A stretch of 64,000 bases of DNA from Eurosta solidaginis (Eukaryota > Arthropoda > Insecta > Diptera > Tephritidae). Location of the stretch: positions 57,632,779 through 57,696,778 of the forward strand of contig NC_090319.1 in assembly GCF_040869045.1 (NCBI RefSeq), in the 5' to 3' direction. Made by a program: the position numbers and the translations under genes. Under the pieces are notes generated by a model. The model did no database searches and was not told the origin of the DNA. It was given only the letters and a program-made list of their open reading frames with translations. Shown here piece by piece: positions 1 to 64,000 of this stretch (position 1 is its first letter; every line of letters begins with the position of its first letter).

Positions 1-503
1 AACAGAAAAATAAAATAACAAAAAATAAGCACAAATAATCAGTGAAATAACAATGAAAGGAAAAATTGTTTGGCAACATCAAATTGCCCATCAAAAGCCA
101 ATAACCACGGCCATGACTTATGTTACGGCACACACATACAGCAGCGAAGAAAAAAATAGCAGTGCAAATTTTTTATCAATTTTCGTCAATTAAATTCTTT
201 TTTTATTTTGATATTTTACGAAAAAACTTCCATGAATATTGAAAATGAAACTATGCAAACCAATTTCCGAAAAATTGGAGAAAAAAATTCGAAATTTGTA
301 TGTAAAATTTTCTGAATTTGTTTGAGTATGTAGCTTTGTAGCCTAATCAATTCCAGCTTAAAAATGTATGAGTTAAAGGTCCATTAAAATTTGTATTAAT
401 TTTTGGAATTTGTTTCCCCCGAAGTGTTTGTTTTTTAGATTTTATGCCATACCCAAATAAGAAACATTTTTCGAAAAATTTTTTTTAAACCAATGCGAGT
501 TTT
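1..503. other. AT-rich non-coding sequence
   Basis: No ORF, repeat or RNA signal could be supported here. It is AT-rich with poly-A/T runs, typical intergenic fly sequence. Confidence 0.5.
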
Positions 504-869
504 GGCGGCCACCGCGGTGTGATGGTAGCGTGCTCCAGCTACCACACCGAAGATCCTGGGTTAACGCCCCGGGCAAAGCAACATCAAAATTTTAGAAATA
601 ATGTTTTTCAATTAGAAGACAATTTTTCTAAGCGGGATCGCCCCTCGGCAGTATTTGGCAACCACTCCAAGAGTATTTCTGCCATGAAAAGGTTTCAGAG
701 AAAACTCATCTGCCTTGCAGATGCCGTTCAGAATCGGCATAAAACAAGTAGGCCCTGTCCCGCCAATTTGTAGAAAAAATTAGAAAGGAGCACGACGCAA
801 ATTCGAAGAAAAGCTCGGCCTAATACCTCTTCGGAGGTTATCGCGCCTTACAGTTATTTATTTTTTTTA
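504..869 (+). repeat. tRNA-derived SINE, near full-length copy 1
   Basis: The 5' part resembles a tRNA gene: an A-box-like block (GGTGTGATGGTAGCG) around 515-531 and a degraded B box (GGTTAACGCCC) around 558-569. The body runs to a conserved end (TCGCGCCTTACA) and an A/T tail. The same sequence recurs at 9558-9775, 10885-11035 (minus), 36494-36717 (minus) and 44792-45155, which defines it as a dispersed family. The 84-residue ORF across it is a by-product. Confidence 0.8.
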
Positions 870-2290
870 TAACGCGTACTTTATAAGACTAAACTTATTG
901 GGACTATAAAAATGCATGCTCAAAAGAATTTAGAAAACTCCAGATAAAAAGTTCGAAATTTTCGAAATTTTTTTTTCAAATTTTTTCAATGACTTTTCTA
1001 AGGGTTTTAAGTAAAAAAAATCATATGAATTTTTCTAAAATATTAAAAAAAAAAAATTTATTTTATTGAGGAAATTTGATAAAAATTGCCACTGCTATTT
1101 TCGTGTTCGTTGCTGTTTATTGCAATAACAACTTCAACAGCAACAATGCCGCTGACATACGACAAATTTATTCGCCAATCAAACGATATATGATTGGCTT
1201 GTCACGCATTTCATACGCAACTCATCAGCAAATTACCACAAAAAACCAACGCTTCAAATATCCGTATGTGTGGGTGAATGTGAACATGACATAAAATTAA
1301 TTTGTTGCAAGCAGTAAAGTCAAAAAGAAAGTAAGTGCAAAAGTAAAGTATTAAAAAAAAAAAATATTTATTTAAGTATGTATGTATGTAAAAACAAAGG
1401 GAGCAGTAGTCGGATAGCTTTGTTTCCATTGGAATATGAACAAAATAAAACCACGAATGAAGTCGGGCGCTATATATCCAGCTGCGAGTTGGCTACATTT
1501 AACTGAATAGCTTTAAACGAATACTCTAAATTAAAAATCTTCTAGAAAAGATATTGTTTTGATTTTTGTGCTTGTATTTAAAGAATTTTTTTATATCAGC
1601 ATTTCTACTGTACTGTCTCGGGCGCCAGTTACAGACTGATTTCTGTTCGATTCTGGTTCTAAAAAAGTGTACAACGAACCGTAGTACTCATCCAATATCT
1701 TCTTTTAATATCATTTAGTTATATTTATTGTTTTTGTTGAATAATTCTTCACTACTGGGCCTGCTCGGGCACAGTTAAATACTAAATGTTCTAAATGTCG
1801 ATTCTGGCACTGTAAATGCATAAAATAAAGATATCCACTACTTGTTAAATATCAAGTTCTATCTGAAGAGCACTGTTAGGTTAAGAGAATAAGAAGCATG
1901 CCATTACAACCGCTAAAAGGCAGTAAATTAAAATGAACACCAAGAAGAATTACACAGAGAGTAAAGCAGTATAGTGTCCTTTCTTCACTTTTGTTTAATT
2001 ATTACATATCGAAGCTTCCTTATTCACAAGACTGGGTCAATAAAAAAAAAAAAACAGTTGCAAAAGTCCGCCCACAAATTCGAAGCTTTGGTTGAGAGAG
2101 TCTCAGAAACGTTTTTTATAATAAATTTTTTTTTGCGTTGGCAAATACAGCTGAAATTGTTTTTTGTGGTAACTTATTTGATAACTGATTTTGAAATTTG
2201 ATATATCACAATTTTTTCTTCGAAAATCCCTGTAATTCCTTCTGATGTATTTTTAAGCTCTGGACTTTTGTAACGTTTTTCTTTCGTATG
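870..2290. other. AT-rich intergenic sequence
   Basis: No supported gene. Contains a short GTAT tetranucleotide run near 1376-1388 and several poly-A tracts. Short ORFs on both strands show no recognisable domain. Confidence 0.5.
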
Positions 2291-2299
2291 TGGACCAAC

Positions 2300-3290
2300 C
2301 CAATATTGTCCCCACCCAAAGGAGCTACCACAGCTTCCTTCGTCGATGACGGCATAATAATGGCAACAACTGCTGGCTTTTCCGTTGTGGAGTTATGCTA
2401 TACAATTAACAACTATTGACTTCACACTATCACCGTCCAAGTCCTCGGCGATCTCATTGCTCTGTGAAAATCGTATTATAGGGATCAAAATAAGAAACTT
2501 TGCCGAAGGAACCATACCTCTAAAACTAATTCTGATGCCCCCCCCCCCCTTTGGGTCGAACTTTTGGGTAGGGGCAGTTTCAATTCTACCTGCTGTGTCT
2601 TGTGGTGGTTTAAAAAAAACAACACAAGCAATTTTACGATCTGCAATTGTGTCACAGTGATACCTTCATTTTTTAAAACGGTTGAATAAAAAACCCACAC
2701 AACTATGTTTGCGACATGCAAATGCATCACAGTGATGCCTTGGTTTTAAAAGGGGGTTGTAAAAACGCTAATTTCTAATAATTTTTTTAAATTTCTTTTC
2801 TATTACTAAGTTAAATTCATTTTTTCATTTACATATGTTCTGACCAAATAAATTTCTAAAGAGAAAAATAAACTCCAAAAAGAAAAAACATAGACATTTC
2901 AAAGTTGGATTTTTCAAAATTTGCCCCTACGACCCAAATTGGGGGACATCAGAATTCGTTTTAGAGGTATGGTTCCTTAGGCAAAGTTTCTTATTTTGAT
3001 CCCTAGAATATGATTTTCACAGAGCAATGGGCGATTTATTTGCCTCCCCACAAATCGACCCGGCCTAATGGTCACCGAGCTTAAAAGAACCACAGCGAAT
3101 AAAGCTGCAGCCCTGTCAAAACACCGAGCTTAGAAAAGCGTCGCTGCAACCACTGCAATATCATCTACACCATGAGCAAGAATACTCAACCTAAAGAAGA
3201 GAAACGAAATGCTGAACAAACGGTTTCAGTTAAATACTCAGAAACCTTGGCAACAGATATCTCGTTCAAGAGGCACCGCCTTCCAGAAAC
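2300..3290 (+). pseudogene. Jockey-like LINE reverse transcriptase relic, split by a MITE
   Basis: Translating around 2318-2450 gives a proline/lysine stretch followed by SFVDDGIIMAT, an F-x-DD box of the reverse transcriptase palm, and then ELCYTINNY. This order matches Jockey-type LINE polymerases. After the MITE at 2455-3029 the reading resumes with SLKEPQRIKLQPCQN, the usual LINE motif downstream of the palm, and a run resembling the thumb. Stops and frameshifts are frequent and no endonuclease or ORF1 is present, so this is a dead 5'- and 3'-truncated fragment. It once copied LINE RNA into DNA at chromosomal nicks. The family is assigned from memory of the motifs. Confidence 0.6.
2455..3029. 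mobile_element. MITE with about 100-bp inverted arms and an 8-bp target-site duplication
   Basis: The left arm from 2455 (CATTGCTCTGTGAAAATC) is mirrored at the right end (GATTTTCACAGAGCAATG, ending 3029). Complementarity extends inward past the TTTGATCC and GGTATGGTTCC blocks to the poly-C/poly-G tract near 2538 and 2941. Flanking octamers GGCGATCT (2447-2454) and GGCGATTT (3030-3037) differ at one base and look like a target-site duplication. No transposase is encoded. An 8-bp duplication points to the hAT or P superfamily. The LINE reading continues on both sides, showing insertion into an existing relic. Confidence 0.75.
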
Positions 3291-3479
3291 ATAATGGGTC
3301 ATCTCCTTAAGCACTTTAGAGAAATCACACACACGCAAGAACTCAGCCGTTTGAACCAAACGTTCATAAACAGACCCTCAGGCTCATCAAAGTCTTAGGT
3401 CGCTAAACTTTCGGCGATCCCCGTTGTCAGAGTCCAGTCTGGCTTTACCTCGATTTTGATACTGAAATAAGTTAAACTT

Positions 3480-4085
3480 TTATTTATCCATAATCATTGT
3501 ATTGAATAATGAATCAATCGGCCAATGGTTATATAAAAGCCGTATGAGAAATCTGAATGCCCTCGCCACTTTTTTGAAATTGCGGATTCTAGCTCCGCAA
3601 TGCACCCAAAGAAGTGTCTGTGGAGACACCGGTACCCAGTCTTCGACAGGGCGGGAGAATGGCATGGATAAGGCTCTACGCTTTCTATCTCACCCTCGTC
3701 CCTACATTTGCGGCAGAAGTCATTTGTTTGCAGGCCCATATGAGCACCATGAGCGCCCATAGGACAGCGACCTGTTAGAACACCCACTAATGAGCTAATA
3801 GAGAGGCAAATCGGAAATATGACAGATTCTCTTTTCGTCCAGCTTGGGACAGATTTGCCTGGACACCCTACATGTTGGTTAGCTTGTTTTGTGAACTGAA
3901 TTCGCAGCCAGTGCTTGCAGGTATTCAGAGGAGGATTCCCCAAACTATCAGAGGTGATTGTTTGCAAGCTGGTGCCCTCCCTTGTTAGCTCATCAATTTT
4001 CCGAGATGTAACTGTGACCTGGGACCTATATTACGCTCAGGGTGCACTTATCAGCTAGCATGTTTAGAGCTTCCTTCAATCTTTT
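3480..4085 (-). pseudogene. LINE RNase H end and C-terminal zinc-knuckle relic
   Basis: On the minus strand the segment near 4020-3968 reads VPGHSYISE then ELTREGTSL, the end of a LINE RNase H domain. It is followed by a 157-residue ORF (3494-3967) with LVGVLTGRCPMGAH and a Cys/His cluster (FCRKCRDEGEIE...CHSPAL). The same order occurs in the LINE relics at 43556-44775 and 40870-42537, so this is the 3' coding end of a related RNase H-bearing element. The RNase H end carries stops and frame breaks. No upstream polymerase remains. Confidence 0.6.
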
Positions 4086-4810
4086 AGACTAAGCACAGTT
4101 GAGTATAAAAAACAACATGTAGCTAAAAATATGAATAAGAACAAAATAAGCAAATTTTCTGAGTTGCAAATAAATTTTCATATGCCATAAAGTGAACTGA
4201 AATTAAATGAAAAGGCACGCCGTTGGCGGACTCAACCCGGATTTTTTTTTTTCAACTCACTTAAATGGTGTTGCTAATTGTAATAAATTTTGTGTTTTTG
4301 CTGCTGTTATAGTTGAACTGTCACTTTGAGCATTTGACCAAACAATGAAAGGAAGAACATAGGATACACAAACATTCAAACCTTCAACACTTCTGCGTGC
4401 CACAAGTACTTCACTTTAGTACGACCGGCAGCTCGTTAAATTGTAAGTCTTACTGAAATTTCTAGCAGCGTTGCTAATAAATTTGTAGTTTTTTTTAATC
4501 GCACACTTTCAGTTTGCTACTGCACTTGAAGACTGCGAAAATGTTTACTCACAACCGTTCTGGCGGTGTTTTTTAATTAATGTCCAACTCGCACGCACGC
4601 ACACATGCACGCATGGTTAATAAATAGCTCGAATTAAGCTCGTATAAAACACGCATGCGCAGCCAATAGCGGTTTGCTTTTGTCAATTAATTTTCACAAC
4701 GCATTTTGCTCGCATCTGGCTTGACTTCATAAATGATTGCTATGAGATTAGTAGAGATATTTTGCGTGCGGCGGCACCAAGCTGCAATGAAGTAATAAGG
4801 AATTTCACGG
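4086..4810. other. Intergenic sequence with short CA-rich run
   Basis: No gene supported. A CACGCA/CACACA-rich run lies near 4590-4617. Confidence 0.5.
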
Positions 4811-5330
4811 TTTTTATACTCAGCTGAGCAGAGCTTACAGAGTATATTAATTTTGTTCGCATAACGGTGCCCCGTAACTAGATAGATATAAACTTCTATA
4901 TATCAAAGTGATCTGGGCGAAAAAAGAAATTCATTAAGCCATGTCCGTCCGTCCGTCTGTCCATAAACACGATAACTTGAGGAAATTTTAAGGCATCTTA
5001 ATGAAATTTGGTATGTAAGTTCTTGGGCACTCATCTCAGATGGGTATTTAAAATGAACGAAATCGGATTATAACCACGCCCACTTTTTCGATATCGAAAA
5101 TTTCGAAAAACCGAACAAGTGCGATAATTCATTACCAAAGACGGATAAAGCAATGAAACTTGGTAGGTGGGTTGAACTTATGACGCAGAATAGAAAATTT
5201 GTAAAATTTTGGACAATGGACGTGGCACCGCCCACTTTTAAAAGAAGGTAATTTAAAAGTTTTGCAAGCTGTAATTTGGCAGCTGAGTATGTAATGTTCG
5301 GTTACACCCGAACTTAGCATTCCTTACTTG
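4811..5330 (+). repeat. Family A interspersed repeat, copy 1
   Basis: Starts TTTTTATACTCAGCTGAGC and ends TTCCTTACTTG. It contains the CCATGTCCGTCCGTCCGTC block and the CCACGCCCACTTTTTCGAT block. The same landmarks occur at 13976-16354 and 53884-54390 (reverse orientation) and 57160-59226. I remember this sequence as abundant in tephritid flies. No coding capacity is evident; the short ORFs across it recur simply because the repeat recurs. Confidence 0.8.
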
Positions 5331-6185
5331 TTTGTTGTGTTGTTGTTTTTCAGTTCTCAGCTCAGTTTGGTTTATCTCGTGATTTTCATTGCTTCTGTGC
5401 TGCATTGACATCTCCATGATAAATTGACGTGCTTTTGACAAAAAGTTATCACGCATGCTTTTGATTAATTGTGTTCTCGGTTTATTGACCTCGAGTATAA
5501 AAATTAAAATCAAGAAGCTTCGCAAACTCGCTTCGTAAATATAAGATTGTTGTAAAGTTGTTAATCGCTTCTGAAACGAGAGTGGGAGGCCTACCTCTCT
5601 GGTCTCTTTTATAAGGCCTTTTCGTTCTAATATGCGCTATTTGCTTAAAGCTTCACACCTTGAGTACTGCTGAGCTCGGCGCTTTAATTGTACCGTGAGT
5701 ATGGATTTATTTGACACTTCTGACTCACTTCTGTCTTCCTTAACAGTCTGCGAAAGAAGTCCATTTCGCTTGACGCTTCGGTTGCTCCTCGTTAATATTC
5801 CAACCATCTTTGTTAACTTTTATAGTGAGGCCATGCTCAGTAGAGTCCTCTTTTGTTTGCATCTGCATCCATTATTCCGCGCTTCCCTCTAGTGGTGACG
5901 AACGCACCCGCGATAATAGATTGATTGACTTCGACTGAAATGTTGTGTCTTGTCTCATACTTGTCCTCTTTACGCTTTCTGCGCTGCTCACCAGCGTTTG
6001 AGAAGCGACTGGAGATGGTGGGTTTTAATACAGCCACTTCGAAACCCAGCGATGATTCTTGTAAATTCCTAGCTTCTTTGATGTTCTTCCATTGTGAGAC
6101 TTTCAGGCTGAAATAGAGACTTTTCCTTTCGTAAGGTTTTTGGTCTTTTTCTTTATCCAGCCATAACCAAATGGAACGGCTGAAT
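5331..6185. other. Unassigned sequence between repeats
   Basis: No domain or start context could be supported in its small ORFs, although this stretch is less AT-rich than its surroundings (5560-6130). It could be an old LTR or host non-coding DNA. Confidence 0.4.
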
Positions 6186-6432
6186 GTTAAGTTGCAAAAA
6201 GATTACTTGTACGAGGCGACGAAATCAGTGGAAAGGACCACGTCGTAGGGCTATTATCACCTATACTGTGGATGCTGGTTACTACGAGGGATCCTTCAAA
6301 CTTATGGCTTACGCAGATGTCGTTGCAATTGTCGCAATTGGAAAGTGCCTTCCAACAATGAGCTTTTTGATAAACGCTTCGGGATATACATACCTGGGCA
6401 TCTAATGTCGGGTTGATCGCCAACGCGTAATA

Positions 6433-6522
6433 GACAGATATGGTATTGTTTACTAAGAGGTACAAGGTCCCAAATGGGACAGATATGGTATTGTTTACTA
6501 AGAGGTACAAGGTCCCAAATGA
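6433..6522 (+). repeat. 45-bp in-frame tandem duplication
   Basis: The segment from GACAGATATGGTATTG to GTCCCAAAT occurs twice with a 45-bp step (6433 and 6478). It encodes two copies of TDMVLFTKRYKVPN within the LINE relic. Confidence 0.85.
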
Positions 6523-6679
6523 CACCAGGTCTAAGATAGGAGAGGTGACCCTACAGGAGAGGTATAATTATAGACAGTAAATAGTCGTGGAAGCTCAGTG
6601 TGGAGGAGAGAGTGAAGAAGACCTCGACGGCACTTTATGATGCATGTGAAACATGCTGGGGTGTACGTTGGGTCTATCG

Positions 6680-6681
<2 letters not shown>

Positions 6682-6709
<28 letters not shown>
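6682..6709. repeat. CT dinucleotide microsatellite
   Basis: A pure (CT)14 run inside the LINE relic, apparently expanded where the polymerase thumb coding should continue. Confidence 0.95.
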
Positions 6710-6712
<3 letters not shown>

Positions 6713-6842
6713 TGGGTATTTAAAACGAGTATAAAGCTTATCCTATACTACGGAGTAGTTGTTTGGTGGACATTCACATAAAGTAGAACCTACCTAAAAA
6801 TTTATAGGGGGTATGCGGCTATCAATGCTTAGTATTACTGGA

Positions 6843-7651
6843 AAGAAATGTTTTCATTTGACATATTGCAGGCGTCTAATCATCCTCGATACATCATATC
6901 GGATTGCTAATGATGTGCTGCAAAATGTAACAGAGTTTAAGGATTTGTGAGTGGTATTTGATGTTAAGCTTACTTTCAAAGGCCACATAAACTTAATACT
7001 CTCAAAATCGTATTCCGTTCTCGGCTTCATTCGTCGCAACTCCACGGAGTTTAAGCAACTATTTACCTCTCTTGTTCGATCACACTTAGAGTATGCTGTT
7101 TTCGTTTGGAGACCATATGATCAACTCTCGATAAGTAGAATTAAACGAGTTCAAAAGGTCTTTCTAAAACACGCTCTACGTCCCTTAAGGTTTGAAGAGC
7201 CTGTCCCGCCCTACGATTCTCGGCGTTTTCTAATTAATTTGGATTCGCTGGAAAAACGAAAGAAAGTTCTCTCGCTTTTCTTTGCTTTCAATGTTATTAA
7301 TGGCATTATTGATTGCCCAATGTTACTAGATCGGATTAGTTTTAATATTCCTCAGAGAAATCTTCGTAAGATCTACCCTTTTTATTTGGAAAACTTTAGA
7401 ACAACATATGCTAGCAATGCGCCTATTGCTCGTGCACTAAGAGAATTAAATGCTCTGTTCTCTTCATCAACTAAGCTTGACTTTGCACTATCAAAATCGG
7501 ATTTCGTATTAATTCTAAATTAAATTTGTCTGTAAGATATTACAATCAGTTACAATACATACTTCTTCTCATTTGCGGGAGATTATTTTACATTATTCTA
7601 GTCTGTAAGGTATCCTGTACTGTAGACTTAATTTAAATAAATAAATAAATA
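6843..7651 (+). mobile_element. Nested 5'-truncated Jockey/CR1-like LINE
   Basis: This segment interrupts the family B relic: the host reading stops after VCGYQCLVLLE near 6842 and restarts at 7652. It ends in an (AAAT)n tail at 7633-7651. Its 190-residue ORF (6951-7523) carries VVFDVKLTFKGHI, LGFIRRNSTEF and LVRSHLEYAVFVW, the thumb region typical of Jockey/CR1-type reverse transcriptases. The catalytic palm and endonuclease are absent, as expected for a 5'-truncated insertion. Confidence 0.75.
6951..7523 (+). pseudogene. C-terminal fragment of a Jockey/CR1-like reverse transcriptase (190 aa)
   Basis: An open frame over the whole C-terminal part of the enzyme. Residues 1-25 hold the FDVKLTFKGHI block, residues 25-60 the RNSTEF and LEYAVFVW blocks, and residue 60 onward a helical tail rich in Leu, Arg and Phe. 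An in-frame stop sits just before residue 1. The family enzyme primes cDNA synthesis at nicked target DNA, but this piece lacks the YxDD site. It is intact for 190 codons, so the insertion is younger than the relic hosting it. Confidence 0.7.
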
Positions 7652-8149
7652 ACCGTAGACTTCCCAATAAGATTGGGCGAGATGATGAAGAAAAGTCAGG
7701 AGTTGCACATGATCGACTAAGCGGGAAAGGCGTGGACCAAAGCGCTGTTAAGTGTCGACGACCATGTGCAGGTCTTAGAACGTTAGACTAAAAACGTCAC
7801 TTCTATGGTTAAAAAGAGAGGACTGTATACACATTACGGGTATTCTGACTGGACTCTGTCTTCTGGCGTCGCATGCTTAGAGAAAAAAATGATCGATCAC
7901 GTTTTGTGCTTATGCCCTGCACTCGCCAGGCTAAGATTCCAGCTATTAGGAATAATACAGGTGTCAAATCTAGAAGCAGCAAGTGGCATAGGTCTTAGAA
8001 AGCTTCTAGTATTTAGCAAGAGGACGGAGTAGCTTTACAACATAGTCCTTGGTTTTTGATAGGGTTTTCAGTTTGGTCGTTAAACAAACTTCTGGTAATA
8101 CTACGGACACATTCAGTCTATGTGAGGTCCGACCAGTTCAACCTAACAA

Positions 8150-8919
8150 TCCTCTACCACGTTGATCTTTCGCTCTCACTTAATTTGGGCTAATTGAGAA
8201 GTGTCTGGTTAGACGAAAGTGACCACGGCATTCACCGAAAACTGTTACAATGAACAGAAATGTCACCGATTGGAAGTGTGGGCAATTCCCATGCACGGTC
8301 TGTTAATCTTGGCCATCTACTGAGAAGCACGCTCATAGATTTAAGTCTTACTTTATTATTTGTATATGGCTTCAGAACGCCAGAAAGTTAACTGTATTAT
8401 ATCTTAATTGTTATAAAAAAAAATCCCAATAGCTAACCATTATAAAGAACTGCAATTAATGCTACAAAAGCCAATTCCAATGCATAAAAGCAATCAACAG
8501 CAGGCTTTTAAACAATAACTGCACACACACACGCACACAGATACACACACACACCACTGCATGCATATGATCGTTTTGATATTAAAAGTTTTTCAGACGC
8601 GCCACAAAAATGCAATGAAGTGAAAAAATATGCCCATATGAGGAAAAATAATAATGAAGTTATTGCATGGGGAAAGTTAATTTTACTATATCAAGTTGCT
8701 GTTCATTGGGCAAAGCGATACAACTGAGTGGGATGCTTTAAATAGGAAATAAAAATTAAGCGAGAAAGAAAAGAAAGAAAATTTGTAAAACAGCGGCTGT
8801 GGTCTTTTCAGAGCAGCCTTGGAACGCATGTGCGCATGGTGGGCAGGTGAAAGCCCCACAAATATGCCAAGCAGCACTGAAAAAGAATACCCTCTTTGTA
8901 TGTCTGCTGAGTACGCAAT
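8150..8919. other. Intergenic sequence with CA repeats
   Basis: No gene supported. An imperfect (CA)n tract lies at about 8520-8552. Confidence 0.5.
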
Positions 8920-9510
8920 ACGTATCGATAACCTTTGCTTTTTGATGTTAAATCGATAGCTTCCAAATAACTCGTGATAAAAAATCGATTACTCATCGAT
9001 ATCTTTCGCTATCACGTAGCAAATCGATAATACTTCGATAAAAACCAATTACATCTCTTGTGCGTTAATAACAAATCGTTACCTTCTCGATAACAAATCG
9101 ATAGGCTTTCGCTAAACTATCGATTTTTTTTTGATATTGCATCAAAATTGTTTCGGTATACGATAGCCTTTTGATAACCAATCTAAAGATTTTCAATATC
9201 AAATCAATAACTTTTTGGAAGAAAATTTTAAACACTCCGATAACAAACTGACAACTTTTCGATGACAGATCGATAACTTTTCGATAACATTTATAAGAGT
9301 AGTTGAGAAGTTTTCGATAAAAAATTGATAACGAACCGATAACTTGTCGACAAAAATCGAAAACTTATCCATAAACTGATTTTCGATAACAAATCGATAA
9401 CTTTCCGATAACACTTTGCTTTCTTATGGCAAATCTATAAGCCTTCGATCAAAAAATCTAAAGCTCGTCTTAACGTTGTCGATAGAACAGCTATAAGAAA
9501 CTGATAAAAC
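8920..9510 (+). repeat. Degenerate CGATAAC array 1
   Basis: CGATAAC, TCGATAAC or close variants recur roughly every 15-20 bp (for example 9005-9110, 9235-9300, 9330-9415), separated by short A/T spacers. Two other arrays at 17561-18180 and 48265-48545 carry the motif on the opposite strand. ATCGATA matches the core of the fly DREF/BEAF-32 binding motif, but binding is only a possibility. Confidence 0.75.
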
Positions 9511-9557
9511 GTGGATAAAAAAATAGCCAAAAAGCCCACAACCCATCAATAACAAAC

Positions 9558-9775
9558 TGGCGACCGCCGTGGTGTAGCGATAGCGTGCTCCGCCTATAAC
9601 CGGGAAAGCAAGATCAAAAATTTAGAAAAAAGTTTTTCTGAGTGGCAACTCCCCTTTGGCAGGCATTTGGCAAACACTTCCAGTGAAAATTCAACTGCCT
9701 TCCAGCAGCAGTTAGGAATCAGCATAAAACATGTAGGTCCCGCCCGGTCGATTTGTAGGAAAACTTTTTTTTTTT
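9558..9775 (+). repeat. tRNA-derived SINE, internally deleted copy 2
   Basis: Begins CGACCGCCGTGGTGTAGCG and continues through GGCAAACACTTCCAG and ATGTAGGTCCCGCC as in the copy at 44792-45155. The B-box region and part of the body are deleted. Confidence 0.75.
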
Positions 9776-10240
9776 AAGAAATATATAACACTTCAAAAGG
9801 TTTCGGTTTCTGCTGCATTTTGGCGTAAAAATCTTTCCTTTCCTTGTTTTCTGTAGTCATGACGATTACCAAAAGCATGGTTATTAACATCCCTTTCATA
9901 ATTGACATTGTCGTTATACAACTCTTTTTCTTCCTTCCCCTCCTCTATTTCATTTTCATTACATCTACTTCTTTTCATTTGTCGTTGTCGAGCCTTTGTG
10001 GGTCTGAGGTAATAACCGCTTGTTGAGCCATTTCATTTTGCTGCGAAATACCCCCATTTGGAATAATAAACTTAAGCTATGTCTTTAGAACTTTTCATAA
10101 ACCAGTTACGAATTACAAACACACTCAATGAACAATGAAAGAAACGTAGGAAAGATGGTCATAGCTTAAGTATATTAAACGATCATTTCAAAATTGTTTC
10201 GCCATCATCTCAGGAACATTTGGATACTAACTCCGGATAA
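9776..10240. other. Unassigned AT-rich sequence
   Basis: No supported feature; overlapping short ORFs on both strands lack recognisable motifs. Confidence 0.4.
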
Positions 10241-10249
10241 TTTCGGCAT

Positions 10250-10626
10250 TGATGTCGTAAAGCTTCGCGAATCACATGGTCGAGAATGAATATTCCCCAG
10301 CAAAAATCAATAAAACAGTTAGGGTTCTTCACATACAGGAAAAGGGCCGACGTCTCAACGTACTCGAAAACATGGAAATCTACAAACAGAAAACATTCGA
10401 CGGTAGAATAATAAACGAACAGATAAACACAATTTCTGACACAATATTCGAGCCTTTAAAACTTGTTTACAGGAAACAACTTAATCACACAGGTACAACA
10501 GACAAACACACAACAACAAACAAACACAAAACAATTAACACACCAAAACAAAAAACCGACAAAGAAGGTCAAACGACTAAAATCACAGATTTCTACCTAC
10601 CCCAGTCAGCCACACAAATCGATTAG
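10250..10626 (+). pseudogene. Penelope-like element C-terminal fragment
   Basis: The frame from 10276 gives 116 residues with VRVLHIQEKGRRLNVLENME, IYKQKTFDGR and IINEQINTISD, then a Lys/Thr-rich tail. This arrangement resembles the end of the GIY-YIG endonuclease region of Penelope-like retroelements, where a Leu-Asn-x-Leu-Glu-x-x-Glu-Ile block is typical. A second copy of the same protein segment lies on the minus strand at 50814-51115. The upstream part near 10250 (LRESHG) may be more of the same domain in another frame. No reverse transcriptase remains. The assignment rests on motif resemblance plus the hammerhead-like sequence 140 bp downstream. Confidence 0.5.
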
Positions 10627-10767
10627 TAAACCACCCTCGGTTCTGAATGAACACACAGCACATACACATAACTAAATATACACAAGCATCAATTTGACAA
10701 TACCTGCTCATATACCTACGAACTATAAATACAGGACAAACGACACCAACAGATCAGAACGAAAATC

Positions 10768-10804
10768 GACACTGATGATGGCACAACGCCGAAACCGGTT
10801 TGTC
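10768..10804 (+). ncRNA. Hammerhead-ribozyme-like motif
   Basis: The core CTGATGA (10772-10778) is followed by a short GGC/GCC hairpin (10780-10790), GAAA (10791-10794), and a minimal ACC/GGT stem. Outer strands GACA (10768-10771) and TGTC (10801-10804) can pair. This order is that of a hammerhead with a very short stem III, as reported for Penelope-like elements. Stem II is weak, with an unpaired T next to the core, so activity is uncertain. The placement downstream of the Penelope-like ORF fits. Confidence 0.5.
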
Positions 10805-10884
10805 TCAAAACCAAATTTGACAAGGAATGACGGAAAATCGTTCCAATATACATCACTGAAATAAAGAAATAAATGCACTGTACT

Positions 10885-11035
10885 TCGTTCAAGGCAGATG
10901 AGTTTTCACTGAGAAGATTTTCATGGCAGAAATACACTCGAAGAGTTTGCTAAATCACTGTCGAGGGGCAACCCTGCTCAGAAAAACGTCTTTCTAATTG
11001 AAAAATTGTTTCTAAATTTTTGATGTTGGTTTTGT
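10885..11035 (-). repeat. tRNA-derived SINE, partial copy 3
   Basis: GGCAGATGAGTTTTCACTG, CATGGCAGAAATACACTCG and TCGAGGGGCAACCC match the reverse complement of the SINE body. The tRNA-like head is missing. Confidence 0.75.
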
Positions 11036-11209
11036 CGTGAAGTTAGTTTCGGGATAACTTTGAGACTGTGTGAGAATACTTATTTAATATTTTTCATAAA
11101 CCAGCTGTGAATTATACCGCGCCTAATGGCTAATGAAAAAAACGATAGAAAAACATTATCAAAGGTTAATTCTTTTAAACAACGATGATTTCCGAATTGT
11201 AACAAGAAC

Positions 11210-11690
11210 ATTTGAAGGCTATTTTGAGATCATATCGGCATTCCTTTTGGGAAGAGAGTTTTGGAGTAATTTCGGAACTGTTTTAATGTAACAATTTTTG
11301 AATTCTATCCGGATTGTTTTGCGATCAGTTGGAGAATATTTTGGGATTTTTTAAGGATCCTTAAGGAACTCCTACTCTTTCAGTATGGGACTGGATTAAA
11401 TTCGTGATTGATTCACAATGGTTACGAGATAATTTCATATTCTATCAAGACTGTCCCTGAACGATTTTAGGACTAATTTGGGATCGGTACTGCTTTGAGG
11501 ATCATCTCGCACTCAGATCGGAACACTTCTGTACTTTTTCCGGATTGCTTTCGCGGTCATTTCGGGTTTATTTAATGACCACATCAGTATTTGTGGGGAT
11601 AAGTTTATAGCCAGGTTTGGGAATACTTCAAGATCATTTCGGCATCAAGTCCGAGTTATCTTCGAAATAACTCAGCAATATCGACCTTAT
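11210..11690 (+). repeat. Degenerate GATNATTTCGG-type repeat, block 1
   Basis: Loosely spaced variants of GGATNATTTCGGGATT and GAGACTATTT recur. They are related to the clearer 67-bp array at 19745-21105 and to 17266-17560. Confidence 0.55.
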
Positions 11691-11797
11691 GCTTAAAATA
11701 TTAAATATTTTGAACAAACCTGATACAACACGACATCAAGACGAACAAGGCGACAGCTGTTTCGATTTAACCTTTTAAAAATCATCAAAGCCTTTTC

Positions 11798-11870
11798 CCA
11801 CGGGATTAGGATTTGAACCCACATTACTGTGGTGATCGAATTGTTGGACACGCTCGACCACGACTTAAGG
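11798..11870 (-). repeat. tRNA-like sequence (SINE head or tRNA pseudogene)
   Basis: On the minus strand the segment reads TGGTCGAGCGTG (A-box-like, 11850-11861) and then GGGTTCAAATCC (11809-11820), a perfect Pol III B box. Spacing suits a tRNA, but the stems do not pair well, so a functional tRNA is not supported. Confidence 0.5.
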
Positions 11871-12093
11871 CAACTGTATCCCAATTGCCTTCTTTGCATA
11901 CACTTGGAAACCTTTTTTGTTTTTTTTTTTTTTGTTCAAAAAGTTCAGCTTTAGCTAAAATATATAAACAACGTTGATAAAACGAGTTTCCGATTTTTTA
12001 ATATTGTGCTGAATTTAGTCGAGTACATAGCTAAGCAATTCCAACTACGGCCACTAACGACGGCGGTGGGAGGGCGGTATGGCCTAGAACGTA

Positions 12094-12329
12094 CTTAAAT
12101 GTACTTTTCGGAAAAAATACAAAAAAATTGTTAAAGTTTTTTTTCAATTAAATAAAAAAAAAAAAATCATCGGTCCACTCCGGGATTAGTGGGGATGATT
12201 GCAGAATTAATTGAAGTTTTTTATGAGAAAAAAAATGGCGAAATTCGAAAAATCTCGAAAAACTGAAAAATTACAAAAAAAAAACTTTAAACATTTTTTT
12301 GTATGTTTTCCGAAAAGTACATTTAAAAA
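12094..12329. repeat. Short palindromic (foldback) element
   Basis: TTAAATGTACTTTTCGGAAA at 12095 is mirrored by TTTTCCGAAAAGTACATTTA ending near 12326. Arms are about 50 bp with about 135 bp between. No coding sequence; probably a MITE remnant. Confidence 0.65.
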
Positions 12330-13975
12330 CAAATTTAAAAAAAACAGATCCCAAAAATTCAATTTTTGAAAAAGTTATAGCATTTTGAAAACAAAAACTG
12401 TGTTTTTTTTAAAATTCATAACTTTTTTGAGTTGGATGAAAAAATTTGAAAAAATTCTGAAAAACGTCTTTTGTAAGCTAGAAAAAGAAGAAAAACTGTC
12501 AGACAATTCTAAAGGGGTTGGGTTCAAAATTGGTCGAAATGGGATGGAATACCCCATATATTATATTTACATAACTGTCTGATATATACCTGATATTGCT
12601 TTTAAATTGAGTAAGCGCTTTTCACTATAGCAAAAAAATTCGATATATATCGCGATATATCGATACCCTCCCTCTTAAATATCGAAAATATCGAGTATGC
12701 CGAATATCGATACTTTTGCAGCTCTACCCTTAACTAGAACAAGCAACACAAATAGCTGAAGAGTCCATCAGAATTCGCATTTATTGTTTGACAGGGTTAA
12801 CCCTTTCCAATGTAATTTGTAATTTCTCCAACCTTCCCACATAGAAATGGAATATGAAAAAAAAATTCTGTAATTAACGCAAATGCTCAAATTGCACTTT
12901 TTAATTTTATTTCAAAAAGCTGCTGAACAAATATGCTTTTGCAATGAGCAAAGTTGAAATTGGTTTGAGGTGTGGTTCGGCAGGTAGAAGAGTTTGAAAT
13001 TGCAAACAAGTAAGTTTGGTTATTTAATTTCAAATAATTGTTTCCATAGGTATGCGCGTAAGTATGTGTAAGATAGTGATGCTTTTCTATTCAAATAAAT
13101 TTGTGCCAATATGCTAACGGAAGTTAAAATTAAAATATGCACAACGTCAAATTAAATAGTTTTAACTCAATGAAAACTTCAATATCAATTGCGGCAGTTG
13201 CAAAAGTCATTCAGGCATTCTGTTGCATACAAACACACACACACACACATACACAATGCATATAAAATATTCAGCTTAAGTGCTATGCATATATGCAATT
13301 TGTATGTGTGCGTGTTTTTGCCTGTCAATGATATAAAAGCATTCTCACAAATATCAAATATTTCACATAGGCATGCAGCTATGCATGTGTGTGTGTGTGT
13401 TGGTATGTGCGAAATGTGCACATGCGTGTGAAATATTTGCACAATTTAATGTATGTAGCTTTTTTTTTTGTGTACTCAATATTTCTCGTATGCCAATGAC
13501 TTGTCTTTAATAAATATCTTCATTTTTTGTAGATAGAGATCACATAGAGGAATTAATTTTCCCTGTACAGTTCGCGGCGTGGTTAACGTAGAATACCTCA
13601 TTTGAAACAATTGGATAAATTAAATAAGCTTATTGAAATAAGTTTTATTAAAAAAATAAGTTTTATAAAAAAAACCAACCATTTACACCCAAACATATGC
13701 GCGACCTGAAAAGACAGATTCCGGCACGTCTACGTAACATTTTTGTATTATTTGATATCAAAGAGTGTTATATACACACAAATATACAAGTGAAGCTAAG
13801 ATAAGCGTACTAAAAACTACAAGAAGACGAGAGATATAAAAGTCGAAAAATTTTAATGCAAAGGTCATCAACATAGTTGCGCAAAATTTATGCGAGTATC
13901 GAACAGAAGATTAATAATTTTTTTCGGTTATTCGGTTATTCACATACATATAATTTTGTTTATTTCAAGAAATAT
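12330..13975. other. AT-rich intergenic sequence with microsatellites
   Basis: No gene supported. A CGATAT-rich patch lies at about 12636-12715, and (CA)n at 13231-13252 is followed by (TG)n at 13386-13402. ORFs across the CA/TG tracts are low-complexity artefacts. Confidence 0.5.
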
Positions 13976-14941
13976 CAAGTAAGGAAGGCTAAGTTCGGGT
14001 GTAACCGAACATTACATACTCAGCTGCCAAATTACAACTTGCAGAACTTTTAAATTACCTTCTTTTAAAAGTGGGCGGTGCCACGCCCATTGTCCAAAAT
14101 TTTACTTTTCTATTCTGCGTCATAAGGTCAACCCACATACCAAGTTTCATTGGTTTATCCATCTTTGGTAACACTGCTCTACAAAATTAAACTTTTTGTA
14201 TTACCCTGGATCACCACAATTTTTTTTTTTTATTTGCTATAGTCCCCTAATTATAAAAATGGTCGAAACTTAAAATTCTATGGATACGTTTTTTTTTTTT
14301 TTTTTGTTTCTAAAATTTGCCTTTGATTTTATCATATCTCTGGAACGGGTTGTCGGATTTTGTTGGAGAAAACGGCATATAATAGCAAATGAAATGACCT
14401 TAAAATTGTTTAAATACCATTTTTTTAAATACTTATTGGTTTCAGAGTTATTTGCATCGCATTATAAAAAAATCGATTTTTTGTATTAAAAATTTCCATT
14501 TTTTCTTCTTTAATTCGTAAAAAATCGAAAAAGACAAAAACTTACAACTTTCATTAGATGATCGTAAAACTGTGAACATTCCAAATAAGGCAAGCTTTAT
14601 TTCATGAAAATCCATGGATAAACGTTAATATTATTAACAATTAAGTGAATGAAGGGAAAATACGTATTTTTAATATTTTTGTTTATTTAGCTATTTAAGA
14701 TACATTTATTATAGAAATTCTACAAAATTTAGTACTTGAAATATTTAATTTAGTTTCAACTTTTTGCTTAAGATAAGACAAAATCATATGTTTTCCAAAT
14801 CCTCTTTTTTACTTAAACAAAAGTAACAGTTAGCATCATGATCACATGTTTCTCTCCACATCATAAGTTTTTCAATTTGCATGTTTTCTCTATGAAAAAT
14901 GAGTATCATAAATATTTTTAATTAATAAATGTAATTGTTAC

Positions 14942-15256
14942 TTACTGAGGGTAAGATTTCCATTTCTTTAAAATATATATACAGCTATCACAAATTGAAT
15001 TTGGCGTCCAATATAAGCTCAAATTCTCAACATCTATTTTAAAATAATCCTTGTATGAATTTTTTAGTGAAATAGTGAAGTTTCTCCGCCCTTTTCCTGT
15101 AGTGTAAAGACGACATACATAACAAAATATATTCGGGTCATTTTTGCAGACATATTTTCTACTGTTATTATTCATTTTTTTAAAATTCACTAACCAATTA
15201 ATAGTTTTTTGCTCTTGTTGATAACTTGACTTTTCGCGATCAGGAATGCTATTCAA
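14942..15256 (-). CDS. N-terminal fragment of a transposase-associated Cys-rich protein (104 aa)
   Basis: The ORF has CKNDPNIFCYVCRLYT near residues 37-52 and WTPNSICDSCIYILKKW near residues 83-99. This is a paired Cys-x2-Cys arrangement followed by a Trp-Lys helix. I recall this arrangement from the N-terminus of a widespread arthropod repeat protein whose later part contains LPPLHIKLGL and HSHL..FPENLG. Exactly those later motifs occur in the relic at 48846-52050. Lying inside a long-TIR element, it is most simply a transposase remnant. It stops after residue 104, so the catalytic part is absent. Confidence 0.5.
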   Translation of the reverse strand: MNSIPDREKSSYQQEQKTINWLVNFKKMNNNSRKYVCKNDPNIFCYVCRLYTTGKGRRNFTISLKNSYKDYFKIDVENLSLYWTPNSICDSCIYILKKWKSYPQ

Positions 15257-15521
15257 ATAACATTGAATGAACTTTATGAATTACTTTAAATAGTCGCAGA
15301 AAATTTCGATTTTCAAAAGTATGTATCTTTTTTTTTCGTTAAGTTTGTCACAATCGGCAACAATATACCATACAGGGCAGGCATCTAACGAGTCTGTAAA
15401 TTTTTTAACCACTACCTGCGAAAGGGTTTGAAAAAAGGGGTTTTCAAAAAAAATTCATATGCTGGGATGTTCAGTAGGTAGGTATAACAGTTTCTATGAC
15501 GGAGTGATAATTTGATTTGTT

Positions 15522-15690
15522 TGTTTTTATGATTTAAGCATTCTAAGAACATCGCAAGAAATACCTCAAGGAAAAAGTTGTTGTTGATTTTTTTGTTTTT
15601 ATGATTTAAGCATTCTACGAACATCGCAAGAAATACCTCAAGGAAAAAGTTGTTGTTGATTTTTTTGTTTTTATGATTTAAGCGTGAAAT
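15522..15690 (+). repeat. 72-bp tandem repeat, about 2.3 copies
   Basis: The block TTTTTATGATTTAAGCATTC...GAAAAAGTTGTTGTTGATTT repeats with a 72-bp step (15523, 15595, 15667), near-identical between copies, inside the transposon. Confidence 0.85.
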
Positions 15691-16354
15691 AAAAATGGTA
15701 AGTTTTTAAAACCTTCGATTTTTTACGAATTTTTGAAAAATAAAAAAAAATGTTCGATTTTGAAAAAAAAAAATTTTTTATTTTATGTGAATAACTCCAC
15801 AACCGTCGATCATATAAAAAAATTTCTTACCAAAATTTGAAGAAGATTTTGCGATGAATCCAATGGTATTTCTCTCAACGAATTTAGATAAGTAATTTCC
15901 AAGATATGATAAAATAAATGGAAAGACCTCTGTGAAAATTCGTGATTTTAGAAAAAGAAAAAAAAATCGTATCCATAGAATTTTAAATTTTGGGTGTTTT
16001 TGTACTTAGGGGGCCATAATACATCGAAGTTAAATAGTTAGACTTCAAAGTAATTTCTCTTGTTGACTAGTGCAATGAATTATCGCACTTTTTCGGTTTT
16101 TCGAAATTTTCGATATCGAAAAAGTGGGCGTGGTTATAGTCCGATTTCGTTCATTTTAAATAGCGATCTGAGATGAGCGCCGAGAAACCTACGTACCAAA
16201 TTTCATCAAGATACCTCAAAATTTACCCAAGTTATCGTGATGATTTTGTTATATAGAAGTCTATATCTATCTCGATTAGTTTATGCCGTTACGGATTACA
16301 GTTATGCGAACAAAATTAATATAATCTGTGAGCTCTGCTCAGCTGAGTATAAAT

Positions 16355-17265
16355 ATTAATCCAAGCACTCATCAACAATGAAATACCTTGTTTGTAGAGC
16401 TGGGCTCTTTTTCCTCTTGTTAGTGCTTGATAGTTTTTAAATAAATTTTATAGTTGCTTTTTTTATATTGTTTTTGCTATATATTATTATTAAAGTTTAG
16501 CTGATACTTTCGGCCCATCATTTCGGTTATCACAATTTTATCCACACTAAATCCACTTAACATTGTTAGCAAACGCTTGAACATTGATGGCAAATAAAGC
16601 TGTTAAGAGGCAAGTTATAACAACAAAAAACTTTAAACAACAACAAAAACTTATAAACATTTTGTGTTTATATTAGCTGATGATAAAAAGAAATAAGTAA
16701 TAGAGCAAGTCGAAGTTTTATTAAATTGAATGCTCTTGACTCAATCTCATGAAGGCGGAACAATTTTTGTGGGCGATTATTTAAGAGATTTGGCTTGTAG
16801 GTACACAATGTTTACAAAAATCAACAGTAATTTAATGAATTTTACTCATAAAGAAATGACAATAAAAAAAGTTCAACAAATTAAGAAAAACTTAAAATTT
16901 TTAAAACTGTATAAAAATGATAAATCAAACTCGTAAATAAATATATATAAAAATGAATAAAAGTTCATATGAGTCGAAACAAGTCACGAAATTGATTAAG
17001 CCTATACTGATTTCTTTCTATACTCAAATGATTTCGAACTGTCACTGAGATCTTTTAGTGTGATTAATTGCCAAAGGTTTTTTAAAACTGTTATTTTACA
17101 ATCGAAATAGGTTTTGGGAATGTTAAATGTCTCATCTGCTCTGTAAGAATTAACATAATGTAAACTTTACATAATGTAAACAGAGAGGGTCTGCAAATAA
17201 AAGTTATTCGCCAAAATGTAAACCAGGAAAATCAAACAACATGCAGTCATACATTTTTTTAGGGT
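16355..17265. other. AT-rich intergenic sequence
   Basis: No gene or repeat could be supported. Confidence 0.45.
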
Positions 17266-17560
17266 CACGCAGAAACTTTCCGAGAGCATTTTGAGATAAT
17301 TTCTGTACTTTTTAAGGATAATTTCAAGACTTTTTTTATAGTAATATTGGAATCAGTCTGGAATCATTTCGGTTGATTTCGCGGTTTTTCAAGTATTATG
17401 TGTTTGGTATTATTTTAGGTATTATTTCGACTATTTGCACGAATTCTGGATTATTTCGGAACTATTTTGAGACCATTTTGAGATAATTTCGTTATTTTAT
17501 TAGCCACTATTTGGGGATCTTTTCGAGGCTATTTTGGAATCGTTTTGGCAGGTTTCGGAA
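17266..17560 (+). repeat. Degenerate GATNATTTCGG-type repeat, block 2
   Basis: Variants of GAGATAATTTC, GGATTATTTCGG and GAGACCATTTTGAG recur. It abuts the CGATA array that follows, as block 1 also follows a CGATA array at some distance. Confidence 0.55.
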
Positions 17561-18180
17561 AATTTACTTATGAATACGAAAAGAAATTATACGGCTGTTA
17601 TCGAAGTGTTATCGACTTCTCATCTATAACAAATGTTATCGAAGAGATTTATTATCGGCGAATAATCGATGTGCTATTTTTATGTTATCGAAAAGTTAAC
17701 GGGTTGTTATCGAAAATTATTGATTTGTTATCAAAAAAGTTATATATTTGTTAGTGAAAACTTAACGTCTTGTTATCGAAAACCTAACCATTTTTTTCGG
17801 AAAAATATCGACTTATTATCAAAAATATATATTTTTTGTTGAAATGTTATCAATTTATTATTAAAAATGTATCGATCCTTTGAAAAACCAATACCTATGT
17901 TATAAAATAACTACTGCTAGGACTTATGGTCTTAGAAGAGGTTTATAATCGGCGAATAATCGATGTGATATAATGTTATAAGAAGTTATAGGTTTGTTAT
18001 CTGAAAATATCGATTTGTTAAAAAAGTTATCGATTTCTTAGTGAAAACTTAACGTCTAGTTATGGAAAACGTATCCATTTTTTCGGAAAAATATGGATTT
18101 ATTATCAAAAAAATTTAATTTTTGTTGAAAAGTTATCGATTTATTATTAAAAATTTATCGATCCTTTGAAATACCAATTC
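17561..18180 (-). repeat. Degenerate CGATAAC array 2
   Basis: GTTATCG and GTTATCAAAAA variants recur every 15-20 bp. Larger blocks are duplicated: GGCGAATAATCGATGTG occurs near 17656 and 17952, and CTTAACGTCT near 17761 and 18046, giving an internal repeat of roughly 290 bp. Confidence 0.75.
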
Positions 18181-18204
18181 TTATTTTATAAAATAACTCC
18201 TTCT

Positions 18205-18790
18205 AGAACCTATGATGCTTGCTGCTCGTAGATCAGATAGCTGTAACACTCTCTATAGAGGCAGTCTTAGCCTGGCGGCCGAAGGACACGATCGTTTCCT
18301 TCTCCAAAACGCACTTTCTATGTCGTCAATCAATGAAGAGGCGTTATTTAACAACACGTGACGCCAGAAGGCAGTGTCCAGATAGAATACACATACTGAA
18401 CCTACAGTCATCTCTAAGATTGTAAAACTCTCACATTCCTTCAACTCTTCGTGGGATGCGCCCTTTTCAGCTTGTTCATTAGCTTTTAAATACCCATCTA
18501 TTCCCATATGCACTGCGACACAAATAAAGATGTATGCTTCTGACTGTACCGCTTCCTTCCAATCCCTGGACGGACGGACACTCTAACACACTTTTAGATG
18601 CGATGCTATGCGAGATTGTTGCCTTAATTGCTGCTTCGCTGTCAACATAAAAGTTGAAACGACTGCAGTTAAAGCTGTTTTCTTCCAGTTTTTCTGCTGC
18701 TTTGGCCACGGCTTCTACTTCCTGCAGAAGAATACTACGTTGATCTGACAGCACATAGGGTCTGTTTATTTCCGGCTCAGCTTAGTTTAC
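18205..18790 (-). pseudogene. RNase H-type LINE (family B) relic
   Basis: On the minus strand 18754-18479 encodes LLQEVEAVAKAAEKLEEN and NFYVDSEAAIKATISHSIAS, the RNase H acidic-site region. Next comes MGIDGYLKANEQAEKGAS, the degraded end of RNase H (normally DGNEKADELA). The LINE at 40870-42537 has the same segments better preserved. Frameshifts and loss of key residues (Asp-Gly-Asn-Glu to Asp-Gly-Tyr-Leu) show decay. Confidence 0.7.
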
Positions 18791-19744
18791 CGCAGGCCCT
18801 TCTTTAATAAGAAGGAACTAATCAAAAAATTGCCCACCCTAATGCAAATATGCCTACACAACTATACATGTGTTTGTACAGACTTTTCATTTCATTCAAA
18901 TAAATCTGATGGCATTCACTAAAACGCAGAATTCAATTGAATTAGTTTCCGTTGTCAAATAAATGTTTTTTGTTGTTTATCTTCTTCCTGAACTCTTTTG
19001 TATATATCAGAGGATGATAGATGAATTGAGTTTTACTACTAGAAACTAAATTTTCAATTTGTTATTGAATTAATTCAATCAAGCAGCCATTGCAATGTCA
19101 TCAGATCGGATTCCATATCAGAGCAGCAGCAACAAAGTAACAGCATCGTTGGATAACAAAGTTAAATGCGGGCGCGCTTTTCACTTTTCAACAAGGAATA
19201 CATACATACATAGTTTGCGATTGAGTTGTGTAGGCGTTGCCAATTCGCACACACACATACACATACTGACGTACCATTATTATCGCCAATGATGTTGATA
19301 CTTGTAAATAATGTTGATTTTTGCCAATGGCTGTTTGTTGATTGCTTTGTGTGGCCTTTAATTTGCGTTTTAAATGCTGATTGTACTAGAAAATTTGTTT
19401 TGTAATACAAAAATTAATTTTCCTTTGGACTGCTAGCAGATATTAAATGTATGTAATTTCGAAGATCAAGTCGAACGAAAAAGTGAGCGGGAAAAAGGCA
19501 GCAAACACTGGACGTATCGTATTTTCCATTAAGTTGAGGACACATCGATTCGTACAATCATCATCACTCATCCTTTTTTTCCTTAAAAAGGAGACATACA
19601 TCATTCAATTAAATTAAGGCACATCGTGTTATTCAATAAGAGGGGAACGCTCATATATACCAACTAATATAGAGCTAAGTGCAACCTTTGCTCATGCGTA
19701 ATGGATTGATCGATCTCTACCAGGGAAGGGGATGGAATTGTGTC
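18791..19744. other. AT-rich intergenic sequence
   Basis: No gene supported. A short CACACACATACACATAC tract lies near 19247-19266. Confidence 0.45.
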
Positions 19745-21105
19745 GTATACTCTTGAACCATTTTTGAACTACTTTGGGACTGTTTCGTGAGAATTGACTT
19801 CAGGAAGAGTTCGATATCATTTCGGGACCAATTTAAAAAATTTTCATGATCACATCGGTATTACTTTATGACCTTTTCACGACTACTTCGAAACAATTGT
19901 AGGACTGATATAGGATCAGTTTTGGATTATTTCAGAAACACAGATCACTTTGTGGCTATTTCCAGAATCATTTCGAGACTATTTCGGGAGCAATTTGGAA
20001 CAATCTCAGGATCACTCTGTGATTATTTTCGGAATCTTTTCGAGACTATTTCCGGAGCACTTGGGACTGTTTTGGAACAATTTGAGGATCACTTCGGGTT
20101 GTTTTTGGAATCATTTCGATACTATTTCAGGACCAATTTAAGGATCACATCGGGATTATTTCCGGAATAATTTCGAGACTATTTTGGGACAGATTTTAAA
20201 CAATTTCAAGATTACTTTGGCATTATTTATTATAGGGATTATTTTCGGAATCATTTTGGTACTATTTCACTCCGGGATTATTTTCGAAATTACTTCGAGA
20301 CTATTTTGGGACCAATTCGGAATAATTTTAGGATCACTTCGGGATTATTTCCGGAATAATTTCGAGACTATTTAGGGACCAATTTCGTACAAACACAGGA
20401 TCACTACGGGAGTATTTTCCGAATCACTTGGAGACTATTTCTGGACCAATTTGGAACAATTGAAGGATCACATCGGGATTATTTCTGAAATAATTTCGAG
20501 ACTATTTCCGGACCGATTTTAAACAATTTCAAGATTACTTCGGGATTAATTATTATAGAGATTGTTTTCAGAATGATTTTGAAACTATTTCACTTCGGGA
20601 TTATTTTCGAAATCACTTCGAGACTATTTCGGGACCAATTCAGAATAATCTTAGGATCACTTAGGGACTATCTTCGGAATCTTTCCAAGACTATTTCGGG
20701 AGCAATTTGTACTGTTTTGCAACAATTTGAGGATCACTTGGGATATATTTTTTGAATCATTTCGAGACTCATCAGGATCACTTCGGCATCATTAAGGATC
20801 ATTGTGAGACTATTTCAAAACCATTTTGGTACTGGTATATAAAGACCTTAGTACTATTTTGGAATAGTTTCTAGAATATTTAAGGACGTATTCAAGAATT
20901 TCAGGATCACTATGCGATTACTGTATGTATCATTTCGGGACAACTTTTGGATCATTTCGAGACTATTTCGAACTAATTTCGGGGCAGTTAAAGGATCATT
21001 TAAAAATACTTCGGTATTATTTTCGGAATTATTTCGCAACTGTTTCGGGACTAATTTGGAACTATTTTTGAATCACATTTACATTATTCTATGATAAATT
21101 CTCCC
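19745..21105 (+). repeat. 67-bp degenerate minisatellite
   Basis: GGATCACTTCGGGATTATTT...GAGACTATTTCGGGACCAAT repeats with a step of about 67 bp (clear starts at 20331, 20398, 20465), about 20 units over 1.36 kb. Within a unit an 11-bp-like subrepeat (NATTTCGGGAC) is visible. ORFs such as 19868-20170 are by-products, since 67 is not divisible by three. Confidence 0.85.
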
Positions 21106-21935
21106 TATTACTTTAGAATATGAAGTAATATCCATGAATGTTGTAAGAGTACATATATTACCTTTATCTTGTCAAGTACAAAGATTTAAGCAAGGCTGGA
21201 CGAAGTTTTTAAAAACACAGCAAACATTGACCCTCAAGATATTTCAGGAAAGCAATGTAAAATGTCAGGACAATCTTCCTTTTCGGATTATCCCATAATA
21301 CTTTTTGGTATAGACTGGGAAAGGAAGATAAATTCACTGCTTAGAAACCCGAAGCATATGGTGGGGAGATAATATGAATGATCGAGTTAAATGTAACGAA
21401 AGAAGTTTTCACGTACCGTAAAGGGTCCAGGGGCAAGGGCAACTTTGTACGGAAGGCTAAAGACCTTAGCTGCTTTAAGGCGTACCTCAGCATGATTTAT
21501 AATGGCTTTTCTTAAAGAAGTGACGTTCGCGAATATAAAAGTACGCACTGCGAGATGATCAAGATGCCGAAGGACCCTGAAAGACTTGCCAATATTAGAG
21601 ATTCTACCCAGACATTATTTATATAAGGCTTCTGCAATTAAAAATGGGTACCTTAAGGGTAACACTACAATTCGTGGCGTTGGTAGTGAAGAAGTTTCTT
21701 CTGCAGATACAATTTACTCAGGCTACCATTGTTTATGTGATTGGCAAACAACAAGAGGGGTGACGCGATAGAGTCTGCACTCGATAGGACACGAGTGGTC
21801 AAACCAATAAGGAATTGGACTTCGTCCTTAGTTTATAACTTAGAGATAACAGTAGAACCAAATAGTGGGTAAACGTACCTCTGCCCTTTCTCATGGCCTT
21901 ATAATTGACATAGTGTAGTTGGTTTTTGGAATGTT
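21106..21935. other. Unassigned sequence, possibly more of an RTE relic
   Basis: No clear motif before 21940, though the less AT-rich stretch at 21370-21935 could be an older part of the RTE-like relic that follows. Confidence 0.35.
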
Positions 21936-21939
21936 CGAG

Positions 21940-22253
21940 AGAGTATCGGAGAAGGTATAACGAGCTCGAGCTTTACGCAGATTTGAATATTCCAAAGGCT
22001 TCACTGCCTAGGTCGTGTTATGCGAATGAACGAAGACGCTCGGAACAAGAAAGTTTTTTAATTGACACCACCACAATTTAGAATCAAGGAAAGATAGAGA
22101 CCTTCATTGAGCTGGGAGAGGCAGGTGAAGAATGACTTAACATCTCTTAGTGCTCGGGGTCAATTTTCGCGAACTATCCCTACCTTGATTTGTTCCGAAA
22201 CAGCCAAAATCGCTTAGGCGGTGTACAGTCAATTAATGATGATGATGAGTGCT
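21940..22253 (+). pseudogene. RTE-like LINE 3' end relic
   Basis: One frame reads VMRMNEDARNKKVF and later QVKNDLTSL, then SETAKIA and QLMMMMS next to a (GAT)n tail at 22237-22250. These match the C-terminal end of RTE-type elements (RWLGHVMRM...DQVEEDL) seen also at 27225-28005 and 52108-52440. Stops interrupt it. Confidence 0.65.
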
Positions 22254-22444
22254 TTGGGGTAAGCTCTTTAGAAGAAATGAGGTCCCGCCGGCATATGTAA
22301 AGTTCAGTGCACAGGCTTGAACTCTTATTTAAACTTGTTTTCAATTGAATTATATATATTATATGTACGTTAACACAAACCAAAATAAGGCTTAATAATC
22401 TGCGTACCAGATAGATGACACTCTGCAAGTACATAATAGTCTTA

Positions 22445-24110
22445 TTAATCTATAGCAGCTTCCAAAAGCTAAAGCAGCCTCATTAAACTACATCAGTCTA
22501 CTTGACCTACAGTAGCATCCTTAATCTATAGCGTTCTCCTTATTCTTCAGCAGTCACTCTAATCTACAGCAGTCCATTTGATCAACAGCAGTCTTCTAAA
22601 CGTATATCAGTCTCCTCAATATACAGCGGTCTCCTTATACTAAAGCAGTCATTCTAATCTAGAGCAGTCACGCTAATCTACAGCAGTCTCCTTGGTCTAC
22701 AACAGTCTCTTTGATTTACAGCAGTCACTCTAACCTACAGCAGCCCCATTATTCTACAGCAGTCACTCAAATCTACAGAAGTGTTCTTATTATATAGCAG
22801 TTTCCTTAATCTATAGCAGTCTTTTATTAGTATAGCAGTCTTCTCAATATACAGCGGCCTCCTTTTTCTAAAGCAGTCACTCTAATCTACAGCAGTCTCC
22901 TTGATCTACAGCAGTCTCCTTGATTTACAGCAGCCACTCTAACCTACAGCAGCCCATTATTCTACAGCAGTTTCCTTGATCTACAGCCCTATTTTAATTG
23001 TATAGCAGTCTCCTCAATATACAGCGGTCTCCTTATTCTAAAGCAGTCACTCTAATTTAGAGCAGTCACTCTAATCTACAGCAGTCACTCTAATTTAGAG
23101 CAGTCACTTTAATCTACGGCAGTCACTCTAACCTACAGCAGCCCCTTCTTCTACAGCACTCTCCTTGATCAACAGCAGTCTTTTAAATGTATAGCAGTCT
23201 CCTCAGTATACAGCGTCACCTTATTCTAAAGCAGTCATTCTAATCTACAGCAGTCTCCTCATTCTGCGGTAGCCACTCTAGTCTACAGCAGTCTCTTTAA
23301 TTTAAAGCAGTCACTCTAATCTACAGCAGCCCCTTATTCTACAGAAGTCTCCTTGATCTACAGCACTGTTTTATTTGTATAGCAGTCTCCTCAATATAAA
23401 GCGGCCTCCTTATTCTAAATCAGTCGTTCTAATCTAGAGCAGGCACTCTAATCTACAGCATTCTTCTTGATATACAGCAGTCTCCTTGATTTACAGCAGT
23501 CACTCTAACCTAGAGCAGTGATTCTAATCTATAGCAGTCTCCTTGATCTACATCAAACTCCTTGATTTACAGCAGTCACTCTAACCTACAGCAGCCCCGT
23601 TTTTCTACAGCACTCGCTCTAATTTACAGAAGTGTTCTTATTCTACAGTAGCCACTCTAATCTACAGCAATCTCCTTATTCTACAGCAGTCACTCTAATC
23701 TACAGCAGTGTCCTTATTCTACAGTAGCCACTCTAATCTGCAGCAGTCGCCTTGATCTACAGCAGTCACTCTAATATACAGCAGTATCCTTGATCTACAG
23801 CAGTCTCCTTGATTTACAGCAGTCACTCTAACCCACAGCAGTCACTCTAATCTACAGCAGTGTCCTTATTCTACAGTATCCACTCAAATCTACAGCAGTC
23901 TCCTTATTCTACAGTAGTCGCCTTGCTCTGCAGCAGTCACTCTAATCTTCAGCAGTTTCCCTATTCTACAGCAGTCTTCTTGATCTACAACAGTGCCCAT
24001 ATTCTATATCAGTATCCTTCATCTACAGAAGTATCCATAGCTTTCAGCAGTTTCCTTGATCTACAGCAACTCCTCTTTAGCTCCAGCAGTCTATTTAATC
24101 TAACGCAAAT
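22445..24110 (+). repeat. 19-bp minisatellite (CTACAGCAGTC...)
   Basis: Units alternate mainly between CTACAGCAGTCACTCTAAT and CTACAGCAGTCTCCTTGAT (19 bp each), with many point variants, over about 1.66 kb or roughly 85 units. The 19-bp step shifts frame at every unit, so it is not protein-coding; the ORF at 23860-24159 is incidental. Confidence 0.95.
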
Positions 24111-26040
24111 AATAAAAGTGTTACGTATACGCCCCGGTACCCGTTTTGTTAGTTTTTAATAAAACTTCGTGATTATTTTTTCTTTTTACTTGAGAATGGT
24201 TGTGCAACTTTAACACCTGTTTCTTTATCCTAGTGGCTGGCGCTATTTGATTTTGCTAAACTTTCGAGGCCTGCATCTTGATCTTCAAAATCATTTTGAT
24301 CAGCAATGAGTGACTGACGATAATTTTCTTGACGTGCGTGGCGCGTGGATGGACGATATTTAATTGCATGTCGAAACAGCATCTCATTTCTTCGTTTAAG
24401 AAAAAAAGGATACTACTCACCAATATTTACGACTTTAAAAGTATCATTTTTAGACTCACCTGTAAAGAAACAAGAACCAAATTAGTAATAATTATAACAA
24501 ATAATTACTTCTACAAGAGTAGCTAAACTTAAGCAAAGCACAATAACAGACAGAGAGTAATCAGGTTATATTCTTAGCTTGCAGATGGTAAATCTAACGA
24601 TATATAGGTCAATCAGGTAGCAATATTCCAAAACTTTCGAATACGATCTCAAATTTGAACCAACCTCAAACGAGCAATGCCAAACTAAAACTTCAACACA
24701 AAAGAAGAAAATGTGGAAAGCCAATTTTAATTTCTCTTCAAACTTAACTGCGTTCGCACTAGAAGAGCGGCACACTATTGGAAATAACACAAACAACAAA
24801 ACCATAATTTGTCCACAGGGTTCGCACTCCAAATAGTGCCATCAGATTAATGACAGCGATGACAGAATGAAACGCACACACACACACACCCACTACATCA
24901 CTGATAATAAAAGTCAAGCAAATTTTGACCACGACGGCGGTAATGATGATGAGAATATTTTCCTTAAATACGATGTCGTTTGCAATGACGATGGCATCAT
25001 GGAATGAAGTAACAATGCTGTGGTCAGAAGGCTCCTACAAACTGGATAGCTTGACAGCAACCAAGTGGCAAGAGCGAAGCACCGAAATGAGAATGTTATT
25101 AAAGTCAAGCAAATGGTGACGTTTTGTTGGTGTTTAGCGCTGTTAAGCATGGCAACCACTGAACCACTGAGTAAAATAGCCGTTGGGATTTCAGTGATGC
25201 AACGCGCGCGTGCGATGCAACATTCATTGCTATGTGGATGTTAATGACAAGAAGGCAACAACAACGAGGACCTAATGAAAGCAAATCACGCTCCTGTAAT
25301 GCCAAGAAAATCGATGAGGCGGAAAACGACCGCAATGGCTGGCTATCAAAGTTGTCAATGCCATGGGCTGTGCTCAACACCAACAACACCACAATGAACA
25401 CATTTTTATGTGCAACAAAAGTGCAGTCAGCTATATTCCACATACATGCATATATACAGACAGATATAAAAAAGGTAAAACCCAACAACAACGCATAATT
25501 GCAGTCAAGTGCCTGGAGAACGCAGGTGATATTTTTAAAGAAATATTGCCAGATGGACAAAGGACGAAGGAAATTTGGAGAACTGAAATTAAAAATGACA
25601 AATTATAAGCGAAAGCAAATGCGTAGCGCATGATGTCAGCTTGTCGCATAGCGAGATCGAAATTAAAAGGCAACAAAAAAGTTGAAAAAGCAATTTCGGT
25701 TATAATGTAATTTAAGAAGCCATACAGCGGTGGCACAATTATGTGGACAATGTAAAAAATAAATCAAAAGTAAATAAAAAAAATGTCAAAAGGGTTGCAA
25801 TTAAAATTAGTGACGTTACATCACTGATGGCTACGTAAAGTCGTTAAGATTTAATGGCATGCAGCTCAACCAAGGCCATCAATCGAAATATCAGCACACC
25901 TGAAAATTTCTCATAAAGTGATTAAAAATCAAGTGGGATGACAAAGTTGTGCAAATTGGATATAAAATAGCAAAGAAAAGCCTCAGAATGATTTATGTTT
26001 GATTTTTGACTTAATTGTTGAATGTGGTAAGTTATCTGAT
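24111..26040. other. Long stretch without a supported gene
   Basis: Possibly single-copy. A (CA)n tract lies at 24876-24892. Several 60-150-residue ORFs occur on both strands at 24914-25736, but they overlap each other and show no domain, so they are not called. Host non-coding DNA is the default view. Confidence 0.45.
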
Positions 26041-26042
26041 GG

Positions 26043-26290
26043 GTTGTTGTTGTCGTTGTTGTTATAGAGATAAAGACACTCTTCAAAGCTTTTCGGGAGT
26101 ACTATGGATGTTGATGGTCCTTTGTCGGATATAGATCATACTGGTAAGGTAATAAGCACCATGAAGTTACTAGCCCGACCACCTTGGGAATAATTTAATA
26201 TGAACACATGTGACCTTACTGGCCATCTATACCCCCATCTCCTAGTACTATGAGGAACTTGGGGTCGCCAGATTCTCGCGTGTAAACATG
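26043..26290 (-). repeat. LINE 3'-UTR-like fragment with (CAA)n tail
   Basis: Begins with a GTTGTTGTCGTTGTTG run, that is a CAA tail on the minus strand. It then matches the reverse complement of 40245-40495 (AGGAACTTGGGTCGCCAGAT, ATGTTGATGGTCCTTTG). It is bounded by the solo LTR insertion at 26301. Confidence 0.7.
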
Positions 26291-26300
26291 TGTATGATAC

Positions 26301-26833
26301 TGTAACGAATTTTTGGAAATTCCGCTTATTTGAAACCTTCTGCTCACTTGCGAATCGATAAACTGTTGAATAAATCACTCCAATATTCAGTATTGCAAAC
26401 TGCTCTTTATTTAGATTACTTTCGGTGTAGTACTTCACAGTTATACTTCACCACCAATAGCGTGTTTAATTCAATCCGATTCATTATTACTCAGCTTGCG
26501 CTGCTTTTATACGAGGCAACAGAGTCGTTCGCATATTTCTCCAAAAGTCTAGATGTTTCACCTTCTAGAATTAGTGAATCTCCTGCTTGGTAATTTAGTT
26601 ATATGCATGTGTATGTGTGAGTAAGAACTTCGGCTCATCACTACATTCGTGTGTGTGAGATACCTCTTGACTTCGAGCTGCTGGTTATGTGTGTGCATGT
26701 ACTTATCGTCGCCTTCCATGTATGTGTGTAAATGATGATTGAAGTGTTCATGTACATAAGTGTGGCTTTCTTTAATGTTTTTGTTGTTGCGTGATTATGT
26801 ACTAGCAACCTAGTGATGTTAACATTCGCCACA
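26301..26833 (-). mobile_element. Solo LTR of a gypsy-like retrotransposon, copy 1
   Basis: On the minus strand it runs TGTGGCGAATGTTAAC ... AAAATTCGTTACA, with TG/CA ends. The tetranucleotide ATAC flanks both ends (26297-26300 and 26834-26837), a 4-bp target-site duplication typical of Ty3/gypsy integrases. A related LTR lies at 55255-55770. No internal region remains, so recombination between two LTRs presumably removed it. Confidence 0.8.
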
Positions 26834-26837
26834 ATAC

Positions 26838-27220
26838 ATTCATGTTTGAAACGGGATTCACCTGGCGAAGGTGAGGTTGACAATGGGGTTGCGGAAGGTA
26901 TGAACTGCGATTATTCACCACTTGAGTCCCTTAGCTGATGAGTAATTGTGGCTATTATACAGCCAGTGTAAAAGGTCTCAATAACAGCAATTTAGTTTAG
27001 TACACAGCCTTTTAGGTGATTAAGTGTAAGAAGGATTTATTATGGTATCATGTTGCTGATGGCATTGCCCGCGGATGGGTCGCCAAGTAACTTTGCTACA
27101 CTTCTTCGCTGTTGGCAAAGTGCTCTCATTTTAAGGAGGTGTAGCGTACATCGTATAATCTTTTGCAGCACAGGCAGCTTGGGTTTTCAAGCTTACCTAT
27201 TCTTTGGAGATATTTTCGGA
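26838..27220. other. Unassigned sequence
   Basis: No supported feature. Confidence 0.4.
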
Positions 27221-27224
27221 AAAA

Positions 27225-28005
27225 AACGTTCTTTCGAATCAGTCGAAACCAAACGAGGCTTCAGACAAAGTTACTCCCTTTCGTGCGATTATTTTAACAT
27301 AATGCTGGAGAAGATAAGCAGAGCTAAACAGTGATGGTACAATCAAAGTATTATAAGAGCATACAATTACTGGGGTATGCTGATAACAAACACGCGATCC
27401 AAGAAAGAATCGGCGCATTCGCGTCTTGGCACACACGTCACCGGTGACGGATATAAATTCGAGACTTGAAAGATTTCGTATACTTAGGAACCGGCATTAA
27501 CAACAAAAACAATGTAGTCTTAGAAATGAAACAAGTTGTACTTTGGACTGAGTAGGTAATTAAAAAGTAAATTCGTCCCTCGATCAACGAAAATCACGGT
27601 CTACAAGTAGCTCATCATACCTGTCCTGATGTATGGCCCGGAATCATGAACGGTTTCGAGAGAAGATGAGATGACTCTTAGAGTGTTCGGGAGAAAAGTT
27701 CTCCGGAAGATTCATGATCCTGTCCGCGATGCCGTCGGCTTCGCTGGCTATGCCATGTTATGCGGATGGACGAAGACAATCCGGTCAAGAAAGTATTTCA
27801 GTCGACACCACAGTTTGGGAGCAGAGTAAGGTGCATACCTCCACTGTGTTAGGAATGGCAGGTGGAGGAAGACTTGGTCTCCCTTGGCGAACCCAATTTG
27901 CGTCAGTTATCGCGAAACAGGGATAGCTGACGTTACTTGATCACTTGATATGAAGCGGCCAAAATCACTTATGAGTTTAAGTGTCAATTAATAATGATAA
28001 TGAAC
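27225..28005 (+). pseudogene. RTE-like LINE reverse transcriptase relic
   Basis: The reading starts with ETKRGFRQSYSLSCDYFNIM, the RT block normally RQGDPLS.LLFN. After the expected gap come PVLMYGPES, LRVFGRKVLRKIHDPV and, in a shifted frame, VMRMDEDNPVKKVFQSTPQ. The 3' end has QLIMIMN and a TAATAATGATAATG tail at 27988-28005. Several frameshifts and stops make it inactive. It is truncated upstream of the palm. Confidence 0.7.
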
Positions 28006-28014
28006 CATGTCCGC

Positions 28015-28880
28015 TGTAGTATAATGTTTTTCTCTCCACAGCGATACGGTGTACCGGTATGGTTATCCAATGACCAGGAAGATTCGGTTCTTCCGGTATT
28101 TTATTGCTCCCGCTCAGATTTCTGCACCGTATAAGGGTACAGAATCCGGGGCTGATGCAAGCACCTTCCTTGGGCATGGCTTTGGGCGCCTGTGTTTATC
28201 ATTAGTCTACTCAAATTCGCTATTGTATGCACAGCTCTTCGATGTGCTTTGAGAAGGAGAGCTTCTCCCCAGATTTGTCGTTGAAGTGTATGTTTCTATG
28301 GCTGGTCCCAAGCGTCATATTCCTGATAGTAGGAATCCGCCTCTTTGTGATCTGCTATCATCACATTTCTTTGGCCGTGAACGGCTTCGTATGTTAGGTA
28401 CCAGTCTATCAGGTAATTCCTCAGAGTTTCTAGCAGGTTTCAAGGTACCATGAAATCGCGTTCTAATGGCTCAAGCACGTCGTCCCATCTGGCTGAGTTA
28501 AAGGCGTTCTTGAATGTCCAGCGTGACCTGCAAGATTAACGGGTTCGGCTTTCTTGTCTGTGACTATCACTTCTGCAATGGAGTATGTTCTACATTGATC
28601 TCTCCGAAAGCCATGCTGTCCATGAGACAGCCCTCCTCCGCCCTCTGAAGCTTTGCTTCTCCTTTAGTTTTGCAGCGGTGTCCAGCATACACTGTGAGCG
28701 GAAATACGATGGAAGATAAGGGTTTCCTTTGCCCTTCGGAATAAGAAACAATCGTGCTATATTCCTTCTAAAATGGCCTGTGCATTTGCTAGGGTTTATG
28801 CTGCACAGGGCCGGTTTTAGCTGTCCTTTGTGAATTGTTAGGAATGAGAACGCAAACTTGATCGTCTACGAAGGCCCTCC
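28015..28880 (-). pseudogene. R1/LOA-like LINE reverse transcriptase relic (fingers and palm)
   Basis: On the minus strand the translation holds ARLFLIPKGKGNPYLPSYFR and CMLDTAAKLKEK (fingers), then LDIQERL or its frame-shifted NAFNSARWDDVLEPL (palm motif A region), FMVP, NLLETLRNYLIDWYLTYEA and GQRNVMI. This is the order of R1/LOA-type polymerases. It carries several stops and frame changes and ends before the YADD motif. It might belong with the family B LINEs in the window, whose known parts begin at that motif. Confidence 0.65.
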
Positions 28881-29880
28881 GTAAAAAGGGGCTTTTATAG
28901 GTTTCATGCTGCTCAGGATCATTTTAAGATCTTTTTCGTGAAATAGTGAGAAATATAACGTCCACAATGTGTTTCATGTTGTCCGATGGATGGGATTTTG
29001 TCATTACTTTTCAGGTTCTAAGTTTGCTTTGTTTGATGGCAGCGCCGAGAGCTGTCTTCGTTCTTTTTTAACACTTCCGACCATTAGGAGCCTCAGACCT
29101 GCCACACGCTCGATTTACTAGCCCCCGCATCCTGTGACATATTTTTCGTATGTTAAGATGAAATATCCTAATAGAGGGCTATATTCATTCTAGGGGCAGT
29201 CGGGCTTATATCGAGAAAAGAGCTTGTACCGGCGCTTACCGTACTCAAATACGGAAAAATGATGCTCGTATGCGTAAAATAAAGAAACAACAACGCTTTA
29301 GTTCTTCCGCTCATCTCGTACTTAATGAAATAAAGTCTGTTGCACCGTAACTTTAATTTTACATCCTTATTCCAATTTTTAAAAGTTACTTATACGCCAT
29401 GGCGTACGCAATGATTCCACCTTATCTTTACTCTATGTATGTGTTTTTGTACGTATTTTTTTTTTATACTAGTTTTAAAAATGTTAAAATTTTGTTTGGC
29501 GTAGTTACTTAATGTCATGTATTCCACATCATTTAGTTTAATATTAGTTCAGTATCAGTCTAGTATTGACTAGATGAATCTCATAAATATTAGATAAGTT
29601 ATAAAAAAACGGATGAATTTCAAACTAGCAACCTTTTCCTTTCAAGAAAATTAAAACAAAACACCTGTGGATTGCGCCAGTGATTTTATAAAGCAAGTTT
29701 TTTTGCTCTCTCCATGTATAGCAATCTACACACATCAGACTGAATCCAAAACAAAAAAATTTTGTTTTCTGTCAAACAAGCTCAACAAACATGTTGGTCT
29801 AGAAATGTCAATTTTCGATTTTGCATGGGAAACCAATGTCAAAATTTGCTTTCACTTCTCTTTTGTAAATTCTTTTTTTT
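28881..29880. other. Unassigned sequence
   Basis: No supported gene. The segment 28881-29240 has a less AT-rich base composition and could be more LINE-derived sequence; 29240-29880 is AT-rich. Confidence 0.35.
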
Positions 29881-31345
29881 TATACCTTTCATGAACATGA
29901 AATGGTATATTAATTTTGGTCCGATGTTTGTAACGTTGAGAAATATAGAAGATAGACTCACCATTAGGTATACCGAATTGATCAGGGCGACGAACTGAGT
30001 TGATACAGCCATGTCCGTCTGTCCGTCCGTCTGTCTGTTTGAACGCAAACTAGTCCCTCAAATTTTGAGATATCTTAATGAAATTTGGCACAAGGATGTA
30101 TTTTTGTATTATATTAGACATCCTACCGGATCGGACCACTATAACATATATCTCCCATACAACCGATCGTTCAGATCAGACGATTTTGGCCATTCCTGCC
30201 GCAATTTAGAAAGTATAAACCTAAAACTCGGTGATATATATTCTAATATATCTTAGAAGATATCCTCAAAAAATCACTTTGATCGGAGCTACATATAGTT
30301 ATATCCCATACAACCGATTTTTCAGATAGAAAGATTTTTGGCAATTTCTCCCTTAATTTCGAATATAAACGCGTTAAACTTGGTGATATTTATTCTAGTA
30401 TATCATAGAAGATTTCCTAAAAAATAACTTTGATCGGAGCAATATGTTTATAGTATATACCTATCCCATACAACCGATCGTTCAGATAGAAAGATTTTTA
30501 GCCATTTCTCCCTTAATTTCCAACATAAAAACGTTAAACTTGGTGATATTTATTCTAATTTATCATAGAAGATTTCCTAAAAAATCACTTTGATCGGAGC
30601 TATATGTATATATTATATACCTATCCCATACAACCGATCGTTCAGATAGAAAGATTTTTGGCCATTTCTCCCTTAGTTTCCATTTTAAAAACGTGAAACT
30701 TGGTGATATATATTCTAATATATCATAGAATATTTCATGTAATACTAGGTTCAAACACACACCAAATTGGCAATTTATACTATTTGGGCAATTTATTACG
30801 CAATTTGTCATATAATAAATTGTAATAATAAATTGCCAATTTAAAAAAAATTGCGTAATAAATTGTTTCAAACTGTAAATGCAACATTGTAAAGTGTGTT
30901 TATTGAGTATACTTAAACGTCAGTTACGCATGGCTGAACTGTATGGTTGGCTAATCTCATCTGCTGATTTTATGTCTTTCATTTCACTGGAGTAGGGATT
31001 GTCAAAAGAAGATGGCAAAATCAAAATGAAACCAAAACATTGAACACATTTTCTTACAACACACAAAAATTTCAAAGTTTTATGTTTTCATTCCATTTCA
31101 TTCGCCTAATAATGTGCATGTTCATTTTGACAGTCTGAACAAAGGTATGTTCTTGCTGTAGCGATGAGCCAACCAGCTATCAAATTACTATTGTGTAAGC
31201 TAAATCGAGTTGTATGAACAGCACTCAATTCAAATCGAAATTTCCTCAATTTATTTTTCTGTTTGAACATAGTATAAGAGTCATTTCGATCGGAGCTGTA
31301 TATAATATATATCCCATACAACCGATCGTTCAGATTAAGGTGTTT
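29881..31345 (+). repeat. Family C interspersed repeat with 150-160-bp tandem units
   Basis: Starts TATACCTTTCATGAACATGA and includes a CCGTCTGTCCGTCCGTCTGT block near 30014. Tandem units follow, marked by TTTGATCGGAGC (30279, 30429, 30590, and again after the nested MITE at about 31288) and CCCATACAACCGATCG. The short ORFs are not conserved between units. Confidence 0.8.
30742..31276. mobile_element. MITE-like insertion with imperfect inverted ends
   Basis: ATACTAGGTTCAAACA near the left end mirrors TGTTTGAACATAGTAT near the right end. It splits a tandem unit of family C, whose sequence resumes as TTTCGATCGGAGC. An internal hairpin (GGCAATTTAT / ATAAATTGCC) lies at 30775-30850. No transposase. 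Confidence 0.6.
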
Positions 31346-32204
31346 TTTGCCATTTTTTATTTTATATTTATCTTAATAATCGTTTCCATATCCATTTCAC
31401 TTTACATTCCATCCCCATCATTCTCTTTTCCATATATATTTTTTTTATCGACGATTTTGTTACTCTGATTCGGTTTATATTTACTCACTAAGCCTTTTGT
31501 CGTCTTGCGCTCATATCACCTATACTATTTCCATTTCCCTATCATTCCATATCACCTTCCCTTTCCATATTTTGTATTCACTTCGACCTATGATTTTGTT
31601 GTTCTGATGTGGCTTATATTCACTTCCTGAGTTAAGCTTACATTAACTCAACCATCAATTTCGTGAAACAGTTTGACTCCCCTTGTACCGTTATCAATGA
31701 TGTTAAAACATTCAAAAGTTTTTCAAATCAGTTTAATATACATACCTAATATCTATTATACCTGCTCATATTCTATGCAACTCCAAACTGAGTGCTGAGT
31801 TAATGAAATACAAAATTTAAAATTTAATTTAAAAAATGTATTTTTCGCAATAGTAGCTGCTGAATCTGTGGTTGAAATTTCGTTAGGTAAATAGCCAAGC
31901 CAGTAAAATATTTATCGAAAATATCAGCATCATAACTAAATTACAAATTTAGATGGGTTGAAATTTATAAAATGTGCACATATTTTCGGATAGCCTCTAG
32001 CACTAAATTTAATTGAAATTTTTTATAACTTTCAATTTATATTTTTTGTATGCTTCACTTAATTAATGCATAGAAAAATTCTGACTCTACGGAAACAATT
32101 TAAATTTTTTAAGCGAGAACGTGTGAAAAATAAAATTTTTTATTTAATTAATATTTAAAAGAAGAAAAAAACAGTCCCTCTCAGTGGACGTACAAAGCAA
32201 CAGT
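31346..32204. other. AT-rich intergenic sequence
   Basis: No supported feature. Confidence 0.45.
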
Positions 32205-34260
32205 TGTTCAAGTCAAAAAAACTTTAATTTAACTTTCTTCAGGTGAAACTTAACTTTTTTAAAACAAATAAATTAAACTTTTTCCGAAACAAACAAAACT
32301 TTTTTAAAATCAAATTAAAGTTTTTTCAAATCAAATTAAACTTTTTACAAATCGAATGAAATTCTTCTGAAATCAAATGAAACTTTTTTCAAACCCATCA
32401 TCAAAATCAAATTGAAACTTTTTCAATGAAATTAAACTTTTTCAAAATCATATAAAGCCTTTTTCTAAATGAAACAAAAGTGTTTTTTAAAACAAATGAA
32501 ACTTTTTTAAATCGAATCAAATTTTTCAAATCGAATGAATCTTTTTTAAAATCAAATGAAATTTTTTTCAAATCGAATGAAATTTTTTTCAAATCATGAA
32601 ACTTTTCCAAAATCAAACAAAGCTTTTTTCAAAACAAATAATACTTTTTTAAATGAAACTTTTTTCAAGTTCGATTGAATTGAACTTTTTCAATTCAAAT
32701 GAATGTTTTTTTCAAATAAAATGAAACTTTTTGCAAATCAAATGAAACTTTTTTCAAATCAAAAGAAATGTTTTTCAAATAAAGGGAAACGTTTTAAACA
32801 AAATGAAACTTTTTTAAAATCAAATTAATTATTACTTTTTTCAAATGAAACCACGATTTGCAAAACAGTTTACTTTACCTTGACTTTGAATTGAACTTTT
32901 TAAAACACAAATGAAATTTTTTTTTTTTTTTAAATGAAACCAAACTGTTTTCAAATCAAAAGAAATTTTTTCAAATCAAATTAAACACATAAATTAAATA
33001 TTTTTCGAAACGAACAGAGCTTTTTTAAAACAAAATTAAACTTCTTCATCAGCTAGCTTCTCGGGAGCTGAGAATTGAACCACATCTCCAACATTCACAC
33101 TTCATACTAGTTTAAAGGCAGATGCCTTTAACCACTCAGCGATATGAATACACCGCTGCTTCTTTTGAAAATTGGTCTCAAAGAATTGTCTTTTTGTTGC
33201 TGTTCCTTTTTCATTCACTATTTAGGTAATTCTCTAATATCAATAACAAAAACCATTGTATAAAGCAATATGGGCAAGTCTCGCTAATTAAATACAGAGA
33301 ATAAAAAACTTTTTTCAAATAAAATAAAAGTCTTTTTAAAATCATACGAAATTTTTTACAAATCGAATGAAATTTTTCTGAAATCAAATGAAACTTTTTT
33401 AAAATCGATTGAAATTTTTTCAATTAAATGAAACTTTTTCAAAATCAAACAAAACATTTTTTTAAAACAAAGAAACTTTTTTAAATCGAATGAAAATTTT
33501 GTTTTTCAAATCAAATCAATTGTTTTTCAAATCAAATTAAACTTTTTTAAAATCAAATGCAACTTCTTTCAAATGGAATGAAATGTTTTTCAAATCATGA
33601 AACTTTTTCTAAATAAAATGAAGCTTTTTCCAAAATCAAACAAAACTTTTTTCAAAACAAATAATACTTTTATAAATGGAACTTTTTTCAAGTTAGATTG
33701 AATTGAACTTTTTAAATTCAAATGATTTTTTTTTTTTTCAAACGAAATGAAACTTTTTTCAAATCAAAACAAAATTTTTCAAATCAAATGAAATTTTTTT
33801 TCAAATCAAGTGAAACTTTTTAAATCAATCGAAACTTTTCCAATCAAATGAAACTTCATTAAAATTAAATGATACTTTTTTCAAATCGAATGGAATTTTT
33901 TTCAAATCAAATGAAACTTTTTTCAAATCAAGTGAAACTTTTTAAATCAATCGAAACTTTTCCAATCAAATGAAACTCCATTAAAATTAAATGATACTTT
34001 TTTCAAATCGAAATGGAATTTTTTTCAAATCAAATGAAACTTTCTTAAAATCATACTAAACTTTTTTCAAATGAAACCACGATTTGCAAAACAGTTTACT
34101 TTGCCTTGATTTTGAATTGAACTTTTTACAACACAAATGAAATTTTTTTCAAATGAAATCAAACTTTTTTTAAATCAAAAGAAATTTTATCAAACCAAAT
34201 TAAACTTTTTTCAAATCAAATTAAACTTTTTTAAAATCAAATCAAACCACGATTTGCAAA
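32205..34260 (+). repeat. A/T-rich minisatellite (TCAAATGAAACTTTTT units)
   Basis: Variants of AAATCAAATGAAACTTTTTT (about 19-21 bp) fill 32205-33030 and 33300-34260. A block of about 115 bp is duplicated at 33785-33895 and 33900-34020. A distinctive CCACGATTTGCAAAACAG segment recurs at about 32851, 34077 and 34246. The ORFs on the minus strand are by-products. Confidence 0.9.
33040..33150 (-). repeat. tRNA-Ser/Leu-like SINE head inside the minisatellite
   Basis: On the minus strand: TCGCTGAGTGGTTAAAGGC (A-box-like), ATCTGCCTTTAAACTAGT (anticodon-arm-like) and GTGGTTCAATTCTC (B-box-like). Related sequences with the CTTCTTCATCNGCT lead lie at 43225-43335 and 56785-56895 within family D repeats. 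It is degraded and not a working tRNA. Confidence 0.55.
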
Positions 34261-36290
34261 ACTGTTAACTTTGAGTTGAAAAAGCTTTCGTAAGATTTGA
34301 AAGAAGTTTAATTTTACTTGAAAATGCTTTATTAGGGGAATGCTTGGTGTGTTGTTCATTCTAAAGTTTTCGAGTGGGATGCTATTGAGCTCATCTCTAC
34401 TTGTTTAGTGTACCTATGAATGTGAATTTAGCACCTGGAAAATATTATGTAATCAAGCCCTTTCAGACTGACGCCCATGTCACTAGATACATGAGAACCT
34501 TACGTTAGCTCATTTTAGGTCATACATATCAAAATTCATATATAACGTTCATATTCCAAATTGTATAATCTGTGACTGATAAGATTATATGGTCTAAGAC
34601 GTTCGAAGTGGTCATATTAAATCATTGCATGTAAGAAAGCATTCCACTACCTGACGGTATGAAATCAGAGGTGATGTTTTCGATGACGGCTTTTAGTACT
34701 TTTGGTATTCAAAATTATAGTACACCGATACCACAAGCAGCCACAGCAGCTGAAAACTTACCTAGCGATGCGTTGACTTAAGTACCCAGGGCCAGCGAGG
34801 TCGAAGGAGCTAGTAACCACTATGCACCAGCTTTCCGAAGAGATTGAAAAGAAAAACAAATATATAAATACCAAAATGGCTAAAAAGACATTGAAAATTT
34901 CCAACACAAAGAAGGCCGTGATGTTTCTCAGAAAAGGTATAGATAGTTAAGCAATTTGGAGAAAGCCAATTCAACAGCAAGCACATATATAAGCATTGGG
35001 TTGAGCTCGAATTGGGGATGTTGAAACCTGCTTGGGCACGTAAAAGAGGTAGCACCTCAGCCACTTTTCTACACCCTGGTAAACTTAAATGATTTATGTC
35101 AATCGAGGGTAGCATTTTTTCCTACAAGATAAGTTCAATTTCTTTTCGCAGTCCAATCTCATAGTCCACCCCTTTTCCTTATAACATTTTTTTTGCATTT
35201 ATTTTATGTCTACTTTCTCGAGTCTTTCATTTGTTTCATTGGAATGAGCAGAGAAATTATCTGTCATTTTGGTTTTGAAGGCAACTTATCTACGTTAAAT
35301 TTTGTTTGCGTCGCTATGTGCATTTATGTTCCGATCCGATAAAGGAACCTTGATATAGTTCACATTGAGAATGCTGAAACAATACCTTTCGTTTACTAAG
35401 TCACTTACTTTGCTAATTGTGTTTAACCAGTTTGCATTGTGAATCTTCTTGTGCTGCACAACCTAGTACTACATAGTAGAATATTTCGAGCAGGGATGAA
35501 CTCACTCAGCTCATGAGCACTGTGATTGCGCTTCAATAACACGGCCACCATGGTGTTTAAGTTACTAAGTATGATTTCTATGTCAAGGCATTGATATCAT
35601 TGTAGCAATCCCTATACCCGTGGACCGTTCTCTCTGTCGATACGTTGGTCCAGATAATTGATACGTTACAACTCTCAAAAGCGTTTCGCGGGTGCTCTGT
35701 GACTTTTAGGGCATTTGCGCAAAAACTCCAAAATTTCTATGACACAACAGCTATCAAAATAAGTCAACTTAGCTACATATAAATCAAATATAATGCATAC
35801 AATACTTAACTGAAAGTGGCATAATTGGCAATTCACTCATGAAAGTGTTTAATATGTTGCACAAGCGTCGATAACTAAATTAAACACACTTATTGTATAA
35901 ATACTAATAGGATTTAGAAATTAAATTTGCAATGAAGCATAATATCACATCAACATTAACAGCGAAGCGAACAAGTGCGCCTAAAATGCTGCTACTATAC
36001 AAATAAATTTCACAGAACTTTGTTTTCAAAATAAAACAATGCAAATAAGTTTGCTAAAATTATATATTGTGTATTTTTATGTATTTTTTGCTTACAATTT
36101 TATATAATTACAAATGATTAATTAAAAATTAATTGAAATTAATTTAAAACGTTTTTACGCAGAGAAAAAGATTGCATACAACTAGGCATAAGTTTCCGGT
36201 GCAATTTAGTAAACAAAAAAATTACTCAAATATGTAAGCGAAGTGTATATAATACTACTTTTGTGCAACGATAATTGTTTATGCACACAC
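34261..36290. other. About 2 kb without a supported gene
   Basis: Appears free of the repeats described elsewhere. ORF 34810-35115 (minus) has no recognisable domain. Probably single-copy intergenic DNA. Confidence 0.4.
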
Positions 36291-36294
36291 CACT

Positions 36295-37053
36295 ACACTG
36301 AAAGAAAAAGACTGGTAAAATCTAACGAAATACGGGTAAATTCAACCGAAATTTCTGTCAGTTTTTATCCATCGCAACAAGATGTTGAATCAACTGCGCA
36401 CAAATCGTTGATTCGTAATTGACCGTTTTTGTAGTCAAATGAACAAAAAAAATTATAGCGACAGCTTTGTATGAAAGTACCTATGCTGCGACATTTGCAA
36501 GGCATATGAGTTTTCACTGAGACCTTTTCATGGCAGAAATACACTCGGAGTGCTTGCCGAACAGTGCCGAGGGGCGACCTCGCTTAGGAATATTTTCTTC
36601 TAATTGAAAAACCTTATTTCTAAAATTTTGATGTTGCTTTGCCCGGGGTGTGAACCCAGGGTCTTCGGTGTGGTAGGCGGGGCACGCTACCATCACACCA
36701 CGGCAGCCGCCATATACATACGTAAATATGTGCATACATATGGTACACAGCGTACATAAGTACAAAGTAGAGAGCGCAGTGAGCTTAAAATTCTCTTTGA
36801 AATTTGCTCATGTATTGACTGTTGATCGCTGTTGAAATAACCAGTGAGATCAGTTGTATTAACAAAAAAATCAGTTAGATTGATTAGGAAGCTGTGACTT
36901 TTACAGAATTTTGTTAAATGACTAAGCTGATTTGTTCGTTTGACAAAGAACTCGGTAGAATTAACCATAATTCGATCAATTTCACCGAATATCGGTTAAG
37001 TCAAGAACAACAGAACCGATTTGTTGATTTTACTAGCACCATTTCTTTCAGTG
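36295..37053. mobile_element. MITE with CACTGAAAGAAA termini, carrying a SINE
   Basis: ACACTGAAAGAAAAAG at 36295 is mirrored by TTTCTTTCAGTGT ending at 37053. The flanks CTA/TACTA allow a 2-3-bp target duplication. No transposase is encoded. A SINE (36494-36717) sits inside, and the right half with its flank has been tandemly duplicated. Confidence 0.7.
36494..36717 (-). repeat. tRNA-derived SINE, copy 4
   Basis: The reverse complement carries GGCTGCCGTGGTGTGATGG (A-box region) and GGGTTCACACCCCGGGC (B box and flank), then the shared body. It stops before the SINE 3' end seen in other copies. Confidence 0.8.
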
Positions 37054-37476
37054 TACTATGGCCACTAATAGCATAAGGGGTGCGGCTTTTTGAATGCTTT
37101 ATTGTATGCTTTATTTATGGTGTTTACGATTTATTTATTTAATTGTTATTTTTGTTGAAATAACCAGTGAGATCAGTTGTATTAACAAACAAATCAGTTA
37201 GATTGATTAAGAAGCTGTGACTTTTACAGAATTTTGTTAAATGACTAAGCTGATTTGTTCGCTTGACAAAGAACTCGGTAGAATTAACCATAATTCGATC
37301 AATTTCACCGAATATCGGTTAAGTCAAGAACAACAGAACCGATTTGTTGATTTTACTAGCACCATTTCTTTCAGTGTACTATGGCCACTAATAGCATAAG
37401 GGGTGCGGGTTTTTGAATGCTTTATTGTATGCTTTATTTATGGTGTTTACGATTTATTTATTTAATTGTTATTTTT
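36831..37476 (+). repeat. 323-bp tandem duplication
   Basis: GTTGAAATAACCAGTGAGAT...AATTGTTATTTTT occurs at 36831-37153 and 37154-37476 with very few differences. Each copy includes a MITE right end (TTTCTTTCAGTG) plus about 100 bp of flank, so the duplication is younger than the MITE insertion. Confidence 0.9.
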
Positions 37477-38045
37477 GTGGTGGCCAGTTTATGCAATTAT
37501 GTTATTTATAATTGAAATATGGTAAACAAAAGCAAAACAGCCGCAAAGCAAAAAAAGAGAAAAGCACAGCGCAGTTCCAGTAGTGGGCGTGGCTGCAGAC
37601 ATACATTCCGCAAGTGGGAAGGAATTTATGCGCGTTGATAAAGTGTTATGATTTGTTGCTGTTATAACATGCGGTTTTTAGTTACGCAGCTTGCAAAAAT
37701 AAGTTTTACATAATTTTTGACACATTTTGCAGAAACAGCATGTAATTAATAAATTTCGAATTGCTTTCGGTCATGTTCTGGCATGTGAAGTGCTCATATT
37801 TTATGCATTTTTTTAATAATTTCTGGCTAGCTATAGTACTTTTTTGCGCCAACTACTTTTCAATTTGTTAGTATTTCTTTTGCTGCATTTCAATAAATAA
37901 TTCAACACTAACTTGATTGCGGCTTATAAATTTAGTATTTTTTTGAAAAAAAAAATTAGTTTGTATATTTGTAACAAAGTTGCAGGATTCCGCAATTTTT
38001 TGTGTCTGTCATTTTAGCCAAATTAAGCTTAATCTAGGCGGATTA
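37477..38045. other. AT-rich intergenic sequence
   Basis: No supported feature. Confidence 0.45.
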
Positions 38046-38049
38046 ATTG

Positions 38050-39180
38050 TTAAGTAGTCGCTAGCGGCGAATGCAGTAGCGATCGCTTGGAGGTTTGAAT
38101 GCCTCCAACGTTGCACATATGAAAGTGTTTTGCTGAAATTTGAAATGTGTTTGTAAAATGGGACTCATCCCGAATATAAGCAGATGGATTTATACCCCCG
38201 ATAATTCGACCCTTACTAGGATATGTTAGGTTAGGTGGTAGCTGCCATGATAAGGGAAGCTCACTTGGACAACATGAAGGTCCGTTGTGATACCACATAC
38301 AATAAAATAACGGTGACGTAGATATAGCTACTTAGGGAATCATTGGGTAGCAACGATAAAGTTCTGAACGATACCGATGTCTACCTTGGATAAATCCTCG
38401 GGAGATGTAGGTGAGTCGCGACCGAAGTGATTTTGCCTAGTTCTGGCAAAAGCTGGGCAATCAAGCATAATGTGCTTTTATGATTCCACCTCACCATCCT
38501 CCATACACCTGCAGCAGGATGGAGTTTTCAGTATATTGAGACGTACCGCATGGATACGCATTGGGCATTGTCCTATCAAAACCCTAGTGACCATTGATAG
38601 GTGAGCCTTAGTGAACCCAATTATTTCGGCAGACCTCCTGCCATCCACTTCCGGTCAGAAAGATCTTGCTACCCTGCAAGAGGTGGTGTCCACCCAACGT
38701 TTGCTGATATGACTCGAAGCCCAGCTATGGCGGAGCAAACCAGAGGTGGCCAGCGGAATCCCAAAATACGTACAGCCATCTTCGCCCGGTTCAGTTGTAC
38801 CGCTGCGGGCTAAGAGATTCTCTTGACAGTTGCCCGGGATATCAGTATGGCCCGGGACCCCGATAATCTTAATTATAAAATAGTTCGATGCTATCGTAAG
38901 TGAGGTTAGACACTCCCAGACCACCCTCGATCGCACTGTAGTTTCAAGACCTTGATAGCCGCTTGGCTATCAGAGTAGATATTAAATTCCCTAACGGTAG
39001 TAGCACTGGATAGCATTTCATCTACCGCATCCTTAATGGCAGCAACTTTCGTTTGTAATACACTGCAATGATCAGCCAACTTAAACTTGCGGCTTACATT
39101 TAGCTCTTGACAAAAGACCCTCCCACAAACCTTTCCGCCCAACTTCTACCCATCCGTTAACAAGTTAACCGGTCCCCTGC
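38050..39180 (-). pseudogene. RNase H-type LINE relic
   Basis: The minus strand from 39142 encodes FKLADHCSVLQTKVAAIKDA and EFNIYSDSQAAIKVL, the RNase H domain with its Ser-Asp-Ser acid motif. Then comes IGVPGHTDIPGNCQENLLAR, the RNase H end with the usual Asn-Glu-x-Ala-Asp replaced. Downstream, the stretch 38220-38600 matches C-terminal and 3'-UTR sequence. Frameshifts separate the parts. It lies head-to-head with the plus-strand relic at 39250-40240. Confidence 0.7.
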
Positions 39181-39249
39181 CCTAGATGATTCCTCTTCCC
39201 CACTCCTCTCGCGAGGGAATGACTGGGCTTACTGAGTTATGAGATAGTC

Positions 39250-40240
39250 GAATGGCGACCAGCCTTGAGCCAGGCATCATACCTCAACTTGTTGAGCAGA
39301 GTCAACAGATCTAGTATGATCAGTGGTGCGCTAAGAACAATGCCTAGTGAAGCTCTTCGGATTATTCTTGACATCCTACCATTAGACTTAGCTGGTTATC
39401 GAGCGTCGGCAACGTCAGCCCTGCGCTTAAGTGAGTTCTTCAATTGGAACAATAAAACAAATACAGTTTTCCTTCTCCTAGCACGTTCGACCCCTCAGTT
39501 ACGAAAGCCAACTTTATGGTAAACATTCCGAGAAGGAATAATTGGGCGGAGTCGGATAGGTGTCTATACAATGTACCTAGACCTCGCATTCTCCTACAGA
39601 TTACCCGATCATTATTGTGTCTTCCAGTCAGAAGTATTACACATCATGGAAGCCGTATTTAGGATAGGCACACACAAAACTGGAAAATAATTCTTTATTT
39701 TCAGCGACAGCCAGGCTGTTATCAAATCTTTTGGTTCTTATTCGTTGGGTTCTGAACTAACACTAAACTTGTACCAATCTCTTCAAGAAATGGCCCAACA
39801 TAACCGTGTACACCTCACATGCGTCCTGGGCCACAGGAACATCGCAGGAAACTGCATAGAACGCTTAGAGCTTTTTTTTTTTAAGTTTCAAGACTATTTA
39901 TGGATTGCTTGCAGACCCGGCACACTTGGTTCTGCCCTAACTTTGGACGATCTGCATACCTTTAAAGAAGTTTTTACCTCCTCCTATCCCTCCCACTCTA
40001 TCCCCATTTTCATTATCCTTTTATTCACTCCTCCCTCTGCCTTTATGTTTTTCTACTTCTCTTTCTGTCTCACCGTCTTTTTCTCACTTCTTTTTGTACC
40101 ACCTATTCATATCTTTCTATCATCGTCTTACTCCCAGCAGGTTAGGGACCCGCGGCAGGCGACTAAAATACCAAATTGATTCAAGGGATCGCCAGCGCAA
40201 TATATAGCTTCTCCAACCCAATTGTCAACCTAACCTAACC
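39250..40240 (+). pseudogene. RNase H-type LINE relic, thumb to 3' end
   Basis: The frame at 39265-39450 reads YLNLLSRVNRSSMISGALRT and LRIILDILPLDLAGYRASAT, the RT thumb seen at 41898-42491. After a frameshift come YRLPDHYCVFQSEVLHIMEA and FIFSDSQAVIKSFGS, then HLTCVLGHRNIAGNCIE, giving RNase H to its end. A pyrimidine-rich insertion (39880-40145) follows, and the element closes at CAACCTAACCTAACC (40226-40240). It is dead but collinear. Confidence 0.7.
39880..40145 (+). repeat. Pyrimidine-rich interspersed repeat, copy 1
   Basis: Starts near TTGCTTGCAGACCCGGCA, then CTGCCCTAA, then a long C/T-rich region. The reverse complement of 52915-53120 has the same order of landmarks. This makes it a separate repeat inserted near the LINE 3' end rather than part of it. 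Confidence 0.6.
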
Positions 40241-40244
40241 GTGG

Positions 40245-40495
40245 AATATCCTTTCTTCAACAGCCGAGGATCTGGCGACCCAAGTTCCTCATGGGTCTAG
40301 GTGGTAGGAGGGCGTTCTGGCCTAGAAAGTTTCACGTGGTCATACCAAATCGTTTCCGAGATGGTCGGGATAGTACTTTAATGGTGCTTGTTACCGGAAC
40401 GTACAGGATCTGCATCCAGCAAAGGAACTTTAACATCGATAACACTACCTAGCGTCATCGGGAGTGTCCCTATCACAACAACAATATCTTCTTAC
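40245..40495 (+). repeat. LINE 3'-UTR-like fragment with CAACAACAA tail, copy 2
   Basis: ATCTGGCGACCCAAGTTCCT through ATCGGGAGTGTCCC to CACAACAACAATA matches 26043-26290 in the opposite orientation. It probably marks the end of an I-clade-type element; no coding part is attached. Confidence 0.65.
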
Positions 40496-41084
40496 TCTGT
40501 ATCTCTCTCAGTCTCTTTCGAATAGATCAATTCCTGGCCCACTTCCTGGAAATGAGTTTTTTTCTTAAGAATCATCACCGTACTTCAGGGAAAATCCAAA
40601 ACAAAAAATTTTCGAAATCGGTCCAACGCTTCTGGAGTCTTGCGCTTAGCAGCACATTCAGTAACTCATTTTTACACACTTATAAAATAAGTTTAAAACA
40701 ATAATGAACGAAAAATACTAGTATTATTGTGAAAAAAAACTTCGGGCGCTCAATATACGAAAAATTTTGCAGAAAGCGCCCACGCTTTTTTCTCAATAAA
40801 TAAAAAAAGTATTTTTCGTTCATTATTATAGTAGTGTCTTTTCTGATGCTACGGATATGCTTGCGTGTAGGTTAGGTTAGGTTGAACTGGCCGGCCCATG
40901 AGGACCTCACATAGACTGAATAAGTCCGTAGTGTTACCAGAAGTTTGTTTTAACGACCAAACTGAAAAACCCTATCAAAAACCAGGACCCATGTTATAAA
41001 ATAACTCCGTCCTCTTGGCAAATACTAGAAGCTTCCTAGGATTTAAGCCACTTGCTGCTTCTAGATCTGACAGCTGTGTCACTC

Positions 41085-41825
41085 CTAATGCTGGAGTCTT
41101 AGCCTCGCAAGCGCAGGGCAAGAGCACAGAACGTGATTGATCGTTTCCTCCTCCAGCCCGCACTTCCTACATCTGCATTCACTGACCAAGCCTATTTTAA
41201 AGGCATGTGACGCCAGAAGATAGTGTCCAGTCAGAATACCCGTCATCAGTCTACAGTCCTCTCTTTTTAATGATAGAAGCAGCTTTGTTAGTCTTAGGTT
41301 GTAAGACCTGCACATAATCTTCGACACTTTACAGCCCCGCGCTTGAACCCACGCCTTTTCTGCTTGGTCGATCATGTGCACCTCTTGCATTCGCTTAATT
41401 TCCCCCAGTCTTATTCGGACGTCTATGGAGCAAGCTTCAAGGGATGCGCCCTTTTTAGCTAGTTCATCCGCCTTTTCATTCCCATCTATTCCCATATGCC
41501 CTGGGACCCAATATCCAGGGACTGCTTACACTCTAACACGCATTTAGATGCTGTGCTATGCGAGATTATTGCCTTAATTGCTGTCAATACAAAAGTTAAC
41601 ACGATTGCAGCTTGGGCTATTTTCTTCCAGGGTTTCTACTGCTTTGGTTACGGCTACTATTTCCGCTTGGAAAACGCTACAGTAATCCGGCAACCTATAG
41701 GATCTATTTATTTCCAGATCAGTACAGTATACCGCAGAGCCTACTCCTGCCACTACTTTGGAACCATCTGTGTACACATGTATCGCCTCGTCCGCCATTT
41801 GAGCACCCTTGCGCCAACCGTCCAC
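41085..41825 (-). pseudogene. LINE RNase H and C-terminal zinc-knuckle region
   Basis: From 41825: IHVYTDGSKVVAGVGSAVY (first RNase H Asp), LPDYCSVFQAEIVAVTKAVE (Glu) and NFCIDSN (Asp), where a small deletion shifts the frame. From 41495: MGIDGNEKADELAKKGAS, the final RNase H Asp block. Then come RLMTGILTGHYLL and a Cys/His cluster, CRCRKCGLEEETINHVLCSC. RNase H would remove template RNA and the knuckle would bind nucleic acid. The relics at 7.7-8.0, 18.2-18.8 and 43.6-44.2 kb align to these parts. Confidence 0.8.
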
Positions 41826-41897
41826 CTCTATTGTGGCCTTAAGATCGCCCTCGAGGCGCAGATAGGGAATCAGGTAGTCTGTTCGTCTTGTGATTGA

Positions 41898-42491
41898 TCA
41901 CGCTATACTACAATGGCCGTATGGTCGGCGCTCAAGCTGCCCCGAGGCACCGAGCCTGGTTGCAGTTGTTAACGCTATGTTCTTTGCTACCAGCTCTACA
42001 GGTGGAATCTGCAGAATGGCATACAGTGCAGCTGTCGGGGTTGTTTTCAGGGCTCCCGTAATGCTAAGCATTGATAGTCTGCATACCCCCTCTAATTTGT
42101 TGAGGTAGGTTGCTTTTTGTGTGGCTTTCCACCAAACAAGAACTCCATAGTATAGGATAGGGCTTACAATCGCTGTAAAAACCGAATGAGAAAGAAAGGG
42201 CGATAAGCCCCACGTACACCCCAGCATTCTTTTACATGCATAAAGTGCCGCTGAAGCCTTCTTCGCCCTCTCCTCCACGTTGAGCTTCCATGACAGCTTA
42301 CTGTCTAGGATGATTCCAAGATATTTTGTGCAAGAGTTCTCCTGTAGGGTTATCCCTCCCAACTTAGACCTGATCCAATTTGGGACCTTGTACCTCTTTG
42401 TAAACAAGACGATATCCGTCTTATCCGCGTTGACTTTCAACCCGACATTTGATGCCCAGGTATGAATATCCCGAAGCACCCGGTCCAGCAA
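41898..42491 (-). pseudogene. LINE reverse transcriptase, motif D to thumb (197 aa)
   Basis: Residues 1-30 hold WASNVGLKVNADKTDIVLF, the block after the YADD motif. Next come CTKYLGIILDSKLSWKLNVE near residue 57, then CKRMLGCTWGLSPF and YYGVLVWWKATQKA. The thumb follows (LNKLEGVCRLSMLSITGALK, TTPTAALYAILQIPPVELV). The YADD site itself lies beyond the 5' truncation. A TAG stop ends it just before RNase H, which continues in the same frame, so a single nonsense change separates them. Confidence 0.85.
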
Positions 42492-43224
42492 AGAGCTAAT
42501 CGTTGGAAGGCAGTTTCCACTTATGACAAATGCAACGTGCGTGTACTTTCATTTAAAATTGTTTATTTACTTAAAAAAATGTTTAAAAATAAATAAAAAT
42601 AAAATTGTTTATTTGCTTGAAAACATGTGTTTGCTATTAAAACAGTTATTCACGCTAATTTTTATTGTTTTTCTAAAACAATAATAAATAAATAAATTTG
42701 GCTTCTTGTTCGAAAAACAAAGCAAATAAGCTCAAGTGGTTCACAGAAAAAACATTTTTTTTTGTTAACCCAAATTCATCGAATCTCTTTCAACATAACT
42801 GTTTATTTGTTTGCAAGACATTTATATTGAACAAAAGAAACAGTATCTTTATACTTGACAATTATTTGCAATTAACTTTGTTATTATTATTAATATTATC
42901 TTTTCACTTTGTATGTTTTTCTTCAATTGAAGCTGAAATCCCTACTTCATACCCAATCTTTTCTTACCTCGCCCTTTTGTCAGAGATCGCATTCAACGGC
43001 TAAACAGAACAATTAATTCTTTTTATCAAGGAAAACAACCGATATAAAGGCATATGAAAGGGCTTACTAAGTGCAATTTATTTTTTGGTAAATTTTTTCG
43101 ACTTTCAATTGTCCCTTATTTGGGAAAAATTAGTATACAAATTTCCAAATGTTTCGTTTTTGTTATTGATATTAGCGAAAAATTACGAAATTTGCAACCG
43201 CGATGGACTCGATGAATTTCGCTT

Positions 43225-43335
43225 CTTCATCCGCTTGTTTTTTGGGTACTGTGTTTCAAGCTAGAGTTCACATTCATTCATGGTATTAAGACAGATGCCT
43301 TTATTCACTAAGTCATTTGAATGGCACGCTGCACG
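43225..43335 (-). repeat. tRNA-like segment within family D, copy A
   Basis: Matches 33040-33150 and 56785-56895: CTTCTTCATCCGCTTG lead, then GGCAGATGCC-like anticodon arm and CACTAAGTCATTTGAATG. The Pol III boxes are decayed. Confidence 0.5.
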
Positions 43336-43555
43336 CTTTGTAATTTGCCTCCTTTTTTTATCTTTTTGGCTATCAAAAGGAAATACAACTTTTGGTACAT
43401 ATATTATATTCTATGGTTTTAATCCAAACTGTATGGAATATTTATAAGCGCGCTTAAAAGAACTTGATCAGTGAAATCTGATTTTTTCGAATTTGACTTC
43501 AAAACTCAACACCTGAAAAGCAAGCGGATGCAATTTTTTTGTTTTTGAGTCTTAG

Positions 43556-44775
43556 GCTAGGTTAGGTTAGAATGGCCACCGGTGCGAGCACCAGTGCACT
43601 TAAGCCCAAAAAGGTCCCATTGTGATGCCACGTGGATCTCTCCCCTACTCAAACCAACAGCTCGATACAGCAAACGTCAGGAGTTTCTTAGGTTCCAACT
43701 TAGCCAGATCACAAAGATCGTGAAAGAATGGAGATCCCAGAAATTTCTTCCTCTTGTGCCAAACCGCGGGACAATCGTACAGAAAATGTGTGACTGTTTG
43801 TATCTCCTCTTCGTCTTTGCAGCTCCTGCAGTAATCATTATAGGGAGCACCCTGCTGTTGTGCGTGCCTGCCGATTGCTATGTGGCCGGTTATAAGTCCA
43901 ACCACCAGAGATATGTCATCCCCTCTACCAAGAAGAAGGAGACTTTTCGTGCGCCTCGCGTCCCATTCAGGCCACACGAGCTTGGAGTGGTAGCAGGATT
44001 AAAGATTGCTCCATCTCACACCCGCTTCCCTAAGGAAAATCCCTTTAAAAATGAGCTTACAGGTAGCGAACGGCATGCTCAATCCCTTCCAGGAGGACGA
44101 AAGCGGAACGCATGTGCCCCCTCTTGTTAGTTCGTCAGCCATGTCATTGCTCGGTATATTCGAGTGTCGGGGCACCCATATCAGACTGACGGAAGTTTGC
44201 TCAGCGATCTCGTTAAGAGATTTGCGGCACATCTATAATGTCCTGGACTTACATGTGACCGATCCAAGTGCTTTTAGTCCAGCCTGGCTGTCAGAGTAAA
44301 TACAAATTTGGTTATAGCCGTGAGCAGCCTTCCCTAGGTGATCAGCGGCCTCATTTAAAGCAGCCACCTCCGCCTGAAAGACGCTGCAATGATCGGGTAG
44401 GCTAAATGACATATTCCACCCTAGTTGAGGTGCAAAGACACCGCTACCCACCTTATAATCCAGTTTGAAGCCGCCAGTATATATCTGCAGCCAGTCCGAC
44501 GAAGGCGTATCCAGATACTTAAGCATAGCTGCATGGCCATCCACATTGTCTTTACATCCGGATAACTCTCGCAGGCGCAGAGCAGGAAAGGCCGCACATT
44601 GTTTGGCCATTACATCTATTGGCAATACATTAAAAATAGTGTCCAGCGCCTCCGCAGGGGTGGTGCACAGGGCACCCAAGCAGATTAAAGCACTCCTTTG
44701 TACCTTCTGTAATACCCGTAGGCTTGATTTAGTATCTAAGCTCGTCCACGAGACCACAGCTCCGTATAATATATA
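43556..44775 (-). pseudogene. RNase H-bearing LINE relic, second subfamily
   Basis: On the minus strand from 44775: GAVVSWTSLDTKSSLRVLQK and ALICLGALCTTPAEALDTIF (RT thumb); IYTGGFKLDYKVGSGVF, LPDHCSVFQAEVAALNEAA and ICIYSDSQAGLKAL (RNase H, first Asp changed to Gly); IWVPRHSNIPSNDMADELTR (final Asp block); and LVVGLITGHIAIGRHAQ with YCRSCKDEEEIQTVTHFLYD (zinc knuckle). The 3' end is TAACCTAACCTAGCC at 43556-43570. Its 5' side is interrupted by the AT repeat and SINE at 44765-45155. Few frame breaks, so it is moderately young. Confidence 0.8.
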
Positions 44776-44792
44776 TATATATATATATATAT
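44765..44792. repeat. TA dinucleotide microsatellite
   Basis: A (TA)n run immediately before the SINE; a second (AT)n run at about 45157-45179 follows it, consistent with SINE insertion into an AT repeat. Confidence 0.9.
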
Positions 44793-45155
44793 GACTGGCG
44801 GCCACCGTGGTGTGATGGTAGCGTGCTCCGCCTGCCACACCGTATGCCCTGGGTTCGCACCCTGGGCAAAGCAACATCAAAATTTTAGAAATAAGTTTTT
44901 TCAATTAGAAGAAAATTTTTCTAAGCGGGGTTGCCCCTCGGCAGTGTTTGGCAAGCGCTCCGGGTGTATTTCTGCCATGAAAAGCTCTCAGTGAAAAGTC
45001 ATCTGCCTTGCAGATGCCGTTCGGAGTCAGCATAAAACATGTAGGTCCCGTCCGGCCAATTTGTAGGGAAAATCAAGAGGAGCACGACGCAAATTGGAAG
45101 AGAAGCTCGGCCTTAGGTCTCTTCGGAGGTTATCGCGCCTTACATTTATTTTTTT
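44792..45155 (+). repeat. tRNA-derived SINE, best-preserved copy 5
   Basis: The A-box-like TGGTGTGATGG (44808-44818) and B-box GGTTCGCACCC (44852-44862) are separated by 33 bp as in tRNA genes. A tRNA-unrelated body (AGCAACATCAAAATTTTAG, TGCCATGAAAAGCTCTCAG, ATGTAGGTCCCGTCC) ends at TATCGCGCCTTACATTTATT. A/T microsatellites on both sides look like a duplicated target. Confidence 0.85.
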
Positions 45156-45189
45156 ATTTTATATATATATATATATATTTGAGTCTTGC

Positions 45190-45650
45190 TATTTCATAAT
45201 TATTTTAAGAAATTTTTAGGAATCATTTCCAGAATTTTTGCGATAACAAAGACCATCGATGTTGGCTCTACCCCGTTCATATCTTTTTGAGGTGATGCAG
45301 GGACTATTTTCTGGCGCATTTTAGGATAATATGTAGATTCTTTCCAGACTATTTTGGAATAATTTTGTCATTCTTCTGGGACTGTTTCGACTAATGAGTG
45401 GAATATTACCCTATCTCGGCTAACTTTTCGAAATTGCCCTATCTCATATATATAAAATTTGAATAACGCCCTTTTTCAGAATTGCTTTCAAAAACGCCCT
45501 ATATAAGAACTTGATTCAGAGGCACCCTACCAAACCTCAAATTGAATAGATTTTGACATAAGTTAGGGTTCTTCAACCGAATTCTGAAATAGGCCGTTTT
45601 TTAAAAAAATTCTGAAATAGAGCCCTAATCAAATATTTTCTATAATAATT
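45190..45650 (+). repeat. Degenerate simple-sequence blocks
   Basis: 45190-45400 carries GGAATCATTTCCAGAATTTT-like units akin to the 67-bp array. 45415-45650 repeats CGCCCTATCTCA / TTCTGAAATAGGGC-like words in both orientations. No coding content. Confidence 0.5.
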
Positions 45651-45654
45651 AGTT

Positions 45655-46010
45655 GTATCTAATTAATTCCATCATCATCGATTGCGTTATCGGGTTCATC
45701 ATCCCTGTGCGGTTCATCTCTGTCTCCATTTAGGAGAGCAGAGAAGTGTTCTCTCCATAATCTAAGTACTAACATCAGTTACAATGTCGCCATTTTCGTC
45801 CTTATGGAGTTTGCCCCGAACTTAAAAACTTCCGTCTGTCGCAGGCTGTTTCGGCTGCAAAGCGACATTCTGGATCGGCGGCGGTACGTAGTACTTTGGA
45901 TATACTCTCCCACTATTCTTGCATTCCATCAGGTTGACTTGTGCCTCTCTGAGAACACAAGGTGTGTGAGTCGAATTGCGAAATCGTTTTAAGTCTGTTG
46001 CGATTTCAGC
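45655..46010 (-). pseudogene. RTE-like LINE fragment (endonuclease-RT linker)
   Basis: The minus strand near 45780-45660 reads LRLWREHFSALLNGDRDEPH and DDEPDNAIDDDG, matching the RWREHF..LLNG linker of RTE-type elements. It ends just upstream of the gene 1 duplication block. Confidence 0.6.
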
Positions 46011-46340
46011 CTTTCGACGTTCAGCTTTCCTTGATATTTTTGTTCCTTGTTTTAATTTATAATTTAAAAATTATTAAATTTTTAGTTTTTCTATTTTTAT
46101 TTTTAGTTTATAATTTTTTATTTATTTATTTTTTTTTTTTAATTTCTATTGAAGCACTCCTTAAGATTTCCGGTGAAGTTATTATTCGCGTTGTCTTAAG
46201 GCCTAATTGTATATCTGAATAACACAAACAAATAATAATATTTTTGTACAAATTGGTATTTGCAAAACACACTTGATCAAACAAAATAATTTGGTTTGAA
46301 ATTGCGTTGATAAAAGTAAATCAAATAACTTTATACGGGC

Positions 46341-46348
46341 TATAAAAG
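46341..46348 (+). promoter_or_regulatory. TATA box of gene 1, with initiator
   Basis: TATAAAAG at 46341-46348 is followed by a perfect fly initiator TCAGTT at 46372-46377, placing the predicted start at A46374, 33 bp after the first T. The predicted 5' UTR is 46 nt. Gene 2 has the same boxes at the same spacing. Confidence 0.85.
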
Positions 46349-46419
46349 CACGCGTTATCTTCGATCTTAATTCAGTTATAATTGACAGCTATAACCGTCA
46401 ATTGATTAATTTTTAAAAA

Positions 46420-47412
46420 ATGAAAGCTTTAACAGTTTTAATGGTTGCCCTTGTGGCTTCCCTGTTGATAGTTGAACAGGCAGTTGCTGACGATTATTCC
46501 GATGATGTTGCCAAAGATGATGACGATGCCGCTTCTGCCGATGCTGCTCCTGCTGATGAAGCCTCTGAAATAGCTGCTCCTGCTGATGCCGCTCCTGCTG
46601 ATGAAGCTTCTGAAGGAGGCGCTTCTGATGGCGCCATTTCTGATGGGGCCGTTGGTCCTGATGCCGCTTCTGATGATACCGATTCAAATGATGCTAATGG
46701 GGAAGCTTCTGATGCAGCCGTTTCTCCTGATGCCGCTTCTGATGATACCGCTTCTGATGATACCGCTTCTAATGATGATAATGGGGAAGCTTCTAATACA
46801 GCCGTTTCTCCTGATGCCGCTGCCGATGATACCGCTTCTAATGATGATAATGGGGAAACTACTGATGCAGCCGTTTCTCCTGATGCCGCTTCTGATGATA
46901 CCGCTTCTAATGATGATAATGGGGAAGCTTCTAATGCAGCCGTTTCTCCTGATGCCGCTTCTGATGATACCGCTTCTAATGATGATAATGGGGAAGCTTC
47001 TGATGCAGCCGTTTCTCTTGATGCCGCTTCTAATGACGATAATGGGGAAGCTTCTGATGCAGCCGTTTCTCCTGATGCCGCTTCTGATGCTGCCGCTTCG
47101 GAAGGAGTCGCTTCTGATGATGCTCCTTCTGTTGCTAACGACGAAGCTATTGCTGAATCCGGTAATGTTCCAGATGCAAGTGATGACAATGCTAATACTG
47201 ATAAACGCCCCGATTCAAAGAAAGGCAACAAAAAAAGTAGACGCAATCAGCGTCGTCGCAGTCGTTCGCAAAAAAAGCGTCGAGGTGGGAGATCCCAACG
47301 TAGGCGTCGAGGTGGAAAGAACGAACGTAGGCGTCGAGGTGGAAAGAACGAACGTAGCCGCCGCCGCGGCAATAAACGCAAAGGTAGACAAAATAAATTG
47401 TCTGATTATTAA
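46420..47412 (+). CDS. Secreted acidic-repeat protein with basic tail, paralogue 1 (330 aa)
   Basis: Single-exon ORF. Residues 1-23 form a signal peptide (MKALTVLMVALVASLLIVEQ, cleavage expected after AVA), so the product enters the secretory pathway. Residues 24-80 are Asp/Ala/Ser/Pro-rich. Residues about 80-225 are about six copies of a 23-residue unit, SDDTASNDDNGEAS plus DAAVSPDAA. Residues about 260-330 are extremely basic, with RRRRGGKNER-type repeats. The protein is therefore an acidic block joined to a basic block. No catalytic domain or cysteine is evident. The start has the signal peptide, a good fly context (AAAAATG) and a 46-nt leader. The composition suggests a structural, glue, mucin-like or matrix secretion, but function and tissue are unknown. 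No gene symbol is recognised. Open frames on the other strand are repeat shadows. Confidence 0.85.
   Translation: MKALTVLMVALVASLLIVEQAVADDYSDDVAKDDDDAASADAAPADEASEIAAPADAAPADEASEGGASDGAISDGAVGPDAASDDTDSNDANGEASDAAVSPDAASDDTASDDTASNDDNGEASNTAVSPDAAADDTASNDDNGETTDAAVSPDAASDDTASNDDNGEASNAAVSPDAASDDTASNDDNGEASDAAVSLDAASNDDNGEASDAAVSPDAASDAAASEGVASDDAPSVANDEAIAESGNVPDASDDNANTDKRPDSKKGNKKSRRNQRRRSRSQKKRRGGRSQRRRRGGKNERRRRGGKNERSRRRGNKRKGRQNKLSDY
46660..47090 (+). repeat. 69-bp coding minisatellite in gene 1
   Basis: The unit GATGATACCGCTTCTAATGA...GATGCCGCTTCT (69 bp, 23 codons) is present about six times with point variants and one shortened unit near 47027-47058. Confidence 0.85.
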
Positions 47413-47416
47413 ATAG

Positions 47417-47427
47417 AATAAAATAAA
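47417..47427 (+). terminator. Polyadenylation signals of gene 1
   Basis: Two overlapping AATAAA hexamers at 47417-47422 and 47422-47427 start 5 bp after the TAA stop, implying a very short 3' UTR. A GT-rich stretch follows at 47467-47475. Confidence 0.55.
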
Positions 47428-47819
47428 TACGGTATTCACGTGACCCTGTTTATTAGCTTATCTTATTATGTGTTTATATTTTTTACACAGTTTACAAAAA
47501 CAAAATACACTGGAGACAAATACCTTTTTAACAGATAAGCTGATAATGAGGTCAAGTGGATAACCCAAATGTTTGTAAATTTTTTTCTTGCTTGCTTATT
47601 AACATTTATTTCACTGAAAGTAAGTCTGATATACGGTAAAATATACGGTACAATCTTTGAGTCTAAGTCTAAAACTTTTTGTAAGTATCTCGGAAGGTTA
47701 TGTTTCTAAATATGTAAAAAGCAATTTGTGCGTCATATGTAGCACAAATTCATCTCGATTTCAGTGGAACCAAGTTGGGTTATTCGCGAATCCGTTTTCG
47801 GAATCGTGATCCTGAACGT

Positions 47820-48265
47820 GTATTAAGAGTGTATGCTGTCGTATAGAATTACCCCAAGCTCCACTAAGACGTCAATGAAGTGCTTACTCAGATATTCTAA
47901 CGGTGCTTTGGCCAAAGCAGGGCATCTAAAAAGTACGTGTTTTATACTTTCCATATTTGCTACGGCCCTCTCTACAGCTCGGACAGCTCTTTGGGATTCG
48001 CCTGCCTGCACCGTGTACTCACATCAAACAGTAGCCCTCTAAATATCCCAATCAAAAGACGTCAGTGTAGAGGATTAAGATTAATTCGGAAGCTAATTAG
48101 GTTCTAATTTATGTTTTATGCACTCCATACATGTGGGTTCCAGTGTGTCTAGTATCATGCAGCTTTTGGAAAAGAAATGTGTTTTAGCTGTTTTAAATTG
48201 ATCTGTTCAATGCCCCTTCTCACAAGTTCGTCGACAGCAAAATTCTTCTCTGTGATGAAGTGACG
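47820..48265 (-). pseudogene. LINE RNase H end and zinc-knuckle relic in block A
   Basis: On the minus strand from 48240: AVDELVRRGIEQ (RNase H end). Further on: ANMESIKHVLFRCPALAKAP and EYLSKHFIDVLVELGVILYD, the C-terminal knuckle region. It is shared with block B (63580-64000), so it was there before the duplication. Confidence 0.65.
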
Positions 48266-48545
48266 TGAAATGTCGGTCTGTTATCTAAAATCTATCGGTT
48301 TGCTATCGAAAAGTTATCGGTTATTTGTAGAGAAGATATCGATATGTTACCAACGATATGTAATCGAAGTTACCGATCTTTTATGGGAAGTTTGTCAAAT
48401 TGTTAATGGCGTGTTATCGATCTCTTATCGAATAGTTATCGAAAAATTATCGAATTGCAAACAAAAAAATTCCTATTTGATATCAAAAAAATATCGATGT
48501 TATGGAAAATTTAACGACATATTTTCCATTCGATAATCTATATAT
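48265..48545 (-). repeat. Degenerate CGATAAC array 3
   Basis: GTTATCG-type words (TCGAAAAGTTATCGGTTA, GTGTTATCGATCTCTTATCG) recur every 12-20 bp directly after duplication block A. Confidence 0.75.
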
Positions 48546-50269
48546 AAAAAAATTTAAAAAAAACTTTTTTAAAAATAAGCGTTTATTATTGGTTAAAAAA
48601 TTAACTAAAAAGTACAAAATAAATTGACTGTAAAGAAATATATCACTTTATGAGTTCATTGTAACCTTTAGCGATAACAGAAGTATACACGGTTTTGGAT
48701 CTAGGCAACTAAAAGTGGTTTTTAAGACAATTTATGACGAGTCAAAAAATTCATTTTTAAAGATTTTTGTCAAGTAATATTCATTTTATTAACTTAAAAG
48801 TAACAAATCAGAAATTAAGATTGGTGGAACTTTGCCTTTTGTAGTGTTTAGTATCTGTTTCGCGTATTAGAGTCCAACAGTAGTCGCTCATCATGCCATC
48901 ATCCTAAAATCCTTGATATCGTCTTTCAATGTTCGCTAGATCTTGGTGTAGCCGCTCTCCTTGTTCGTCGCTCGTATCACCCAAGTTTTCGGGAAAAAAA
49001 TTGAGATGAGAATGCAGAAAATGCATCTTTAGAGACATTCTAGCTCCAATCTTTCGATAATTTTCCAACATATCGCCAATAATTTCCTTAAAATTAAGGG
49101 ATTTGTGTTTACCAAGAAAGTGGTGAACGATATTTTGAAAAGATGCCCATGCGGCTGCTTCATCGAGCGTTAAACATTTTGTAAATTTTTTATCAGCCAT
49201 TAATTTTCTAATATCAGGTCCGACAAATATTCCTTCTTTGATTTTTGCATATGATGAATTTCATATCAAAGGCTGAAAAAAACGTACATTTTGAACCCGA
49301 CACCCTCAGAATTTGATGAAATTTTGCATGGGGTTACATCTTACCCACCCAAACACAACCTTATTTTTAGAAATTGCATTTTCGAAAAATTGTGGGCGTG
49401 GGAAGGTATCGAAATATCCGAAAATATTAGAAAAATGACGATAATAGGTACTTTTAAAGTGTGATTACTACGGAATGGCTTTACCGATTTCAAAGATCTT
49501 TATACCATTAGAAAGGTATTGAAATAAGCTTTCAAAAAAATACACTGTACAAATTTTTTAGAACGCTGAAAAAAAATTTTTTTTAAATAAAATTTAAAAA
49601 GAAAAAACACTTCAAAGATCAAGCGATTTTGAAAAATAAAATTTTATTTTAGAAAGGTCTATTAATATATATAACATATCTGAAAACTAAAATGGGTTTT
49701 TTTTTTTTAAATTTATTTAAGTAAATGCATCGCTTGGTTACTTTCTCATATTTGGATATCACGCGTAAATTAATAAACCAATTTGAAAAATTTTTATACC
49801 GTTAGAAAGGTATTAAAATCACCTTTGAAAACATATACTGTAAAGATTCTATATTACAAAAATGCTTTTTTTTTTCTACATTTTTTTTTTTCAAACTGGG
49901 AAAACACTTCAAAGACCAAGCGATTTAAAAAAAATTTTTTAGAAAGGTCGTTTTAATATAAAAGCTAGAATAATGTTTTTTTATTTCTTTTAAAAAAATT
50001 TATAAGTAAAAACATCTCTTGTTAACTTTTTTTTATTTTGCTATTATTGTGTGACAAAAAAGGTACCTAGCTATACTTTGGAGGTTATACAGATACAGAT
50101 ACTATGACTAAGTATTCTAATAGATTCGAACAAGAATCGTATTATCAAATTTTTCAGACACGCACAATAAATAGACATACACTTGATAAAGTAAATTTTT
50201 TATTTTTATTTATTTAGATTTAATATACAACTTTGAGCAGCTCATACTGCTGACTTTCGGAATATTTGC

Positions 50270-50584
50270 TTACTTTTATTTATTTATATTGTCGACGAGT
50301 TCGTTGCGTTCGAGTGAATTGGTATAGCTGCTGCAAGTTGGAACTTCCTTATATTCTTGATACAATTCACCGCTAGTAAAGATTTCTTGTGCCTCTTCAC
50401 TTTCCGTTTCAGTAGAACGCTGATTATCAGCAATCTTGATAGCATCCTTAAGTTTAAAGCGACAACTTTCGCAAATACGGCAACGATGAATGTGAGACTG
50501 CTGGAAAATGCTCTTCGTTTAAGCTAATGTTTCGAAGTTGAGAGGAACATTTTCTTGATAGCTGCGCACATCTGTATTTATTAG
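50270..50584 (-). pseudogene. Unrecognised coding fragment inside the foldback element
   Basis: The minus strand reads QENVPLNFETLA, one stop, then HIHRCRICESCRFKLKDAIK, IADNQRSTETESEEAQEI and YTNSLERNELVDNIN. The run is long, polar and plausible as protein, with a Cys-x2-Cys-x2-Cys cluster. I do not recognise the family. It may be a captured or element-own gene. Confidence 0.4.
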
Positions 50585-50813
50585 TTGATTCCATATCAAT
50601 GCCTAGTAGTTTCGTTCTGGTCTGTGTCTATCCGTTGTGTTGTTTTTTATAGTCCATGGGTGCTGTGGCAGGTAATGTCAATCTATGTGTCCGTGGTAGG
50701 TAACGTTAATATGCGTGTGTGTGTGCGCGGTATTGATACGTCCAAATTGTTACCTTTTCCAAGGGTTGTTTTTGTAGGTATCTAGACATACCGCTTGTTA
50801 GCTAAGCGGTAGG

Positions 50814-51115
50814 TTAAGGTAGGTAGAAATCGGTGATTTTTGCCGTTTGGTAAATTTTTCGTTTTTGCTTGTTCATTGTTACGTGTTTGGTTGCTGTACC
50901 TTCTGGCTTGTGCTGTTTTTTGTAAACTAGTTTTAAGGGTTCAAATATTTCGTCAGAGATAGTGTTGGTTTGTTCGTTTATTATCCTGCCGTCAAATGTT
51001 TTTAACTTGTATATCTCCTTGTTCTCAAGTACATTGAGCCGCCGACCTTTTCCTTGTACGTGAAGTATTCGAGCCGTTGTTTTGATGTTAGCTGGGGTGC
51101 ACCCATCTGGAATAA
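50814..51115 (-). pseudogene. Penelope-like C-terminal fragment inside the foldback element
   Basis: Reads ARILHVQGKGRRLNVLENKE, IYKLKTFDGRIINEQTNTIS and EPLKLVYKKQ, then a Lys/Thr-rich tail ending TDFYLP and a stop at 50814-50816. It is collinear with 10276-10626. Similarity continues downstream (CTATAAA, CAGAACGAAA) to about 50615, then stops just where the other copy has its hammerhead-like motif. Confidence 0.55.
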
Positions 51116-52107
51116 AATTTTTTTACAGTGTATTTTTTCAAAAGGTGATTTTAATACCTTTCTAACGGTATAAAAATTTTTCAAATTGGTTGATTAATTT
51201 ACGCGTGATATCCAAATATGAGAAAGTAACCAAGAGATGCATTTACTTAAATAAATTAAAAAAAAAAAAAAAACCCCATTTTAGTTTTCAGATATGTTAT
51301 ATATATTAAATAGACCTTTCTAAAATAAAATTTTATTTTTCAAAATCGCTTGATCTTTGAAGTGTTTTTTCAGTTTTAAATTTTATTTAAAAAAAAATTG
51401 TTTACAGTTTATTTCAATACCTTTCTAATGGTATGAAGATGTTTGAAATCGGTAAAGCCATTCCGTAGTAATCACACTTTAAAAGTACCTATTATCGTCA
51501 TTTTTCTAATATTTTCGGATATTTCGATACCTTGCGACGCCCACAAAAAAATGCAATTTCTAAAAATGAGGTTGTTTTTGGGTGGGTAAGATGTAACCCC
51601 ATGCAAAATTTCATCAAATTCTGAGGGGGTCGGGTTCAACGCATATTGGATTTGATATGAAATTCATCATATGACAATTTAGGAAACAACTTGACTTAGT
51701 ACTAAAAAGCCGGTCCTTCACGGTTTAATGCTTTGACAAAGTTCTTTATAAGGCCTAGTTTAATGTGAAGAGGTGGCAGGAAAATGTCTTGTGGATTTAC
51801 AAGTTGTTCAGCGGAGACGTTTTGCTGTCCAGGCTCATATTGAGTACGACTTTGCCATTCTTTTCTCACATAATGATGTTCAGTTGCGCGGCTATCCCAC
51901 AAGCATAAAAAACAACAAAATTTGGCGAATCCAGATTTCAACCCAGTTAAGATACCAATTACCTGATGAAATATGAAATATGAGTGTCTGCTACTCTGAA
52001 ACCAAAGTAGTGCAGATACGCATCTTTGAGCAAATTTGTTATTATTTTGCCACTTTTTTAATCATATAACAACCACAACACTGTCTATGCATTTTTATTT
52101 GCTCTAA

Positions 52108-52108
52108 T

Positions 52109-52140
<32 letters not shown>

Positions 52141-52440
52141 ATTGGCGCTCAACCGTCTAAACGGTTATGGCCGTCCAACAAGGCGCGCCAGTCGCTCCTT
52201 CGCTCCGCCAACCGGCGCCAATTGGTCACACCATGGGGGTTTAAATCGTTTTCCACCTGGTCCTTCCAACGGAGTGGGGGCCGCCCTCTACCTCTGCTTT
52301 CATAGGCGGGTTCCGATAGAAACACTTTCTTGGCCGGAGCATCAACTCTCATTCTCATAGCATGGCCTAGCCAGCGCAATCGCTGCGTTTTAATTCGCTG
52401 GACTATGTTGATGTCTGCGTATAGCTTATTTTACAGTTAC
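52108..52440 (-). mobile_element. RTE-like LINE 3' end with (TAAG)n tail
   Basis: The minus-strand ORF (52149-52379) reads MRWLGHAMRMRVDAPAKKVF, GRGRPPLRWKDQVENDL and VTNWRRLAERRSDWRALLD, the C-terminus of RTE-type polymerases. It runs to a stop and a (TAAG)8 tail (52108-52140). Intact for 76 codons, it is better preserved than the two other RTE relics. The rest of the element is absent. Confidence 0.8.
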
Positions 52441-52645
52441 AGTTGAAATGACTTATCAAGCAGTGCCACTATTTAAAAGCTGCTATAACAGCACAATGGG
52501 GCTATCATGCGAGAACTCGGAAACTAGAATCAGTCTTAAAAAACTGAATGCACATTCGAATTCAGCATATCAAATATAGTTAAGAATCGTTCTTATCTAC
52601 TCAGATCCAAAAGTTGACCTGAATTTGTAAACTTGTGTAATTAGG

Positions 52646-52913
52646 CCATAATGTACATAATTATATATTTTTAACATTAAAACTTTACAGCTAAATTATT
52701 AAATCTTACATTTTATATCACAGTCCTAATTGTTCTAATAAAAGCGTGTTACATTGTGATAGCAAGAAAAGGAGGTCCTAAATGTTCTTAATTATACCAT
52801 CAAAATTTAACACGCTTTTTATTAGAACAATTAGGACTGTCATATAAATTGTAAGATTTACTAATTTAGCTGTAAAGTTTTAATGTTAAAAATATATAAT
52901 TATGTACAAAATG
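52646..52913. mobile_element. Palindromic MITE
   Basis: Arms of about 100 bp (GTACATAATTATATATTTTT...TAATAAAAGCGTGTTA from 52653, mirrored to GTAC at 52907) flank a loop of about 55 bp. RNA or single-stranded DNA would form one long hairpin. No ORF. Confidence 0.85.
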
Positions 52914-52914
52914 G

Positions 52915-53120
52915 ATTTTTTTTGGCGCAGCTGAGAAAGGGATAGAATGAGACGAAGATAGGGATAGATGAAGCGAAAAAGATGGAGGGTGGAGTGAACA
53001 AAAGGATTAGGAAAAAGTGAAGAAAGGGGAGGGCAGAGTTAGACGGAAAAAGCTTATTAAAATTTAGGCGGATAGACCAAATTTAGGGCAGAACAACGTC
53101 TGCCGGGTCTGCTATTGTAC
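52915..53120 (-). repeat. Pyrimidine-rich interspersed repeat, copy 2
   Basis: The reverse complement begins GCAGACCCGGCAGACGTTGT and continues into a long C/T-rich region, as at 39880-40145. Confidence 0.6.
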
Positions 53121-53199
53121 ATATAAAAATTATCAAATAAAACTTTTCGTTAATAACCCGATAAGCAATCAATAAGAAGCGTCGGAAAAAACCGATGTC

Positions 53200-53800
53200 C
53201 AAAAAGCCTCTCTTGTCAACTCGTCGACAGCACAGTTCCCAGAAAACCACTGTAACCTGGTACCCTTTTAACCTATGGGCCAGTTCGTTACCTTCGATAA
53301 AGTGTTCCTGACTTGGAGAACTTTTTTCGCTGCATGACTATAAGAAAGTTTTCTAAAAGGGTCCACAAAATTCTCGCAAAGTCGAACTCGACGTCGCTGC
53401 AGATGACAACTGCATTCAATCTAACTGCATTACAATTTGCTTGTAGGTAGACACCGATTTGTCGAAAGGAGTTTCAGTATAACGTACAGAGATTGTGAAG
53501 GTGGTCAGGGGAAGTGCACTTGATATAAGCATTGCTGCTGACCGCTGCACTATGATAATTGTGGAGGCTATGGCGTTTTTTGTCAGAGTCAGTCCCCGCT
53601 ATACCGTAGAATAAAAAACCAGGATTTTGCGACGGCGGTGTATAGCCAGAGCATTATATTTGGCTTTATACCCCACATTTTACGCACGGCTGCTTTAGAA
53701 TTATAGCTATAGCCATGACATGGATATGGGGAGGTAGTTCCACTTCTTCTTCTTGATAACCATTGCCCCATTTGGCATTAATTGTATTTAGATTCCCATT
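53200..53800 (-). pseudogene. LINE thumb and RNase H relic
   Basis: On the minus strand: KAAVRKMWGIKPNIMLWLYT (RT, near 53690-53620), QRSAAMLISSALPLTTFTI (thumb), VSTYKQIVMQLD (RNase H middle), GNELAHRLKGYQVTVVFW and CAVDELTREAFW (RNase H end). Frame breaks between pieces show decay. It resembles the relic at 47820-48265. Confidence 0.6.
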
Positions 53801-53883
53801 TGGAACAGCGCTGCCATATCTTTAAAAAAAATCACCAAAAATTGAAAGTTACTACGTAAGACCTAAAGAGTCCCTATAAGAAA

Positions 53884-54390
53884 CAAGTAAGGAACGCTAA
53901 GTTCGGGCGTAACCGAACATTACAAACTCAGCTGCCAAATTACAGCTTGCACAACTTTTGAATTGCCTTTTTTAAAAGTGGGCGGCGCCACGCCCATTGT
54001 CCAAAATTTTACTAATTTTCTATTCTGCGTCATTAGGTCAACCCACCTACCAAGTTTAATCGCTTTATCCGTCTTTGGTAATGAATTATCGCATGAAAAA
54101 GTGGGCGTGGTTATAGCCCGATTTTTTAGTTTCATATAGCGATCTGAGATGAGTTCCCAGGAACTTACATACAAAATTACATTAAGATACCTCAAAATTT
54201 ACTAAAGTTATCGTGCTTACGGACAGAAGGACGGAGGGACGGACATGGCTAAATGAATTTCTTTTTTCGCCCAGATCATTTTGATATATAGAAGTCTATA
54301 TCAATCTCGATTAGTTTATGCCGTTACGGGGTACCGTTATGCGAACAAAATTAATATACTCTGTGAGCACTGTTCAGGTGAGTATAAAAA
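53884..54390 (-). repeat. Family A interspersed repeat, copy 3
   Basis: Starts CAAGTAAGGAACGCTAAG and ends GGTGAGTATAAA. It has the same landmarks as 4811-5330 in reverse, with a deletion where the TTTCGATATCGAAAATTTCG segment is expected. Confidence 0.85.
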
Positions 54391-54394
54391 CTAG

Positions 54395-55850
54395 TATTAT
54401 TTATTGCGAAAACAGCTTCGGGTGCTCGATATACAAAAAATATAGCACAAAGCGCCCCGCTTCAAGTTTATAATGAGAAAATATACTGTGTATTGAGAAA
54501 TATAAGTTTATATTGAGAAAATGCAAATTGATAATGGAAAATAAAAATTGATTATGAGAAGCGTAACTTCTCATTGAGAAAATATAAATTTGTAGTGAGA
54601 AATATATATTGATACCGAGAAATATAAATTGATAATGAGAAATATAAATTGATAATGAGGAACTATAATTTAATAATGAGAAAGATTTTAAGAATAAATG
54701 GTTCAAGTAATTTGATCTGGAGTCGGTGAGCCAATGCTGCAATATCTCGGGGATACGATGGCAAGACAAGATAAATTATTGTCATATTTAAAGTACTCGG
54801 AAGCATTTTGAAAACATGAGGACGTATCCGGAAAACAAATTTGAGTCTCCACTTGCATATGAGCTAAAACAAAACATCTTTTTGGAATGTAGGTATGTGC
54901 GGTATTGCTCTCGCACATTTCCCTCCCGTTAAAACATTTTTTGGTGCACACACTGCACTTTCAAGGTACCACCGTATTTACTCGCATGCTCCGGACCCAC
55001 TGATTGATAGTATATATGAATGTACTTTTAGATTTTTTCTACTTCAGTTAAGTTAAATTATAACCCGTACCGTCGATTTTGCCATCTACAACAGACAATT
55101 TTAAGCTATGAACCCATAGAGGTTCTACTTAGGTAAAAACAAGTACAAATAGAAACTAATATATTTTTTTTTTCCTCATTATTAACTTACATTTTCTCAT
55201 TACCAATTTCTTTTTTCTCGATATGAAGTTCCCTTTCTCATTATCGGTTTATATTGTGACGAATATTAGCAACACTAAGGGATACTATCATCTCTAAGCC
55301 GATACTAAGCAGTGACTTGTATGCACATAAACAAATCAATCATTATGTCTTCACATATGTCCATACAAGCAGCGGAGATAAACGTACAAACACATGCATA
55401 TATCTGAGATACTCCCAAAAGTAGGCAATCATCGGTGGAAGTATCACTCACATATACACGCGCATATGGCTATGCGAGAAGCTATAATCGTGCATCTGTA
55501 GTTATAGCTGATAAGTTTATAGCTGGTAAACAAGTAGTAAATTCTAGAAATAGAAACGCCTAGAAATATGCCAACGAGCACCAGCTAAGGTACAAGGAAT
55601 CAGTTTGATTTAAGCAAGCTATCTGTTGAGAAGTAGACGCGTTATTGTGAAAGTAGTCTAATAAAGGCCATTTTGCATTATTTAATATTGGAGTTATTTG
55701 TTCAACAGTTTAGTGATTCGGACGTTAGCAGAAGGTTGCAAATAAGCGGAATTTCACAAAATTCGTTACAATATTTTCTCAATATAAACTCGCATTCTCT
55801 CATTATAAACTTTAAAGGGTGTAGTATTTTTCGTTTATTATTGTTTTAAA
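54395..55850. repeat. Inverted element with AATGAGAAATATAAATTG arms, hosting a solo LTR
   Basis: The left arm (54395-54690) contains TTCGGGTGCTCGATATAC and repeated ATAATGAGAAATATAAATTG words (about 20 bp). The right side (55170-55250 and 55775-55850) carries the complement (TTTCTCATTATAAACTT) and GTATTTTTCGTTTATTATTG. The same terminal sequences flank the hairpin in family D copy A (40690-40830). The unmatched middle (54690-55165) shows no gene. Confidence 0.6.
55255..55770 (+). mobile_element. Solo LTR of a gypsy-like retrotransposon, copy 2
   Basis: Runs TGTGACGAATATTAGCAAC ... CAAAATTCGTTACA, flanked by ATAT on both sides (55251-55254, 55771-55774). AATAAA near 55660 sets the orientation. 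The 3' ends of this and 26301-26833 share AAATAAGCGGAATTTC, so they belong to one family. Confidence 0.8.
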
Positions 55851-56097
55851 CTTATTTTGAAAATTATTTTCAACTTTTTAGTTCGATATTATTTAAAAGC
55901 GTTTTTTTTTTTTAATTTTTTTAACTATATTTAATTTTTATATTAAGGATTTGTGATCATTGAAGTTATGACTCCGCTGATTTCGGAATCCTTTCCGTGA
56001 CTGTTTGTAGATAGTTTATATATTATATGTTTATATGTATGTGATTCCATTTTATACCAAATTAAAAAAGTGTTATGAATACCCACCCACGGGTACC

Positions 56098-57063
56098 GTC
56101 TTTTCTGGTGCTACGGATATGCCTGCGTGTACTTAACTGGTTGGTTTCTCATAAAACCACGTGTTCATTTAAAATTTTTTATTTACTTAAAAACATGTGT
56201 GTGCTACTAAAACATTTATTTACGCTAATTTTTATTGTTTTTCTAACACAATAATGAACAAATAAATTAGGCTGCCTGTTCGAATAACAAAGCAAATAAA
56301 CTCAAGTGGTTCACGAGAAAAAACATTTTTTTTTTTCTCCCAAGTTCATCGAATCTCTTCCAACATAATTTTTTCTTTGTTTGCACAAAATTTCTATTCA
56401 GAAAAGGACACAGTATCTTTATACTTGACAATTATTTGCAATTAACTTTGCTAATATTATTATTATCTTGTCACTTTGTATGTTTTGCCTCAATGGAGGC
56501 AGAAAGCCCTATTTACCCCATTCTTTTCCTACCTCGCCGTTTTGTCAGAGATTTGTATACAACGGCTAAACAGAACAATTAATTCTTTTAATCAAGGAAG
56601 ACAACCGATTTAAAGGCACATGAAAAGGTCTTCTAAGTGCGATATGTTTTTGGCGAATTTTTTCGATTTTCAATCGTCCCTTATTTCGTAAAATTTAGCA
56701 TAAAAAATTCCAAGTGTTTTGTTTTTGTTATTGATATTAGCGAAGAACTACAAAATTTGCACATGGCGATGGGTTCGATGAATTTCACTTCTTCATCCGC
56801 TTGCTTTTCGGGTGCTGAGTTTTAAGCTCGAGTTCATTCATTCATTAATGGTGTTAAGGCAGATGGCTGTATTGACTCAGCCATTTGAATGCCCCGATGG
56901 ACGCTTTCTAATTTGCCTAAAATTTTTTGTCTATGTTTTTCACCCAAACTGTATGGAATATTTATAGGCGCGCTTAACAAAGAAATTTGATTTCTTTAAA
57001 TTGGAGTTCAAAACTCAACACCTGAAAAGCGAGAGTATGAATTTTTTTTATTCTTGAGTCTTT
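56098..57063 (+). repeat. Family D interspersed repeat, copy B (empty LINE site)
   Basis: Collinear with the outer parts of 40690-43560: GTGCTACGGATATGCCTGCG, then the uninterrupted TGCGTGTA site (56124-56131), TTGCAATTAACTTTG, TTGCACATGGCGATGGGTTC, and TTATTCTTGAGTCTT at the end. Confidence 0.8.
56785..56895 (-). repeat. tRNA-like segment within family D, copy B
   Basis: The minus strand reads ATGGCTGAGTCAATACAGCC (A-box-like) and AGCTTAAAACTCAGC (decayed B box), matching 33040-33150 and 43225-43335. Confidence 0.5.
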
Positions 57064-57359
57064 TCTTATTTTCTCTTTTCATTTTGGACTATAAACAAAA
57101 TTCGGAAAAATATTCACTTTCTTATCTTTGTGTTGAAATTTTTGTTCACGTCCATGGAGAGCGTTAAATCGATCGAAAAAAAATTTGATTGAGCCATGTC
57201 CGTCCGTCCGTCCGTCCGTCCGTCCGTCCGTCCGTTAACACGATAACTTGAGTAAATTTTGAGGTATCTTGACGAAATTTGGTATGTAGGTTCCTGAGCA
57301 CTCATCTCAGATCGCTATTTAAAATGAACGATATCGGACTATAACCACGCCCACTTTTT

Positions 57360-57825
57360 CGATATCGAAAATTTCGAAAAACCGAAAAAGTGCAATAATT
57401 CATTACCAAAGACAGATAAAGCGAAGAAACTTGGTGGGTGAGTTGAGCTTATGACGAAGAATAGAAAATTAGTAAAATTGTGGACAATGGGCGTGGCACC
57501 GCCCACTTTTAAAAGAAGGTAATTTAAAACTTTTGCAAGCTGCAATTTGGCAGTCGTTGAAAATATCATGATGAAATTTGGCAGGAACGTTACGATATCG
57601 AAAATTTCGAAAAACCGAAAAAGTGCAATAATTCATTACCAAAGACAGATAAAGCGATGAAACTTGGTGGGTGAGTTGAGCTTATGACGAAGAATAGAAA
57701 ATTAGTAAAATTGTGGACAATGGGCGTGGCACCGCCCACTTTTAAAAGAAGGTAATTTAAAACTTTTGCAAGCTGCAATTTGGCAGTCGTTGAAAATATC
57801 ATGATGAAATTTGGCAGGAACGTTA
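57360..57825 (+). repeat. 233-bp near-identical tandem duplication
   Basis: CGATATCGAAAATTTCGAAA...GGCAGGAACGTTA occurs at 57360-57592 and 57593-57825. By eye the copies differ at one base (GCGAAGAAAC against GCGATGAAAC). Confidence 0.9.
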
Positions 57826-58599
57826 CTCCTATTACTATATGTACCCTTAATAAAAATTAGCAAAATCGGAGAAGGACCACGCCAACTTTTAAACAATTTT
57901 TTTTTTAAGTAAAATTTTAACAAAAAATTTAATATCTTTACAGTATATAAGTAAATTATGTCAACATTCAACTCTTGTACTGATATGGTGCTACAAAATA
58001 AAAAAAATAAAGAAAATTTCAAAATGGGCTTGGCTCCGCCCTTTTTCATTTAATTTGTCTAGGATACTTTTAATGCCATAAGTCGAACACAAATATTCCA
58101 ATCCTTTTGAAATTTGGTAGGGGCATAGATTTTATGACGTTAACTGTTTTCTGTGAAAATGAGCGAAATCGGTTGAAGCCACGCCCAGTTTTTATACACA
58201 GTCGTCCGTCTGTCCTTCCGCATGGCCGTTAACACGATTACTTGAGCAAAAATCGACATATCTTTACTGAACTTAGTTCACGTACTTATCTGAACTCAAT
58301 TTATCACGAAATCCGAATATGACCACGCCCACTTTTTCGATATCGAAAATTACGAAAAATGAAAGCAATGCCATAATTCTATACCAAATACGAAAAAAGG
58401 GATGAAACATGGTAATTGGATTGGTTTATTGACGCGAAATATAACTTTAGAAAAAACTTTGTAAAATGGTTGTGACACCTTCCATATTAAGTAGAAGAAA
58501 ATGAAAAAGTTCTGCAGGGCGAAATAAAACACCCTTGAAATCTTGGCAGGTATTACATATATAAATAAATTATCGGTATCCAACAGATAATGTTCTAGG

Positions 58600-59110
58600 T
58601 CACCCTGGTCCAGATTTTGGTCGATATCTGGAAAACGACTTCACATATACAACTACCACCACTCCCTTTTAAAACTCTCATTAATACCTTTAATTTGATA
58701 CCAATATCGTACAAACACATTCTAGAGTCACCCCTGGTCCACCTTTATGGCGATATCTCGAAAAGGTGTCCACCTATAGAAATAAGCCCCACGCCCTTTT
58801 AAAATACTCATTAACACCTTTCATTTGATACCCATATCGTACAAACAAAGTCTAGAGTCACCCCTGGTCCACCTTTATGGCGATATTTCTAACCGGCGTT
58901 CACCTATATAACTAAGGCCCACTCCCTTTTAAAATACTCACTAACACCTTTCGTTTGATACCCATATTGTACAAACGCATTCTAGAGTCACCCCTGGTCC
59001 ACCTTTATGGCGATATCTCGAAAAGGCGACCACCTATAGAACTATGGCCCACTCCCTCATAAAATACTCTTTAATACCTTTCGTTTGATACACATGTCAT
59101 ACAAACACAT
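58600..59110 (+). repeat. 130-bp tandem units in family A
   Basis: CCCCTGGTCCACCTTTATGG recurs at 58731, 58861 and 58991, with a divergent first unit near 58600. Confidence 0.9.
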
Positions 59111-59482
59111 TCCAGGGTTTCCCTCGGTTCATTTTCCTACATGGTTGTTTTCCCTTATGTTGTCACCATAGCTCTCAACTGAGTTTGTAATATTCGCTTA
59201 CACCCGAACTTAACCTTCCTTACTTGTTAATATTTAGTTTTTCTATTTTTCTTTTTAGTTTATAAATTTTTAATTTTATTTTAATTTCTATTGACACAGT
59301 CCTTAAGATTTCCGGTGAAGTTATTATTCGCATTGTCTTAAGGCCTAATTGTATATCTGAATAACACAAACAAATAATAATAAATTTGTACAAATTGGTG
59401 TTTGCAAAACACACTTGATTAAACAAAATAATTTCGTTAGAAATTGCATTGATAATAGTAAAACAAATAACTTCATACGAGC

Positions 59483-59490
59483 TATAAAAG
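59483..59490 (+). promoter_or_regulatory. TATA box of gene 2, with initiator
   Basis: TATAAAAG at 59483-59490 and initiator TCAGTT at 59514-59519 predict transcription from A59516, 46 nt before the ATG, identical in layout to gene 1. Confidence 0.85.
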
Positions 59491-59561
59491 GACGCGTTAT
59501 TTTCGATTTTAATTCAGTTATAATTGACAGCTATAAGCGTAAATTGCTTAATTTAGAAAAA

Positions 59562-62500
59562 ATGAAAGCGTTAACAATTTTAATGGTTGCCCTTGTGGCT
59601 TCCCTGTTGATAGTTGAACAGGCAGTTGCTGACGATTATTCCGATGATGGTGCCAAAGATGATGACGATGCTGCCGATGACGATGCCGCTTCTGCTGATG
59701 CCGCTCCTGCCGATGAAGCTTCTGAAGGAGCCGTTTCTGATGAAACCGCTTCCGATGGCGAAGCTTCCAATGGCGCCACTCCTGATGCAGCCGCTTCTCC
59801 TGATGCCAATTCTAATGATACCGATTCTAATGATGCTAATGGGGAAGCTTCTGATGCAGCCGCTTCTCCTGATGCCGATTCTGATGATACGGATTCTAAT
59901 GATGCTAATGGGGAAGCTTCTGATGCAGCCGCTTCTGATACCGCTTCTGATGATACCGATGATAATGATGCTAATGGGAAAGCTTCTGATGCAGCCGTTT
60001 CTCCTGATGCCGGCTCTGATGATACCGCTTCTAATGATGATAATGGAGAAGCTTCTGATGACACCGCTTCTAATGATGATAATGGGGAAGCTTCTGATGC
60101 AGCCGTTGCTCCTGATGCCCCTTCTGATGATACCGCTTCTAATGATGATAATGGGGAAGCTTCTGATGCAGCCGTTTCTCCTGATGCCCCTTCTGATGAT
60201 ACCGCTTCTAATGATGATAATGGGGAAGCTTCTGATGCAGCCGTTTCTCTTGATGACGCTTCTGATGGTACCCCTTCTAATGATGGTAATGGGGAAGCTT
60301 CTGATGCAGCCGTTTCTCCTGATGCCGCTTCTGATGATACCGCTTCTAATGATGATAATGGGGAAGCTTCTGATGCAGCCGTTTCTCCTGATGCCGCTTC
60401 TGATGATACCGCTTCTAATGATGATAATGGAGAAGCTTCTGATGACACCGCTTCTAATGATGATAATGGGGAAGCTTCTGATGCAGCCGTTTCTCCTGAT
60501 GCCCCTTCTGATGATACCGCTTCTAATGATGATAATGGGGAAGCTTCTGATGCAGCCGTTTCTCCTGATGCCCCTTCTGATGATACCGCTTCTAATGATG
60601 ATAATGGGGAAGCTTCTGATGCAGCCGTTTCTCCTGATGCCACTTCTGATGATAATGGGAAAGCTTCTGATGCAGCCGTTTCTCCTGATGCCGCTTCTGA
60701 TGATACCGCTCCTAATGATGATAATGGGGCCGTTTCTGATGCAGCCGCTTCTCCCGATGCCGCCTCTGATGATACCGCTTCTAATGATGATAATGGGGAA
60801 GCTTCTGATGCAGCCGTTTCTCCTGATGCCCCTTCTGATGATACCGCTTCTAATGATGATAATGGGGAAGCTTCTGATGCAGCCGTTTCTCCTGATGCCG
60901 CTTCTGATGATACCGCTTCTAATGATGATAATGGAGAAGCTTCTGATACAGCCGTTTCTCCTGATGCCCCTTCTGATGATACCGCTTCTAATGATGATAA
61001 TGGAGAAGCTTCTGATGCAGCCGTTTCTCCTGATGCCACTTCTGATGATAATGGGAAAGCTTCTGATGCAGCCGTTTCTCCTGATGCCGCTTCTGATGAT
61101 ACCGCTCCTAGTGATGATAATGGGGAAGATTCTGATACAGATGCTTCTCCTGATGCCGCTTCTGATGATACCGCTTCAAATGATGATAATGGGGAAGCTT
61201 CTGATGCAGCCGTTTCTCCTGATGACGCTTCTGATGATACCACTTCTAATGATGATAATGGGGAAGCTTCTGATGCAGCCGTTTCTCCTGATGCCGCTTC
61301 TGATGACACCGCTTCTAATGATGATAATGGGGAAGCTTCTGAAGCAGCCGTTTCTCCCGATGCCGCTTCTGATGATACCACTTCTAATGATGATAATGGG
61401 GCCGTTTCTGATGCAGCCGTTTCTCCCGATGCCGCTTCTGATGATGATAATGGAGAAGCTTCTGATGCAGCCGTTTCTCCTGATGCCGCTTCTGATGATA
61501 CCGCTTCTAATGATGATAATGGAGAAGCTTCTGATGCAGCCGTTTCTCCTGATGCCGCTTCTGATGATACCGCTTCTAATGATGATAATGGAGAAGCTTC
61601 TGATGCAGCCGTTTCTCCTGATGCCCCTTCTGATGATACCGCTTCTAATGATGATAATGGAGAAGCTTCTGATGCAGCCGTTTCTCCTGATGCCACTTCT
61701 GATGATAATGGGAAAGCTTCTGATGCAGCCGTTTCTCCTGATGCCGCTTCTGATGATACCGCTCCTAATGATGATAATGGGGCCGTTTCTGATGCAGCCG
61801 CTTCTCCCGATGCCGCCTCTGATGATACCGCTTCTAATGATGATAATGGGGAAGCTTCTGATGCAGCCGTTTCTCCTGATGCCCCTTCTGATGATACCGC
61901 TTCTAATGATGATAATGGGGAAGCTTCTGATGCAGCCGTTTCTCCTGATGCCCCTTCTGATGATACCGCTTCTAATGATGATAATGGAGAAGCTTCTGAT
62001 GCAGCCGTTTCTCCTGATGCCACTTCTGATGATAATGGGAAAGCTTCTGATGCAGCCGTTTCTCCTGATGCCGCTTCTGATGATACCGCTCCTAGTGATG
62101 ATAATGAGGAAGATTCTGATACAGATGCTTCTCCTGATGCCGCTTCTGATGATACCGCTTCAAATGATGATAATGGGGAAGCTTCTGATGCAGCCGTTTC
62201 TCCTGATGACGCTTCTGATGATACCACTTCTAATGATGATAATGGGGAAGCTTCTGATGCAGCCGTTTCTTCTGATGCCGCTTCTGATGACACCGCTTCT
62301 AATGATGATAATGGGGAAGCTTCTGAAGCAGCCGTTTCTCCCGATGCCGCTTCTGATGATACCGCTTCTAATGATGATAATGGGGCCGTTTCTGATGCAG
62401 CCGTTTCTCCCGATGCCGCTTCTGATGATGATAATGGAGAAGCTTCTGATGCAGCCGTTTCTCCTGATGCCGCTTCTGATGATACCGCTCCTAATGATGA

Positions 62501-63014
62501 TAATGGGGCCGGTTCTGATGCAGCCGCTTCTCCCGATGCCGCCTCTGATGATACCGCTTCTAATGATGATAATGGGGCGGTTTCTGATGCCGCCGTTTCT
62601 CCCGATGCCGCTTCTGATGATACCGCTTCTGATGGTGCCGCTTCTGAAGGAGACGCTTCTGATGATGCTCCTTCTGTAGCTAACAACGAAGCTATTGCTG
62701 AATCCGCATCAGCCAACGGTAATGTTCCAGCTGAAAGCAATGACAATGCTAATAATGATAAACGTCCCGGAGCTAAGAAAGGCAACAAAAGACGTAGACG
62801 GAATAAGCGTCGTCGTAGACGTTCACAAAAAAAGCGTCGAGGTGGGAGATACCAACGTAGGCGTCGAGGTAGGAGGAACGAACGTAGGCGCCGCCGCCGT
62901 GGCAATAAACGCAAAGCTAGACGAAATCCAATATCTGATTTTTTAAATAGTTTACCAAAACCAAATATACTGGAGACAAATAAATTTTTATTAGATAATT
63001 TTATAAGGTGGTGA
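59562..63014 (+). CDS. Secreted acidic-repeat protein with basic tail, paralogue 2 (1150 aa)
   Basis: Intact single-exon frame. The ATG at 59562 is chosen, not the upstream in-frame ATG at 59415, because 59415 lies before the predicted start site and TATA box, and 59562 begins the signal peptide shared with gene 1 (MKALTILMVALVASLLIVEQ, cleaved after AVA). Residues about 24-90 are acidic. Residues about 90-1020 hold some 40 copies of the 23-residue unit (DDTASNDDNGEAS, DAAVSPDAAS). Residues about 1065-1125 are Arg/Lys-rich (RRRRNKRRRRRSQKKRRGGR). The last 24 residues (LNSLPKPNILETNKFLLDN...) have no counterpart in gene 1, whose frame stops after SDY. No cysteine and no enzyme domain is seen. 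An extracellular structural or adhesive role is an inference only. Confidence 0.85.
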   Translation: MKALTILMVALVASLLIVEQAVADDYSDDGAKDDDDAADDDAASADAAPADEASEGAVSDETASDGEASNGATPDAAASPDANSNDTDSNDANGEASDAAASPDADSDDTDSNDANGEASDAAASDTASDDTDDNDANGKASDAAVSPDAGSDDTASNDDNGEASDDTASNDDNGEASDAAVAPDAPSDDTASNDDNGEASDAAVSPDAPSDDTASNDDNGEASDAAVSLDDASDGTPSNDGNGEASDAAVSPDAASDDTASNDDNGEASDAAVSPDAASDDTASNDDNGEASDDTASNDDNGEASDAAVSPDAPSDDTASNDDNGEASDAAVSPDAPSDDTASNDDNGEASDAAVSPDATSDDNGKASDAAVSPDAASDDTAPNDDNGAVSDAAASPDAASDDTASNDDNGEASDAAVSPDAPSDDTASNDDNGEASDAAVSPDAASDDTASNDDNGEASDTAVSPDAPSDDTASNDDNGEASDAAVSPDATSDDNGKASDAAVSPDAASDDTAPSDDNGEDSDTDASPDAASDDTASNDDNGEASDAAVSPDDASDDTTSNDDNGEASDAAVSPDAASDDTASNDDNGEASEAAVSPDAASDDTTSNDDNGAVSDAAVSPDAASDDDNGEASDAAVSPDAASDDTASNDDNGEASDAAVSPDAASDDTASNDDNGEASDAAVSPDAPSDDTASNDDNGEASDAAVSPDATSDDNGKASDAAVSPDAASDDTAPNDDNGAVSDAAASPDAASDDTASNDDNGEASDAAVSPDAPSDDTASNDDNGEASDAAVSPDAPSDDTASNDDNGEASDAAVSPDATSDDNGKASDAAVSPDAASDDTAPSDDNEEDSDTDASPDAASDDTASNDDNGEASDAAVSPDDASDDTTSNDDNGEASDAAVSSDAASDDTASNDDNGEASEAAVSPDAASDDTASNDDNGAVSDAAVSPDAASDDDNGEASDAAVSPDAASDDTAPNDDNGAGSDAAASPDAASDDTASNDDNGAVSDAAVSPDAASDDTASDGAASEGDASDDAPSVANNEAIAESASANGNVPAESNDNANNDKRPGAKKGNKRRRRNKRRRRRSQKKRRGGRYQRRRRGRRNERRRRRRGNKRKARRNPISDFLNSLPKPNILETNKFLLDNFIRW
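59800..62640 (+). repeat. 69-bp coding minisatellite with higher-order structure in gene 2
   Basis: About 40 units of 69 bp. A marker variant (GCCACTTCTGATGATAATGG) occurs at about 60641, 61037, 61694 and 62021, and a second (CCTAGTGATGATAATG) near 61107 and 62091. Marker distances are 1053 and 984 bp, differing by exactly one unit. This indicates a duplicated block of about 1 kb that then gained or lost one unit. Confidence 0.9.
62979..62984 (+). terminator. AATAAA inside the gene 2 coding extension
   Basis: An AATAAA hexamer lies 28 bp before the stop codon at 63012-63014; a weaker ATTAAA is at 63057-63062. If the first were used, cleavage 10-30 nt downstream would fall at or just before the stop. 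Confidence 0.35.
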
Positions 63015-63244
63015 AGTGAATAATCCAAATGTTTGTAGATATTTTTCTTTGTGATTATTAAATATTGTGTACTTATTAATGTTTATGTCGCTGAAAGTAA
63101 GTTTGATATACAGTAAATATACGGTACAATCTTTGAGTCTAAGTCTAAAACTTTTTGTAAGTATCTCGGAAGATTATGTTCTTTAAATTTGTAAAAAGCA
63201 ATTTGCCCGCCATATGTAGCGCAAATTCATCTTGAATTCAGTGG

Positions 63245-63575
63245 AGCCAAGCTCGACAATTCTATACAAAGCATGAAACTGTCAATATATGTCCAAAAAT
63301 ATAGAGAGGGGTATCAGAAGACGAGTTTTCGATCCAGGATCCCGAATCCAAAAACGGAAGACAAAAGATAGTAACGAAAAACCAAAATATTACCCTGAAG
63401 TGCTCCGAAACCGGGGGTGGGATCTATAGTGTTTCCGCGCAATACACCTTTCTGCATGGGCGGCAATTTCTTTTGCAATTATCTCTTGACAGACCCAAAA
63501 TGTTTGACCTCCGTTTTCGGATTCACGATTCTGGATTCAATCATCTTTTGATATCCCTCTTGACATTTTTAGACG
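63245..63575. repeat. Palindromic insert in block B
   Basis: CCAAAAATATAGAGAGGGGT...CGAATCCAAAAACGG is mirrored by CCGTTTTCGGATTCACGATT...ATCCCTCTTGACATTTTT. Block A keeps only a piece like the right arm (CCGTTTTCGGAATCGTGATC), so block A has lost the rest. Confidence 0.65.
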
Positions 63576-63579
63576 TGTA

Positions 63580-64000
63580 TTAAGAGTGTCACGCTGTCGT
63601 ATAGAATTGCCCCAAGCTCCGCTAAGACGTCAATGAGGTGCTTGCTCAGTTATTCTACACGTGCTGTGGCCAAAGCAGATCATCTAAAATGGACGTGTTC
63701 TGTACTTTCCATATTTTCTATGTCTCTCGCACAGATTAAGACATATAGTTGGGATTCCCTTGCCTACGTCGTGTACTCACATGAATCAGTAGGCTCTTAA
63801 TATCCCAATCAAAAGACTTGAGTAGAGAGGATTACGATTAATTAGGAAGCTAATTAGATTCTAATTTATATCTGGTGCACTACCTACATGTAGAATGCAG
63901 TGTCTATCTAGTATTTTCATGCAGCTATTGGAAAAGCAATGTGGTTTAGCTGTGTTAAATTGATCTGTGCAATGGCTTTTCTCACAATTTCGTCGACAGC
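63580..64000 (-). pseudogene. LINE RNase H end and zinc-knuckle relic in block B
   Basis: Collinear with 47820-48265 (the RNase H Ala-Val-Asp-Glu word at the right edge, knuckle region near 63600-63760) with further substitutions. Cut by the window end. Confidence 0.6.

Follow-up and report, generated by a model that had tools for sequence, protein, structure and literature searches.

Several families of salivary proteins are described closely enough to be compared with the locus reported here. The salivary families of the Hessian fly combine a super-diversified mature region with conservation of the promoter, 5'UTR and signal peptide, according to the available parts of two sources (PMC2955719; PMC2990301). 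The Drosophila ng genes are characterized, in the accessible portion of their description, as intronless, arranged in multi-copy clusters, provided with a signal peptide and subject to rapid turnover; their proteins are shorter than 180 aa, with an Ala-rich middle that includes at least three consecutive Thr and an Arg/Lys-rich C-terminus, and ng-1 to ng-3 are specific to the larval salivary gland (PMC10835880). Excerpts on two other protein types describe salivary proteins with a basic tail, known from ticks and blood-feeding flies, whose tail is thought to bind charged phospholipids (PMC2853526), and Sgs5 of Drosophila kikkawai, with an acidic stretch of 127 aa, 60% acidic (PMC6352337). In Eurosta itself the gall is induced by larval feeding, and the available text of a 2023 paper presents the secreted effectors as unexamined for want of an annotated genome (PMC10253641).

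Our window, the whole 64,000-nucleotide stretch of Eurosta solidaginis contig NC_090319.1 that was analyzed, contains two related genes, A and B. The initial annotation had entered them under the single interval 46420..63014, where both open reading frames do lie, although the interval spans two genes and not one feature. The features are as follows.

46077..48455, forward strand: duplicated unit of about 2.4 kb with gene A; its partner begins near 59229 and extends beyond the window end
46341..46346, forward strand: TATA box of gene A (TATAAA), at -79
46372..46377, forward strand: initiator of gene A (TCAGTT), at -48, 31 bp past the TATA box
46420..47412, forward strand: gene A, intronless coding sequence of 330 aa (ORF and translation)
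46420..46488, forward strand: signal peptide of A, predicted cleavage between AVA and DD, (-3,-1) rule by inspection
46489..47199, forward strand: acidic block of A (Ala/Asp/Ser/Asn), containing 23-residue repeats, net charge -68
47200..47409, forward strand: Arg/Lys-rich tail of A, net charge +31
47417..47422, forward strand: AATAAA 3' of the A stop codon
59483..59488, forward strand: TATA box of gene B, at -79
59514..59519, forward strand: initiator of gene B, at -48
59562..63014, forward strand: gene B, intronless coding sequence of 1150 aa (ORF and translation)
59562..59630, forward strand: signal peptide of B, from the sequence
59631..62756, forward strand: acidic block of B with 43 repeat anchors, net charge -309
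62757..63011, forward strand: basic tail of B, net charge +35

The order of signal peptide, acidic Asp/Ser/Ala/Asn block and Arg-rich tail that had been proposed for both genes is present in each of them at these positions. The signal peptides share the sequence MKALT[V/I]LMVALVASLLIVEQAVA, with one difference in 23 residues. Composition is sharply divided along the chain: the acidic block of A holds 69 D+E and 1 K+R in 237 aa and that of B 315 D+E and 6 K+R in 1042 aa, while K+R make up 36 of 70 residues in the tail of A and 40 of 85 in that of B, so that the description of a secreted chain joining a polyanion to a polycation is supported by the signal peptide and by the composition of block and tail. 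We count 6 anchors of the 23-residue unit in A and 43 in B, and the repeat was for that reason aptly called expanding. The final 25 or so residues of the B tail are encoded by sequence whose counterpart in A falls beyond the stop codon, and the 3'UTR of A may contain an intron. Both genes carry a TATA-initiator pair 79 and 48 nt upstream of the ATG, and among the other signal-like ORFs scanned such a pair was found only at 57702-58049. Ten other ORFs, all read as unspliced, were compared with Pfam: two gave matches to retroelement families that fell short of the curated cut-offs, and the remaining eight had no match. Judged by these sequence features, A and B arose by tandem duplication and repeat expansion as one branch of a secreted-protein family, and their secretion is well supported by the predicted signal peptides.

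No named family was recognized at the outset, and none emerged from our searches. Against the protein database, whole A gave no match at E 1e-3 among 7994 candidates sharing most words, a choice of candidates by which the repeats may have crowded out relatives; the recommended search with a non-repeat end, using residues 1-45 of A, likewise found no protein match at E 10 (138 candidates). A retroelement ORF used as control showed that proteins of Drosophila, Anastrepha and Eurosta are present in the database, an indication that its entries do not include A itself. In Pfam the best match of A was DUF3708 (E 0.031, below cut-off), B had none, and eight family relatives gave nothing above the curated cut-offs, while Rfam and tRNA scans gave no result by which the genes could be named. 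Among the titles listed in a restricted survey of openly licensed papers none dealt with Eurosta genes of such a kind, and the literature on sialomes, silks, glue and coacervates served as background, save for the leads to ng and to the Hessian fly SSSGP genes.

The pair does belong, however, to a family of about 100 loci in the Eurosta solidaginis genome. Besides A and B, the first 40 aa of A retrieved six weak matches (E 0.09 to 5.5), all of them ORFs whose residue 1 is Met; five lie inside a 0.38-Mb stretch of contig C4, and five end in an Arg- or Arg/Gln-rich tail, the tail of L012 on contig C5 being Lys-rich. Between A and one relative, L011, 64 of the first 72 nt are identical. A signal-peptide pattern derived from nine sequences, A included, had 101 matches genome-wide and none in the reversed control, and among the matches listed 55 of 100 sit inside a 20-Mb stretch of contig C4. 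Thirty of the 101 loci, A and B included, were read: 23 have an ORF of at least 90 aa and 7 fall below this length, and L050 has the same starting base as a copy read with two TGA stops. Most members read have the compact promoter TATAAAAG, the initiator CAGTTAT about 30 bp later and a 5'UTR of about 50 nt. In 22 of 26 family ORFs of at least 90 aa the second half of the mature protein is net positive; B was scored negative in this count because its tail is short beside its acidic block. A, B, L011 and L016 make up an acidic branch, and several other members lack the acidic block, which the family thus does not need.

We built a family profile, spanning -90..+66, from the promoter, 5'UTR and signal peptide of 31 loci, excluding A, B, L011 and L016 from training, although most training loci had been picked by the pattern that is based partly on the A signal peptide. 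The search covered about 134 kb and identified only A and B in the window, the next match having E 0.9 and the best match in a Markov control 0.26.

46382..46481, forward strand: profile match in gene A (E 6e-13), covering the signal peptide together with 38 nt of the 5'UTR, but not the TATA box
59483..59623, forward strand: profile match in gene B (E 4e-14), covering TATA box, 5'UTR and signal peptide

Membership of A and B in this secreted family of about 100 loci is accordingly well supported by sequence comparison; the family could be one that fruit flies have in general.

Conservation within the family is concentrated at its 5' end. In 16 complete genes of the MRALTT type (ORFs below 90 aa left out), mean DNA identity is 0.854 upstream (0.611 in shuffles), 0.932 in the signal peptide, 0.566 in the mature part (shuffled 0.506) and 0.674 in the downstream 150 nt (shuffled 0.61). 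The signal-peptide value is partly selected, since these genes were found by that peptide; the upstream region played no part in choosing them. In a mixed set of ten members that includes A and B, amino acid identity is 0.571 in the signal peptide (shuffled 0.181) and 0.183 in the mature part (0.125), while the promoter (0.646 against 0.589) and 5'UTR (0.663 against 0.597) stand little above shuffles and the downstream region is at their level (0.606 against 0.604). The family pattern shown by these alignments is one in which the upstream region and signal peptide appear to be kept and the mature part super-diversified.

Self-association or coacervation had been suggested for both chains. An AlphaFold model of A from the single sequence has a mean pLDDT of 50, with a helix at residues 2-23, and disorder of A and B is supported by prediction. 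The charge patterning of A is extreme (SCD -15.2 against +19.2 ± 1.5 in 200 shuffles) and suits the suggestion. B is far from charge-balanced: its SCD is strongly positive (512, against 595 in shuffles), its kappa is not raised and its -309 block far outweighs its +35 tail, so that it could not neutralize itself and would require an external polycation or calcium. Phosphorylation of the many Ser residues, also proposed earlier, is not supported by the usual secretory and acidophilic motifs: CK2 sites ([ST]xx[DE]; 6 in A against 13.1 expected from block shuffles, 47 in B against 67.5) and FAM20C sites (SxE; 0 against 2.0 and 1 against 7.2) are depleted, which disfavors both kinases. It may occur all the same, since SxD (21 against 8.4 in A, 120 against 45.0 in B) and [ST]P (5 against 2.2, 40 against 12.8) are in excess, as part of the repeat. 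An underwater adhesive or biomineral role drew no positive support from this analysis, the Ser sites of secretory kinases expected of such a phosphoprotein not being enriched. An acidic activation domain with a nuclear tail was also considered and is thought unlikely, there being 1 aromatic residue among the 1042 of the B acidic block.

We favor the reading, with a probability of about 0.48, that the A/B family consists of larval salivary proteins that meet goldenrod tissue and are candidate feeding or gall effectors, the acidic branch being charge-paired. A larval salivary origin is the most likely one by analogy with the described families. The proteins would be products of the larval salivary glands, secreted at the point where the larva touches goldenrod, their mature sequence changing freely, partly by growth of tandem repeats, and usually basic at its end. 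In the acidic branch, pairing of the Arg-rich tail and the acidic block, in the same chain or across chains, would maintain the protein in solution or in a condensed state inside secretory granules; once secreted, the tail might bind polyanions that compete for it, pectin or nucleic acid for example. Like the salivary origin, the delivery of the proteins to goldenrod, their charge-driven condensation and the target of the tail are inferred.

Regulatory sites add little to this reading. Fork head-like sites number 60 against 23.8 in shuffles of 14 upstream regions and are also raised against window bins. When 35 upstream regions were reduced by similarity to 17, their density was 3.76 per 500 bp near genes, compared with 1.65 at far upstream positions (p 0.0013), but the reversed motif behaved nearly equally (3.59 against 1.94 per 500 bp, p 0.0033), and only the strict form TGTTTRY separated from its control (p 0.007 against 0.22); the control thus removes most of the enrichment and leaves weak evidence.

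The foremost alternative, unlikely in our judgment, is a structural salivary secretion in which the family represents tephritid counterparts of the ng proteins and acts as glue, lubricant or puparium lining without any action on the plant. A and B match the ng architecture except for Thr stretches and length, and in the available text the ng genes are multi-copy and ng-1 to ng-3 are specific to the same larval gland (PMC10835880); neither A nor B, however, has a run of three Thr, both exceed 180 aa, and the mature part varies beyond what would be expected of a bulk glue. Moreover, the Eurosta larva pupates within its gall, where an anchoring glue is not required. Secretion by another tissue, such as the chorion or a reproductive accessory gland, is improbable: repeat-rich, fast-evolving secreted families are common there too, and the sequence does not single out a tissue, with GATA and EcR half sites at background level upstream of family genes, yet the nearest architectural matches found, ng and SSSGP, are larval salivary. 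A host-defense role, in which the Arg-rich tail would act as a cationic antimicrobial peptide that the acidic block, its propiece, neutralizes, is also hard to credit. The tails are strongly cationic and B has 9 furin-type motifs against 4.3 in shuffles, but A has 3 against 3.8 expected, the acidic block is absent from several family members, and NF-kB sites number 0 against 0.5 expected in 14 upstream regions and 1 in 35, a test of little power.

Finally, A and B might be an untranslated or decaying array whose ORFs are the chance product of a stop-free repeat. The arrays are also open over long distances in a second forward and two reverse frames (as long as 1148 aa in B, in reverse orientation), and stops are numerous in the third forward frame, 78 in A and 355 in B; openness is therefore weak proof of translation. 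Synonymous excess was absent among repeat units (8 of 34 distinct base variants, against 24.6% expected), where the codon-position test is uninformative, and between the signal peptides of A and its nearest relative L011 (pS 0.064, pN 0.073), and some family relatives are broken. The frame is nevertheless backed by the ends of A and B, where the raw values of dS and dN are 0.151 and 0.071, by the signal peptide and tail sharing one frame in each gene, by the TATA-initiator pair and by a set of 25 different signal peptides from the family (identical ones collapsed, L039-L041 with an in-frame deletion omitted), whose entropy by codon position is 0.587/0.397/0.861, with pS 0.398 and pN 0.208. We dismiss this last alternative as very improbable.

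A broader form of the effector reading, which we put forward tentatively, would make the hundred-odd loci a goldenrod-manipulating superfamily of gall effectors in Tephritidae, independent of the gall midge SSGPs and the aphid BICYCLE genes, with an SSGP-like evolutionary signature. A and B would be its polyampholyte branch, in which acidic repeats lengthen by unequal exchange and the Arg-rich tail is kept, a cationic, plant-binding tail thus being delivered neutralized. Eurosta is a well-known galling insect, and about 100 clustered, promoter-defined secreted candidates make the question of its gall-making directly testable. Because the acidic block measures 237 aa in A and 1042 aa in its sister B, this branch also lends itself naturally to testing charge-block polyampholytes.

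Compared with known systems, the family resembles, by description, the SSSGP/SSGP genes of the Hessian fly (Mayetiola destructor, a gall-forming dipteran) in being a clustered multigene family that conserves its upstream region and signal peptide and diversifies its mature part. In the available text, most Hessian fly salivary transcripts encode 50-200 aa, unlike A and B, and introns, placed at or inside the signal-peptide region, occur in most SSSGP groups, with one intronless group, as A and B are; the 3'UTR is conserved in SSSGP, whereas identity in the Eurosta downstream region is somewhat above shuffles in the MRALTT-type genes and at their level in the mixed set. With the ng genes, A and B share the lack of introns, the signal peptide (by inspection), an Ala-rich interior and an Arg/Lys-rich C-terminal region, but they are longer, acidic and devoid of TTT in either translation. 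The basic-tail proteins of ticks and blood-feeders are likewise secreted salivary proteins with a basic C-terminal end; those in the accessible text are Lys-rich, belong to an anticoagulant context and have no long acidic repeat, in contrast to the Arg-rich tail and acidic repeat of A and B. Sgs5 offers the parallel of a salivary glue protein into which a disordered acidic stretch is inserted, although its repeats are mostly Pro-Glu/Asp pairs and the portion of its description at hand mentions no Arg-rich tail such as A and B possess.

Two plus-strand open reading frames, A and B, had been described in the initial annotation as secreted acidic-basic repeat proteins, and our analysis bears out both, with a layout that matches the description.

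46420-47412, plus strand: A, 330 aa; signal peptide (23 residues), acidic block, Arg/Lys tail
59562-63014, plus strand: B, 1150 aa; signal peptide (23 residues), acidic block, Arg/Lys tail
-79 from the ATG, in both A and B: TATAAA
-48 from the ATG, in both A and B: TCAGTT

Sequence comparison indicates that A and B are copies of one duplicated unit, whose homology begins at about 46077 on the A side and 59229 on the B side, and reaches about 48455 beside A and beyond the window end beside B. The TATA-initiator pair is also found at one other signal-like ORF scanned, which lies on the minus strand at 57702-58049 and encodes 115 aa with a hydrophobic start (TATA-initiator-like pair at -147/-113). 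This ORF overlaps a 233-bp tandem duplication. The C-terminal end of B diverges from A, its frame reading into the sequence 3' of the A stop for about 25 predicted extra residues. Just 3' of A (47413-47500) lies a GT...polypyrimidine...AG stretch with no counterpart in B; it could be a 3'UTR intron in A or else reflect a deletion in B.

The stop-free array is weak evidence for coding, because one more forward frame and two frames of the reverse strand are also long; the third forward frame over the arrays is full of stops. An open stretch of 1148 codons (59636-63082, Ala/Ser/Glu-rich) also runs on the other strand of B, probably as a by-product of the repeat. An in-frame synonymous excess was looked for among the repeat units (34 full, 23 distinct) and none was found. 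The unique ends, the signal-peptide codons and the family module are better coding evidence than array openness. Across the unique ends of A and B the signal peptide and tail stay in one frame, with dS (0.151) exceeding dN (0.071) as raw values to which no significance is attached. Among 25 distinct family sequences, the third positions of the signal-peptide codons vary most; the comparison of A with the related locus L011 alone gave no synonymous excess in the signal peptide.

Profile search places the 5'UTR and signal peptide of A and B within a family-wide module. The profile covered -90 to +66 of 31 loci, with A, B, L011 and L016 excluded from training, and matched B from the TATA box onward (E 4e-14) and A from 38 nt before the ATG onward (E 6e-13), the signal-peptide half of these matches being partly non-independent, as a signal-peptide pattern had supplied most of the training loci. 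Apart from A and B, nothing in the window scored below E 0.9, and the best Markov sequence control reached 0.26.

E. solidaginis is a tephritid of the tribe Dithrycini, and the genome searched comprises 1,907,799,307 bases, of which contig C4 accounts for 279,015,510. As a query, whole A matches nothing but A and B at E 1e-3; its first 40 residues give six more weak matches (E 0.09 to 5.5), five of them within a 0.38-Mb stretch of C4 and the sixth on C5, all of which open from the same Met when read out.

Related loci elsewhere in the genome
L011: 170 aa; acidic with an Arg-rich tail
L016: 214 aa; acidic with an Arg-rich tail
L013 (C4:233582870-233582947 and upstream, minus strand): 190 aa; Pro/Ala repeats and an Arg-rich tail
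L014: 315 aa; Gly/Ser repeats and an Arg/Gln-rich tail
L015: 107 aa; ends Arg/Gln-rich
L012: 98 aa; ends Lys-rich

The first coding bases of A and L011 are identical at 64 of 72 positions, and the acidic-basic design is found in four genes (A, B, L011, L016) on two chromosomes. The basic end is more widespread than the acidic-basic design: 22 of 26 ORFs carry a net positive charge over the second half of the mature protein. L014 as a query retrieved copies on C1 and C3 and further ones on C4, some of them broken. The (PAASPPAAEP)n repeats of L013 bear a likeness to extensin-like sequence of plants (Extensin_1 of Pfam at E 3.6e-5, well short of the cut-off), which probably stems from biased composition, with mimicry of the plant cell wall a possibility.

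A degenerate 35-nt signal-peptide pattern, derived from nine sequences including A and allowing up to three mismatches, gave at least 101 genome matches, and its reverse none. Among the 100 matches listed, 61 are on C4, 55 of those inside 225.9-245.9 Mb. Another pattern, fitted to the most frequent signal-peptide form, gave 81 matches, four of them new relative to those 100; all family counts are lower bounds dependent on these two patterns. Besides C4:225.9-245.9 Mb, family loci occur on C1, C2, C3 and C5, about 100 in total and mostly of the commonest (MRALTT) signal-peptide type. ORFs of at least 90 aa are present in 23 of the 30 loci read (A and B included) from the 101 matches, and the mature parts among these 30 are Gly/Lys/Asp-, Pro/Ser/Arg- or Arg/Gln-rich. 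Stops, frame changes or the lack of an in-frame tail in L018, L022, L023, L028, L029, L032 and L045-L047 indicate that the family also decays.

Among ten other window ORFs scanned against Pfam, eight had no match and two matched retroelement families below cut-offs. Fragments of reverse transcriptase, RNase H and zf-RVT (scores below cut-off) lie at 41085-42548 on the minus strand, the reverse transcriptase being 55-58% identical to proteins of Drosophila sulfurigaster (best match) and Anastrepha ludens (second), which would indicate only a fly origin, nothing narrower. A diverged tandem array (19-bp unit, about 87 copies) occupies 22445-24102, with further minisatellites at 19943-20712, 32265-34247 and 58593-59112.

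The net charge of the acidic block and tail is -68 and +31 in A, and -309 and +35 in B. Self-association, as initially proposed, is plausible for A, where strong charge segregation would let tail and acidic block pair within and between chains; B would stay a polyanion. Phosphorylation, also proposed, is possible though not favoured, as CK2 and SxE sites are depleted while SxD and [ST]P are enriched. The AlphaFold model of A, weak evidence given its single-sequence input, predicts disorder except for helical stretches spanning the signal peptide and, with modest confidence, the tail. We suggest that the tail would be the binding end, and the acidic block a solubilising, neutralising spacer that can lengthen freely.

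Where the proteins are made is the least secure part of the whole reading. Fork head-like sites are dense near family genes and the reversed motif likewise, leaving modest support on this point from the strict TGTTTRY form only. Since this is a galling fly, in which larval feeding induces the gall (PMC10253641), an effector that acts on the plant seems both the more interesting and the more likely role. A glue, that is, a structural salivary secretion like the products of the Drosophila new glue (ng) genes, would follow: A and B share the architecture of these larval salivary genes but depart from them in length and Thr runs, as PMC10835880 defines them.

In 16 complete MRALTT-type genes, chosen by signal peptide rather than upstream sequence, mean DNA identity is 0.854 over the 90 nt upstream (shuffled 0.611), 0.932 in the signal peptide and 0.566 in the mature region (shuffled 0.506), with protein identity of 0.891 versus 0.304. 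In a ten-member mixed set including A and B, the signal peptide reaches 0.571 and the mature part 0.183, and the promoter and 5'UTR stand just slightly above shuffles. The same pattern, termed unusual conservation by Chen and colleagues, characterizes the genome-clustered larval salivary genes (SSSGPs) of the Hessian fly (PMC2955719), and our family shares it; the 3'UTR, conserved there, appears weakly conserved here (downstream identity 0.674 in the 16 genes, shuffled 0.61). We assign A and B to neither ng genes nor SSSGPs, and suggest that they work like both.
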